Shown here piece after piece: positions 1-64,000 of a stretch of 64,000 nt of DNA. A program made the translations under genes and the position numbers. The DNA is from Agarophyton chilense. Taxonomy: Eukaryota; Rhodophyta; Florideophyceae; Gracilariales; Gracilariaceae. The stretch lies in the NCBI GenBank assembly GCA_030374765.1, contig JARGXX010000003.1, positions 1,364,001 to 1,428,000 on the forward strand. The letters are read 5' to 3'. Below the pieces are notes generated by a model. That model was not told where the DNA came from. It saw nothing but the letters and a program-made list of their open reading frames with translations, and did no database searches. Each line of letters starts with the position of its first letter. The stretch's first letter is position 1.

Positions 1-1021
1 CAAAAAAAAAAAAAAGCGATTGCAAAGGCATGTACTAAAAGGCGTTGTAAAAAGGCGCGAAAGCACGACGATGGCAGATTGATAACATGCCTGTGCAACG
101 ATCTGATTACTGGCTCACGCACGCGCGTCGTCGTGGTCGTCAAGGAGCGACAAGCTGTCCGTGAGGGGCACCAGCAATGAATACGGGCGCGCTGGCGAGC
201 CGTCACCGTCGCAACGACTCTCTTTCACACAGCAAGAGTGATGGCGAAACGGTGCGAAAGCAGGCGCTCACAGAAACCCTAGTCGGCCGTGTGCGAATTC
301 GAAGCGCTTTGGAGACGTTGAAGAGGGTGTACACTTACTCACGCCACCGTGCGCAGCAAACACGTGATGAAGCCACCTCGTTCACCAACCGCGCAACGGC
401 ATCAAAGCTTCGCAACGCAGCGGTGATCCCCCCCCCCCCCCCACACCCACCCAACAGCCGCCCTCCAACACGCCCTCACAAGCACAGACGCCGCACGCAG
501 CTCATCCCCCTCCGCACGCCGTTCCACGCGCCACTGTCAGAGAGTGGAGAAAAGACGCCCTCTCGTTCCGCCAATTGGCCTTCTACACTTGGCTCGGCGT
601 TGCGCCCGTACGTGGCGAAAAGCGTGCCAACCGCGCTTCAGCGATCGCCACGTTGAATGCGTGGCGCTTGCGATCGACGTGCGCCACACAGCGCACGCCG
701 CTTGCGCGTGTCGCGCTTACATGTGCCGCCACCCGCGCGCGGCCGTTATACGCGCCGCCTCGCGCATCTTTGAGCGCGCGCGTCTTTTTGTGTCCTCGAC
801 CCATGTGTGGTGCCCGATTTGCCCTCCGCACCGTCGCCGTGCCGCCCCGTATAACGCGCCGCAGACTTGCTCTCTGACCCACTCTCACGCACTCACGCCT
901 CACCGTTTACCTCTCCTACTTCTGTCGCTTGCTGCTGGCTCCGGTCGCACTGCTCGTTCTTCAGTTCGCGTAACCGTTCTCCCCTCTTTCTTATTCCATT
1001 CCCCGCCTTACGCCCCTCACT
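1..1021. other. 5' flank, no supported gene
   Basis: G+C- and CpG-rich sequence upstream of the Hint gene. Open frames on both strands are low-complexity (Arg, Pro, His, Ser) and overlap each other, as expected by chance in GC-rich DNA. It begins with an A-rich run and holds a 15-base C tract. It presumably contains the promoter of the gene starting at 1022, but no core element could be assigned. Confidence 0.5.
428..442 (+). repeat. poly-C tract
   Basis: An uninterrupted run of 15 C residues. A similar C run is found at 7080-7090 upstream of the J-protein gene. Such runs are prone to length error in sequencing. Confidence 0.9.
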
Positions 1022-2416
1022 ATGCGCTTCCCGATCTTCCTTGTGGTGTTGGCCACGGCCCTTGTCGCTAACGCTGTCTTGTTGCCGGTGTCCCTCCGAC
1101 AAACCATGCCCGATGACGCCATCGGCGAGTTCAAGAGGCGTCAATTTCTCGGCGGCAACTGCCCCGGCACTATCACACACTCCGAAACCGTTAACGCCCA
1201 AGGTTTCATCCCTCACAGTGCAATGACCATCAACAACAATGATTGCACTGACAACGGTAACCTGAGAATCTTCTCCAGCGCTGAAGATGCCCTTGCGGCC
1301 GTCTCGGCTGACAGTTCAAAGCAACTCATTCAGAACTTTATCAGCGCCAATGTAGGTGCCATCTACGGAGTAGAGGAAAGCGCACGTATCTGTTCCTTCA
1401 GACTGCAGGTCAATACCTTGGTGATTATCTTCAAGCCCGAGTTCAACGTCGTCGTTGGTTTGGACTCGTACTCTCCGACCCTTCGCTACATGATCGTCGA
1501 TGACCCTACCGTGGATGGAATCTGCCGTTTCTCTGCCCCCTTACGTGAGGCCGAAACTGCCGTGCCAGCAACACCCGAGCCAACTGCTGAACCCTCCATG
1601 GCTCCTCCCGCTGTGGTTCCGGGAGTGGTTCCGGGAGTGGCACCGTCTGTGGCACCGTCTATGCCACCGTCTATGGAATCGTCTATGGAACCATCCCCCG
1701 CCGCAGCTCCCCAGCCAGCGTCGCCTGCGTCGCCTGACGCGGCAGAAACTTCTGAGGAAGGTAGTCCTGTCGTCGGCGGTGTTGGCGGCGGCAATGCCGA
1801 CGCAACCGCCACAGAAAATCCAGTCTTCTCTGCGACGGAAACCAGTGAGGAGCCAACACCGACGGATGATGATGACGACGTGTGCTTCCCGGCTGACGGC
1901 AGTGTGGAATTGGAGGACGGATCTGTAAAGCGCATGGACGAGGTCGAGATCGGTGACTCCGTCAAGGTGGGCCAAAACTTGTACTCTGAAGTATTCATGT
2001 TCTCCCACCGTCTATCTAATGTCAAGTATAACTTTGTGAAGATGGATCTGGAGAACGGGCACAGCCTGGAAGCTACCAGTGGTCATTACGTGTACGTGAA
2101 CGGCGGCCTGTCCGCAGCCTCCAACGTGAAGGTGGGTGACTCTTTGGAACTTGACAGCGGTGATCACGTGAGAGTGGCCACCGTGTCGGTCGTGCGCAAG
2201 AGCGGTCTCTTCAACCCGCAGACTTTGCACGGGGACATTTTGGTGAACGGCGTAAAGGCCAGCACCTTCACGCAGAGCGTGGAAGTGTGCACGGCCACCG
2301 CGCTACTGGCACCGTTGAGGCTGGCGTACGCCGCTTTGGGCTGGAGTGGCAGCTTCCTGGACGGTGGAATGGACAGTGTGGCCAAGTTCATGCCCAAGGG
2401 CGCCGCCGCCTTGTAG
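1022..2416 (+). CDS. Secreted protein with C-terminal hedgehog-type Hint (autoprocessing) domain
   Basis: 464 residues starting from an ATG. Residues 1-19 form a typical signal peptide (basic start, hydrophobic core, small residues before the likely cut). Residues 20-185 are a cysteine-containing secreted domain I do not recognise. Residues 185-285 are a Pro/Ala/Ser/Met/Thr-rich linker with short P-S-M and V-P-G-V repeats ending in an Asp cluster. The Hint domain starts at Cys288 in the motif VCFPADGSV, as in hedgehog Hog domains (CFPG/A-D). The TxxH motif is Thr352-Ser-Gly-His355, and HGDILVNGVKASTF resembles the final Hint strand. In Hint proteins this Cys attacks its own backbone and releases or transfers the N-terminal part. 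The usual terminal Asn of inteins is absent, as in Hog domains. The substrate and role of the secreted part are unknown. Confidence 0.85.
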   Translation: MRFPIFLVVLATALVANAVLLPVSLRQTMPDDAIGEFKRRQFLGGNCPGTITHSETVNAQGFIPHSAMTINNNDCTDNGNLRIFSSAEDALAAVSADSSKQLIQNFISANVGAIYGVEESARICSFRLQVNTLVIIFKPEFNVVVGLDSYSPTLRYMIVDDPTVDGICRFSAPLREAETAVPATPEPTAEPSMAPPAVVPGVVPGVAPSVAPSMPPSMESSMEPSPAAAPQPASPASPDAAETSEEGSPVVGGVGGGNADATATENPVFSATETSEEPTPTDDDDDVCFPADGSVELEDGSVKRMDEVEIGDSVKVGQNLYSEVFMFSHRLSNVKYNFVKMDLENGHSLEATSGHYVYVNGGLSAASNVKVGDSLELDSGDHVRVATVSVVRKSGLFNPQTLHGDILVNGVKASTFTQSVEVCTATALLAPLRLAYAALGWSGSFLDGGMDSVAKFMPKGAAAL

Positions 2417-2941
2417 ACTTGTTTTCTTTTTCCCTCTCTACCCTCCCTGTCTCCCCCTGCTCACCTTTTCGTCTTCCGGTTGTGCTTGGAACGGCTATTT
2501 GTGGCTAAGGGTGTCTCTTTTCTTTTCGGACCTGTCCTGGCCACGCGCGTTTGCGATGAGCTGCAACAAATGAATAAATTCGTCTTCTGTGCCTAAATGT
2601 ATGTATCTGCGCGCCTATTCGTGCATTTTTGCGCCTCACGTTAGATCATTTTGTTTAAAATGCCCCACCTACTAGGTGGTCCACGAACTGACATGCCATC
2701 AAAAATCGTGGCACTTACTGTTGTTCCACCTAGGCAAGGTCTCCCGCGTCGGAGTATTCGTGCGGTCAAGATGTGAGCACGGCATGCAGAGGCACTCATC
2801 AGAGTTGGTGGTGGAGGTGGGTGGTATGAAAAACATTTGTTGCATCACACGTCGTTTTTAGTGAGGACGATCACGTGCTCGAGAGCGAACGAGGTCAGCT
2901 ACAGTTGTTTCTTTACTGGGAAAAAAAGAGCCGTAAGGTAT
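2417..2941. other. Convergent intergenic region
   Basis: This lies between the Hint gene (+) and the adenosylhomocysteinase gene (-), which point towards each other, so it should hold both 3' UTRs. A pyrimidine-rich stretch follows the Hint stop, and a possible polyadenylation hexamer AATAAA lies at 2573-2578. No further gene is supported. Confidence 0.6.
2573..2578 (+). terminator. Candidate poly(A) signal of the Hint gene
   Basis: AATAAA about 155 bases past the stop codon of the Hint gene, on the coding strand. Position fits a 3' end signal; not proven. Confidence 0.35.
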
Positions 2942-4447
<1,506 letters not shown>

Positions 4448-4782
4448 CTAAACAAAACTGTGGTTTGAAGAAGAAGTTGTCAACAAAGGGGGGGGGTTGC
4501 GCGCGCGACCGAGCGTGAGCGAAGAAAACAGCAATTATTCAGCACCAGCACACGCTGCGAGCTGCTTTAAGTGTACGGTACGCGGGCGCCGGATCGGCGC
4601 GGGCAATGGCGAGCAGCGCGCGCCTTACACTGGGGCGGACGGGCGCTGGCGCCGGCGTCAGCAGCGACACGCTACGACGGCGGCGGCCGCAGCAGTGGCA
4701 GCGGCAGCGGGCGACGGCGGCAGAATTGGCAGCACTTGTGGGCGCGTGATTGGGCGCCAGTGACTGACACAGCGCACGTGGG

Positions 4783-4862
4783 CACGCGTTCCACGCGTTC
4801 CACGCGATCCACGCGATCCACGCGATCCACGCGATCCACGCGGTCCACGCGGTCCACGCGTC
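4783..4862 (+). repeat. 9-bp minisatellite (CACGCGNTC)n
   Basis: Eight full tandem copies plus a partial ninth of a 9-base unit, CACGCG followed by TTC, ATC or GTC. The variants come in blocks (two TTC, four ATC, two GTC), the signature of stepwise local duplication. Each unit carries the CpG-rich hexamer CACGCG. It lies in the divergent spacer. Confidence 0.9.
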
Positions 4863-4990
4863 AGAATGTGTGCGCCGAGTGCGAGGTGCCGAGGGAGGGG
4901 AGCTGAAGTTTTGTTCAAAAATTCAAATCTTGGGGCGCGCTGGACGCCTCAGCTTGGCTGCTGCAGCTGCCGCAGGCGGCGTGAAGGTAC

Positions 4991-5025
4991 GCAATGCTCA
5001 ATGCGCAATGCGCAATGCGCAATGC
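4991..5025 (+). repeat. 7-bp tandem repeat (GCAATGC)5
   Basis: Five tandem 7-base units GCAATGC with one substitution (TCAATGC in the second), followed by AAAGC repeats. Confidence 0.85.
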
Positions 5026-5576
5026 AAAGCAAAGCAAAAGCGGCGGCTGGCGCGCCGCCAGCGACAGCGCCGCTGCCACTCATTCCGCTCCGCGGCCCCC
5101 CCGCCCTCCTCCCTCACCCCCACCTCCCTCACCCCTCACCCCTCACGTCGAGAATCTCCCCAGCCGCCCACCCCCCCGTCCCCGTCGCCAACCCCCCCAG
5201 TGATTCACTGCAACTCGCTCCGTCATACATGCTTGATTTGCGCACATGCTCATACAAACGGTCGCTTTTCACCCCCACCCAAAAAAACCATATACAAAAA
5301 CTAACTGCTAACCCTAAACGCACTTGGCGCACGGTGGGCGGCCGCACTATTCGCGCGCGCTTGCGCAGGCGCAGGCGCATGACCGTTGCACGGCGCGCGT
5401 GGTGCATTTATAACGGCGAGGCGGAGCTACTGCGCGCGGCCGCGGGGCATATTAGAGAGCGAGCGGTCGCAGGACAACGGTGAGTGTGATTGTGTGAGTT
5501 GTGAGAGTGTGTGTTGTGTGACGTCGCCCGTTCGTCTTCGTTTGTTGCGCACTGTCGCGTTGCGTCGCCGCCCGTC

Positions 5577-6782
5577 ATGAGGGGGGCCCAGCGTAGCAGT
5601 AGTAGTACGTCGTCTCTTTTTGCGACGTACTACGCGTCGTCGCGTGCCGACGCTTGTGTGGACCGTGTGTCGTTGCCGTTAGATACTTCCTTGTGTTCCA
5701 CATCGTGTACGGACGTCGATACCGAGTCATCGTGTTACCTTGAAAAGGCGCGCGCCGAGATTGATCTGCTGTTCACTCGCACCGAGCCCACAGTGTTACC
5801 GCCACCTCCTCCGCCGCCACCGCCCTCGTCATCGTCATGCTCGCTGCCGTTTTCGCTGCCGCCGCGCGCCGCCGCCGTCGCCCCCAGTGCGCTGCGCACT
5901 GATTCATTACCGCTATCTCTTCCGCTACCGCTATCGCTGCCGTTGTCGCTCCCTCTACCGCTGTCGCTCCCATTATCAGTACCGCTGCCGCTGCCGTTAC
6001 CACCAGCACCCCGCAGTGCACCGCTTCCAGCGCCCTCGCCGCTGCCGTTGCCGCTCACACAGTCGCGCGTGTGCAAGCCCACGGCGCGTGCGCGAACGGG
6101 CGCGGGCGCACAATGCCATCTGTGCGGCAAGACGTACACGGAGTCGTCCAATCTGGCAAAGCACATCAAGACGGTACATCTCAAACTGCGGCCGTTTCGT
6201 TGTACGCAGTGTCCCTCGCGATTTGCCGAGAAGAACAAGCTGGGTAAGCACGTCCAATCCGTGCATCAGCGCGCTAGGCCGTACAAATGTGAACTGTGTC
6301 ACGCTACGTTTTCGCAGGCTAGCGATCGAAAACGACATCGTCTGGTTTTGCACGAGGGCTTTCGTCCGTTTGTTTGTCACGTTTGTGCGCGTGCTTTTGG
6401 ACGACGGAGTAGTCTGGCGCAGCATTGCCAGCGTGTGCACAAGATCTGCGTCAAGTCTGACGCCGCGGCTGCGGCTGCGGCTGCGGCTGCGGCTGCGGTG
6501 GCCGCGGCCGCGGCGGCTGCGGGCGGCGGGGTGGGCGCTGTGGGGACTGCGTTGGGGAAGGGGACGGGGGGGAGGTACGAGGGGCTGGGCGATGGGACGC
6601 GCATGGAGGAGGAGGAGGAGGCAGTGCGGTCTGCAACGACGACGACGACGACGACGATGACAAGCGCGCGGAACGCGGCAGCGTCGTCGTCTTCGTCGTG
6701 TTGCTCGCCTTCTGGGTCGGCGTCGCACTCGCCACCAGCGCCGCTGGCAGTGTTACGCGCGGCGACGCTGCCGCGCTACTAG
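5577..6782 (+). CDS. C2H2 zinc-finger protein with four tandem fingers
   Basis: 401 residues from the first in-frame ATG (the frame stays open further upstream without an ATG). Residues about 60-170 are a Pro/Leu/Ser low-complexity region with a proline run and a long alternating Leu/Pro/Ser stretch. Residues about 178-288 hold four consecutive C2H2 fingers (CHLC, CTQC, CELC and CHVC, each followed by a paired His), joined by TGEKP-like spacing. The C-terminal third has a polyalanine tract of about 20 residues, a Gly-rich stretch, a Glu run, a Thr run and a Ser run. This is the layout of a sequence-specific nuclear DNA-binding regulator; its targets cannot be read from sequence. The homopolymer codon runs (GCG/GCT, ACG, TCG) suggest trinucleotide expansion. 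Confidence 0.85.
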   Translation: MRGAQRSSSSTSSLFATYYASSRADACVDRVSLPLDTSLCSTSCTDVDTESSCYLEKARAEIDLLFTRTEPTVLPPPPPPPPPSSSSCSLPFSLPPRAAAVAPSALRTDSLPLSLPLPLSLPLSLPLPLSLPLSVPLPLPLPPAPRSAPLPAPSPLPLPLTQSRVCKPTARARTGAGAQCHLCGKTYTESSNLAKHIKTVHLKLRPFRCTQCPSRFAEKNKLGKHVQSVHQRARPYKCELCHATFSQASDRKRHRLVLHEGFRPFVCHVCARAFGRRSSLAQHCQRVHKICVKSDAAAAAAAAAAAAVAAAAAAAGGGVGAVGTALGKGTGGRYEGLGDGTRMEEEEEAVRSATTTTTTTMTSARNAAASSSSSCCSPSGSASHSPPAPLAVLRAATLPRY

Positions 6783-7439
6783 TCGGCGCGCACGCGCTTC
6801 TCTCTGTTCTTGTTTGTTTGTTTGTCCCGTTTCCGTTTGTTGTACATGATGAAGCCCATAAAGCCCATAAAGAAAAAAAGAAAGCAAAGCATCTACAAGC
6901 CAAATGCGCAAAAGATACAGCGCCAGCGCCAGCGCCAGCGCGTGCGTTCGCTGCGCCACACACGCAGGAAAAACCAAATCAAATCAAATGCTTCGGCCGT
7001 CGCAATTGTCCCGCGCCGCCGCGCCACCAGCTCATCGCTCATCACCAGCGCGTCACCAGGCCGCGCTGATAACACGTGGCCCCCCCCCCCTCCCCTCCAA
7101 AAATAAAACAACTCGCTACGCTCCGCGCGCCGTGCCACGCGCCCCACACACGCCGTGCTGTTCAAACGTCCATGTTCACCCCGCTTTTTACATCACCACA
7201 CACGCGTCCACGTGCAACACACTTCGCACTGCGGTACACGCACTACACGCGCACGCGCTGTAAAGCATCAACAACATGCCACGGCGCGTGCGCGATTCAA
7301 TCGATTTCGCTCCTCGCGTCGCCTTCAAAACAAGCGCCCGCGCTCACCGCCTGCGCCCACCCCACTCCACTGCACAAAACGTCCACCGCCACGCTAACTC
7401 ACACACATTTGCCGTCGTTGCTTGCTTGCCATCGCCGCC
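6783..7439. other. Intergenic region, tandem genes
   Basis: 3' flank of the zinc-finger gene and 5' flank of the J-protein gene, both +. It holds a C-rich run at 7080-7090, an AATAAA at 7102-7107 that could end the zinc-finger transcript, short tandem pieces (two copies of AGCCCATAA at 6853-6872, CAGCGC repeats near 6919-6941), and CAC-rich sequence before the next start. No gene is supported. Confidence 0.5.
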
Positions 7440-8375
7440 ATGTCGTCCTTCGCGTCGCGTAGCGCCCCCGCGTCCGCTCTCGCGCTGCTCTCGTTGGTGG
7501 TGCTGCTGTCTGGTGCCTCGGCGCTGTTTTGTGGCAGAGACAATTGTTACGAGCTGTTGCGCGTGCCGCGGAATGCTTCGAAAAGCGACGTGCGTCGCGC
7601 TTATCGCCGCGTCTCGGCCGACCTTCACCCGGATAAGAACCCGGGTGATGAGGCTGCTGCCGCCCGCTTTCGCTCCGTGTCGGCCGCATATGAGGCGCTT
7701 TTGGACGATGCTAAACGCGCAAAGTACGATGACTTTTTGGATAACCCTACCAAGTACTGGCAGTTTTTGGCCGAGATTAGCACCGAGGTGTACGCCCCCA
7801 AGTCAAATGTTGTCGTCGTCGTCATGGGCATTCTGGCCATTGCTACGCTTGTGCACTGGCTCAACATGAACCACACATATAGGACCACCATTCGCAGACT
7901 CAAGGAGTCCAAGGACTTCCAGCAGCAGCTTACTAGACTGCTCAAGTCCAAGCAGGCCGCCACTAGAGAACACGCTGAAGCCATGATCAACCTCGACGTC
8001 GTCGGACTCAAGCCCCCACACTGGTCCGACCTCGTTGTCTTCAAGCTGCTCAAGCTCCCGTCCCTCGCATTCCGCAACATCATGTGGCACCTCAACTGGC
8101 TCGTGTCCTACAGAATCAGAAAGCTCGACTACTCCCCCGCCGACAAACTCTACCTCATTCAGAAAAATCTCCAACTCTCCGATGAACAGTGGCTCAATGT
8201 CTCCGAGCGCCAGAAGCAAACCTATCTCAAGGAGCAGCTTTGGCACCCCGAAAAGTGCCAACAATTTTTAAGGATGGAGCGCATTCAGCTCAATAGACTG
8301 GGCAAGGCAAAGAAGAAGAACAAACACACCCCCGCTCCATACTCTGAAGCTGATTCTGTTAACACGTCCGAGTAA
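7440..8375 (+). CDS. ER membrane J-domain co-chaperone, DNAJC25-like
   Basis: 311 residues from ATG 7440. Residues 1-29 are a signal peptide or signal anchor. The J domain (about 35-98) starts CYELLRVPRNASKSDV and has the HPD motif at residues 63-65 that stimulates Hsp70 ATPase. A membrane span follows at about 123-139 (VVVVVMGILAIATLVHW). The lumen-J, membrane, long C-terminal arrangement, the sequence PTKYWQFL before the span, and the C-terminal KEQLWHPEKCQQFLRMER match the DNAJC25 family in plants and animals. The J domain would act with the luminal Hsp70 (BiP). The C-terminus is Lys-rich and polar. Convergent with the copine gene, with only 146 bases between stop codons. Confidence 0.9.
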   Translation: MSSFASRSAPASALALLSLVVLLSGASALFCGRDNCYELLRVPRNASKSDVRRAYRRVSADLHPDKNPGDEAAAARFRSVSAAYEALLDDAKRAKYDDFLDNPTKYWQFLAEISTEVYAPKSNVVVVVMGILAIATLVHWLNMNHTYRTTIRRLKESKDFQQQLTRLLKSKQAATREHAEAMINLDVVGLKPPHWSDLVVFKLLKLPSLAFRNIMWHLNWLVSYRIRKLDYSPADKLYLIQKNLQLSDEQWLNVSERQKQTYLKEQLWHPEKCQQFLRMERIQLNRLGKAKKKNKHTPAPYSEADSVNTSE

Positions 8376-8521
8376 CTTATATATCTCATCTAAAACCTAC
8401 TCCCATCGCTCTTGTACATCTTGTTTACCAACCATAGCTGCTGCTCACTACAACTCAAATCCTCGTCTTTTTTAGTTTGTTTGTTTTGTTTTATCTTGTC
8501 ATTATTACTGTACAACAGTCC

Positions 8522-10513
8522 TCACTGCTCCCGCGTTGGAGCCGTTTCGCCGCGCACTTTAGTGATGTAACTCAGCACCTGCTCCGGGATTCCGCCCAAC
8601 ACCCGTTCCGCCAACACGGAAAGATCGCCCTTAAAGTCCTGGTACGGCACAAATTGCACAAACTCGCGCAGAGCAAAGTCCGTTCCCCGTCGCAACGGCC
8701 CGTTTGCGCTGTCCAGTGCGTACATTTTGCCAAAGTCTTCCGTGCCCACCCCAATGATCACAATGGACAGCGGCAGCGCGCTCAGCTCGATCAACTCGGC
8801 TACCGTTGCGTCATAGTCACTTATCACACCGTCTGTCAGAATCAGTAGCACCGTGTACGCCAGGCTGTTGTTCCCAGCGCGCACTGCTGCTTCTGTCCGA
8901 CGCGACACGATCACGCCCACCGTCCTCAACACCTCGGAAAACATCGTTGGTCCGAACAGTTGCACGCGGTTCAAAGTTGCCTTGTACGCGCTGATGAGAC
9001 CTTCTACGCCCTGGCAATACGGGTCACTCAAATCGCTCTCCGTCACGGGAAAGCAGTGGGACACATTGTAATGCGGCGGCAAGTTTGCGCCAAACCCGTA
9101 CGCAGGGATGCGATAGTCGGAAGAATAGCTCGCCAACATGTTTGCCACCGTTCGCATCGCCGCCTCGTATTCGTTCGGACTGCCCGGTCCCACGGCGTAC
9201 GACGGGTTGAAGTGACGAGTGCCAGGCTTTTTCGGGTCGCCGTTGGACGATGTGAAGTCGATGGCGCAAATGAGACCGAAATCACACCACCCGCCGCGCA
9301 AATATTCTGTGAACGATGGCTCCACTTTCTCCGAGTACTTGCGTACAGTGAGCTTTCCCACTGGTGACAGGTTCAGTACGGATTCCTCCTGTGCATTCGA
9401 GCACATGCGACGAAGCGCAGGGAATGTTGTTATGTGCTCGCCGACAATGCGCCCGCTTTGAGCTGACTGGCTTTGTACGACGGCAAGTTTCAACAGCCTG
9501 CTTCCATCGCCTTCGGTGAGATCGTACTCCGACAGTGTGAACGGTTCGAGTTCGAGCCCTTTGACAAGGTCAGTGTAGTCTTTGACATGAGCTGATTTGT
9601 AAACCTCTTCCCATTGTATATCTGGCGAGTTGGGGTCCAACTCGGCCGAAGCAGAGCTTGGGGCGCGCATCACGCTGATGAACGGCACAAACGGCGGAGG
9701 AGCCGCCTCAGCGAGAGAGACTTGGCGCTGAATTTCCTCATGTTCCTTTTCCTGCGCCGTCATTTCGTTGACAAGGTGTGCTGGTAGCACGTTTGGTGTT
9801 CGATCCTTTCGCAACCGGTTCATCAGGAGAGACATACCGCGGCGTTTTAGGTTAGGTGTAGTGAGCGGGGCGTTTGCTTGCGCTCGAAGCGACTCTAGAT
9901 AGTGATACTGAGCAGCTCTCTGTTCATCAGACATGAGGTCTGAAAGCGCCAATTGCAAAGTGATCATCTTCTTGGCCGAAACAACCTCCTCGGCTATGAG
10001 GGAAACCACACCGACGGGGTCGGGTGAGCGGGACACATTGATAACAGGAACATCTAGAGAGGCCCCCCGTGCAGACACAATCTTACCCATGGTACAGTCC
10101 GCTACTCCGATGAGCGTTTGATGTTGCAGGTTCTCCGACTGAGAACATCGTTCGAAAATAACAATTCTCAGCTGTTGATACAACTCAAAGCGATATTCTA
10201 TCTGAAAGATGCGTTTGTAATCGGGAGACGAGTTCCTCGCGACCGTATCAGACCTTGAAATCTCACTCCAATCAGACTTTCCGGACGTGCGATGAAACAC
10301 GACAGCAAACGAATTAGGCGCAAGTCCGTCAACTGTCTTCAGGTCGCGACAGGAAACGCGCACGTCAACCTTTGTGCCGCGAGACGCCAGCGGAAAGTGC
10401 GCAAGCGTGGATGGCGAGCGTCGGGCCGACGGCGACGGCGACGGTGCCGACGACGGCGGTTGCGGCGGCAGCGGGACGGGGGGGGGCGGCGGTCGCCAAC
10501 GTGGGGCATTCAT
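8522..10513 (-). CDS. Copine (C2 domains plus copine-type von Willebrand A domain)
   Basis: 663 residues from ATG 10513. The first ~35 residues are Pro/Ser-rich. A C2 domain spans about 40-155 (VDVRVSCRDLKTVDG, later LRIVIFERC). A long variable insert of about 150 residues precedes a degenerate second C2 (about 315-405). The copine A domain runs from about 411 to 640. Its metal-site (MIDAS-like) motif is DFTSSNG at 419-425, followed by GFGANLPP and a second acidic motif LTDGVISD near 559. Copines bind phospholipids in a Ca2+-dependent way through C2 and recruit partners through the A domain. The insert between C2A and C2B is longer than in animal or plant copines, so the first C2 may act alone. 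No intron is needed. Confidence 0.92.
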   Translation of the reverse strand: MNAPRWRPPPPPVPLPPQPPSSAPSPSPSARRSPSTLAHFPLASRGTKVDVRVSCRDLKTVDGLAPNSFAVVFHRTSGKSDWSEISRSDTVARNSSPDYKRIFQIEYRFELYQQLRIVIFERCSQSENLQHQTLIGVADCTMGKIVSARGASLDVPVINVSRSPDPVGVVSLIAEEVVSAKKMITLQLALSDLMSDEQRAAQYHYLESLRAQANAPLTTPNLKRRGMSLLMNRLRKDRTPNVLPAHLVNEMTAQEKEHEEIQRQVSLAEAAPPPFVPFISVMRAPSSASAELDPNSPDIQWEEVYKSAHVKDYTDLVKGLELEPFTLSEYDLTEGDGSRLLKLAVVQSQSAQSGRIVGEHITTFPALRRMCSNAQEESVLNLSPVGKLTVRKYSEKVEPSFTEYLRGGWCDFGLICAIDFTSSNGDPKKPGTRHFNPSYAVGPGSPNEYEAAMRTVANMLASYSSDYRIPAYGFGANLPPHYNVSHCFPVTESDLSDPYCQGVEGLISAYKATLNRVQLFGPTMFSEVLRTVGVIVSRRTEAAVRAGNNSLAYTVLLILTDGVISDYDATVAELIELSALPLSIVIIGVGTEDFGKMYALDSANGPLRRGTDFALREFVQFVPYQDFKGDLSVLAERVLGGIPEQVLSYITKVRGETAPTREQ

Positions 10514-10998
10514 TACGGCGGGAGCGATTCAAGTCAGTGGCGAGGTGATAGTGGATGAGGGCGATGTGCGATGTGGAGCACTTGCTAAGACGAGCGTGGT
10601 GGATACGGGGGTGGGATTAAGAAGGTGGCCAGGCAATTCCTACCCTCGCAAAGCTGTCTGCGCTTTATTGCGCTCTGTTGGGGGGTTTTGACTGGCGTAG
10701 CATCCATGGATGCGCCGTGCCGCGCTGGCGCGTGTGTGGTGCTGTACGCATTGCCAACAATGACGTGGCGCGCGTCATCGTCCAACCCTCTCTTTAACCT
10801 TAGCCAAGACAGCTACACTTACGCACCCGTCCAACTCGACAAAGGTAAACCGACCTGCTGCTGCTACCGCTGCTGCTGCTGCTGATCTTCAACACATGAT
10901 CATCGCTCCCCCATGGCAGCTTTATTGAGTCAAAGAGTGCGCATATTTATCCGTCGGCCTCAATCGCCGTCACTCAAGTCTCTAAAATTACGCATTGT
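10514..10998. other. Intergenic region, two minus-strand genes
   Basis: 5' flank of the copine and 3' flank of the next minus-strand gene. It contains a CTG/CTA triplet stretch at 10854-10883. No gene is supported. Confidence 0.5.
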
Positions 10999-12273
10999 TT
11001 AGCCCTCCTCCCCATCCTCCATGTATTCCTCCTCCGCTAATTGCACATCCACACCCTCCAGATTGCCGAGCGCATTTGCTGTTTGTCTGGAGGCGCGCGC
11101 CCGCTCAAAGTCAGCCTTGGTTTGTTTTGCTGCCTCTTCATCGGCTCGGTTCTCTTCCAGAATAAACTCTTCAAACTTGGCCGCGATTTGGTAGTGCGCC
11201 ACATTCATATCCTTGTCCCACGTCCCATACGCAAAGAACTTAAAGTCGCATGGAAACAGCACCGTTGTCTTCCATTCCAGCAGATCTGCATGTCTCATCC
11301 ATCTTGTGTAGATAGCAAGGAAATCCTGGTAACCTACAAATTGAACCACATGTCGAACCACTCTCAGCTTGGCCTTTTGAAGTTCCGATACAGACATTCG
11401 TTCCCTTACGATTGCAACGAGCTCGTTCTGGATCAAGTTGCAGAACGCCTCCACTTCCCCTGTAAACAATTCGCATTGTTCCCGTACACTTCCGAACCGC
11501 TCTCCAGCCGGAAGTGACGGTGTGAACGAGCCTCGAAGCCTTTCAATACCCGCCAAATGGTGTTGAATACTTCCCCTCGCCTTCATCCTAACGCTTTGGC
11601 GAAGGGAGCCTCGAAGAGGTCCGCCACACGATTCAACCCACCTCATAATCACATGTTCGTCCACCAGCATATATCTCTCGACATACAAAACGAACAACGG
11701 GATCCATTGAAAAAAACGATCTACGGCACGATGTGTCAGCTTTTGGCGGTAGTCGTGCATTACGTAAACCATAGAATGCAGGTCAAGCGTCTCGGCCCGA
11801 AGCGAGTTCAGACCGTGCACAATAAGCTGCGAAGCAGCATCAGCACACTGCCGAATGGCCAATCCTGGATACTTCGCCAAAATCGCTTGCTTTGCAGCGA
11901 TACAACCTCTTCCCGTAGCCGCTCTAGAACCGAATACAGGCTCAGGTTTAGAACCAGCTATCATTTCACAGACACTCTTGGTCCGTGACATACTTCGTTC
12001 AAATGGTGGTTTAGAACTTGTTGACGTAGGAGTCGCGGACGACTTTGCCCTCGAGCCGCGGGAAAACATTGGCCGCGACGAGTTTCTATCTGTGTTGTCC
12101 GAGGGAGTTGAAGGGGCTTTCCGAGAGGAGAGAGTGCGGAAAAATCCTGACCTCCGCGTTGTGCTCCTCTTCGTGGGAGGGCAATTGCGGTCGCCATTGA
12201 ATGAGAGAAAGGTTGCGGATGGTCTGTCGATGGTAGCAGTTTGACCTTCAGAGAAACTATGAGTATCCGCCAT
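10999..12273 (-). CDS. Unrecognised 424-residue protein with helical C-terminal domain
   Basis: The gene starts at ATG 12273. Residues 1-115 are Ser/Thr/Arg-rich and probably disordered, with basic clusters (PPTKRSTTRRSGFF). Residues 125-385 look like an all-helical domain with many His/Glu/Trp residues: HSMVYVMHDYRQ, YMLVDEHVIMRWVES, SIQHHLAGIERL, MRHADLLEWKTTVLFP. The last 40 residues are acidic and Ala/Glu-rich. The spaced His and His-x5-Glu patterns recall hemerythrin-type (HHE) four-helix metal domains, but the spacing is not canonical and I do not assign it. G+C content and CpG use are visibly lower than in the five genes to the left. I do not recognise the family. Confidence 0.8.
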   Translation of the reverse strand: MADTHSFSEGQTATIDRPSATFLSFNGDRNCPPTKRSTTRRSGFFRTLSSRKAPSTPSDNTDRNSSRPMFSRGSRAKSSATPTSTSSKPPFERSMSRTKSVCEMIAGSKPEPVFGSRAATGRGCIAAKQAILAKYPGLAIRQCADAASQLIVHGLNSLRAETLDLHSMVYVMHDYRQKLTHRAVDRFFQWIPLFVLYVERYMLVDEHVIMRWVESCGGPLRGSLRQSVRMKARGSIQHHLAGIERLRGSFTPSLPAGERFGSVREQCELFTGEVEAFCNLIQNELVAIVRERMSVSELQKAKLRVVRHVVQFVGYQDFLAIYTRWMRHADLLEWKTTVLFPCDFKFFAYGTWDKDMNVAHYQIAAKFEEFILEENRADEEAAKQTKADFERARASRQTANALGNLEGVDVQLAEEEYMEDGEEG

Positions 12274-13155
12274 CCTGTGGATAAACTAATAACTGCTTTT
12301 GCTTGTAGAAACTTCGGGTAAAAGACGAGAGCTGTGGGGAGACAATATTCACAACCAAAACCCACCACTTCGACAATGCGTGACACCCAGCACGATAAAT
12401 AAATTACACAAAGACTCTATGTGGTCGACCTCAGAAACGAAAAGGAGGGTGGCGTGTTGATGGAGAAAGATGTTGGGAGATTTGAAAATTAGAAGGGCCG
12501 TCCAAGTTGTTTGCGCACATATTGGCACGTATGCATTTCTTGGCGCCCGCTAAACACTTTTGAGGAGAGATTCGCCATCGAAACGAGGGGTCGCGCAACA
12601 TCGTTGCATGCATCTGAATTATCCTAGGTCTGCAATTGTTTTCGCATCACGCTTTAGCGTTACGCCCATTTGAGCTCGCCCAATCAGATACTCGAGCGTA
12701 CATACATCAAATCTTCTGTAGAACCGGTAGTCACCTACGAAGGTTGCAAATAGAGCTGCTTTCCATTATATTTTCCTTGACATACCGTCATGTAAGCGTC
12801 GTGATAGCCGTCAGCGGCTCGCAACCGACATTCATTTCCGAAACAGAGCCTCCTAGCTAGGGGTACAGAATTTTCCAATACCTCTACAAAATACTGAAGT
12901 GGAAGTAAACCGGGACGCCCATTGCACTCCTGGCTTAAAAGACGTTCACGGCATGAATTCGGCACTGATGAGCAAACGTTTTTCTGGACAACAGATTGAG
13001 ATGAACTTCGCTTCATACTCCTGAGATGATACCGTATAAAATACAGAGCGCTTGTTCAGATGTACAAAGAGGAAGGCCTCTGGAGTAGAGAGTCAAGACT
13101 GGTCCTCACTTGAGCGTGATAGTATACGAAAAGTTCATCAACTCGGCGTTCAGAT
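12274..13155. other. Intergenic, nothing recognised
   Basis: Moderate A+T sequence with only short unrelated open frames. It holds the promoter of the 424-residue protein gene and the 3' flank of the next minus-strand gene. No RNA gene, repeat or element was recognised. Confidence 0.5.
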
Positions 13156-13788
13156 CTAGTCTGCATTCTTCTTTACTTCTGATCTGATCATTTTCTTCGA
13201 ATGTTGCCGAGCCTTTTCAATGCGTTTGGACTTTTCTTCTGATTCCGAAGCAACCCGAATGGATTCAGCCATCAGCGACTGCAGACGTTCTAGTTCTTCC
13301 TCTATAGGCTTCAGTCTATCCTTCAATATCTTTTGTAGAAAGATGTGGAGCTCCTCTTTCTGAACATGTTCCGTCCTTTGTTCGAGAGGATGGTCTTTGC
13401 TTGGAGATTGTACGGTAGATATTTTTCCAGTTATTGGATCTTTCCCTTCGAACTGGGTTTCATACAATTGGATCTCCGGGTTGTCAAGTAGTGCCACGAG
13501 TTTAAAAAACACAAACATTGCAGCTGGTGGGACTAAAGCAGTGAGAAAGTTGCGAAGATGCCAGTCCCATCGAAGCTTGTAGCGAGGTTGGCGCATCTTC
13601 CCCTGTGGAGCTTGAAAAAGAGCGCGAAATTGTTCAACATTGACGCCTGGATTTGAAGCGATTTTCTTTCCATTGCGTGACGTATACGGCTGAGAAGAAA
13701 GTTGTCTTGGTGATACAGGTGCACGTCGTTGAGGGTGTAGGATCCGCAAAAGTGAGTTCTTGCATCGCCTTAGGCCCAACAAAATCAT
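13156..13788 (-). CDS. Probable organellar single-span membrane protein with coiled coil
   Basis: 210 residues from ATG 13788. The first ~45 residues are rich in Arg, Ser and hydrophobic residues with no acidic residue (MILLGLRRCKNSLLRI...), as in mitochondrial presequences. A single hydrophobic span lies at about 81-101 (FLTALVPPAAMFVFFKLVALL), preceded by KLRWDWH. Residues 135-205 are highly charged and heptad-like, consistent with a coiled coil (KDRLKPIEEELERLQSLMAE). The layout suggests an inner-membrane protein with a coiled-coil tail. I do not recognise the family. A chloroplast location cannot be excluded. Confidence 0.75.
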   Translation of the reverse strand: MILLGLRRCKNSLLRILHPQRRAPVSPRQLSSQPYTSRNGKKIASNPGVNVEQFRALFQAPQGKMRQPRYKLRWDWHLRNFLTALVPPAAMFVFFKLVALLDNPEIQLYETQFEGKDPITGKISTVQSPSKDHPLEQRTEHVQKEELHIFLQKILKDRLKPIEEELERLQSLMAESIRVASESEEKSKRIEKARQHSKKMIRSEVKKNAD

Positions 13789-14278
13789 TTTCAGCCAACG
13801 ATTGTAGCCTTCACCTCAGCAGATCGGCACATACAGAGATGATGAGTCTCGATGTCAAGTAATCGCGTTAAGTATGGTTTGAAAATGCTTTGCAGCATTA
13901 CATCCGCAGTACGACAGGTAGGAAAGATACTGTGGATGTGTACAGGGATGAGGGTACCTTGTCACGGACTTGCATTGCCGCTTCTCTTCTCAGCAGTCCG
14001 CAGTCACCAGAGCACAAAAGGTCTGAGGTATCTTAGTATCTTCTCAAAAGGAGTCTGATGGAGTGTGATACGCACCAAACGAATTACTGAAACATTAAAA
14101 CGACGAAAACGTGGAATGACCCGAAATTTGCCTAGAAACAATTAGTTGGTTTTACGTTGGGTTTAGCAAGGTGCAGAAAACGAGTTCGGAAAGCCGTTTC
14201 TTGAACGCGAGAAGAGATACAGCTTGTATATGTGCTGATAAGAGAGACAAATGTGACGGTAAGGACACTAGAAGCAAC
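13789..14278. other. Intergenic, nothing recognised
   Basis: Spacer between two minus-strand genes, without a supported gene or repeat. Confidence 0.5.
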
Positions 14279-14683
14279 TCAAGACTTGTATTCTTCGGTT
14301 TTAAGAAGTGGAGTAGTTTCCGCTACATCCATGGCTTTGCTAGCTTCATCAGTTACGCCTTTAAGCATATTCTGCGCGGCGTTAGCCTTATCCTGAACTT
14401 TATCAACAACATCACCGACAAATCCGCCCAAGCCCTCACTTTCACCACCTGAACGCGCTTCTGTTACCTGATGGACGGTTTGCGGTAGCGATTCCATGGC
14501 ATTGCTCGCGCTACCGAACAACGCCTTGATCTTCTCGATTATACCCTGCAGCAATCCACTGTCAACGACGCTCTTCCAAATTGCCCTAACTACATCGAGC
14601 AACTGCTTCACAGCATTTTGAATGGCTGGGAGTTCTTCTTGAGCGGTTTGAATAACCGGTTGTGCACGAGATAGCAAAGACAT
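14279..14683 (-). CDS. Small amphipathic-helix protein of unknown function
   Basis: 134 residues from ATG 14683. The chain is predicted almost entirely helical with amphipathic repeats (VIQTAQEELPAIQNAVKQLL; IIEKIKALFGSASNAME) and a Gly-rich bend near residue 80 (SGGESEGLGGF), followed by a second amphipathic helix (VVDKVQDKANAAQNMLKG). There is no signal peptide and no Cys. The pattern recalls lipid-surface or LEA-like proteins, but that is only a resemblance. Existence as a gene rests on a clean ATG-to-stop frame with biased composition. Confidence 0.6.
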   Translation of the reverse strand: MSLLSRAQPVIQTAQEELPAIQNAVKQLLDVVRAIWKSVVDSGLLQGIIEKIKALFGSASNAMESLPQTVHQVTEARSGGESEGLGGFVGDVVDKVQDKANAAQNMLKGVTDEASKAMDVAETTPLLKTEEYKS

Positions 14684-15142
14684 TGTGTCGCGAGATGGTG
14701 AGCTTGTGCTTGCTCCTTGGTGTTCTAATCCAACTCAGAAACACAAATGGCTTGTGTCAAGCGTAGTTGAGAGAGAGGGTTAGCCTCTTGTCTCTTATAG
14801 TTGACCCGCTAGTCTCGAGGCAAAGTGGAGCGAAAATACTCATGCCCCTGAATAAAACTCTTGACGCAGGGACCGCAAATGTCCGTTCAATTTTTCGTTC
14901 GCCATAGCTGTTTTAGGAAGAATAAATACTGCGCGGCACGTCCTGATGAGAAGGAACACTGCTTCTAACGTAGTATGTGTAAGCTAGAGAGGAAGAGAAC
15001 GCAATGTGGGCCCATTGCTATGCATGCCAATGGCAAGGGATCGAAATTGCTTTACTGAAAGATGGTTGTGTGACGAAAACAGATGCACCCCCATGCAGTT
15101 TGCCAGGCGCATTTACTCGGCCAACGAGCATGTGTGGCGCGT
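14684..15142. other. Intergenic, nothing recognised
   Basis: Spacer between two minus-strand genes. No gene, repeat or RNA is supported. Confidence 0.5.
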
Positions 15143-15913
15143 TTATTGGCCCGTGGTGCTTTGACTCTCTAAAAAGGGACATCCACTGCCCAGCAAACTC
15201 TGTCCCTTGTCAAGACAAGACGGGACAATCTCACCGTGCATAGCCTTCATGAATTCTTCCGGCTTGTAGTATATCTCAATGCTTTTTATTTTCAAGTTTT
15301 CATTGAGATCTACCACACCAAATCCAAATAACTCATACTCCTTTCCGTCACCTTTCCGCCCTTTAAACTTTCCGTCTTCGTGAAAGGTAGCCCAATGGCG
15401 CCAGGAAAATGACACTCGTGGCGGAGCGGAGAATACCTTCAGTATCTCCCACGGAAACCCCCCAAGAAACGCACCGCGGAATAACTCGTGAGAACTCTCA
15501 AACGTTTCACGTTCGTTGTCATAAAGCCTTCTGTCAACGCCAGCGAGTAGCCAATTGTAATTTCCAGCTTGAGCTCCTTCTTCGCCTACAAACGTCTTTG
15601 CGCCGTTTGAACACACACGATACGAAGCGTGATGCACGGAATTCCAGTGCTGAAAGTCTAAGTGGGTGGCTTCCATCTCCCAATTCTTTACTGCATTTTC
15701 GACAATACCTTCAAGAGAAGAAGGGTCGTGATTCATGGTCTTGCCACGAAAGTATAACAGATCAGCAACATCATAATTCGGCGGAGGACCTTTCCAGGGA
15801 CGACTGGGATCGATATTGGAGCGTGTTGGTCTCACGAAGGCATGTTTCTCTTTGAAGACTTGTAACTCTTGACGCACCTCCTCGGGGATCATGTGGTGCA
15901 CGGGTTTCATCAT
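15143..15913 (-). CDS. Pathogen-related protein family (plant-type, NTF2/SnoaL-like fold)
   Basis: 256 residues from the ATG pair at 15913/15910; the frame stays open nine codons further upstream without an ATG. The middle part matches the plant pathogen-related protein family in order and spacing: GPPPNYDVADLL, then NWEMEATH, then SVHHASYRVCSNG, GNYNWLLAG, YDNERETFESSHELF, PWEILKVFS, VSFSWRHW and YELFGFGVVDLNENLKIKSI. Plant and fungal members are about 230-280 residues, so this is full length. The biochemical activity of the family is not established; the fold is thought to be NTF2-like. It has no signal peptide. A TATA-like GATATAAG lies about 35 bases upstream of the start. Confidence 0.8.
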   Translation of the reverse strand: MMKPVHHMIPEEVRQELQVFKEKHAFVRPTRSNIDPSRPWKGPPPNYDVADLLYFRGKTMNHDPSSLEGIVENAVKNWEMEATHLDFQHWNSVHHASYRVCSNGAKTFVGEEGAQAGNYNWLLAGVDRRLYDNERETFESSHELFRGAFLGGFPWEILKVFSAPPRVSFSWRHWATFHEDGKFKGRKGDGKEYELFGFGVVDLNENLKIKSIEIYYKPEEFMKAMHGEIVPSCLDKGQSLLGSGCPFLESQSTTGQ

Positions 15914-16971
15914 GCGGAAATAAGGTCTGGTTGAAGGCACAAAAGAGCTTATATCTCTCTGACCAGAGAGCTTCTGTATTCAATTTAAACCTCCAAACCA
16001 AGACGACACGGGAGTCAATGCGGGATTTCGTTGAGCTCCCGCCTCATCTCCGTTCGTATCAGTCGCAGGGAGTATTTGTGACTGACAGACTAGCCCAAAA
16101 ATGGCAGTGACTTCTGACTGACATGTACAATACGTTTCAAAAACATATCCCTGAGTGCCTCTCTATATGTGCCCTATACTGCACACAATATAGATTGGCC
16201 AACATGTCCCCACCAAACATTTTCTTTAAATCTGTAGTAGGTTGTAGCCACTTACTCGTAGGGCGCCCACAGCCCCACGCAAGATGCCATCTGCGATTGC
16301 ATCACAGCGGGCGCAGCTCAATGTTAGTTAGCCTTTTTAGGACTGTTTCCTGAATAGAAACCTCGTAGTTTCACTAAAGACGGCGACCAGAGCCCCTCGG
16401 TAAACTTCAGATTCTATCCACAACCTCTAGCGCCGCAACCTTTCCCACACAATCCAAGCTCACATAACCATTGTTTAAATCTAGTTCTACTTCAGTTTGG
16501 ACTCAACGAGGGCCCTAATGCGCAATCTTCCCATTTCTGTGAGACAATTGTACACCTAAGTGGGAAGCATTAAATACCGAAAGTATCTTTTATGATGGCT
16601 TTACAGCACAAGACACCCAAAACATTTATAGTTGACTGCCTCCTTAGACTTAAACCCAAAGACAACCGACATCTTCGACGTACTCGCTCAGATATATTGC
16701 TAACTCTCAAAGTTCTTTGATTGCCTCGATGCCCTGACCCAGCCTTCTCTTGGCTATCAACAGCACTCTTCTTTTGCATTTTATTCACGTTTTGCATTCG
16801 TTGCGTTGTATCCCTTACCTCGAGATCCTCAGAAACATGTAATACAGCCCCAAAACTATTCTACAATCTGGTGTGCATTCGACCACAAAGCGATGCAGAG
16901 CGCAGCGATCATGTATAAGATGTGGCATGACCACCCTATTCCTCACAGTGATGCAAACAACATGCAAAGTA
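15914..16971. other. Intergenic boundary between genes and transposon region
   Basis: About 1.06 kb of A+T-richer sequence. It holds the 5' flank of the pathogen-related gene and then unannotated DNA up to the Tc1 insertion at its TA target. No gene or recognisable repeat. Confidence 0.5.
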
Positions 16972-17175
16972 CAGTCCTATTCAAAAATATACGCACGAGC
17001 GTGTTTAGCACATATGTAAAGGTTCCAAGACACTCTCAAAGACATAGACGATGTAGCAAGTTTCCGTAGGAAGTTGTATCACTAAATGTACTTCTGTATT
17101 GGTTATATTCCTATTAAATCTCTTGCATTACACAAAATACAATTTCACACGTAGTGCAAAAATATACGCACGATT
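16972..17175 (+). repeat. Left IR/DR end of the Tc1-like element
   Basis: The outer repeat at 16972-16997 includes CAAAAATATACGCACG (16982-16997). The same 16 bases recur at 17157-17172 and are followed by ATT (unit 17157-17175). Two direct copies 175 bases apart in one end are typical of IR/DR transposase-binding sites. Confidence 0.9.
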
Positions 17176-17299
17176 ACAAAAAAAAAAGCGCGCACTTCTT
17201 AGTACTGCGCTCAATGAAATACAAATGTTCATGAGTTTGTTAGAATAAAACAGAACGTTGCTCTACAGTTCACACTGAACAACATATACCATCACAAAA

Positions 17300-18295
17300 A
17301 TGCCTAGAGGCAAGAAACTAACCAGCGAAGAGTAAGCACAAATTATAGCGCTTCACACCGCTAATTTGTCATTGCGAAAAATTGCAAACCAGCTGGGAAG
17401 ATCCAAATCTAGTATCCACGGATATCTGAAACAAAATGCATCTAATATTCAAAAGAAAAGACCCGGGAGGCCACGAAAATTATCCAAACACGATGAAAGA
17501 CAACTAAAACGAACACTCTCAAAACAAAGTTCTTCGGCAAAACGTCTAAAAAATGACTTGCAACTAGAAGTATCGATTTCAACAGTCACAAGAGCAATCC
17601 ATAGACTGGACAAGTTTAAGTATAAGAAGAAAAAATCAGCACCACTAATCACTGAATCTCACAGAATTGCTCGCTTGGAATGAGCCATGCAATACAATCG
17701 ATTTTATGCTAAAGAGTGGGATATGGTTGTTTGGAGCGGCGAAAAAATTTAATGGTGATGGTCCCGATGGCTGGAGCAACTACTGGCATGATCTACGACA
17801 TGATGAAAAGATTTTTTCGAAGCGCAAAAATGGAAGTTTTCGGTTATGATATGGGCTTGCTTCTCTATAATTGGTAAAGGACCTTTGGTTTTCATTGAAA
17901 AAAATATGAACTCAGAGATATATGTGAAGATGTTAAAAGAACATTTGGTACCATTTATTGACATGTATCACTCAGAAGAGCTCTTATTTCAGCAAGACAA
18001 TGCACCGATACACGTTTCAAGGTATTGTAAAGCGTGGTTTAATGAAGAAGCTATTGAGCTTTTGGAGTGACCGGCCCATTCTCCTGACTTGAATCTCATT
18101 GAAAATCTATGGAGTATTCTTGCTTACAGGGTTTACGCAGATAATCGACAATATGAGCAGAAAAATGCTTTAAAAGAAGCTTTATTGAAAGAATGGGAGA
18201 AAATAGACCTCCAAGTTCTTTACCAGCTCCGCAGAGGCATGCCAAAGCGTTGCATGGCTGTTTTGAGAGCTAATGGACGTAAAACAAAGTATTGA
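17300..18295 (+). pseudogene. Tc1-type transposase pseudogene
   Basis: It starts at ATG 17300 (MPRGKKLTSEE) and hits a TAA twelve codons in. The N-terminal helix-turn-helix follows (SLRKIANQLGRSKSSIHGYL), then the GRPR-like linker RPGRPRKLS and a second helical DNA-binding region. Further stops and frameshifts occur near 17681, 17746 and 17848, and a TGA lies at 18068. The catalytic DDE domain is readable in pieces: the first Asp is replaced (VVWSGE at 17726-17743, where SDE is usual), the second motif is QQDNAPIH near 17995, and the third is SPDLNLIENLW near 18081. The loss of the first catalytic Asp and the multiple breaks show an inactive copy. Confidence 0.92.
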
Positions 18296-18330
18296 TACGG
18301 CCTAGGGGTTCTACAGTAAGTAAAATATTA

Positions 18331-18533
18331 AATCGTGCTTTTATTTATGACGAGGGTGGAAAACAGTTGATGCGATGTGCTGCAGAAAATAGATATACAG
18401 TGAGAGGAAACGAGCTTTTAGTGATTTAACAAAGAGAATATACACCACCACACGTCACAAAAGACGTGCTTTTGTCTTTTTAAACGGTTCGGTGGGCGTT
18501 TCGGGGGTGTGCGTATACTTATGAATAGGACTG
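18331..18533 (-). repeat. Right IR/DR end of the Tc1-like element
   Basis: The inner repeat 18331-18349 is the reverse complement of the left inner unit with 16 of 19 matches. The outer repeat 18508-18533 mirrors the left outer end with a few mismatches in a short A/T stretch. The inner-outer spacing (177 bases) matches the left side. Confidence 0.9.
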
Positions 18534-18535
18534 TA

Positions 18536-18973
18536 CTTGAAACCCGTTTTAGAGATTATGACCGCCACTGGACAAACCAAACTTTCAATCAGTAGAATTT
18601 GTGGGATTATTTGCAAGACTGTATGGTACTCGATAGCTGGTGGATGTCCACAAAAAAACCGCGGGAAGCAAATGTTTCCTTACGAGTGACTGTTCTTGAA
18701 AGACGGTGTGGTAAAAGCGATGATCAGAGAGAATTGAGAAGGGGAACGATTTTTGTAGACACGAGATAATATTCCAAATACGGCGGTACAAAAGAAATAC
18801 GAAATCGGCTTGGCAACCATTTTTGCACTCAAAAAATAACAACACAAAAAAACACTAAACAAAAAACAAAAATGCTGTGAACAGCGCCAAAAGAGGGGTA
18901 TGCTCAACATAGAAGCTATAGCTCAAATTTGATTCGTTCAAAGGGTTTAGGTGCTCTTACGTTTATAGTGACT
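18536..18973. other. Spacer between Tc1-like and piggyBac elements
   Basis: About 440 bases with no gene recognised; A+T-rich with homopolymer A runs at 18832-18870. Confidence 0.5.
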
Positions 18974-19035
18974 AGTGTCTACACGCCCGGAGGATTGGCC
19001 TCACCTGAGGCCAGCTTGGCCTCATATGAGGCCAA
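18974..19035 (+). repeat. Left terminal inverted repeat of the piggyBac element
   Basis: It contains the terminal AGTGTCTACACGCCCGG followed by two 16-base near-palindromes, GGCCTCACCTGAGGCC (18997-19012) and GGCCTCATATGAGGCC (19018-19033). A third copy of the perfect palindrome occurs internally at 19419-19434. Confidence 0.88.
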
Positions 19036-19746
19036 ATTTTCCCTTAAAAAGTAACTAAAAATCATGAAGATATGAATTTTCAAATTTAGAGCAGAAAGGA
19101 AGAAAACAAAAATAAAAACCATACATATTTATCGTTGAGAAAAAGCCTCGGGAATCGAGTTAAACAGATATTTAATACTCTTCTTTAAAACGATATACTT
19201 TGGTGTAACAAACTTCAGTAGTCGCAAAAAACAACAAACAAATACATTTGGCCTCAAACTATCCAAAACACATGTCAAAAGAAAATATCTCTTTCAATCA
19301 TCTAGTAATGCATAATTCAAATCTTAAGGCCATCAAAAAAAGATTGTTCAGCAATATGTTCCAGTTATGCAGAGTTCGTAGATTTCATTTATTGCTCAAT
19401 TACAAAGAAATAAAAAATGGCCTCATATGAGGCCAAAATTACGACATCGATAAAATTTGTAAACTTTTTCAATTTCCTTAAATTTTTGTGCCTAGACGTT
19501 GTCAACACTCTCTTTTTTTCTGGCGTCAACCTCAAAGATTACCAACGATCGTCTAAAACCTATAAACAACATCATCTTTACTCCATTTTTTTATAATTTA
19601 TCGAATATTTCATCATCTATATATCCCCGTCATGAGTGGAAAACCGATTAAACACCCATGCACGTTTCATCAAATCAGAAAGAGACTGTAAACGATTCTT
19701 TAGAACGCAATAGAAGACGAAACTGGTTAGTGCAAGTGTTACAAAA

Positions 19747-21731
19747 TTGAACGTTGTTGTCCAAAATAATCGAAGACACACTTTTGTCACGATAAACTTC
19801 GAGTTACCTGGTCACGAGAAAGTTTGCAATCTCAAATTTTGCAATGTGAAAGTCGGGGATTATATCATGGTTCAGGAAACTGCTCAAGAAGCCATCAATT
19901 TCGGCGTGGAGATGAATGGTGCTGCTATTACTAATGAAGCTGTGAACAATGAAGAGCAGCCTACTGTCATGTATGCTGATCATTGTCACATAATGAATCC
20001 GTTGAGACCTCCTACTGTGACAAACAGTGACACGCAAGACAGCCTTGTGGAAGTTCATTCGATGAAATGGACAACGGAAAATGTATCCTTGACTCTGAAT
20101 GGTCCAATGCAAACGCATCAATGGAAATGCACGGGACCTGTTCGATGTTTTATCTCCGCCATTCATACACCTTCGGGACTCTCTCCATACGATTTCTTCA
20201 TGTAGATGTTTCCTGTAGCTCATTTGGAAAAAGTAGTTCGATCTACTGACTCTCGGCTGAAAGGAAAAGGTTTAAAGCAGACTACAGGAGATGAAATTTT
20301 GAATTATTTCGGTTTGATGGTGTTAATGACACGCTTTGAGTTTTCAAATAGAAGATCTCTTTCGTCTAAGGACACGTTTTCTAAATATATTGAATCTCCG
20401 CAGCTCGGAAAGATCATGTCACGAATTCGATTTGAACATATACGGCAATTTATCGTTTTTAGTGGCTCTGAAAAAGATCAAAAATCAGAAAAATGTAGGT
20501 GGTCATGGGTTTCTGAGTTTGTGAAAGCTATAAATGACCATCGGAAACCGTTCGTATCTCCTTCACACACTTTTTGCGTGGACGAAAGTATGTCCCGTTG
20601 GTATGGACTTGGAGGGAACTGGATTGAAATTGGACTTCCACACTACAGTACTCTTGATGGGAAACCTGAAAAGTTGTGAATTAAAGACAGTTTTTTGTAG
20701 AAGGAGTGGAATTTTTCTTAAAATAGAAATCACGATGGAAGCTTCGCAACCAGATGTACAACCTTTTGAATCAGAACATGCGCATGGAACAGCTGTTTTC
20801 ATGAGACTTGTTGGAAATTGGTTCGCAACTGATCGAATCGTTTGTGCCGATTCATATTTTTCATCTGTTGAAACAGCTGAAGAACTTTTAAAAAGAGGAA
20901 TGCGACATATTGAGGTTGTAAAAACAGTCACCAGAAGGTTTCCTATGAAACATCTTTCCGAACATACCATGACGGCACGAGGCCAGCACGTGTCAATGGT
21001 CTCGAAACTGCCTGAACTGGATCGAAAGATGATGTCTGTGCTCTGGGTGAATCGCGAGAAGAGATATTTCATCAGAACTTGTAGCAGTCCCGAACCAGGA
21101 ACTCCCATTTCTCGTGAACGATGGAGGACAAATGATGGAATAACAAAGAAAATTCTGCTTTCCATTGCTATTCTAGAGGTTTGTGAGGAGTACTATTCGT
21201 GTTGTTTAAGAATTGATAGGCATAATAGGTCACGTCAAGATGATCTGAATATGGAAAAGAAGCTTGAAGTGAAACAATGGTCTTTTGGAGTGAATACTTC
21301 TTTGCTTGCAATGTGCGTGGTTGATGCTTTGAATCTTTACAATGGTGCATACGGAAACACATTGAATTTTACACCGCATGATTACTATCGTAATCTCGCA
21401 GACGGATTAATAGATAACAACTGGAATGCTATTCAAACTATGAAAAGAAAATGTAAGGAGGAAGATGAAATAGAAAACCAATATATGGTTGGTACCGGCA
21501 TTCATTTAATGGAAACCAATCGAAAAAGAAGGAAATTGGATGGGTTTTTGACGTCTCAAACAGTTCAACGACGATGCAAAGTCTGCAAAACCACTTACAA
21601 ATCCAAATATGTTTCGTTCAGATTGCAAAAAGTACAATGATATGGATGTTCATATATGTCACATTGGAACCGGTCGTGAGTGTTTTATAGATCATTTGCG
21701 TGACGTTCATCACATTTCGAGCAACGTTTAG
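19747..21731 (+). pseudogene. PiggyBac-type transposase pseudogene (DDE_Tnp_1_7 type)
   Basis: The N-terminal part reads to a TAG at 20203. The same frame resumes with VAHLEKVVRSTDSRLKGKG and holds the first catalytic Asp in CVDESMSRWYGLGG (Asp at 20581). A frameshift near 20667 moves to a second frame with the second Asp in CADSYFSSVETAEELLKRG (about 20849), KTVTRRFPM, and the third Asp in CVVDALNLYNGAYG (about 21323). A last frameshift near 21610 is needed to reach the C-terminal zinc-binding module, CKVCK then DCKKY, HICHIG, REC and DHLRDVHH, ending at the TAG at 21729. The catalytic residues survive but the frame is broken at least three times, so it is inactive. Copies with this motif set are common in algae and oomycetes. 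Confidence 0.9.
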
Positions 21732-22038
21732 TCGACAGCATTGATGGTTGTGTGTCAACATGCGTTTCTACGGCTTTTTAGAGGCATTTTTTAAACTTAT
21801 AAAGCAAACGTTGAGATTATTTTAAGTCTCCTACTAGTTCAATTCGCGTTATTAAACTTTCTAGATATATTATGGTCTCTGACGAAACAATCACTTTAGC
21901 AGATGTCACCTTTTTTTGTCTGCTGTTTGAGAGGACGCAAATGCGTTCTTAGACCATAATAATTTTTAGAATTAGTCGGGCTCCCGTAGGAGTTCTCGAG
22001 TAACACTGAACTCAGCGAGGTTTGAACTCTCGGTTTCT
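21732..22038. other. PiggyBac 3' sequence before the gypsy insertion
   Basis: 307 bases between the transposase stop and the first LTR base. No coding signal. It ends TTTCT before the LTR; the sequence following the other LTR starts TTTAT, compatible with a 5-base target duplication with one change. Confidence 0.6.
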
Positions 22039-22833
22039 TGTAGAGCAATCCTAAATGGGGAAATACCTCTAGGGTGTTCGAGTCCTGCTCTCGCGAAGAG
22101 GGGTAACTCAGCGAACGAGCCTTTGTGCCACCGATGTGTGGGTGTAAGACCACAGTGGTTCAGGCAATACCTACGAAGGTGATTAACCCAGGGAAAGGAG
22201 ATGAATCAAAGGGGGATCCAAGGACAAGAATATTCCGTGGACAACGGCAAAGTGTAGGGCGAAAATGTATGGCGAAATAGGACGCACGACCAAGCGTACA
22301 GACCTATGAAAGGGGTATCCACACTGGATAAGCAAAACAAAGACGGGTAAAAACAACCCTATGCAGGGGCGGTGTACTGTCCTAAACACAGGAAAACCAA
22401 TAAAAATGGTACAGTGACGCCTGAGCTTCCCGAGGGGATAGATTAGCCAAACAGGTCGCGGTTCCTCCCGTTAAGAGATGGAGACTCGCGTAGGCGACAT
22501 CATCTAGAGCCAAGCACTCGGTTACCATTTATTTGGTGGTAGCGATGGCGGTGAAGCCATCGCTTACGTCTATTCTAGACAGCGAGCTACACGTGTAGAC
22601 TATAGTAGTGCAAGCCAACTCTGGTCCATACACGTATCATGTGTGTAACCCCAGCCTTGCACGTTCATCTGTCTACTACGATTCTACTGTAGAGACTTAA
22701 ATAACATACCTTCTAAGGTGTCTATAATACTAAAAACTGTTGTTACTCATAAATGAAGTGATGTGGTCCCCGATATATCGGATGCCATATGAATGGTGCC
22801 CCGACCGGTTATACGCGCATGGGTTGCTCTACA
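22039..22833 (-). repeat. 3' LTR of gypsy A
   Basis: Matches the copy at 32255-33069 over its whole length. On the + strand it starts TGTAGAGCAA and ends TTGCTCTACA, a perfect 10-base inverted repeat at the LTR ends. The adjoining polypurine tract shows this is the 3' LTR of a minus-strand element. Confidence 0.92.
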
Positions 22834-22846
22834 TCCCCCCCTCCTT
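22834..22846 (-). promoter_or_regulatory. Polypurine tract of gypsy A
   Basis: On the sense strand AAGGAGGGGGGGA directly abuts the 3' LTR, the expected plus-strand primer. The tracts of the two other gypsy copies (50083-50095 and 34591-34603) also begin AAGGA. Confidence 0.85.
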
Positions 22847-22904
22847 AAAGTTGGAGTACAGGGGAGGCGACGTACGAACAACGTAAAAAGGCAGTCGTTC
22901 CATC

Positions 22905-24716
22905 ATGGTTGTCACTGATGTTCCGGTTCCTTGTAAGAGCCTCTCGTCTGACTCACTCAGCCCGAGTAATCCCAATATCTCCTCTTCTTCTAAATCGCAG
23001 CTTGCTAAATCTTTTCCAAACGCAATGAATCCCTTTTCGGACAACAACAATCAAATTCCTACCGATGGGCCGAGCTCTGCGGGATCACAATACCACAGTG
23101 TTTTCCTATCAGCTCCGCTTCCCCAGAGGATTTCGCAACCTTTCGTGAACAACCTCGTCGACGTTTCGGTGTGTAATTCACCTCAAACTATGCTCGTCTG
23201 AGCGAATGAATCCGGTTGGATATCGCGCGAATCGCTGATGGTGCGAGATCCTTTTCAGGACAATTTCTTCTTTCCCAGAGCCCCCTCGTTCCATCCCACA
23301 ATGGTTCTCAACAATCAGTTGATCGAATCCTATGTAAAGGATGAGTACCTTCCGGGTGATCTTCCGAGTCAAATTGTCCGTTCCTTCGATTGGAGGACCC
23401 GCATCGTGGTTGACCCTAGTACACTGCTACGCAGGGGAAACGAAAGTCTCGATGATGCGAGGTCCGCTATGGCGCCTCTGGCCTATCAGCGACTCAAACG
23501 TACCTTCGGTGACTCTCCCGTACCGTTGGAGTACAACTTTGATGTTCCCTTCTACCGAACTCGCTGTGAAATATCTAACGGGGATAACCTAGCTGCCTAT
23601 CCGGAAACGGATTACAATGGTCCTGGTGGTCACAAGCTTTTCTAACACATGACGTGTTGGAGCAGACCGATTCTCCGGGCGGAATTTCGATATGTATCGA
23701 GACAATCTCAGAGATCCTTTTGTCAGATGATCCACTTCGAGCGAAAAGCTCGTTCCCAATTCGGGTGTTTCGTACCGTATCCGAATGTTGAGGTTGAACG
23801 CCTCCATCCGCGTTTTCTTCGAGGGAAGTACGTACCCTTTCCCAGATGGCGGAATCAGGTCGAAGTACCCCGTGGGTGTTACGCAGAACTTCCTCCGTGT
23901 CTTACCTACATAGGTTCAAGATTGTTAGCCGATGAGCACTCGGGATACTGGAACTTGGTCCTGCCCGAATGGGCAATCCGCGTTGCGGCATTCCTCCTTT
24001 GGGAGGCCTATGATCAGAGCCGATTGTGGTATTTTCCAATTGCTCTTCGGCCAACAATTCGAATACTTAATCTCTACCCAGCATTGGGCTCTGACGAGAA
24101 CTACCGTGAAACTCATTACTTACTAAGAGTCATCGACAATGTCGATTGGGATGCTGCTCTTCCTTCGAACCGCGCTCGCGGACAAGCCTCTCCGTATGAT
24201 TGGTCTCCGGGACGCCGGCATCCAGGTGCTAGTGACTTTGTGTACTACGACCCATGGGATGGTGTGGTTACGACCGCTGCCCAAGCGGGGAGGTTGCGCC
24301 AACTGACTCGGGGCATCCCAGTAGGATATCCAACTGGATTTGTATACTCTGACACCGCTCCAGTTACCATTGATTCCGATGATCCAAACGTGGATAACCA
24401 GGATGTTATCGCCTCTGGAGGGATTATTCCTATGGGAGTATCCGGTCCGAGTGGCGATACGGATGCTCCGGCGGGTTGGAGATTTACGACGCTCGCACCG
24501 AGTCCGGTTGATTCGCAAGTTGCGGCGATGCGCCTTCATCTCCAATCCATTGGTGTGGAAGTCCCTCCCAAACTAGTTGGTGTGAGAGAGCTCCTAGCCC
24601 TTGCGGCGCAGAACTATCAACCAAATTATGGTGCCCCACAAAGTGGTGGGGCTGGTCCTTTGACTGGGACGTTGTTGTCCCAAAGGGAGATAGACTCACC
24701 TCCATCTAGTGGATAG
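22905..24716 (+). pseudogene. Antisense ORF of gypsy A (unknown protein, two internal stops)
   Basis: On the strand opposite to gag-pol, one frame starts at ATG 22905, 72 bases inside the 3' LTR, and runs 604 codons. It is interrupted only by TGA at 23199 and TAA at 23643, with no frameshift. The N-terminal ~95 residues are Ser/Pro/Asn-rich. The middle is Trp/Tyr/Arg-rich and looks globular (FDWRTRIVVDPSTLLRRG; YWNLVLPEWAIRVAAFLLWE; ETHYLLRVIDNVDWDAALPS). The C-terminal part is Gly/Pro-rich with a final helical stretch (LHLQSIGVEVPP). It aligns remotely with the antisense ORF at 50494-52575: W-x4-VDP-x-S, a shared G..D..W..LVL.E..I..AFL block, ET-x2-LL-x5-V-[DE]-W, DxWD and a final LH-helix. 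No known domain is recognised. The gene could be read from a promoter in the 3' LTR. Confidence 0.8.
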
Positions 24717-25919
24717 GTGACTTGAGAAGTTGTAAAAATCATCTTATCATAATAACTTCTGTGCTTTTCGACTTCTTCGGCTTCTCGAGTTCTACAAATT
24801 CTCGACTTCTTCGACTTCTCCGACTTCTTCGACTTCATTATCGTTTCGGTTTAACCAAATTGGGCACAATCCAAGTTTGGAGGTAACGGTGTACAGGTTC
24901 TTCGTTGATAAGATATTCTTTTGGACCTCGGTAAGTGTGCAACAGGTTCTCAAGTATCTTCGGCAGGATTATATCCAAACCATCGGATTTGATAAAGGTA
25001 GTCTCCAGTTGGAGTGATCCACCACAAACTCATGTGGGTATACCTTGGGTTTTTCCGTCCTCATGACGTATTCCGGTCTAGGAATCCTTTGTAGTACTTA
25101 AAAGAATTTAGGAGCGAGCCTCAAGTGAGGTATTCCAACTTCGGATCGTGTTCGGATCACTCGCGACTTCGTCGAGAACCGTCCTGACGGCGTACTTGTA
25201 ACTTTCGCTATAAGCGACCAAGTTAATCACCTCCTGGTTCTTCGTGAAGCTCTCGTAAATTCGAGTTAATTGAGAATTGGTCCGCGGGGATTGGACTTCA
25301 AACCAATGAGCGGTGTCTTCCACAAAACAGCGGAATGCGGTTGGCGATTGACAAATCCGTCATGGCGGGGAATCTCGTGCTTCACACTCCCTGTGCAGGG
25401 CGTCGGAACACCCAGAGGATCATAGCGACTCTCATTTGCTTGGCATAAACATGCGCCGTGCCACGGCACTGTGTATCAGCGAGGTTGTAAAGAACCGTAC
25501 CATCCAGGGTATCTTTTCTGCACTGTCAAGTCAGAGACCCGTTTGATGACGGTTTGCAGCTTACTCATGTGTGGCATAACTTCCCGACGTGGTACTGTGC
25601 AGTGCGACGTTGTTTCCCAGCGTTGTGCTGTACAGTATATGTGATTTCTCCTCTGCAGCAGTACCAACCTGGTTCGATTCAAAAATTTCCTCCATCCTTC
25701 TTCGCAATGTCGATCTTCTTCCCTTCTACGCTTCTTCGTTTCCGTTCAGGTGCAGGTTTTCTATCTATGGAGTGGGCAGTCATTGCCAACTTGCGAACAA
25801 TTGTATCTCCATTAGTGGGAATCCTGGGAATCGCCGGACAACTATTTGTAGCACCTTCTTCTGTAGCCTCTCCCTCCTTAGGCGGGTTCCGAGAGTCGTG
25901 GTTACCTGAGTAGGTGGGG
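24717..25919. other. Unassigned sequence between pol end and antisense ORF of gypsy A
   Basis: 1.2 kb in which only short frames occur on both strands. By position a chromodomain and the pol tail could lie here, but none could be read. A TTCGACTTC tandem stretch occurs near 24774-24835. Confidence 0.5.
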
Positions 25920-27250
25920 TCAGCCTAGTGATAATTTCGGAGTTATCCGAGTTCTTTTCGTTGATGTAGAAGAGCCTGTAATAACAGTTTCGGAACGCTT
26001 TGGTAAATCAGAAAAGCCGCGGGTTATGTGCGGGAGAATCTCTGGTCGCGAAGGCGAACTGTCCGTTAAGGATTTGCCACTACCGGAGAAGGCAGTAGGT
26101 TTTAGTACGACATCCGTTGTTAACGGTGAGGCTCTGGTCACTCTATCAAGAGAAAATCGTTCGGGCTGTTTGTCAACTTTTAATACCACTGTGGTCTCAT
26201 AGATTTAGATGACTCGGTAAGGTCCGTCAGCAATCGGTGAGAGCTTGTGTCGTCTATCCTTTTCAGGATTGTATTGTTCCTTACTTACGAACACGAAATC
26301 GTTAACCACTATCTGGGGTAAAGGCTTGCGGATTCGATAATCGAAATTACGCTTATAAACGGCTTGGGCCTTGTCCATTGCTTTCTGGTCAATCGGCAGC
26401 ATTGTTTTTAACCATTTCTTCCAGAATTTCCGATATAACTTCGGTGAGGGGAACGCGGAGAGCGTCGGTTGAGCCGGAATAGCCACTGGTGGTTGGGTGC
26501 GTGATAATACCAACTCAAATGGTGAACGTTAGGTAACCCGATGCACCTAGGTGTAATACGCGTACGATACCGCGTCGGTGTACAAAACCCATTGCTTGGG
26601 GTGAAACGCGACATGGGATCGTAACGCGATCAGCAATGTACGGTTAACCGGTTGTACTTGATCATTTGTTTGAGGATGGTAGGTTGTAGTAAACAGGTTC
26701 CTTATTTCGAGTATTAGACACACGTCTTGAAAGAACTTTGACGTAGACTGTGAGCCATTATCTGAGATCAGATGTACGGGTGGACCGTAGACGAAGACCC
26801 AGTGAGTTACAAAGACCTGTGCCACCGTATAAGCTGTAATCCCTCTAAGTGACGCTGTCGTGAAGAGCTTTGAAAAGCGGTTTGTCATCACCAACAGATA
26901 TCTATTTCCTCGAGGAGTCCTGATTAGTTCACCTAGAAGGCTGATAGCCACGAATTCCAAGGGCGCCCGTGCAGGAAATAGCTTCAACTTCTTCCAGTGT
27001 TTACGTAACTTCACGTCATTTTTCGCGGACTCCTTACAAGAACGGCGTATTGCATAACAGTCAAAAGCCATAGCAGGCCAGTAAAAATCCCTTGTAAGGG
27101 TCAAGTACAATTTTCTTCCTCCATGATGGGAACTCAACTTCGAGTAGTATGAAAGATGGGGTACCCTTTGCTATAAGGAATGGGGAACCACAAGTTGGTG
27201 GTTACATTCGACATTTCGAGCCAGATATCCCTGTTCATCTGCCCCAAAGG
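25920..27250 (-). pseudogene. Integrase of gypsy A (decayed)
   Basis: Pieces in two frames. The DDE core shows LEFVAISLLGEL, where the first catalytic Asp is replaced, then LVMTNRFSK, and LISDNGSQSTSKFF with the second Asp. The catalytic Glu position after YHPQTND reads QVQP, so Glu is replaced by Gln. The C-terminal GPY/F module is visible as ADGPYRVI just before a stop at 26205-26207. A further frame (25920-26189) continues VVLKVDKQPERF. Loss of two of the three catalytic residues and internal stops make it inactive. Confidence 0.88.
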
Positions 27251-27347
27251 GGATTGTTGCTCTTCGATTGAGGCGAGAACGGATCTGTGTACAAAATGGA
27301 TCCATTTGTTGTCCTCCGATAATCTCTTCAGGAGTTAGTCGTACGAA

Positions 27348-28771
27348 TCAACCCGTCAGGGACTCCGAAGGTTCGGCATCCAGTATATCGTCAAACACGT
27401 CATCCGATGTTATTTCGGCGCTTCCATCAGCTTCTCCTACTGCAAAGCAGGGAATCTCTAGATCGTCGATAGGTTCTGTCTCTGCAGAGGTTCCCAAGCG
27501 GGATAACGCATCTGCTTGCGTGATCAGAGTACATTTCTTGTAAAGAATATCGATGTCAAACTCCGCCAATCAAAGGCGCCAACTCATGAGGCGTCCCGGT
27601 GGTTCGGTTATTTTCATAAGCCAACGGAAAGCTGAATGGTCAGTGTGTACCTTGAAATGGTTACCCATAAGATATGGTCGGAGCGTCGCTAGTGGCCAAA
27701 CGACCGCAAGACATTCTTTCTCTGAGACCGAGTAATTAGGTTCATGAACGTTCAGCCTGCGGGACCAGTATCCTATTGGATGTCGTTCACCTTCTGCAGA
27801 GGTCTGAAAAAGCGCACAAACAACTTGGTCTTTGCTCCCATCCAAATCAACTTCAAACTGAAGCCCAAGGTTGGAAGCGCTACTATTGGCGGAGACGTCA
27901 CAGCTTTCACAAGGGAATTGAAAGCAGACGCTTGTGCGTCTCCGAATGGTTCCAGTTCAACTGGTCTTCCTTGCCGAAGGTGGTCATTTAGAGAAGTCGC
28001 AACATCAGCGAAGTTCGGAACGAACCTGCGATACACATTACAAAAGCCAATAAATGATCGGAGTTCCCTTCGATTCGTCGGATATTTCGCTTGTTTCAAG
28101 GATTTGACTCGTACTTAATCGATTGATAGCCGTCCGGGTCGGATTATATGCCCAAGGTATTTGACCGAATCGGTAAAGAACTTACACTTCTTCAGCTTCA
28201 ATATGATTCCTGCGTCGCGCAGTGTCCTCATAACATCCTTAACATGGGAGTGATGCTCGTCCATGTTGTCGGAGAATACGATGATATCGTCCAAATATAC
28301 CAAAGTGGTTTTCCACTTAAAGCGGGCTAATAGAATATCTATGGCAAGTTGAAACGTTGCAGGGGAATTCGTTAAGCAAAACGGAATTAGGCCAAACCGA
28401 TACAAGCCTTGGTGGCAGACAACAGCCGTTTTATTACGGTCCTCCTTTCGAACAGGAACTTGCCAATAACCTCAATTCTCAGAAAGGGCGGTGAACACAG
28501 TCGCGTCTCCAAGCGAATCGAAATATTCATCCATCAGAGGGATCGGGCATTCCTCTTTCACTGTAACTGCATTCAAGCGTCGATAATCAATACAAAATCG
28601 CCACGATCCATCCGCTTTTGGAGCTAATACAACAGGTGGCGGCCAAGGCGATTGAGGTGGTTCTCTGACGCCTGCGCGTAACATCTTCTCAACCTGAGTC
28701 TGCTCTTCTTGCCGAGCCTTCGGTCCAGACCTGTAAAGTTGATGAGCGATCGGCCGAGTATTTGGAAGCAA
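27348..28771 (-). pseudogene. Reverse transcriptase and RNase H of gypsy A (decayed)
   Basis: The RT fingers/palm read WRFCIDYRRLNAVT, then DATVFTALSEN followed by a TGA (28490-28492), then GLYRFGLIPFCLTNSPATFQ, TTLVYLDDIIVF with an intact YLDD catalytic motif, and LKKCKF...YLGHII. The connection is SFIGFCNVYRRFV. RNase H starts near 27845 (MDGSKDQVVCALF, SVSEKECLAVVW, FKVHTDHSAFRWL) after a frameshift and continues to QADALSRLG. Active-site residues mostly survive, but stops and a frameshift split it. Confidence 0.93.
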
Positions 28772-28818
28772 AAGTCAATATGGTGTTCCGTGAATGCTAT
28801 TGTTCCAAGGGTACCATC

Positions 28819-30015
28819 CTACATTGGGGTAAATTCCTTCAACATTTCTCTTAACTTCTCGCGATGAGCTTCTGGGACGTACTCCAGATCTAAATTTTCC
28901 AACTCCTTCATAGCATCCAAATCATCTGTACCAGCCAGAAAAGCCTTCTGTTCCGACCCTCTTGGTTGTGTCGGTCGTGTATCCGAATATTGGAACTCTA
29001 GCTCTACACGTGTAGTGTCAACATCATCATTCACCTCCCCCTCCTTAGGTTCGAGGACTCCGAGAACATCGGTAACCTGTATCTTCGTCGAAACGAGAGC
29101 GGTCGGTTGTGGGAGTACTGAGCCCATTGTTTGATTCTTCGATAACCATTGATAGGTTTTACCGAAGTTGGCCACGAGAACCTTAAAAGCAGTATCTGGT
29201 ACGATTAGAACCAGACCATTCGCCACAGCGAGTTAATGCTTTGTAAAAAAGGAGGCCAAGGTTTGCAAAATATGTAACCCATGTTGTTAGGATGTCACTG
29301 TAACCCAAACTTGTGACTCTGGGGGCATCGTAATCGATTTGGCAACCTTGAGACGCGTTGAACGTGGGTTCTTGTCAGGAGATTCTTGGGAAACCGGTAA
29401 TGGAACTTTCTTTTGTGTTGCCCGCTTCAGCTGTTTCCTTACGATAGGAATCGAGAATCTGTCATCCATCACAACGGTTCTCGTTCTGGGACGAACTGCT
29501 TTGACAAATCGATCACAAAAATCGCAACCCAGTATCACGGGTGCAGCGAGGGAGTCGCAGACTATAAAGTCTAACTGCACCAAATACGTACCCAATCGCC
29601 CTGCGAGAGATGGGGTTCCAATCGTATGGAGCTGATTATTATTCGCATTGGCGATATCCATTCCTGGACCATAGAAAATATTATTCCGAGGTGTCGACGG
29701 TATAATATCAGAATTAATCAAGTTTGGCGCGGCTCCTGTATCCAAAACAGATAGCTGTCTAACCATGAACTGGTGTGATAGGCCAAGGTCTGCATACACC
29801 TTGTAGTTACGCTTGGCCATCAAAAGAACTCTATCCAGAGTACGGGGATTCATAAACCGTATCCACGGACGACGTAAAACAGCTAGGTGTTCCGAGGCAA
29901 CGTCGGTTTTAGCCCTATTCTTTGTAAAGATGGTGACTGGGGAGTGAGGCGGTGACATCTCGGGCGTGTTCAACCTCAACTTGGAAGACGCACTTCCATC
30001 AGGGGAGACTCCCAT
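28819..30015 (-). pseudogene. Aspartic protease and linker of gypsy A
   Basis: The retropepsin motif is LDTGAAPNLI, with the second conserved segment PVILGCDFCDRFV. The frame is the same as that of the main gag segment, so gag and protease look encoded without a frameshift. A stop near 29287 separates a linker (to 28819) that leads into the RT. Confidence 0.85.
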
Positions 30016-30117
30016 GTCTAGTTTTTTGGGCTTGAAGCTTTCGAAACAAGCGGTTGACCTCCATTTGGGAAAACTGACGGATTCCCATTGTTGGGTACGA
30101 CGTTCTGGGTCCGCTGA

Positions 30118-32093
30118 TTAGCGTTCGATTATTGGACGCCGTATGACTGTTGTCGACAGACCAAAATTAGCTGGGGCGCGAAGATACGACCAATTCGGAA
30201 CCCGAGCTTGATCGACAGGCTCCAGAGACTCGCACTGAGTGACAACAGACGGCATCTCACTCAACGTCAACGTGCAACGTGGCGCAATATGACCGAGTCG
30301 ATAACAGAGATGACAAATAGATGCACTCAACGCATTAAACGGCGGGCGAACATTCACGTCCGTCAGTGGGTGTGGTAGTTTGTCCCTCCATCCGGGACGG
30401 GTTCTCCGCATTGCGTTTGTCGCCTGAGCGAGTTGAGCTGCAGTGACTCTTGTGCCACCATTGAAGGTTGGATCGCCTTCAGAGGTTTCAACAGAAGTAG
30501 ACGGCAATTCCGTAGTTGCCATCGAATAATTATCATTCCCAATGAAGTGGATGTTCTCGTGGTCCGTTCTAACGGGTTCTCTGTTTAAGAGTGAAAGAAA
30601 CGGTTAAGGCACTTTGGAGTGAAGTACATTGGACGGACGACGTCCAGTAAATTGTCGGGCACGGAGTGCATCTCCCTCACCAAGGGCATACTTTTCCAGT
30701 TCCAAGTAGGAAATCCTCCGTTTTTATTCACGGCGTCGCGCAACAAGGGCTCTTGTGGCAGGATCGAGTCTATCAACAAGCATTGTACACCGCTCGGACG
30801 CGGAATACACGTTATCACATCGGTGAAACGCCTTATTCAAACAAGTTGAATAGACCGTTTCCGTTTCACTAGGCTTCGGTTTCGTATCGCAAAAAGCGAG
30901 GATTGCATCCTGAATCGCAGTACCAGTGACGTATGATCTCAAAATGTATTGAACGGCTTCAGACCAACAGGTAACTCCTCCTTCCGAGGCTCTCAAGGAT
31001 TCTCGAACTGAAGTATACTGATCTTCAGCCATTCCTTTAAGGAAATGCGGTAGGGCAGTGTAACTTCGCCCCTCGTTCATTTGGAGGATGTCAGCTTCCT
31101 GAAGGAATCTTGCAAGGAAGTCAAGTATTAGAATAGGATATTCACCATTGAATTCCTGCGAACGCAGTGTAAGACCCATCCTTTTGATATAGTCCTGGAC
31201 TTTTCCGGTGCCCTGGGGTGTGCGACTCGACGAGCAATCGTCCAGCCGATAGTAATGGTACAAAAGTAGCTTCCAGTACCACGGATTCGACGACCTCAGC
31301 TCCTTCAATCGAAGGTGACGGCGACCCTTCTCGCAGGAGCGAATAACTCCTTGAGTAGTGCGAGTAGACTTCGAACGTGTCATCCGAGAATTTCGGTGGT
31401 GACTATCTTCTTCTGAGGAGTCAGAGGATGATTCCTCCGAGTGGCGGTAAGAATCTGAACTAGATGAACCCGAACTGTAATGTACCTCTTTTATGGAATA
31501 ACCACGAGTTCGTTTCTTCTCGAATTCAATCGAATGAACTGAAATGGCAATTTCATTCGCCTTGGCAGCAACTTCTTGATCCAATCGGATTACCGCTTCA
31601 AGTGTGTCCAAACGACTTTGGAGACGTTGTGTGTTGGCGCGGACGTCATCAACGTGGTCTGCGTATTTCTTTTTAAAAGTTCCGGGAACACCAGACATTC
31701 CAAAATGGAGTTAACGTCTCTTCGAAGGACTCGAATTTCTCCTGAAACATCCCGAACATGGGCGTCATCCACCATACGACGGAGTTCGGTAACCTCTTAT
31801 AACAGAGAAATATGAGCGATATTTGCAATATGCAAACGCGAGTCCAAGTTTTGGTACTGAGTCGACTCAATGATTTGGTTTACCGCTGACGGTGTTTCAA
31901 TCATTGGTTGTGGTACCACAGGGGCGACCAATTAAGGTTCAGAAGCGGCTGAAGGCGCTCCAAGATCTTCAATATTAGTTCGATCAGCAATTAATTCCTC
32001 CGGGGCGGACATCCGCGAGCGTGGTTCACCACGTGCTGTACCCCTTTCCGCTCGTGTGGAACCCTTCCTCGACGTGGGGGCATGCTGTGACAT
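30118..32093 (-). pseudogene. gag of gypsy A (decayed)
   Basis: It probably begins at ATG 32093 (MSQHAPTSRKGSTRAERG). A frameshift near 31690 and stops at 31797, 30724 and about 30606 interrupt it. The central part has a coiled-coil start, a Ser/Glu-rich linker and a capsid-like helical region (EYPILILDFLARFLQEADI; LRSYVTGTAIQDAILAF). The C-terminus carries a zinc knuckle CHLCYRLGHIAPRC with exact CX2CX4HX4C spacing, the nucleocapsid RNA-binding motif. Confidence 0.88.
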
Positions 32094-32234
32094 AATGTAA
32101 ACATTGCAACGACCACTTCGGAATGCCAATTAATCCAAGTCGAAAGCCTCGAAAAGCGATAGCAAAGTAGCAATGAATACCTGTAAAAAACGGGATCCGA
32201 TCTTCAAACCTTCAATGCCTGTCCGGTTCTTGCC

Positions 32235-32252
32235 TTCTAAGTCGGGAGAACA
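32235..32252 (-). promoter_or_regulatory. Primer-binding site of gypsy A (candidate)
   Basis: Two bases inside the 5' LTR on the sense strand lies TGTTCTCCCGACTTAGAA. It matches the site at the same position in chromovirus Y (37078-37095) at 15 of 18 bases. PBS usually starts TGG, complementary to tRNA CCA; here the third base differs. Confidence 0.65.
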
Positions 32253-32254
32253 GA

Positions 32255-33069
32255 TGTCGAGCAATTCCAAATGGAGAAATACCTCTCGGGTGTTTGAGTC
32301 CCGCTCTCCCGAAGAGGGGTAACTCAGCGAATGAGCCTTCTCGCCACAAATGTGGGGGTGTAAGACCACAGTGGTTCAGGAAATACCTACGAAGGTGATG
32401 AACCCAGGAAAATGGGAAGAATCAAAGAGGAATCCAATGACAAGGATATTACGTGGACAACGGCAAAGTGTAGGACGAAAACGTAGGGCGAAATAGGACG
32501 CACAACCAAGCGTACAGAACAAAAAAATGGGGGGTCCACACTGGATAAGCGAAACAAAGACGGCTAAAAACAACCCTATACAGGAGCGGTGTACTTTCTT
32601 AAACACAGGAAACCCAAAAAAAGAAAGAAACACACCAACAACAATGGTAAAGTGACGCCTGAGCTTCCCAAGGGGACAGATTAGCCAAACCGGTCGCGGT
32701 TCCTCCTGTGAAGAGACGGAGACTCGAGTAGGCGACATAATCTAAAGCCAAGCACTCGGTTACCATTTATTTGGTGGTAGCAATGGCGGTAAGCTATCGC
32801 TCAAGTCTATTCTAGACAGCGGACTACACGTGTAGACTTAGTAGTGCAAACAAACTCTGGTCCATACACGTATCATGTTTGTAGCTCCAGCCTTGCACGC
32901 CCATCCGTCTACTACGGTTCTACTGTAGAGATTTAAATAACTTACCTTCTAAGGTGTCTAAATGACTAAACACTAATATTACTCATAAATGACGTGACGT
33001 GGTTCCTGATATGTCGGATGCCATATGAATGGTGCCCCAACCGGTTATACGCGCACGTGTTGCTCTACA
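32255..33069 (-). repeat. 5' LTR of gypsy A
   Basis: The partner of the LTR at 22039-22833, with substitutions and small indels along its length. It ends TTGCTCTACA on the + strand and begins TGTCGAGCAA. It should hold the sense promoter. Confidence 0.92.
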
Positions 33070-33250
33070 TTTATCAGTCTCCGAGCGGTCGTGAAACCAC
33101 TGAGCTGCTGTTACTGAAGACAGCCGTCTGAAGAATGTAATTTAAAGCAGGAGGAACATGGTTAGAAAATTAGTTCTTTACATAGAAAATAGAATACGCC
33201 GCTGCAGTATGGAAACCAGCGATTTTTAATTATTTTTTTGGAAAATAGAA

Positions 33251-33312
33251 CTGGCCTAATATGAGGCCAAGCTGGTCTCATGTCAGGCCAATCCGCCGGG
33301 CGTGTAGACACT
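33251..33312 (-). repeat. Right terminal inverted repeat of the piggyBac element
   Basis: The reverse complement of the left end with few mismatches. It contains degenerate copies of the 16-base palindrome at 33253-33268 (GGCCTAATATGAGGCC) and 33274-33289, and ends CCGGGCGTGTAGACACT. Confidence 0.88.
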
Positions 33313-33727
33313 ATAACTCGTAGTGAACATCACGAGGGAGGTTAGTTGGTGGTTGGTTGACCTCCGCCTTCCTCATCCAGGCCTAAACCCTCTCCATTGT
33401 TCCAGGAGGCAATAAAGCTACTGTACTGTACTTTCTATACTGTGGTGTGCCACAAGATAATTATTCCAAAATAAAGGAATTATATATTTGGTTGTGTCAC
33501 AGTACCAGTGTACGGTACACCAGTGCTATTAAATTAATCCTAAATTTCAATATTTCCCTGAAGATAATAGAGGGCTTTTACAAACACAGTTCGGTAATTA
33601 TTTTCGGTAGGAATGAAAAGAGTTGTGGAAATCGTACGAAAAAAATTGTTTGGCACTTAGTTCGGTAGTATTATTGAGGGTAGCATCCATGGTGGTGAAG
33701 ACAGATGTCTAGTATTTGTAGCACGGC
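33313..33727. other. Spacer before the Harbinger fragment, nothing recognised
   Basis: A+T-rich sequence with no gene. It may include the 5' part of the PIF/Harbinger-type element whose transposase starts at 33728, but no terminal repeat was identified. Confidence 0.4.
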
Positions 33728-34146
33728 ATGATGCGCATCAGAGACGAAGGTATTGCGAAGATAAGGTGTCGAGCCTGCATGCCACTGCTTTACATAGCGA
33801 GATGTTACCGAGCTGACGTATCTAATGAACTTACATCCTTTTTCATAGAAATGGTTCGATACGAGGCAATCGATGAAGCTCTCCAGATAAAACGGCTGTT
33901 GACTGTACCTTCCTTCCGGTTCTATTTGGAAGTGCTAGAAGATACAGAGTGCTTGAAACGATTTCGATTCGTCGAAGCAGATATATACAAGATCGTTGGC
34001 CTGCTGCTGTTGCCTGAAGCTCGGAACGAGATCAAGGGAAGACGTTATAGGACAAATGCTTTGGTTTCCCTTTTCTTGTTTTGTAAAAGGTTGGGCACTA
34101 CATGTAGATGGTAAGATTTGAAGCAAAAGTTCAAAATGAGGGCCTC
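33728..34146 (+). pseudogene. PIF/Harbinger-type transposase, 5' fragment cut by an LTR
   Basis: Starts at ATG 33728. The end reads FRFVEADIYKIVGLLLLP, a variable stretch, NALVSLFLFCKRLGTTCRW, then an in-frame TAA (34112-34114) and DLKQKFKMRAS. This is the order of the N-terminal region of Harbinger nucleases (F-R-x2-K-x-D-I; C-x-F-L-x-R-L; RW-x-DL-x3-F-x-M). The frame is cut precisely at 34147 where the LTR of element X starts. The DDE domain should lie beyond X, outside the window. Family assignment rests on these short blocks. Confidence 0.65.
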
Positions 34147-34590
34147 TGTAACGCAATGACTGGTAGGTCAGCGTACTAGTCTTAACCGGTGGTAGCGTGG
34201 TAGAGCGGGTCAAGGTTCGAATCCTTGACGGCGGCACTCCCAGAGTACTTGCTGCAATGGGCTGGCGTTAACTGCGTAGTCGTACAGGTTCAAGCTACGG
34301 AAACGATGGCTTGAATACCAAAGGGTGGAACGAATATACCAAAGGGGGTTATTTAGTATCCTATTTGGGCCTACCGTACTCTAAGGAAGAAGCGTCAGTC
34401 GAGCCAAGTAAGTAACAATGGCGAGGCGCTGGAATCACCCTGGAAATGTAATGCTAATCTATTACACTAATTAAAATAAAACAATAATCTAAATGGGCCT
34501 AGCTGAGGCCGGCCCGTCCACGTGTCGCCTGTAAGATACCTCAGGCCCCAGCGGCTAACATGGCTCAACCTTTATCGTTGCTCCTTCACA
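34147..34590 (-). repeat. 3' LTR of chromovirus X
   Basis: 444 bases, + strand TGTAACGCAATGAC to CTCCTTCACA, with terminal TG/CA. Homologous to 36699-37074 (inverted) and 49638-50082. It lacks several variants that those two share (for example the block around GAGATCTCCCTGGCACTG), so those two form the closer pair. Confidence 0.9.
34186..34236 (+). other. tRNA-like module inside the LTR
   Basis: CCGGTGGTAGC then GTGGTAGAGC resembles a tRNA acceptor/D-arm with A box. GTCAAGGTTCGAATCCTTGAC is a perfect T-arm hairpin (stem extended to 7 bp, loop TTCGAAT) with a consensus B box GGTTCGAATCC, followed by GGCGGCA. The anticodon arm is missing. It is also present in the LTR at 49677-49729. Confidence 0.7.
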
Positions 34591-34603
34591 TATCTCCGTC
34601 CTT
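34591..34603 (-). promoter_or_regulatory. Polypurine tract of chromovirus X
   Basis: The sense strand reads AAGGACGGAGATA, directly abutting the 3' LTR. Confidence 0.75.
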
Positions 34604-35023
34604 AATACTCGGCCGTCACGAAGTCCAGATGGCCTCGTGATTGACCAAGGGGACGCGAGCACTTCGTTGCTCCCGGTACCATTGGGTGCGACAGGACGTC
34701 GCGTCGTCATCGCCTGCGGGGATGCGGGGATGCGTGAGCTGAACACTGGCGCCGGAGTGGCAATTATTTGGCGTAAGGATTGAAATTCCCGCGCGCCGTG
34801 GGCGCTGGCCATAGGTGCATCGCCAGCGCATTGCTCGCGTGGCGTTGCCAAGATGGTCCATTGGCTTCTTTTCCTCTGAAATTCATTGGTGCCTTCCTTA
34901 GTCTCCGTTCTTCCTTTGGCGACCCTCCGCGCTTTGTCCACCGTCTTTCACGCCTGTCAGTCCGTTCGGTTCATTTCCATCGCCTCGTCTTCCCATCGTG
35001 GTACTTTTCAATTGGTCGCGCGC

Positions 35024-36698
35024 GATGCCGAACTCGCCTTATAAGCCCATCGAATATGCTATTCTCCCTCCAGGCTATGTCGCTTCCGTCGGCTTTCCTA
35101 TCCATTTTCCGGCGGTCCAGTCTGTGGGCAGCGGCACCATGGCTTCAAACAACCAAGAAAAGATCTCCTCGGGATACCAAGTAGCTTACGAACGTCCCGG
35201 GGACCGCTATGACCATACCATCGGACAGAATCCGCGGGCAGTGCGTCATGCCATTCTGCCGTCAACTGTAAAAGAATACCAGTGGTTTTGACATATTTAT
35301 CTCGACGCCTGAAGGTTTGCTAAGATACCCGGTTTCCGGAGGGGCAGTAAAAACGCGAGCAGCGCCTCGTGGTATAACCGGTGGTTGCATTTTCCTGTGG
35401 ATCCGCGTTCGGCGACGCGCTGTCGCACCCTCATCCAATAGTATATGCCGTACGTCAGCTGCGGGGAGGAAGCCTAGTATCAGTTCAGGGGGAAAAAACA
35501 ACTTTCAGATCTATACACGGACTTCATCTCGCCTCATGCGAGATTTCCTCTGGTGGGTCGCAACCTCTTGGCGCTCATGTGCTTTTGACCGCCGTATGAC
35601 CGCCTGTTTTGGATGTCCAGTAGGGTCTGTTTGAACGAGATGCACAAGCTCAATGGTCGTTTACGTCAATCCCTGTAGTTCTTCTTCTGCTGGCACCAGG
35701 TGGAGTTTCACAACATGAGCGCCGAAAACCGTCCTCTCTTATAGCTCTAGTTGTCCCGTGCGGATGAGAACCAATGTGCCATGTACTGGCGTGTCTCGCC
35801 GCTCCTTCTGGTTCCCACGCCGTTCGTGGTGGCGTATCATTCGTCCCAACTCATGGGTGACGACAATGACCGAAGGTTTTGATTGTCTTGGCAGGTACTT
35901 TTCGTCGAGTTCGGCGTGATGTTCCTTATGGACTTCCTGGATACCGCGAATTACGCAGTTCGCGGTAATGGCCGTTCGGAGGATTGGAGGGTAGCCTGGG
36001 CATTCAGAATACAGTCCATGCGACCAAGTTCGAGGTCAAGGAGACCAAGGCCCTTTTGGATCATGTCCTACAGGGCAAATGGGGCAAGATTCCCGGGTTC
36101 CTTTGGTATGACCACGATACCGACTCTTTCACGCCGATTCCGCTACATCCGCAGGGTCAGGACGACGCTCGGGGCTATCCCGCCCAGCCTTTGAGGAATT
36201 AACCATCGGACATTCCGAGGCGTAATGTGCCCGACTTATACCCGAAGGCCATTGGTTTCGATCCCCTGTGCTTGGAGCCTGATGTGGAAGCCACGCCGTT
36301 TATTCCAGCTGGTATGTCCGATGGAAATCTTTTTGGAGAAGATCCCTTCGTCCTGCCCGTAGAGGGCGTCAATTTTACGGTCGAGTTTGCTGTTGTGTTG
36401 CCGACCGCTTCCCGTCCTCCAGCTCCTCCAGGCGCTGCTCCTCAGGATGAACTCTCATATGAGCCGCCCGTCGCCCAAGTAGACATCCCCACTGGCAAGG
36501 TTACTATCGAGGCCGAAAGTCGTGTAGGTGATGCGCTGGCTCAAACGTCCATTGGGGGCGTCGACATCGCTCCGTCCTCTCCGTTGCCACACTTTTCTGC
36601 TTCGGTCACGGTTGCAGCCGCAGATCTCCATCATGTCTGCCGTACCGTTGGTATCACTGCCTCGATGGACACTGCGACAGTCCTGAGGGAAGCTTGCT
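35024..36698 (+). pseudogene. Antisense ORF of chromovirus X, N-terminal part
   Basis: It starts at ATG 35024 (MPNSPYKPIEYAILPPGYVASVG), homologous throughout to the ORF at 50494-52575 but with several stops and frameshifts in the middle. The last part (36227-36698) is again clean: VPDLYPKAIGFDPLCLEPDVE, DDPFVLPVEGV-like, then HHVCRTVGITASMDTATVL and EAC. It ends exactly at the Y LTR at 36699. Its continuation (WARRSARNTA) is found on the minus strand from 49637 down. Confidence 0.8.
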
Positions 36699-37074
36699 TG
36701 TGAAGGAGCGATGATAACGGTTGAGCCCTGTAAGCCGGCGGGCCCTGAAGGATCTTGCAGGTGACACGTGTACCGGTCGACCTCACGTGGACTCATGTAG
36801 ATTATTTATTTATTGTAATTATTGTAATAGATTACCATTACAGTGCCAGGGAGATCTCAGCGCCTCGCCAGTACTATTTACTCGGCTTGAGTGATGCTTC
36901 TCGCTTAAAGTACGGTAGGCACCGTTAGGATACTACTTAACCCCTTTTCGTATATTAGTTCCACCCTTTGGTCTTCAATCCATCGTTTCCGTAGCTCCAA
37001 CCACCTTAGGACAAGCTCTACCACGCTACCACCGGTCAAGAACCGTACGCTGACCCACCCGTCATTGCGTTGCA
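36699..37074 (+). repeat. 5' LTR of chromovirus Y
   Basis: 376 bases, TGTGAAGGAG to CATTGCGTTGCA. It is the reverse complement of the LTR family at 34147 and 49638 and closer to the latter. About 70 bases including the T-arm hairpin of the tRNA-like module are deleted. It is preceded by TTGC, the target duplication whose complement GCAA precedes the LTR at 49638. Confidence 0.9.
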
Positions 37075-37077
37075 TTT

Positions 37078-37095
37078 TGGTCTTCCAACTTAGAA
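37078..37095 (+). promoter_or_regulatory. Primer-binding site of chromovirus Y (candidate)
   Basis: TGGTCTTCCAACTTAGAA lies three bases after the 5' LTR and begins with TGG, as needed to pair with a tRNA CCA end. It is conserved at 15 of 18 bases with gypsy A. The tRNA species was not identified. Confidence 0.7.
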
Positions 37096-37281
37096 ATCTC
37101 AAGGAATAATGGAACGGACCACTGAAACGAAGACTTATCTGGATTCTAACCTTTGGTTTAATTCCCCAACGAACCAGAAGTACAGAAGCAACCCCCGTTA
37201 TGGATGCAGGAAACACACCCAACCAACTGAACCGATCATAGGACTGCCACGGCAGAAACGGCTGCCACTGCAACGCCGACG

Positions 37282-39400
37282 ATGTCGCCTGAACACCAGG
37301 TTGATAATGTTAGCGACCGCAGGAGCACGAGAAGCAAGCCGCTAGGAGTATTGAATCCCCTGGGCGACCCTGAAAGGATTCTCCGGGAACCCACGGTAGC
37401 AGCGCGTTTGCAAAAACTCCTCACCAGGGCCACCTCTAAGCCAGGAACACCACAAAAATAACCCCGTAAGACCAAAGTAATTAGAGAGAATATTCCCGCC
37501 GGACTTGCCGACCTTCTCTGGCCCCGTCTCCGTGAGCTCTTCCCAGTCCATGTGGATTCCATTGTAGACATGCGACTCGCCACGGCGATCGCTGACCATA
37601 CGGATCACCTCGTTATGCGAATCGTCCCCAAGGTCATGGAGTCTGAGCTATTCTTAGACTCCCTCATTCAGGCCGTTGAAGAAGCAGTCACCAGCCAGTC
37701 AGGCAACACGGTCCCTAGGACCACTCCACAAGTCAACCATACGGCTTCCATATGGCAACCCCCTACCGAACCTCCAAGAGCGGCGACGTTATCCACCCCT
37801 CGCCGGGAATACCACCAAAAAAACTGCATGGTGGGAAAATCTAGGAGCAGAAGAGAAGCTTCGCGTCTAGACGAGAGACAGGTTGCCCACCAGGAGAATC
37901 CAAAGGAGGGACAAGCGAGGAGCAGAAGAGAAGCTCCGCGTCTAAATGAGAGACCGCTTGCCCCACCCGACGGATTATATGAGGTACAGCGACCTCAGGG
38001 CTCCATCAGATCTGATAGAGAGATCGATCCCTTAGGTCCGAAAGAAAAGAAGCAACCGTTAGAGAAAGAAGAACAGAAGAAGCAAAAGAAGAGACCATTC
38101 GTACACAAGTGATTCCGAATCGGCCTCGACGAAACGACCGACTGGGAAGTGGATGAGGTTGCGGTTCGAGGCCTCAGACAACTGACAACCACCAACGAAC
38201 TTTTCCTTAAGGTTCTCGACTACCGGAATTAACGGCTGGCCGACAGGTCTGCGAAATACTCTGGTTCGGTGGCTCGCAGAGTCGCCAAATGGGTCAAGTG
38301 GATGCAACTTATCATTACGGACAAGTTCTCGGGTTCCGATCCCATTGCTGTCCTTAGGTTTCTCAGTTTGTTCCGTACGGCCTGCGATAAGAACGGTGTC
38401 CACGAGGGCGCCTCTCTGTACCTTTTCCAATTCTTCCTAACAGGACAGGCGCGTGATCGAGTGGTTTCGAAGATATCTGGCACAACTGACATCGTGGATG
38501 CTCAAGACCGTGAGTTCCTCAGGTCAAAACCTCAGGTTGTTCATTACCGCTTGGAAACTTATGCCACGGATGACGTTATAATGGATGCCAACCAGGAAGT
38601 AATATTCTTTAGGCAGAACTCCAACATGACCGAATCGGCTTTCGCAGACGATGGAAGAAAGCTTACCGATGTGGAAACGTGTTCTCCGAAGGGCGGCTTA
38701 AACGTCACTTCATCATGGGATTGCTCCCTGCCATCTGGACACATGTGCGCAATTACCACATGGAAAACCCGCAATACTCCTTCCGAAGGCTCGATACCTA
38801 CGCCGAAGGTTATTGAAAAACCTACAGGACCTCCAGACGCAACGTTTATGTAACCAGAGGACATGCAACTCCATTGCGCAAACTCAACCAAGCCCATATG
38901 GTTAGCTCCACGGAGTTGGACATGGATGCTTCCCTGCATTGCGCCGATTCGGGAGAGGTTCTCGCTGTCAATTTTAGTGCTCCTCCGTCCGGGCCCCCAT
39001 CATTTACCTCCTGGAGAACTACATCGACCACTGGACCACCCACACCCAAGTGTTCTCCCTTTCCGCCCCGCAAGGACGTTCTTGTTCGCACCCCAAAGGC
39101 TTGCTTCCTCTTCCTTTCAGTGATCCATCCTTGTGACGGTACGAGTTATTTGCTTCAGGACGCACTTAAAACCCTCTTAGCCCTAAGAGAAGGGAATTAC
39201 CGGGGGCAGCGATCCGAAGGAATATAAAAAGGGAACAGGAACGAACCACAGGGACCCCTGGAAGCTCACGCTATGCCAAGCTTCCAGATACTCCGATCAA
39301 AGCCCCACAGGTCCATGCCATCGTAGAGCCTACGGACTACCCGGTGGAAGAACCCTATCCTCAGGGAGAAACGGAAACCCCATCGGAAAACTTCTAGAGG
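37282..39400 (+). pseudogene. gag of chromovirus Y (decayed)
   Basis: It starts at ATG 37282 (MSPEHQVDNVSDRRSTRSK). In-frame stops occur at 37459 (TAA), 38110 (TGA) and about 38230 (TAA), and a frameshift lies near 38680. An Arg/Lys/Glu-rich region with a repeated RSRREA-R-L-ER unit precedes the capsid core VAKWVKWMQLIITDKFSGSDP (cut to 20 residues here as VAKWVKWMQLIITDKFSGSD), typical of retrotransposon gag. A recognisable zinc knuckle was not found; one Cys-rich stretch near 39100 is degenerate. Confidence 0.82.
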
Positions 39401-39525
39401 TACGACTCGAGGCGAATCCTCCCTCTTTAAATGAGTGACTCAACCAATTGGACGGTCATGAACCAAAGAGCTCCTCACTTCCCAATACGAACCACCCACA
39501 ATAGACCACTCAGGTTGAACCACAA

Positions 39526-40086
39526 TTGGAACACAGTACCGATTCTGTCTGTATCCTCAGGAATGAGAATTACAAAGTTCGAGTAACCGTGGGACTTCGT
39601 TCTAAAAACTCTCGAGTGTCCACAGCTGTATTGGACACAGGCGCTGGTGCCAACTTGGTCCATCCTAAGGCACTGCCATCGGGTTGGCAAGATTTCGGTC
39701 AGGCAAGGAAGACCCCAAGTATTACCGATGCGTCACGTACACCAATGGACATTAAAGTTATAGTACCACTTTATCTCCAGATGGGACAGTTCAAAGTCCG
39801 CACGTGGTTCCTTGTACGTCCAATCTTGGGAGCTGAGGCAGTCCTAGGGACCTCCTTTATCGATCGATACACTAAGGCCATTTACCCAGGCCTTAGAACA
39901 GTTGCGTTCTACCGCGCACCTTCCATCTCCATAACTGGTTCCGCCCCAGGGCCAGAAGCTAACCGCAAACGAGCGGTTGTCTCCGATAACACGAAGTCCA
40001 ATAGTGTTCGCCTGTCAAAGGCCATAACGATACCCCCGATGACCCAAATCACTGTTAAGGTCCATTTCCTCTCATTGACTACATGA
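39526..40086 (+). pseudogene. Aspartic protease of chromovirus Y
   Basis: The retropepsin motif is VLDTGAGANLVHPKALP, followed by the second segment GAEAVLGTSFIDRYTKAI. The frame is the same as gag. The frame ends at the insertion of retrotransposon D. Confidence 0.85.
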
Positions 40087-40510
40087 CAGCTCGCTACGCT
40101 CGTACTATTACGCTTCGCATTTTTAACTAAGTACTATTGACAAGGTAAAAAATAATTTTTTGACAACAACATTTCAATTTTTAATACGAAGCTATAGTGT
40201 TTTATACTACCACGCGATGGCATCCGAGCGACTTAACCAAAAAATACCTAAGTCCCAGCCAGCTCACCCCCACACCCCAAAAACCAATCCTAGACCAAAA
40301 CCCATTAAATTCCTACAACCAAGTCCACTACTACTATCCAAACTAAACTTCCTTCTGATATAGGTTTAAGGCTCTAAGTTGATATTCCAGGACACAGTTT
40401 TCTGTTATAATGATTTTTTCAGAAAACTGATTCCGAGTGTCAGAATTCTGCGAGTCGGGTGTAGAATTCTGGCGAACTGACTTAAACGAAAAACGATTTT
40501 CGGCTTAAGT

Positions 40511-41478
40511 TTACACATGATAATCCAAACCCCCAGCCCAATCTGGCAGCGGCACGTTGAAAGATGTGTATGCTTTGGTGTAAACCGCCTCAAATGACTG
40601 CCGTTGGGCCGGGGATAGTTCGTTGAGCGCGTGGTATAATTTGTGTGGTTGAATATATCCCTTAAAAATTCTATCGCTTTGCCAACGTCCTCGGCATTTT
40701 ATATCCTGGTCGGCGAGACGAGCATAAAGCTTGTCGGTGGTCGCCCCGCCGTACCTAAGCATGTGTGGGGTGATCGCGAACGGAATCTTTAGACGTTCGA
40801 CGGCTCTTCGGAGACCGGCTCGAAATCGGGCTGGTTGATACGGGAAAAGAACTACTGCTTCTGCCAACTTCCTTCTTCTAACTAATTCTTTTAACAAAAC
40901 CGCCAAAAATACGCCCTTTTCGTGACGGATTCATTACGGCCACGTTTTCCTATCGCAATGTTGAGCATCCCATAGTGCGGCCGCTTTTCGGTTAGTGGCA
41001 GCATGGCGACGTCCAATACTTTTAGCTGCAATAAATCCCCTAGCCTGAGATACCCATCAAACAGCAGCAGTAATCCTACCCCCAGATCCGGATCCTCGTG
41101 TTTGAAAAGATCCAATGCCAATCCGTATACAACGATTTCCGGACACACGCCAAAGTGAAGGTTAGGGCGCAACGTTGTCCAGCCTTGTATACTTTGATTC
41201 GCCACTACCAACTTCCCGCTGAGTTCGGGGAGAAAAAATTCCAACGCTGATTTTGCCTGAGCTACACATCCTGCCTTCAATTGTTGATTACCATGAAAAA
41301 GATCAATGCAATGCCTCGTGAACAACTTACCAACTTCTTCTGCGTTCCTACATGGACGGCGAGCGACTGGTTGTTGCGCCAGCCACTCCACGAAATAACC
41401 AAGGTTCTTACGGTATCTCTGCAACGTTGCCGGTTTTACCCGCCGGTGAGCTAGATCAAAAAATCCGTGACGGTTCAT
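40511..41478 (-). pseudogene. Tyrosine recombinase of D copy 1
   Basis: It starts at ATG 41478 (MNRHGFFDLAHRR) and has a frameshift near 40920 shared with copy 2. It has an N-terminal SAM-like helical part (ATLQRYRKNLGYFVEWLAQQ) and catalytic residues Arg in DGYLRLGDLLQL, His-x2-Arg in HMLRYGGATT, Trp in GRWQSDR and Tyr in FKGYIQ. This enzyme would integrate circular cDNA without a target duplication. Confidence 0.85.
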
Positions 41479-41575
41479 CGGAAGGCTTTTTCCCACTAGG
41501 GACATAAAAATAATCCATTGTAAGGTCACCAACGAGTACAAACGCGGCAACGCGCCTGCAGATCCGGTTAAAGCT

Positions 41576-42767
41576 TCACTTACTGCTACGTCCCTTTAGC
41601 AAAGCTCCAAGAAGCGACTGGTTATCAATAAACATAATTATCCGTGTTCGATAATTGTTCCGATTTCGAAGAAGCCAATGCAGACTAAGAATGACTGCTT
41701 CGCCCTCTAGAATGTGTATCGGGTGTTTTTTCTTCCAACGATATCGTATCGCAATTTTCCACTCCTGTTCTTCAATCCATTCAATCCGATCCGATCCTTC
41801 GCAAATTTGCAAAGGATCTCGGCACTCGATATAAACTACTCCTCCACCAATTAAGCTTGCGTCTGTACAAAGGATTGTTGTGTTGAACGGCGTAGAAATA
41901 TTAATCCGGATCAACTGTGCTAGTTTTAGAATTAATTCCAGCTCCTTCCGGCTAACTACGTTGCCGCCAACATATTCTTTGGTTGAACACGTAATGGAAT
42001 ATATTCTTTCAAAGACCGAAAAGAGTGGCCTCCTCAATAGCATAAACCAAGCCCATTTTCCAAATATGCTTTGTACTTCTTGTACCTTCCATATCTTCTT
42101 TTTCAGCATGTTTTCAGTAATTGTTATCAGCGTTCTCATTTTTTCCCGTTTTGGCATCAATACGCCATTTTTCCCCACTTCAATTCCCAAGACTTCTGTA
42201 CTTTCTCCTTCTGCCGGCCATGATACTTTTGTCGCCTGCGAAGGCAAAGAGCTACGCTCAGACTCCTTTATCACGGCCCGCAGATTTCTTTCCGACATCT
42301 CTTCGCTTGTTCCAAACGAAAATTAATTGTCCACGTAAGCTTCAAATATATATTCGCCAACGGAAATTGAATCCGCTACCCAGTCGTCCATGCAGAGATT
42401 AGCGCGAGCTAAGATTTCTAGATGGTTTTTCTGAGCCACAAAGACAGAGTGTGACCACCCCATGGGCATTGAGAGCATGACGGGGAGTAATTTTTTCCTT
42501 CCGACTTCAATTGGTGGCAAACCAAAATACGTATTCATCCATCCTGGTAATTTCATTCAGTGGTATTGATTGTCCATGTCTGACTTTCCAACATAAAGCG
42601 TTCGCCCTTCCGGGATGTGTAATCTCGCCAGATGCCCTGGGTTATGAAGATCGATTTTTAGTGGATCGGTAAACTGAAGGTTAGCGTTCCGAGCGTCGAT
42701 TATGAGCCTTTGTTTTCCCTCTTTTTTAGAAACCGCAAAAACATCATTTACCACTTTCGGTTTTCTT
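41576..42767 (-). pseudogene. Reverse transcriptase/RNase H of D copy 1
   Basis: RT motif A is KSDMDNQYH followed by a TGA, motif B is MPMGWSHSVFVAQ, and the motif C position reads EAYVDN followed by a TAA. RNase H motifs are CTDASLIGGG, HILEGEAVILSL and MFIDNQSLLGALL. Copy 1 has an extra TGA after GRSSK (CGA in copy 2), so the RNase H end is cut here. Confidence 0.85.
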
Positions 42768-43312
42768 TACCTCAAATCTACTAACCCCCCTTCCACCAAT
42801 TTTCTAATCAGGGCATTGTATTCTTTCGCTTTCACTCCACAAAACGGCTTCTTAGCTCCTTTCACCTCTTCATCTTCTCGGATAATTTTTCTAGTCATAT
42901 ATAGTAGCTGTATATCCCCTGGAAGTAATGAGATAATATCAGCCGAGGCTGCCAGACCATTTTCTGGCAATGATACTCGGTCTGGATTCAGCCAGACCCA
43001 TTGGTGTGGGTCACTGTATTCGAACGTAGAAGCAACCTCTCCTACGGACTCCTCCGCAACGAAATAATTTCGGCGGTATGAGTCCTCCCCTATGCCTTGC
43101 AAGATATTTCTCGCCAGGCTTTGGACAGCGTTCCTCTCTTGTACCGGTAGAAAGGGGTAGACATGCCCGGCATACAAGCAATTAAGCCCACTTCGAAGTC
43201 CCTCAAGTATACTTTGGATTTTCTTCTTGCGTCTCCACTTTTGTCGTTGTCGTGCTCTTGCTTTCTTTGTATCCCCGTCCTGTATATCAGACGCCCCTGA
43301 CATAGGAAGCAC
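42767..43312 (-). pseudogene. N-terminal part of the RT polyprotein, D copy 1
   Basis: 181 codons of charged and then globular sequence (ARARQRQKWRRKKKIQSILE; DPHQWVWLNPDRV; YNALIRKLVEGGLVDLR) ending at a TAA directly before the RT motifs (VNDVFAVSKKEGKQRLIIDA). This is the usual segment ahead of the RT palm. Confidence 0.75.
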
Positions 43313-43593
43313 GTCCCGCCTGCCCGTCGAATTAAAAATTGTTGTTGTTGTTGTTGCTGTCGTTGTTTTTATATTAATTTTCGTTCCCGTCTCCTTGCTT
43401 CCGCAAGGCAGACTTATCCTTCTTAAACTCCTTACGAAGTTTTGCCGACTTGTGAAGCCTTCGCTTCATTTACTAGCTTATCAAATCGTCGTGCTCCTCT
43501 TCGAGTTCTCTGGCCGCTTCCCAGTTGCCAGTCTTATCAACCATTGTCACTGCAGCCAACCTGCAAATTGCCAACTCCACCGCCAACTCATTT

Positions 43594-44472
43594 TTAGCGC
43601 GCATAATGCCCTAAGAGCTGATGAGGCAGTCGAGAACCCGATCTAGTGTTGCAGCTTCCCGGGCGGTTCCGAATGCCCGTCAAATGACGAGCTTCAACCC
43701 ACGCAGAGACCGTCGGATAATTCGTCAGGGCTTCGCGGAGCATATCTTCCCCTTCAAGACTGTCAACCGAAACATATTGTTCAGGAAACGGTTTGCTAGC
43801 GAAATCAACCCAGAACTTTTTGTTCGCCTTCTGCCGCTTCGAATTCAAAGCCTTCTTCGCAAGGCTCGAAATCCCCTCGTCTCCATCGTCGGACTCTGAA
43901 CCAGAGTCATTGCCAGAATCGACAACAACTCCTTCCATCGCCTGTCTGATTTCGACAAGAAAATCGTCCCCCTTTGACTTCTTCTTTGAGTTTTTCCGCG
44001 ACTCCTTCAATTCCTTAATGTCTTTAGTCATGCGTTTCTGCGCCTTCTCCAACCCCTCCATGAAAGAAAGAATTTTCTGCATTTCACTGGGGCGCGTAGT
44101 AGCTTCTTCCTCAGAGTCAGAATCCGGAGCGGACTCAGACTCGTATTCCCTCGAGGATTCACCCTCTTTGCCCCCCGTCACGCGTATAGAACGCTCTCGA
44201 GGTTTTTGATCCGAGACGGTTACAACTCGATTACTCGCTACTCCCTTAGAAGACCCCGCTTTCGGCGCACTCCCTCCGACACTTTGTGGGTATGTTTTAT
44301 CTTCAATGCAATGGAACAAGACTTCCGTTTCTATCTCTTTAGGGATTCCCGGAATCTCATTCCTGATTACACGAAGGAGAGCATTTTTGCTCTGTGACCC
44401 TTCTCCAAGGTAAACTGAAAGCCTACCCCGAACAGCTTCTCTTACGACGCCCAAGGCGTCTTCCCCCATGCC
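43594..44472 (-). pseudogene. gag-like ORF of D copy 1
   Basis: From an in-frame Met near 44469 (MGEDALGVV). A helical N-terminus, a Ser/Glu/Asp-rich middle, a Lys-rich coiled coil (MEGLEKAQKRMTKDIKELK), and a C-terminal part (KKFWVDFASKPFPEQYVSVD) are seen. There is no zinc knuckle. It is nearly identical to copy 2. The role as gag is inferred from position. Confidence 0.7.
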
Positions 44473-45260
44473 CTCGATATTTTGCCCGAGAGCCCTGCAG
44501 TTTGAAATTTTGTTGGTAGCAGGTCCATCACCTCTAAGGACGGTCAACCCATTACGTTCTCGGGACTACTTTAACCCGTAGTGCAGGCTTGCGCTTTTAA
44601 GAGGGCTGCTCCTGGCTGAGTGCGCGACCTAAATAGGTCCAGCCGTCACCCGACCCCCATACAAGTGGAATTAGGTCCGGGCCTCGTATCCGCCAGGTCC
44701 CTGAGATTCATGCCTCGACAACACTACCCACAGTTACTACTGGACAGACCTTGTTTTTTTAAAAACTCTCGCCTTGCGTCATTACGGAAGGCGCATGGTA
44801 CAGAAATTTGAACAATTGCTTTTCAGAAAACCCTTCAAAAACTAAACACCGATAGCGCGAAAACCGTTAATTCCGATATGCAACTTCAGAAACCTTATAA
44901 GACTCGATTAAAAAACACGCAGAACCCCGAGCCAGATACGACCTTCACGCGAGCTCCCGGATTGCACTGACGATAAACTTGCGCACGTGGGAAAAAACCC
45001 CTGATCACCCAATTAAGGAAAGACCTTACATAATTCCGTTTCCGGACTCTAACACAAGCAACGCCAGCAAAGCCCAATGGACAACAACCCATACGGTAAC
45101 AGACTCCAGCTCTGCATTTCGTCAAACCTAGCCTTAAAAAATTATTTTTCACCAGCATACCGCAATGCCCGGTCCCGGAGTACCGCTAATTTAATTTCCT
45201 CAGAAAATTGAAACAAGTTTCAAGAATTCCGAAAAAACACACCAACTTGATAGGGATCAC

Positions 45261-46798
45261 TGGCCTACGGAGGCCTGATCACTTCCCTCTCCAACAGGGA
45301 TCCCTCCCTGACTTACTCCGTTAGCCAGCTTACGCTGCCCAATCGACACCACGAGGAGGTGGAGTAAAGCTTTAGTCGACCAAATGCAGAGGCGTCAATT
45401 TTCCGTCAAGTCTCCGGAAATAATAATCCCTACGCAGGCTCTGGATTAAAACATTCCCAGTCCTTAGGTCTCGTAACGATTCAGAACCTCCCGAAAACGG
45501 TTCTGAAGCACCTTACCTTGATGGCCCATGGAGTAATGGACATCCACCCCAACAGGTCCTTTTTGGTTACAATCAGCAACTTCCGAGGCAATCCCGTGCA
45601 GCTACCTAAACGTACAGTGATCGGTATCACTCTACCCGCGCCCGTGGACATTACGGAGTCCTAAATGGATAACCTTGCGACGCCAATTCCTGACGAGGAC
45701 GTAAACTCTTGGGAGGGGACGGTCGCTATCGGAGCAGAATTCGAACCCTATAGGCCCCAGGTACTTGATCTCCTTAGGGAGTACCAGGCCATGTGGTCAG
45801 GCAGATTGAGCACAATCAGAGCCACTACACACCGCATCGACCTTCAAAATGATGCTATACCACAGTTCCAGCACCCATACCGTACCGGCCTTAAAGGTAG
45901 AGAAAGTGTCACCGACCAGATGGACACGATGCGCAAAGCTCAAGTCATTTAGCCGGCGCCTCCAAACCAGTCCGAATGGGCAAGTCCCCTTGTCCTTGTG
46001 GCAAAGAAAGATGGCTCCGTCAGGTTTTGTGTCGACTACAGGAAGCTGAACGCAGTAACCAAGAGGAACTCATACCCGATACCCCGCATGGACGACTGTC
46101 TGGATTCCTTAGGCGAAGCTGTCGTATTTACCACACTGGACGCTAACTCCGGATACTGGCAAATCTCTTTGGCCGAAGACGTGAGAGCGCTGACAACCTT
46201 TACCACCCATGAAGGTCTGTTCAGATTTACTCGCATGCCCTTTGGTTTGAAGAATGCACCAGCCACTTTCAAACGTGTAATGAACATTATACTGTCCAGA
46301 GTCAAATGTAAATTCGCCCTGGTCTATTTGGATGACGTAATAATCTTCTCACGGACCGTAAAGGAACACCTTCGCAACGTGAAGAAAGTGTTAACAATCC
46401 TACAAGACACTGGAGTAAAACTGAAACACCGCAAATGCGCCTTCTTTCAGGCCTCAGTGGACTCTCTCGGTCACGTCGTCCCCCCAGAAAAGCTAAAGGG
46501 GGCCATACGGACCATAAATGCGATTGGCCAGGCTCAGCCTCCTAGGATCCACACGGAACTACGATCCTTCGTGGGCTTGTGCAACGTTTACCGACGGTTC
46601 GTCCAAGGAGTTGCCAAGATCTCGGCCCCTCTCAACGCAATGCTGAAGAAGGGAACACCTTCGGAGATCGAAGCCCTTACCGACGAGCAGTACGAGGAAT
46701 CTCAGATCCTAAAGCACAAATTGCTGAACCCACCCATGTTGGCTATACCAAAGCCCAATAGGCCTTTCTTCCTGGAAACAGATGCCCCTGATACTTAA
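45261..46798 (+). pseudogene. Reverse transcriptase of chromovirus Y
   Basis: One frame from about 45260 through the RT, with in-frame TAA at 45365 and others. It contains VAKKDGSVRFCVDYRKLNAV, VVFTTLDANSGYWQISLAED, FRFTRMPFGLKNAPATF, ALVYLDDVIIFSRT (YLDD intact) and LKHRKCAFFQ...LGHVV. Stops interrupt it at 45950 (TAG, before PAPPNQSEWASPLV) and 46796 (TAA). The same stops occur in the other arm. Confidence 0.95.
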
Positions 46799-47650
46799 GT
46801 GGGTTGTGCAGTGCTGCAGGAACAGGATTCACCGAAGGACTATCAACTTATTGGCTACTAGAGCAAAACGCTCACCAGCGCTGAGCGAAACTACTGTACG
46901 ACCGAAAAAGAATGTCTAGCCATCGTATGGTCTGTATTGAAACTATGTCCGTACCTAGAGGGAACTAGGTTTACCATTAAAACAGACCATGATTCACTCC
47001 GCTGGTTACTCAATATGACCGATGCATCGAGTCGCCTCGCTAGGTGGCGCCCCAGGCTCTCAGAATATGACTACGAGATAACCTATAGGCCAGGCATCAA
47101 GCATCAGGCAGCAGATGCCCTGTCGCGAATTATTACCGACGGAACTGACGACACTGCATTGGACGACCTAATTCCTACCCCCTTTACAGATGATGGACCT
47201 CATGACTACACAGAAAGAGATGACCTTATGGACAAGGTGCAATCGGAGGATCCTGAGGTAAAGGAGAACGAAGTATACCTATTCGACTGGGAAACAGTAC
47301 CGCCCAATTCGGCACCACCTCAGGTGAATGCGATAGCCCCGGAGGAAAAAGAACTCCTCCCTATATCTATTGAGGAACTCCTACAGGCGCAGGCCGAAGA
47401 CGACTACTGCAAGGTATCAGGCCAATTGGTGGGAACCCCAGGATGCCTGTTCGACTATGACCGATTTGGACTACTATGTCGCCGCTCACCGCTGGATGGC
47501 GCACTCAAACGGGTAATACAAACTTCGTTAAAGGCGCGATTCCTATACCTCGCCCATTTCCCCCGCTTGGCTGGCCATCTTAGAGGCAGACGAATGTACC
47601 AGACCTTAAGGAAGTTCTTCTACTGGCCTCTTAGGACACAGGACCTATGA
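46799..47650 (+). pseudogene. RNase H of chromovirus Y
   Basis: Same frame as the RT. A TAG lies at 46858, then the motifs NYCTTEKECLAIVW, FTIKTDHDSLRWLL and HQAADALSRI are readable. The following 150 codons are acidic linker leading to the integrase zinc-binding region (FLYLAHFPRLAGHLRGRRMY). Ends at TGA 47648. Confidence 0.92.
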
Positions 47651-49010
47651 CAAACTGCACGGAACTGTACATCGTGCGCACAAATCCGAGGGTCTTGCAC
47701 CAACCATCAAGCCAGATTGAAGCTATTTCCCGGCGCAGGTCCGATGGAATTTGTCGCAATGGATATACTTGGGCCTTTTCCTAAGTCTTCCCATGGGAAA
47801 CGGTTTGTTTTGGTTATAACCGATAGGTCTACCAAGCGTACCCAAGCCGTACCTCTAGGAAAGCCAACAGCCACGGATGTCGCCACGGCTTTCTTGACCC
47901 ACTGGGTAGATCCATATAGCATACCACTATACCTCATTACAGATAACGGCAGCCAGTTTGTATCCAAATTCTTTTCACAGGTTTGTGCAATCTTATGTTT
48001 CAAACATCGGACCACCACGGCGTACCACCCGGAAACCAGTGGCCCAGCCAAACGCTTCAACCGCACCCTTCTCTACCATTTGGCACACTACATATAGGAG
48101 CACCAATTGGACTAGGACGACTACGTTGAGCCACTGGTTAATGCCTACAACACGCAAGTGCACGTTTCCAGAGGGACAACACCTTTCGACTTAAAGCTAA
48201 CGAGATCGCCGCCGCCGATAGCTGTTGACCTTCCCCCAGTACATAACCGAAGGGATGACTCCTACCCAGGCGAAAGTCTACTCACGCCGACGCATCCACC
48301 GCATTATCCAGTCGGCTAGAGCTGTAATAACGAAGGCCCAATGGCGCTACATGGTCCATTTCGAAAAAGTCGTTTGGAACACACTGACCTTTGGAAAAGG
48401 AGGACTTTTTTACCTGGACTGGCCTCCGAAGGACAGTAAAAAACCTGAGGACACTACGCGGAAGCTCTTGCCTCGCTCTACTCTATGGGACCATAAAAAG
48501 TCCTTAAGGCCAATCAACACACCATTGCGTTACTAATTGACGGCCTACAGGACACCGTATCGAGTGATCGGGTGAAACGAGCCCCCAGCTCCCCCGAACC
48601 ACCAAAGTCCCAGTCCCCTAGTCCAATGAAATCACTACGGCCTCAGGTCGACGCTCAAGTTTCGACACCCCCTCAGGCAGTTTCCGCAGACCCGACTAGC
48701 CCCATGGACCCGATGGTCAATGCCAATGACGATGACCCATCTCTTCCAACCGACTCCGATTGATTCGCCCCTCTGGACTACACTCTCCTGCTGTGGAATG
48801 AATACCAACTGGAATATGTGATTGAGGGCATCATCTCCGTTGGGCGGTGGGATGATGGAACTAGGCGCTATTGCGTCCGTTGTTTTGCCTACACACCTGA
48901 AGAAGACACTTAGAAAGAGCCTCAAACCATTCCGCATAATTTTATCCCCCGCTATTGGCGCAAAATTGGAAGCACGCAGCGCAGCCCTCAGGAGGGGGCA
49001 ACTATTGGCT
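47651..49010 (+). pseudogene. Integrase end and chromodomain (X-derived 3' segment)
   Basis: The integrase core reads MEFVAMDILGPFPKS (first Asp), LITDNGSQFVSKFF (second Asp), then YHPETSGPAKRFNRT, where the catalytic Glu position holds Lys. From 47864 the sequence is only about 80% like the other arm. The linker and Pro/Ser-rich tail follow, then a chromodomain at 48803-48961 (YQLEYVIEGIISVG, RRYCVRCFAYTPEEDT, a TAG, KEPQTIPHNFI). The tryptophan expected after EEDT is the TAG. Chromodomains steer integration to modified histones. Confidence 0.85.
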
Positions 49011-49231
49011 CGAATAATCCCAAAACGTGTCTCGAAACGCCTCCCGACACGACGGTTCGCCGGAGCACGACAGTTCTTTGTAGCTCCCGCATCAGGGAAC
49101 AAAGTCAGTCTTAAAGGCGACACCTGAGGACGACCTGAGACGCTCTCAAGGTTTGACGACGTCCCGCGGCACGCACTTTTGAGATACGGGAGTGACGTTG
49201 GGAAAGCACAAGCATTACTTTATTTGAAATC

Positions 49232-49637
49232 CTAACAGAGGCCTAGCACCCCTCTCCATGACCTATAGGTGCGCGGAAGCGCTCCGAACACCAACAGGAC
49301 TAACGGGAGTGGCGCAGGAGTAGCTCTATCGTCCTCATTGGAGCCTACAGAAGCGAATCCGGGTCTGATTTTACCCGGGGAGCCTATTGTACCACTAGGA
49401 CCGGCCCCAGTGAGTCGAGCACGCTTCGTCGGCGGAGGTTCCCCTGAGAAACTATTGTCACCATCGGAAGCCTCCTGCTCGCTCAAACCTTGGCCATACC
49501 GGGCATCCAAGTTGGCAGTAACCCTCTGGGACATCACCTGAGCATTATGCTGCAGGATATTAACCCTGGCAGTGTTCAGATCCTGACCCTGTTGGACAAA
49601 AGCGGTGTTGCGCGCCGAACGACGAGCCCAGGAGCAA
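49232..49637 (-). pseudogene. Antisense ORF of chromovirus X, C-terminal part
   Basis: On the minus strand from 49637: CSWARRSARNTAFVQQGQDL, then MSQRVTANLDARYGQGLSEQ, DGDNSFSGEPPPTKRARL and a Gly/Pro/Ser tail. It is homologous to the C-terminus of the ORF at 50494-52575. It begins exactly at the codon where the + strand fragment at 36698 ends. PPTKRARL resembles a nuclear localisation signal. Confidence 0.85.
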
Positions 49638-50082
49638 TGTAATGCAATGACGGGTGGGTCAGCGTATGGGTCTCGACCGGTGGTAGCGTGGTAGAGCGGG
49701 TCCTAAGGTTCGAATACTTGCCGGCGGCACTCCCAGAGTACTTGGTGCAAGTGCTGGCCTTTACTGCATAGTCCCACAGGTTGGAGCTACGGAAATGATG
49801 GCTTGAAGACCAAAGGGTCGAAATAATATACCGAAGCGGGTTATTTAGTATCCTAACGGTGCCTACCGTACTATAAGAGAGAAGCGTCACTCGAGCCAAG
49901 TAAACAGTACTGGCGAGGCGCTGAGATCTCCCTGGCACTGCAATGCAAATCTATTACAATAATTAAAACAAATTAATACTCTACATGGCTCCACCGGAGG
50001 TCGACCCGTACACATGCCACCTGCAATATCCTGCAGAGCCCGGCTGCTTATAGGGCTCAACCGCTATGATCTCTCCTTCACA
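49638..50082 (-). repeat. 3' LTR of chromovirus Y (in flipped orientation)
   Basis: 445 bases, TGTAATGCAATGAC to CTCCTTCACA on +. It is oriented opposite to its partner at 36699-37074, which is abnormal for one element. It is preceded by GCAA, the complement of the TTGC before the partner. The tRNA-like module lies at 49677-49729. Confidence 0.9.
49677..49729 (+). other. tRNA-like module inside the LTR (second copy)
   Basis: The D-arm-like CCGGTGGTAGCGTGGTAGAG and T-arm-like AAGGTTCGAATACTTG are kept, with two changes in the T stem relative to 34186-34236. Confidence 0.65.
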
Positions 50083-50095
50083 TATCTCCCTCCTT
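50083..50095 (-). promoter_or_regulatory. Polypurine tract of chromovirus Y
   Basis: The sense strand reads AAGGAGGGAGATA, directly abutting the 3' LTR. This fixes the LTR at 49638 as a 3' LTR. Confidence 0.8.
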
Positions 50096-50493
50096 AGGAT
50101 TTGGCCTTCACCGCGAAGTCCAGATGGCCTCATGATGGACCCACGGGACGCAAACACTTCGTTGCTCCCGGTACCATTGGGTGCGACGGGACGTCGCGTC
50201 GTCACCTCCTGCGGGGATGCAGGGAAGCGTGAGCTGCCAATTGGCGCCGAAAAGCAATTATTTTGCCTAAGGACGGAAACTCCCTTGCGCCGTGAGCGCT
50301 GGCTAAAGGGGCATCGCCGGCGTATTCCTTGCGTCGCGTTGCTTAGACGGTCCATTGGCTTCTTCCTTAGTCTCGGTTCTTTCTTTAGCGACCCTCCGAG
50401 CTTCGTCCACCGTGGTTCACGTTAGTCAGTCCGTCCGGGTTGATTCCATCACTCCGCCTTACCATCGTGGTACTTTTCCATCGGTCGCGCGCG

Positions 50494-52575
50494 ATGGCAG
50501 ACCCGCCTTATAAGCCCGTTGGATACGCCGTACTTCCTTCGGACTATGTCGCCTCCGTCGGCTCTTTCATCTTTTTCCTGGCGGACCAACCTGGGGCCAG
50601 CGGTACCATGACTTCGAACATCCCAGCTGGAAGGTCATCGGGATACTGAGTGGCCTATAAACGTCCTGGGGACCGCTATTACCATACCATCGGACGAAAC
50701 CCACGGGCTGTGCGTCATGCCGCTCTTCCGTCCTTTGTGGAAGGAAACCAAAAGTTTTGCCATATGTATCTCGACGCCCGAAGGTTTGTTAAGATATCCG
50801 ACTTTCAGAGGGGCAGAAAGAATGCGCGCAGCGTCTCGTGGTATAACCGATGGTTGCATTGTCCTGTGGATCCGCGTTCGGCGACGCGATGTCACACACT
50901 CATTCAAGTGGACATGTCATACGTCCACTGCGAGGAAGAAGCCGACTACCAGTTCAGGGTGAACAAACTCCTTTCGGACCTATACACAGACTTCATCTCG
51001 CCTCATGTGAGAATTCCTCTGGCGGGTCAAAACCTCTTGGCGCTCATGTGCTTTTGACCGCCGTATGACCGCCTGTTCTGGATGTCCAATAGGGTCTATT
51101 GGAACGAGATGCAAGAGGCAGATGTTCGTTTACGTCAATCCCTGGAGTTCTTCTTTTGTTGGCACCAAGTAGAGTTCTATGACATTGGCGCAGACAAACG
51201 TCTTCCGTTATACCGTTCGCTTCCTCATGAGGATGAGAACCAATGGGCCATATACTGGCGAGTCTCGCCGCTTCTTCTGGTTCCCATGCCGTCCGTGGTG
51301 GCGCACCACTCGCCCCAACTCATCGGAGCTGACAATGACCGAAGGTCGTGGCTGTCCTGGCAGGTACTCTTCGTTGAGTTCGGCGTGATATCCCTTATGG
51401 CCTTTCTGGATACTGCAAAGTACGGAATCCGGGGTAATGTCCGTTTGGAGGAATGGATGGTTTGGTACGATGAGAACATACCCGGTCCTCGAGGTCGCCT
51501 GATACCGCTCCCGGACATCATGATCCGCTTCCTAAGGAACCTGGGCATCCAGAATATCGTCCGTGGGACTCAGTTCGACGTTCAGGAGACCGAGGCCCTT
51601 TTAGATCATGTCCTAGAGGTAGAGTGGGGTAAGACTCCCGGGTTCCTTTTATATGACTGGGATACCGACTCATTCACGCTGATTCCGCTGCATACTCAGG
51701 TTCAGGACGACGCTCCTGCCTCTACCGCCAAGCCTTTGACGAATCAACCATTGGACATTCCGAGACGTCATGTGCCCGACTACTATCCGAAGGTAATTGG
51801 TTTCGATCCTCTGTGCTTCGAGCCTGATGTGGAAGCCAGGGCGTTGGTTCCTGCTGGTATGTCCGACGGAGAATCCTTGGGTGATGATCCCTTCGTCCTA
51901 CCGTGGAGGGCGTTTACCCTGCAGTCGAGTCCGCTGTGTTGTTGCCGACTGCTCCCCCTCCTCCAGCTCCTTCGGGCGCTACTCCTTAGGATGAGCTCTC
52001 GTAAGAACCGCCCGTCACCCAAGTGAATATTCATCCAGGCGAGGTTACTGTCGAAACCGAAAGTCCTATAGGCGAGGTACTTGCTCAAACGTCAACCCAG
52101 GGGCGTCGACATCGCTCCGTCCTCTCCGTTGGTACACTTTCCTGCTTCAGTCACGGTTGCAGCCGCGGACATCCTTCATGTCTGCTGTACCGTTGGTATT
52201 AAGGCCTCGATGGACATTGCTACAGTCCTGAGCGAAGCCTGCCCCTGGGCGCGTCACTCGGCTCGCAACGCCGCGGTTGTCCAACAAGGTCAGGACCTGA
52301 AGACCGCCATGGTCAATATCCTGCAGCAGAATGCGCAGGTGATGTCCCAGAAGGTGACTGCCAACTCAGATGCCCGTTATGGTCTCAAATTGAGTGACCG
52401 GGAGGTTTCCGATGGTGACAATAGTTTCTCAGGTGAATCTCCGCCAAAAAAGCGTTCTCGGCTCGCTGGGGCTGGTTCAGGTGGTCCAGTGGGCTCTTCA
52501 GGTGACTCTAGTCCCGGTTTCGCTCCTGCAAGTTCCAATCAGGACGACGGAATTACTCCTACGCCGCCTCAGTGA
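50494..52575 (+). pseudogene. Antisense ORF of chromovirus Y (most complete copy)
   Basis: On the strand opposite to pol, it starts at ATG 50494 (MADPPYKPVGYAVLPSDYVA), about 410 bases inside the 3' LTR, and runs about 690 codons to TGA/stop at 52573. It is broken by TGA at 50647 and 51055 in the same frame and by frameshifts near 51903 and 52080. A CAA codon in the X copy replaces the first TGA, so the stop is a decay event. The middle is aromatic-rich and globular (WQVLFVEFGVISLMAFLDTA; QETEALLDHVLEVEWGKTPG). The C-terminal quarter has a helical segment (LHVCCTVGIKASMDIATVL), a Gln/Asn-rich stretch and the NLS-like PPKKRSRL. It converges tail-to-tail with the chromodomain end of pol. No known domain is recognised. 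Confidence 0.82.
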
Positions 52576-52757
52576 GTCTGGTTGGTGTTCGGAGCGCTTC
52601 CGCGAACCTTGAGGTCATAACAAGGGCTGTTAGGTTTCTGTCAGTTACTCGAAAAAGTTAAATACAGTAGGGCTTGCGCTTTCTCAAGGTATTTCTTGTG
52701 TCTCAAATGTGCGTGCCCCGGGACGGCGTCCAATCTTCAGAGTGTCTCGGGTCATCC

Positions 52758-54263
52758 TCAAGTGTCTCCGAAGGACTGAATTTGTTCCCTGATGCGGGAG
52801 TTACGAAGCACAGTCGTGCTCCGGCAAACTGTCGTGTCGGGAGACGGTTTGGGAGGCGTTTTGGAATTATTCGGACCAGTGGTTGGATTATTTGGACCAA
52901 TGGTTGCCCCCTCCTGAAGGCCGCGCTCCGAATCGCTGATTCTGCGCCAATAGTGGGCGATAAAATTAGCCGGAATGGTTTCAGGCTCTTGCCAAGTATT
53001 TTCCTCAGGTGTGTAGCCGAACCAACGGACGCGATAGCGCATAGTTCCAACTTCTCCCCGACCGGCGGAGATGATGCGCTTAATCACATATTCCGGTTGA
53101 TGTCCATCTTCCGGGAGGAGAGAGTTGTCCAGAGAGGCGAATCAATCGGAGTTGGTTGGGAGCGATAGGTCATAGTAGTTGGCAGTGACCATCGGGTCCA
53201 TGGAGCTCGTCGGGTCTGCGGAAACTGCCTGAGGGGGTGTGGAGGCTTGAGCGTCGACTTGAGCTCGTGGTGCTTTCGTTGGGCCAGGAGGCTGGGACTT
53301 TGGTGGTCCGGAGGAACTGGGAGCTCGTGTCACGCGGTCAATACACACGGTGCCCTTGAAGCAGTCGATGAGCAATGTGATGGTGTGTTCATAGGCCTTA
53401 AGGACATTTTATGGTCCCGTAGAGCGGGGTAAGAGCTTCTGCGTAGTGTCGTCAGGTTCTTCACTGTCTTTCGGTGGCCGGTCCAAGTAAACAAGGTCTT
53501 CTTTCCCAAACGTGGGTGTGTTTCAAACGGCTTTTTCGAAATTGAACTTGTAACGCCGTTGGGCTTTGGTTAGTACAGTTCTGGCCGATTGGAGAATGCG
53601 GTCAATGCGTCGGCGCGAGTAGCGCTTCGCCTGGGTAGGAGTCCTCACTTCGGTTATGTACTGGGGTATGATAGACTCCTGAAGGTCAACAGCTATCGGC
53701 GGCGACGCTCTCGTTAGCATTAAGTCGAAAGGCGCTTTGTCTGTGGGAGCATACACCTGCGTATTGTATGCGTACACCAGTGGCTCAACTTAATCGTCCC
53801 AGTCCATTTGTTGATCCGATAAGTATTGCGCCAATCGGTTCAGAATTGTGCAGTTGAAGCGTTGGCCTTGGCCATTGGTTTGCGGGTGGTACGCCGTGGT
53901 GGTCACATGTTTGATACCTAAGGTAGCACAGACATGCGAGAGTAATTTGGATACAAACTGGCTGCCGTTATTCGTAAGGAGGTAGAGTGGCAATGCATAT
54001 GGATATACCCAGTAGGACAAGAAGGCCTTGGCGACATCCGTGGCCATTGTCTTTCCTAGAGGTACGGCTTGGGTACGCTTGGTAGACCTATCGGTTATAA
54101 CCAAAACAAACCGTTTCCCATGGGAAGACTTAGGAAAAGGCCCAAGTATATCCATTGCGACAAATTCCATCGGACCTGCGCCGGGAAAAAACTTCAATTT
54201 GGCTTGATTGTTGGTGCAAGACCCTCGGATTTGTGCGCACGATGTACAGTTCCGTGCAGTTTG
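52758..54263 (-). pseudogene. Integrase end and chromodomain (Y-derived 3' segment)
   Basis: The integrase core reads MEFVAMDILGPFPKS, LLTNNGSQFVSKLL (the second catalytic Asp is replaced by Asn) and YHPQTNGQGQRFNCT, where the catalytic Glu is Gln. A TAA (53787-53789) cuts the frame after QQMDWDD. The GPY/F module is seen as RSTGP followed by a stop. The chromodomain at 52944-53103 is better preserved than the X copy: EYVIKRIISAGRGEV, MRYRVRWFGYTPEENTWQEP, ETIPANFIAHYW, with the three aromatic-cage positions plausible. A Pro/Ser-rich stretch separates the two. Confidence 0.88.
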
Positions 54264-56249
54264 TCATAGGTCCTGTGTCCTAAGAGGCCAGTAGAAGAAC
54301 TTCCTTAAGGTCTGGTACATTCGTCTGCCTCTAAGATGGCCAGCCAAGCGGGGGAAATGGGCGAGGTATAGGAATCGCGCCTTTAGCGAAGTTTGTATTA
54401 CCCGTTTGAGTGCGCCATCCAGCGGTGAGCGGCGACATAGTAGTCCAAATCGGTCATAGTCGAACAGGCATCCTGGGGTTCCCACCAATTGGCCTGATAC
54501 CTTGCAGTAGTCGTCTTCGGCCTGCGCCTGTAGGAGTTCCTCAATAGATATAGGGAGGAGTTCTTTTTCCTCCGGGGCTATCGCATTCACCTGAGGTGGT
54601 GCCGAATTGGGCGGTACTGTTTCCCAGTCGAATAGGTATACTTCGTTCTCCTTTACCTCAGGATCCTCCGATTGCACCTTGTCCATAAGGTCATCTCTTT
54701 CTGTGTAGTCATGAGGTCCATCATCTGTAAAGGGGGTAGGAATTAGGTCGTCCAATGCAGTGTCGTCAGTTCCGTCGGTAATAATTCGCGACAGGGCATC
54801 TGCTGCCTGATGCTTGATGCCTGGCCTATAGGTTATCTCGTAGTCATATTCTGAGAGCCTGGGGCGCCACCTAGCGAGGCGACTCGATGCATCGGTCATA
54901 TTGAGTAACCAGCGGAGTGAATCATGGTCTGTTTTAATGGTAAACCTAGTTCCCTCTAGGTACGGACATAGTTTCAATACAGACCATACGATGGCTAGAC
55001 ATTCTTTTTCGGTCGTACAGTAGTTTCGCTCAGCGCTGGTGAGCGTTTTGCTCTAGTAGCCAATAAGTTGATAGTCCTTCGGTGAATCCTGTTCCTGCAG
55101 CACTGCACAACCCACTTAAGTATCAGGGGCATCTGTTTCCAGGAAGAAAGGCCTATTGGGCTTTGGTATAGCCAACATGGGTGGGTTCAGCAATTTGTGC
55201 TTTAGGATCTGAGATTCCTCGTACTGCTCGTCGGTAAGGGCTTCGATCTCCGAAGGTGTTCCCTTCTTCAGCATTGCGTTGAGAGGGGCCGAGATCTTGG
55301 CAACTCCTTGGACGAACCGTCGGTAAACGTTGCACAAGCCCACGAAGGATCGTAGTTCCGTGTGGATCCTAGGAGGCTGAGCCTGGCCAATCGCATTTAT
55401 GGTCCGTATGGCCCCCTTTAGCTTTTCTGGGGGGACGACGTGACCGAGAGAGTCCACTGAGGCCTGAAAGAAGGCGCATTTGCGGTGTTTCAGTTTTACT
55501 CCAGTGTCTTGTAGGATTGTTAACACTTTCTTCACGTTGCGAAGGTGTTCCTTTACGGTCCGTGAGAAGATTATTACGTCATCCAAATAGACCAGGGCGA
55601 ATTTACATTTGACTCTGGACAGTATAATGTTCATTACACGTTTGAAAGTGGCTGGTGCATTCTTCAAACCAAAGGGCATGCGAGTAAATCTGAACAGACC
55701 TTCATGGGTGGTAAAGGTTGTCAGCGCTCTCACGTCTTCGGCCAAAGAGATTTGCCAGTATCCGGAGTTAGCGTCCAGTGTGGTAAATACGACAGCTTCG
55801 CCTAAGGAATCCAGACAGTCGTCCATGCGGGGTATCGGGTATGAGTTCCTCTTGGTTACTGCGTTCAGCTTCCTGTAGTCGACACAAAACCTGACGGAGC
55901 CATCTTTCTTTGCCACAAGGACAAGGGGACTTGCCCATTCGGACTGGTTTGGAGGCGCCGGCTAAATGACTTGAGCTTTGCGCATCGTGTCCATCTGGTC
56001 GGTGACACTTTCTCTACCTTTAAGGCCGGTACGGTATGGGTGCTGGAACTGTGGTATAGCATCATTTTGAAGGTCGATGCGGTGTGTAGTGGCTCTGATT
56101 GTGCTCAATCTGCCTGACCACATGGCCTGGTACTCCCTAAGGAGATCAAGTACCTGGGGCCTATAGGGTTCGAATTCTGCTCCGATAGCGACCGTCCCCT
56201 CCCAAGAGTTTACGTCCTCGTCAGGAATTGGCGTCGCAAGGTTATCCAT
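54264..56249 (-). pseudogene. RT and RNase H in the right arm
   Basis: Same proteins, same frame and same premature stops as 45665-47650: the segments 54264-54977, 55116-55916 and 55962-56249 are identical in translation to the left-arm segments. The YLDD motif is intact. Shared stops mean the arms were made alike after the element had already decayed. Confidence 0.95.
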
Positions 56250-57444
56250 TTAGGACTCCGTAATGTCCACGGGCGCGGGTAGAGTGATTCCGATCACTGT
56301 ACGTTTAGGTAGCTGCACGGGATTGCCTCGGAAGTTGCTGATTGTAACCAAAAAGGACCTGTTCTGGTGGATGTCCATTACTCCATTGGCCATCAAGGTA
56401 AGGTGCTTCAGAACCGTTTTCGGGAGGTTCTGAATCGTTACGAGACCTAAGGACTGGGAATGTTTTAATCCAGAGCCTGCGTAGGGATTATTATTTCCGG
56501 AGACTTGACGGAAAATTGACGCCTCTGCATTTGGTCGACTAAAGCTTTACTCCACCTCCTCGTGGTGTCGATTGGGCAGCGTAAGCTGGCTAACGGAGTA
56601 AGTCAGGGAGGGATCCCTGTCGGAGAGGGAAGTGATCAGGCCTCCGTAGGCCAGTGATCCCTATCAAGTTGGTGTGTTTTTTCGGAATTCTTGAAACTTG
56701 TTTCAATTTTCTGAGGAAATTAAATTAGCGGTACTCCGGGACCGGGCATTGCGGTATGCTGGTGAAAAATAATTTTTTAAGGCTAGGTTTGACGAAATGC
56801 AGAGCTGGAGTCTGTTACCGTATGGGTTGTTGTCCATTGGGCTTTGCTGGCGTTGCTTGTGTTAGAGTCCGGAAACGGAATTATGTAAGGTCTTTCCTTA
56901 ATTGGGTGATCAGGGGTTTTTTCCCACGTGCGCAAGTTTATCGTCAGTGCAATCCGGGAGCTCGCGTGAAGGTCGTATCTGGCTCGGGGTTCTGCGTGTT
57001 TTTTAATCGAGTCTTATAAGGTTTCTGAAGTTGCATATCGGAATTAACGGTTTTCGCGCTATCGGTGTTTAGTTTTTGAAGGGTTTTCTGAAAAGCAATT
57101 GTTCAAATTTCTGTACCATGCGCCTTCCGTAATGACGCAAGGCGAGAGTTTTTAAAAAAACAAGGTCTGTCCAGTAGTAACTGTGGGTAGTGTTGTCGAG
57201 GCATGAATCTCAGGGACCTGGCGGATACGAGGCCCGGACCTAATTCCACTTGTATGGGGGTCGGGTGACGGCTGGACCTATTTAGGTCGCGCACTCAGCC
57301 AGGAGCAGCCCTCTTAAAAGCGCAAGCCTGCACTACGGGTTAAAGTAGTCCCGAGAACGTAATGGGTTGACCGTCCTTAGAGGTGATGGACCTGCTACCA
57401 ACAAAATTTCAAACTGCAGGGCTCTCGGGCAGAAAATCGAGGGC

Positions 57445-58320
57445 ATGGGGGAAGATGCCTTGGGCGTCGTAAGAGAAGCTGTTCGGGGTAGGCTTTCAGT
57501 TTACCTTGGAGAAGGGTCACAGAGCAAAAATGCTCTCCTTCGTGTAATCAGGAATGAGATTCCGGGAATCTCTAAAGAGATAGAAACGGAAGTCTTGTTC
57601 CATTGCATTGAAGATAAAACATACCCACAAAGTGTTGGAGGGAGTGCGCCGAAAGCGGGGTCTTCTAAGGGAGTAGCGAGTAATCGAGTTGTAACCGTCT
57701 CGGATCAAAAACCTCGAGAGCGTTCTATACGCGTGACGGGGGGCAAAGAGGGTGAATCCTCGAGGGAATACGAGTCTGAGTCCGCTCCGGATTCTGACTC
57801 TGAGGAAGAAGCTACTACGCGCCCCAGTGAAATGCAGAAAATTCTTTCTTTCATGGAGGGGTTGGAGAAGGCGCAGAAACGCATGACTAAAGACATTAAG
57901 GAATTGAAGGAGTCGCGGAAAAACTCAAAGAAGAAGTCAAAGGGGGACGATTTTCTTGTCGACATCAGACAGGCGATGGAAGGAGTTGTTGTCGATTCTG
58001 GCAATGACTCTGGTTCAGAGTCCGACGATGGAGACGAGGGGATTTCGAGCCTTGCGAAGAAGGCTTTGAATTCGAAGCGGCAGAAGGCGAACAAAAAGTT
58101 CTGGGTTGATTTCGCTAGCAAACCGTTTCCTGAACAATATGTTTCGGTTGACAGTCTTGAAGGGGAAGATATGCTCCGCGAAGCCCTGACGAATTATCCG
58201 ACGGTCTCTGCGTGGGTTGAAGCTCGTCATTTGACGGGCATTCGGAACCGCCCGGGAAGCTGCAACACTAGATCGGGTTCTCGACTGCCTCATCAGCTCT
58301 TAGGGCATTATGCGCGCTAA
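57445..58320 (+). pseudogene. gag-like ORF of D copy 2
   Basis: From the first in-frame Met (MGEDALGVVREAVRGRLSVY); the frame is open upstream without ATG. About 290 codons with an acidic Ser/Asp/Glu region, a Lys-rich coiled coil and a conserved-looking end. It has no internal stop. It differs from copy 1 at three residues or so. Confidence 0.7.
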
Positions 58321-58598
58321 AAATGAGTTGGCGGTGGAGTTGGCAATTTGCAGGTTGGCTGCAGTGACAATGGTTGATAAGACTGGCAACTGGGAAGCGG
58401 CCAGAGAACTCGAAGAGGAGCACGACGATTTGATAAACGAGTAAATGAAGCGAAGGCTTCACAAGTCGGCAAAACTTCGTAAGGAGTTTAAGAAGGATAA
58501 GTCTGCCTTGCGGAAGCAAGGAGACGGGAACGAAAATTAATATAAAAACAACGACAGCAACAACAACAACAATTTTTAATTCGACGGGCAGGCGGGAC

Positions 58599-59144
58599 GT
58601 GCTTCCTATGTCAGGGGCGTCTGATATACAGGACGGGGATACAAAGAAAGCAAGAGCACGACAACGACAAAAGTGGAGACGCAAGAAGAAAATCCAAAGT
58701 ATACTTGAGGGACTTCGAAGTGGGCTCAATTGCTTGTATGCCGGGCATGTCTACCCCTTTCTACCGGTACAAGAGAGGAACGCTGTCCAAAGCCTGGCGA
58801 GAAATATCTTGCAAGGCATAGGGGAGGACTCATACCGCCGAAATTATTTCGTTGCGGAGGAGTCCGTAGGAGAGGTTGATTCTACGTTCGAATACAGTGA
58901 CCCACACCAATGGGTCTGGCTGAATCCAGACCGAGTAGCATTGCCAGAAAATGGTCTGGCAGCCTCGGCTGATATTATCTCATTACTTCCAGGGGATATA
59001 CAGCTACTATATATGACTAGAAAAATTATCCGAGAAGATGAAGAGGTGAAAGGAGCTAAGAAGCCGTTTTGTGGAGTGAAAGCGAAAGAATACAATGCCC
59101 TGATTAGAAAATTGGTGGAAGGGGGGTTAGTAGATTTGAGGTAA
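58599..59144 (+). pseudogene. N-terminal part of RT polyprotein of D copy 2
   Basis: Identical in layout to 42767-43312; ends at a TAA just before the RT palm region in the next segment. The preceding sequence has a CAA triplet run at 58555-58573, one or two units different in length from copy 1 and the main indel between the arms. Confidence 0.75.
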
Positions 59145-59156
59145 AGAAAACCGAAA

Positions 59157-60455
59157 GTGGTAAATGATGTTTTTGCGGTTTCTAAAAAAGAGGGAAAACA
59201 AAGGCTCATAATCGACGCTCGGAACGCTAACCTTCAGTTTACCTATCCACTAAAAATCGATCTTCATAACCCAGGGCATCTGGCGAGATTACACATCCCG
59301 GAAGGGCGAACGCTTTATGTTGGAAAGTCAGACATGGACAATCAATACCACTGAATGAAATTACCAGGATGGATGAATACGTATTTTGGTTTGCCACCAA
59401 TTGAAGTCGGAAGGAAAAAATTACTCCCCGTCATGCTCTCAATGCCCATGGGGTGGTCACACTCTGTCTTTGTGGCTCAGAAAAACCATCTAGAAATCTT
59501 AGCTCGCGCTAATCTATGCATGGACGACTGGGTAGCGGATTCAATTTCCGTTGGCGAATATATATTTGAAGCTTACGTGGACAATTAATTTTCGTTTGGA
59601 ACAAGCGAAGAGATGTCGGAAAGAAATCTGCGGGCCGTGATAAAGGAGTCTGAGCGTAGCTCTTTGCCTTCGCAGGCGACAAAAGTATCATGGCCGGCAG
59701 AAGGAGAAAGTACAGAAGTCTTGGGAATTGAAGTGGGGAAAAATGGCGTATTGATGCCAAAACGGGAAAAAATGAGAACGCTGATAACAATTACTGAAAA
59801 CATGCTGAAAAAGAAGATATGGAAGGTACAAGAAGTACAAAGCATATTTGGAAAATGGGCTTGGTTTATGCTATTGAGGAGGCCACTCTTTTCGGTCTTT
59901 GAAAGAATATATTCCATTACGTGTTCAACCAAAGAATATGTTGGCGGCAACGTAGTTAGCCGGAAGGAGCTGGAATTAATTTTAAAACTAGCACAGTTGA
60001 TCCGGATTAATATTTCTACGCCGTTCAACACAACAATCCTTTGTACAGACGCAAGCTTAATTGGTGGAGGAGTAGTTTATACCGAGTGCCGAGATCCTTT
60101 GCAAATTTGCGAAGGATCGGATCGGATTGAATGGATTGAAGAACAGGAGTGGAAAATTGCGATACGATATCGTTGGAAGAAAAAACACCCGATACACATT
60201 CTAGAGGGCGAAGCAGTCATTCTTAGTCTGCATTGGCTTCTTCGAAATCGGAACAATTATCGAACACGGATAATTATGTTTATTGATAACCAGTCGCTTC
60301 TTGGAGCTTTGCTAAAGGGACGTAGCAGTAAGCGAAGCTTTAACCGGATCTGCAGGCGCGTTGCCGCGTTTGTACTCGTTGGTGACCTTACAATGGATTA
60401 TTTTTATGTCCCTAGTGGGAAAAAGCCTTCCGATGAACCGTCACGGATTTTTTGA
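59157..60455 (+). pseudogene. Reverse transcriptase/RNase H of D copy 2
   Basis: RT motif A is SDMDNQYH then TGA (59352) then MKLPGWMNTYFGLPP. Motif B is MPMGWSHSVFVAQ. The motif C position reads AYVDN followed by TAA (59586). The RNase H is complete: CTDASLIGGG (Asp), HILEGEAVILSL (Glu), MFIDNQSLLGALL (Asp) and the final PSDEPSR (Asp), as in DIRS-type elements. Motif C has YVDN where most RTs have YxDD. Confidence 0.87.
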
Positions 60456-61400
60456 TCTAGCTCACCGGCGGTTAAAACCGGCAACGTTGCAGAGATACCG
60501 TAAGAACCTTGGTTATTTCGTGGAGTGGCTGGCGCAACAACCAGTCGCTCGCCGTCCATGTAGGAACGCAGAAGAAGTTGGTAAGTTGTTCACGAGGTAT
60601 TGCATTGATCTTTTTCATGGTAATCAACAATTGAAGGCAGGATGTGTAGCTCAGGCAAAATCAGCGTTGGAATTTTTTCTCCCCGAACTCAGCGGGAAGT
60701 TGGTATTGGCGAATCAAAGTATACAAGGCTGGACAACGTTGCGCCCTAACCTTCACTTTGGCGTGTGTCCGGAAATCGTTGTATACGGATTGGCATTGGA
60801 TCTTTTCAAACACGAGGATCCGGATCTGGGGGTAGGATTACTGCTGCTGTTTGATGGGTATCTCAGGCTAGGGGATTTATTGCAGCTAAAAGTATTGGAC
60901 GTCGCCATGCTGCCACTAACCGAAAAGCGGCCGCACTATGGGATGCTCAACATTGCGATAGGAAAACGTGGCCGTAATGAATCCGTCACGAAAAGGGCGT
61001 ATTTTTGGCGGTTTTGTTAAAAGAATTAGTTAGAAGAAGGAAGTTGGCAGAAGCAGTAGTTCTTTTCCCGTATCAACCAGCCCGATTTCGAGCCGGTCTC
61101 CGAAGAGCCGTCGAACGTCTAAAGATTCCGTTCGCGATCACCCCACACATGCTTAGGTACGGCGGGGCGACCACCGACAAGCTTTATGCTCGTCTCGCCG
61201 ACCAGGATATAAAATGCCGAGGACGTTGGCAAAGCGATAGAATTTTTAAGGGATATATTCAACCACACAAATTATACCACGCGCTCAACGAACTATCCCC
61301 GGCCCAACGGCAGTCATTTGAGGCGGTTTACACCAAAGCATACACATCTTTCAACGTGCCGCTGCCAGATTGGGCTGGGGGTTTGGATTATCATGTGTAA
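60433..61400 (+). pseudogene. Tyrosine recombinase of D copy 2
   Basis: Begins at ATG 60433, overlapping the RT/RNase H frame by 23 bases, a compact overlap seen in DIRS elements. A frameshift near 60990 joins two frames. Catalytic Arg (GYLRLGDLL), His-x2-Arg (HMLRYGG), Trp (GRWQSDR) and Tyr (FKGYI) are all present in order. Confidence 0.87.
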
Positions 61401-61824
61401 ACTTAAGCCGAAAATCGTTTTTCGTTTAATTCAGTTCGCCAGAATTCTACACCCGACTCGCAGAATTCTGACACTCGGAATCAGTTTTCTGAAAAAATCA
61501 TTATAACAGAAAACTGTGTCCTGGAATATCAACTTAGAGCCTTAAACTTATATCAGAAGGAAGTTTAGTTTGGATAGTAGTAGTGGACTTGGTTGTAGGA
61601 ATTTAATGGGTTTTGGTCTAGGATTGGTTTTTGGGGTGTGGGGGTGAGCTGGCTGGGACTTAGGTATTTTTTGGTTAAGTCGCTCGGATGCCATCGCGTG
61701 GTAGTTTAAAACACTATAGCTTCGTATTAAAAATTGAAATGTTGTTGTCAAAAAATTATTTTTTACCTTGTCAATAGTACTTAGTTAAAAATGCGAAGCG
61801 TAATAGTACGAGCGTAGCGAGCTG

Positions 61825-62385
61825 TCATGTAGTCAATGAGAGGAAATGGACCTTAACAGTGATTTGGGTCATCGGGGGTATCGTTATGGCCTTTGACAGG
61901 CGAACACTACTGGACTTCGTGTTATCGGAGACAACCGCTCGTTTGCGGTTAGCTTCTGGCCCTGGGGCGGAACCAGTTATGGAGATGGAAGGTGCGCGGT
62001 AGAACGCAACTGTTCTAAGGCCTGGGTAAATGGCCTTAGTGTATCGATCGATAAAGGAGGTCCCTAGGACTGCCTCAGCTCCCAAGATTGGACGTACAAG
62101 GAACCACGTGCGGACTTTGAACTGTCCCATCTGGAGATAAAGTGGTACTATAACTTTAATGTCCATTGGTGTACGTGACGCATCGGTAATACTTGGGGTC
62201 TTCCTTGCCTGACCGAAATCTTGCCAACCCGATGGCAGTGCCTTAGGATGGACCAAGTTGGCACCAGCGCCTGTGTCCAATACAGCTGTGGACACTCGAG
62301 AGTTTTTAGAACGAAGTCCCACGGTTACTCGAACTTTGTAATTCTCATTCCTGAGGATACAGACAGAATCGGTACTGTGTTCCAA
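61825..62385 (-). pseudogene. Aspartic protease in the right arm
   Basis: Identical in layout to 39526-40086 with the motif LDTGAGANLVHPKALP; one residue differs near the end (KSSSVR against KSNSVR). Confidence 0.85.
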
Positions 62386-62479
62386 TTGTGGTTCAACCTG
62401 AGTGGTCTATTGTGGGTGGTTCGTATTGGGAAGTAAGGAGCTCTTTGGTTCATGACCGTCCAATTGGTTGAGTCACTCA

Positions 62480-64000
62480 TTTAAAGAGGGAGGATTCGCC
62501 TCGAGTCGTACCTCTAGAAGTTTTCCGATGGGGTTTCCGTTTCTCCCTGAGGATAGGGTTCTTCCACCGGGTAGTCCGTAGGCTCTACGATGGCATGGAC
62601 CTGTGGGGCTTTGATCGGAGTATCTGGAAGCTTGGCATAGCGTGAGCTTCCAGGGGTCCCTGTGGTTCGTTCCTGTTCCCTTTTTATATTCCTTCGGATC
62701 GCTGCCCCCGGTAATTCCCTTCTCTTAAGGCTAAGAGGGTTTTAAGTGCGTTCTGAAGCAAATACCTCGTACCGTCACAAGGATGGATCACTGAAAGGAA
62801 GAGGAAGCAAGCCTTTGGGGTGCGAACAAGAACGTCCTTGCGGGGCGGAAAGGGAGAACACTTGGGTGTGGGTGGTCCAGTGGTCGATGTAGTTCTCCAG
62901 GAGGTATATGATGGGGGCCCGGACGGAGGAGCACTAAAATTGACAGCGAGAACCTCTCCCGAATCGGCGCAATGCAGGGAAGCATCCATGTCCAACTCCG
63001 TGGAGCTAACCATATGGGCTTGGTTGAGTTTGCGCAATGGAGTTGCATGTCCTCTGGTTACATAAACGTTGCGTCTGGAGGTCCTGTAGGTTTTTCCATA
63101 ACCTTCGGCGTAGGTATCGAGCCTTCGGAAGGAGTATTGCGGGTTTTCCATGTGGTAATTGCGCACATGTGTCCAGATGGCAGGGAGCAATCCCATGATG
63201 AAGTGACGTTTAAGCCGCCCTTCGGAGAACACGTTTCCACATCGGTAAGCTTTCTTCCATCGTCTGCGAAAGCCGATTCGGTCATGTTGGAGTTCTGCCT
63301 AAAGAATATTACTTCCTGGTGGGCATCCATTATAACGTCATCCGTGGCATAAGTTTCCAAGCGGTAATGAACAACCTGAGGTTTTGACCTGAGGAACTCA
63401 CGGTCTTGAGCATCCACGATGTCAGTTGTGCCAGATATCTTCGAAACCACTCGATCACGCGCCTGTCCTGTAAGGAAGAATTGGAAAAGGTACAGAGAGG
63501 CGCCCTCGTGGACACCGTTCTTATCGCAGGCCGTACGGAACAAACTGAGAAACCTAAGGACAGCAATGGGATCGGAACCCGAGAACTTGTCCGTAATGAT
63601 AAGTTGCATCCACTTGACCCATTTGGCGACTCTGTGAGCCACCGAACCAGAGTATTTCGCAGACCTGTCGGCCAGCCGTTAATTCCGGTAGTCGAGAACC
63701 TTAAGGAAAAGTTCGTTGGTGGTTGTCATTTGTCTGAGGCCTCGAACCGCAACCTCATCCACTTCCCAGTCGGTCGTTTCGTCGAGGCCGATTCGGAATC
63801 ACTTGTGTACGAATGGTCTCTTCTTTTGCTTCTTCTGTTCTTCTTTCTCTAACGGTTGCTTCTTTTCTTTCGGACCTAAGGGATCGATCTCTCTATCAGA
63901 TCTGATGGAGCCCTGAGGTCGCTGTACCTCATATAATCCGTCGGGTGGGGCAAGCGGTCTCTCATTTAGACGCGGAGCTTCTCTTCTGCTCCTCGCTTGT
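62480..64000 (-). pseudogene. gag in the right arm (continues beyond window)
   Basis: Counterpart of 37911-39400: the capsid core VAKWVKWMQLIITDKFSGSD and the following helices, then a Pro/Ser-rich region after a frameshift (MFSEGRLKRHFIMG). Same stops as the left arm. The N-terminus, primer site and 5' LTR lie past 64000. Confidence 0.85.

What the first reader, a model, noticed from the sequence alone, without database searches (positions are those of the whole stretch)
50494..52575. Long antisense ORF between pol and the 3' LTR in chromovirus Y, with a remote homologue in gypsy A
Directly seen: in three gypsy copies (A, X, Y) the stretch between the end of pol and the 3' LTR holds a 600-690 codon frame on the strand opposite to gag-pol, starting 70-430 bases from the 3' LTR. 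In A it is one frame with only two stops in 604 codons (22905-24716), more open than its pol. A and Y share ordered motifs (W-x4-VDP-x-S; a W..LVL.E..I...AFL block; ET-x2-LL-x5-V-[DE]-W; DxWD; a final LH helix) although their LTRs are unrelated in sequence. Inference: this is a selected accessory protein expressed from an antisense promoter in the 3' LTR. Antisense genes are known from some retroviruses and plant gypsy elements, but I know of none with these motifs.
Basis: partly seen in the sequence, partly recalled or inferred. Interest (0 to 1): 0.88.

Follow-up and report, generated by a model that had tools for sequence, protein, structure and literature searches.

The report
Antisense gene in red-algal retrotransposons
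Jumping genes (Ty3/gypsy retrotransposons) in a red seaweed genome carry an extra protein gene on the opposite strand near their 3' end; selection keeps it about as strongly as their enzyme gene, its only named relatives are from red algae, and what it does is still a guess.

Summary
The frame is real and is a gene. The copy at 50494-52575 is broken, but the frame recurs in over 100 listed copies of the genome, and a related subfamily ("A2") has it intact: in L069 a 618-codon ORF lies opposite to pol, 79 bases from a 3' LTR whose pair is 98.7% identical, with a 5-bp target-site duplication. Of 73 copies with a listed RT within 8 kb, 71 have RT on the opposite strand beyond the frame's 3' end. 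dN/dS in the frame is 0.46 (Y) and 0.52 (A2), against 0.53 for pol; frames out of third-position register give 0.93-1.35. Y and A proteins are remote homologues (hhalign 96.8%, E 2e-10). The named relatives are red-algal (8 of 14 proteins found). No Pfam, PDB or fold match. [quoted passage not shown] A nuclear regulatory role and a 3'-LTR antisense promoter are inferred, not shown.

The parts
50494..52575 (+). Antisense accessory frame of chromodomain gypsy element Y (broken copy: four internal stops, a shifted stretch near 51.9-52.1 kb)
   Evidence: compared with intact copy L070:1967-4015
49638..50082 (-). 3' LTR of Y (TG..CA ends); the frame's leader must start in it or in the 411 bases behind it
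50083..50098 (-). Polypurine-tract-like run at the LTR edge (complement of TATCTCCCTCCTTAGG), similar in A and A2
52764..53141 (-). Chromodomain at the end of Y pol
   Evidence: PF00385 E 3.4e-7
53790..54263 (-). Integrase core of Y pol
   Evidence: PF00665 E 1.1e-11
54267..55052 (-). RNase H and integrase zinc-binding part of Y pol
55116..55961 (-). Reverse transcriptase of Y pol
   Evidence: PF00078 E 2.2e-34
22905..24716 (+). Antisense accessory frame of gypsy element A (two internal stops)
22039..22834 (-). 3' LTR of A
26212..30990 (-). gag-pol-homologous DNA of A (two pieces, 67% and 74% identical to L069)
32255..33070 (-). 5' LTR of A
34147..36698 (+). X: 3' LTR (34147-34590) and front part of a Y-type frame (from about 35000), cut at 36698 and not followed by its own pol in the expected orientation

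Best explanation
Ty3/gypsy elements of this red alga (nearest named relatives: Agarophyton, Gracilariopsis) carry a third gene, antisense to gag-pol, between pol and the 3' LTR. It codes for a 600-700 residue protein of a family of its own. SHOWN: position, strand, intactness in a young copy, purifying selection about equal to that on pol, homology between two gypsy lineages and to proteins from other sources. INFERRED: the mRNA starts in or just inside the 3' LTR, on the strand opposite to the genomic RNA, so the protein can be made separately from Gag-Pol; the protein acts in trans, most likely in the nucleus, as an accessory or regulatory factor of the element's own cycle (LTR transcription, RNA export, or the pre-integration complex), as proposed for plant Grande gene23 and Retand TRP28 proteins.
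For: Antisense layout: 71 of the 73 copies with a listed RT within 8 kb have it on the opposite strand beyond the frame's 3' end (37 of 37 for A2, 34 of 36 for Y). Intact copy L069: pol 1446 codons, antisense ORF 618 codons, LTR pair 98.7% identical, TSD CAACC. No stop in 38 of 71 A2 copies over about 617 codons (counted by eye). dN/dS 0.460 (95% codon bootstrap 0.416-0.511, 29 rows) and 0.516 (0.387-0.715, 12 rows) against pol 0.528 (0.405-0.687, 9 rows); stops 98 of 20699 codons in frame, 438-796 in the other five frames of Y; 19 of 8034 against 127-271 in A2. Homologues named Gracilariopsis chorda (1) and Agarophyton chilense (7), plus 6 without a name. ATG 79 (L069) and about 70 (A) bases from the LTR. 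Nuclear hint: KKRxRL near the C-terminus in 19 of 30 Y loci.
Against: No RNA or protein evidence. The nuclear role rests on a short basic motif in the least constrained part of the Y protein (codons 601 on, dN/dS 0.75); the A2 protein is acidic overall (pI 5.4; Y 5.7) and lacks that motif, with only an Arg-rich stretch. The model of the A2 protein is weak (mean pLDDT 57.9, pTM 0.49) and matches nothing in PDB or BFVD; the Y model failed (pLDDT 30). 34 of 71 and 88 of 124 copies had no listed RT within 8 kb (the RT lists are capped, so this does not show absence). Two Y copies had the nearest listed RT on the same strand. In the pol control one non-coding frame also fell below 1 (0.736, 25 of 1000 bootstraps at 1 or more), so a value below 1 by itself is not proof; the count of stops is needed too.
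Confidence: 0.6

Rival explanations
1. The antisense protein is real but structural or catalytic rather than regulatory: for example a particle, assembly, cell-to-cell transfer or integration-targeting factor.
For: Selection about as strong as on pol; conserved Arg-rich block RxERKxRSRFG and the RPILRAEFRY and VEVPRGC stretches; mostly helical core in the weak model; shared by elements with and without a detected chromodomain.
Against: No enzyme or capsid family hit at the thresholds tried and no fold match for the weak A2 model; the review of such genes reports a nuclear location for one of them and proposes a regulatory role (PMC7264820, parts 1-2 of 3 read).
Confidence: 0.27
2. The antisense transcript itself (double-stranded RNA, small RNAs) is what matters and the open frame is incidental.
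For: Antisense RNA regulation is discussed for plant and animal elements (PMC7264820).
Against: Substitutions between copies are biased to synonymous sites of this frame as in pol, and stops are about 4-14 times rarer than in the other frames; the amino-acid sequence is 36-50% identical to five proteins from other sources, one of them named G. chorda.
Confidence: 0.05
3. Separate nested transposon or host gene fragment that happens to lie there.
For: X and Y lie in a rearranged, partly palindromic locus; a host single-copy homologue was not excluded.
Against: Near-constant position relative to RT in two subfamilies on many contigs and relative to the LTR in A, Y, L069 and L070.
Confidence: 0.03
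4. Chance open frame without function.
For: The window has many long open frames on both strands and this copy has stops.
Against: dN/dS below 1 in 1000 of 1000 bootstraps in both subfamilies, with few stops; homologues from other algae.
Confidence: 0.01

Closest known systems
Plant antisense additional ORFs between pol and 3' LTR (aORF-3R): Grande gene23, RIRE2, PvRetro13 ORF2
   Same: Same place and strand, present in most copies, function unknown, nuclear role suspected (PMC7264820)
   Different: No detectable relationship in sequence: no Pfam match and no protein named as a plant's in the homologue lists; these plant proteins were not compared one by one. Host is a red alga. Grande gene23 is reported to have its own upstream promoter; here untested.
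Retand-lineage antisense TRP28 (Transposase_28, PF04195) proteins
   Different: PF04195 not matched by any of 10 family members at E up to 10 (HMMER's filters drop most weak matches); Retand is described there as non-chromovirus, whereas Y has a chromodomain
Boty of Botrytis (fungal gypsy with an antisense ORF)
   Same: Antisense ORF between pol and 3' LTR outside plants (named in PMC7264820)
   Different: Fungal; its protein was not compared here
Antisense genes of HTLV-type retroviruses (HBZ; name and details recalled)
   Same: Antisense gene at the 3' end, read from a promoter in the 3' LTR (promoter: PMC7264820), product regulates the element (recalled)
   Different: A retrovirus; in HTLV the antisense gene overlaps other genes (recalled), here it has its own space

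Membership tests
aORF-3R (antisense additional ORF between pol and 3' LTR) | Lies between the end of pol and the 3' LTR | tested here: met
   L069: pol ends 5462, ORF 6664-8520, LTR 8600-9512; Y: chromodomain 52764-53141, frame 50494-52575, LTR 49638-50082
aORF-3R (antisense additional ORF between pol and 3' LTR) | Opposite strand to gag-pol | tested here: met
   71 of 73 copies with a listed RT within 8 kb
aORF-3R (antisense additional ORF between pol and 3' LTR) | Present in most copies, conserved like other element proteins | tested here: inconclusive
   Conservation met: dN/dS about equal to pol. Over 100 listed copies each of Y and of A/A2 type, but the share of all elements that carry it was not measured
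aORF-3R (antisense additional ORF between pol and 3' LTR) | Antisense transcript from an own promoter | not testable with these tools
   No RNA data
TRP28 / Transposase_28 proteins (PF04195) | Match to PF04195 | tested here: not met
   0 of 10 members at E up to 10
Chromovirus (Y element) | Chromodomain at the C-terminus of integrase | tested here: met
   PF00385 E 3.4e-7 at 52764-53141
Chromovirus (A2 element L069) | Chromodomain at the C-terminus of integrase | tested here: not met
   No PF00385 in pol or its last 420 residues at E up to 1

The most novel reading that the evidence does not exclude
One ancient antisense gene has stayed with gypsy elements of red algae since before, or was passed across, the split between chromodomain and non-chromodomain lineages: their RT is still 52% identical while the antisense proteins are down to about 18%. 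It would be a fast-evolving, self-encoded nuclear regulator read from the element's far end, a retroviral-style antisense switch in a third group besides land plants and fungi.
Probability: 0.3. Interest if true: 0.75.

Novelty: new member of a known kind. Interest (0 to 1): 0.58.

Why it matters
Antisense genes at the 3' end of LTR elements are described in land plants and in a fungus, of unknown function (PMC7264820). A red-algal family with its own protein, over 200 listed copies, an intact young insertion and selection about as strong as on pol makes convergence testable: if unrelated proteins keep arising at the same place and strand in distant hosts, the position itself (an antisense unit at the 3' LTR) must offer something to the element. 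It also gives annotators of seaweed genomes a label for 'hypothetical proteins' such as BWQ96_10156 of Gracilariopsis chorda, whose own genomic setting was not checked.

Tried and rejected

Literature: searches for such a gene in algae found no description (open-access PMC text only; listings seen). Of the papers listed there only one genome paper of the red alga Gracilariopsis lemaneiformis (PMC5970526) was looked into, by term: LTR retrotransposons named, 'antisense' 0 times. One search (not limited to algae) listed five papers; PMC7264820 (parts 1-2 of 3) and PMC11963269 (abstract, discussion) were read, PMC5408684 by term only, the other two as listing only.

Rows dropped: L010 (same copy as reference L070), L012 (insertion, poor alignment) and L066 (same copy as L071) before the dN/dS; they were still in the counts of stops. 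For the pol control only the best BLAST piece of each of eight loci was used; two of these (L004, L005) look like duplicates of each other. Some Y loci are also close duplicates (L031/L034, L033/L038) and were kept.

Full report
What was claimed.

The host. The window is G000:C3:1364001-1428000 of a 79.8 Mb, 135-contig genome. The named protein relatives of the frame are from Gracilariopsis chorda (one) and Agarophyton chilense (three, 60-79% to Y; four, 87-97% to A2), the latter a red alga of the Gracilariaceae. The host is therefore a red alga close to, or in, Agarophyton (inference).

The copy in hand. Y frame 50494-52575 (+) has four internal stops in 693 codons and a stretch near 51.9-52.1 kb that is out of frame against the intact copy L070. 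Chromodomain, integrase, RNase H and RT of Y are on the minus strand to its right, and the 3' LTR (49638-50082) to its left. Element A has the same layout with LTRs at 22039-22834 and 32255-33070. X does not: its frame front is followed, at 36698, by an LTR and a gag-pol block on the same strand.

Other copies. A search of the whole genome with 322 residues of Y scored 124 places, itself and 123 others at 66-81% identity (capped list). With 356 residues of A it scored 114: 25 at 70-100%, itself included, and 89 of a further subfamily, A2, at 48-50% (capped list). With the A2 protein of L069, 71 places were scored at 95-100% over 610-617 residues; 38 of 71 have no stop (counted by eye). In L069 pol is open for 1446 codons and the antisense ORF for 618; the ORF ends 1.2 kb from pol and starts 79 bases from the LTR. 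The LTR pair of that copy differs at 11 of 913 sites (K 0.012), with TG..CA ends and the duplication CAACC: a recent insertion.

Layout count. I compared the 71 A2 and 124 Y places with the RT places listed for each type (150 of 3614 and 138 of 3697 candidates were scored). RT within 8 kb was listed for 37 A2 and 36 Y copies. In 37 of 37 and 34 of 36 the RT is on the opposite strand beyond the frame's 3' end; two Y copies had the nearest listed RT on the same strand, 4.9 and 6.1 kb away. Edge-to-edge gaps in A2 (nominal match lengths) are 3.62-3.75 kb in 30 of 37, 2.16-2.30 kb in 6 and 1.87 kb in 1. In Y the distance between lower coordinates is 3.9-4.1 kb in the 34. The other 34 A2 and 88 Y copies had no listed RT, which the capped lists do not let me read as absence.

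Selection. Pairwise Nei-Gojobori dN/dS (Jukes-Cantor corrected), pooled, in the frame: Y 0.460 (29 rows, 406 pairs), A2 0.516 (12 rows, 66 pairs). Of the other five frames three give 1.03-1.35 for Y and 1.09-1.20 for A2, and the straight opposite frame 0.93 and 0.98. The remaining frame, on the opposite strand with the same third positions, gives 0.55 and 0.51 as expected from the shared register, but has 796 stops in 20674 codons (Y) and 271 in 8021 (A2) against 98 in 20699 and 19 in 8034 in the frame. Pol of the A2 type, the positive control at similar divergence, gives 0.528 (9 rows); its other frames give 0.98, 1.38, 1.51, 0.74 and (shared third positions) 0.57. 0 of 1000 bootstraps reached 1 for either antisense frame. 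So the frame is held by selection about as strongly as pol. The Y constraint is strongest at codons 201-300 (0.31) and weakest from 601 on (0.75).

Relatedness. Profile comparison of A-type and Y-type alignments without P0009 and the A. chilense proteins was weak (27%, E 7e-4). With these added to the Y side it is 96.8%, E 2e-10 over 203 columns at 18% identity (E for one comparison). This rests partly on P0009, a protein of unnamed source. RT of the two lineages is 52% identical; Y has a chromodomain, none was detected in L069.

Relatives elsewhere. Three searches of 5.8 billion proteins gave 5, 4 and 6 hits, 14 different proteins (about 8000 candidates sharing most words were scored each time, so distant relatives can be missed). 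The 8 named ones are red algae; P0001, P0003, P0004, P0005, P0009 and P0011 carry no name, so the range beyond Gracilariaceae is not known. Whether these relatives also lie antisense to pol could not be checked.

Mechanism. The start codon lies 79 (L069) and about 70 (A) bases from the LTR, 411 in Y and L070, and a polypurine-tract-like run marks the same LTR edge in A, Y and L069. A leader longer than this must begin in the 3' LTR in A and A2, which makes an LTR-borne antisense promoter the simplest inference. Function: Y proteins carry a KKRxRL motif, basic like classical nuclear localisation signals (recalled), in 19 of 30 loci, which fits the nuclear location reported for Grande gene23 (PMC7264820); A2 lacks it. 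I give a regulatory nuclear role about 0.4 on its own, and the gene itself about 0.97.

Known kind. [quoted passage not shown] PMC11963269 (abstract and discussion read) reports them in all recently active Retand elements surveyed. The layout is thus known; the protein family and the host group appear new by the searches named in Tried and rejected.

Noticed in passing
window 37911-49636 and 52240-64000: Large inverted duplication, 96.3% identical over 11.8 kb, while the stretches in front of the two arms (34147-36697 and 49638-52242) are only 80-82% alike: recent inverted duplication or homogenised arms of a palindrome.
   Followed up: partly
window about 40.07-45.45 kb and 56.46-61.85 kb: Both arms carry about 5.4 kb inside the gypsy element, next to the start of its pol part, that L070 lacks: a nested insertion with long open frames of unknown kind. 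A second difference of about 1.6 kb lies at 38.38-39.95 and 61.97-63.53 kb.
   Followed up: no
window 974-2413 (+) and 8522-10528 (-): Ordinary-looking host genes in the G+C-rich left end: a Hint-module protein (PF01079, E 3.5e-27) and a copine (PF07002, E 4.1e-54).
   Followed up: no
window 20534-21637 (+): Transposase of the DDE_Tnp_1_7 family (piggyBac-like, recalled), E 9.8e-15.
   Followed up: no
G000, A2 elements: The gap between RT and the antisense frame is 3.62-3.75 kb in 30 of 37 paired copies but 2.16-2.30 kb in 6 and 1.87 kb in 1: a shorter class, perhaps with part of pol or of the spacer missing.
   Followed up: no
L070 1967-4015: Antisense frame fully open (682 codons) in a copy whose gag-pol shows only short open pieces and whose LTRs differ by K 0.27 without a target-site duplication; a mosaic copy or a retained frame.
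   Followed up: partly
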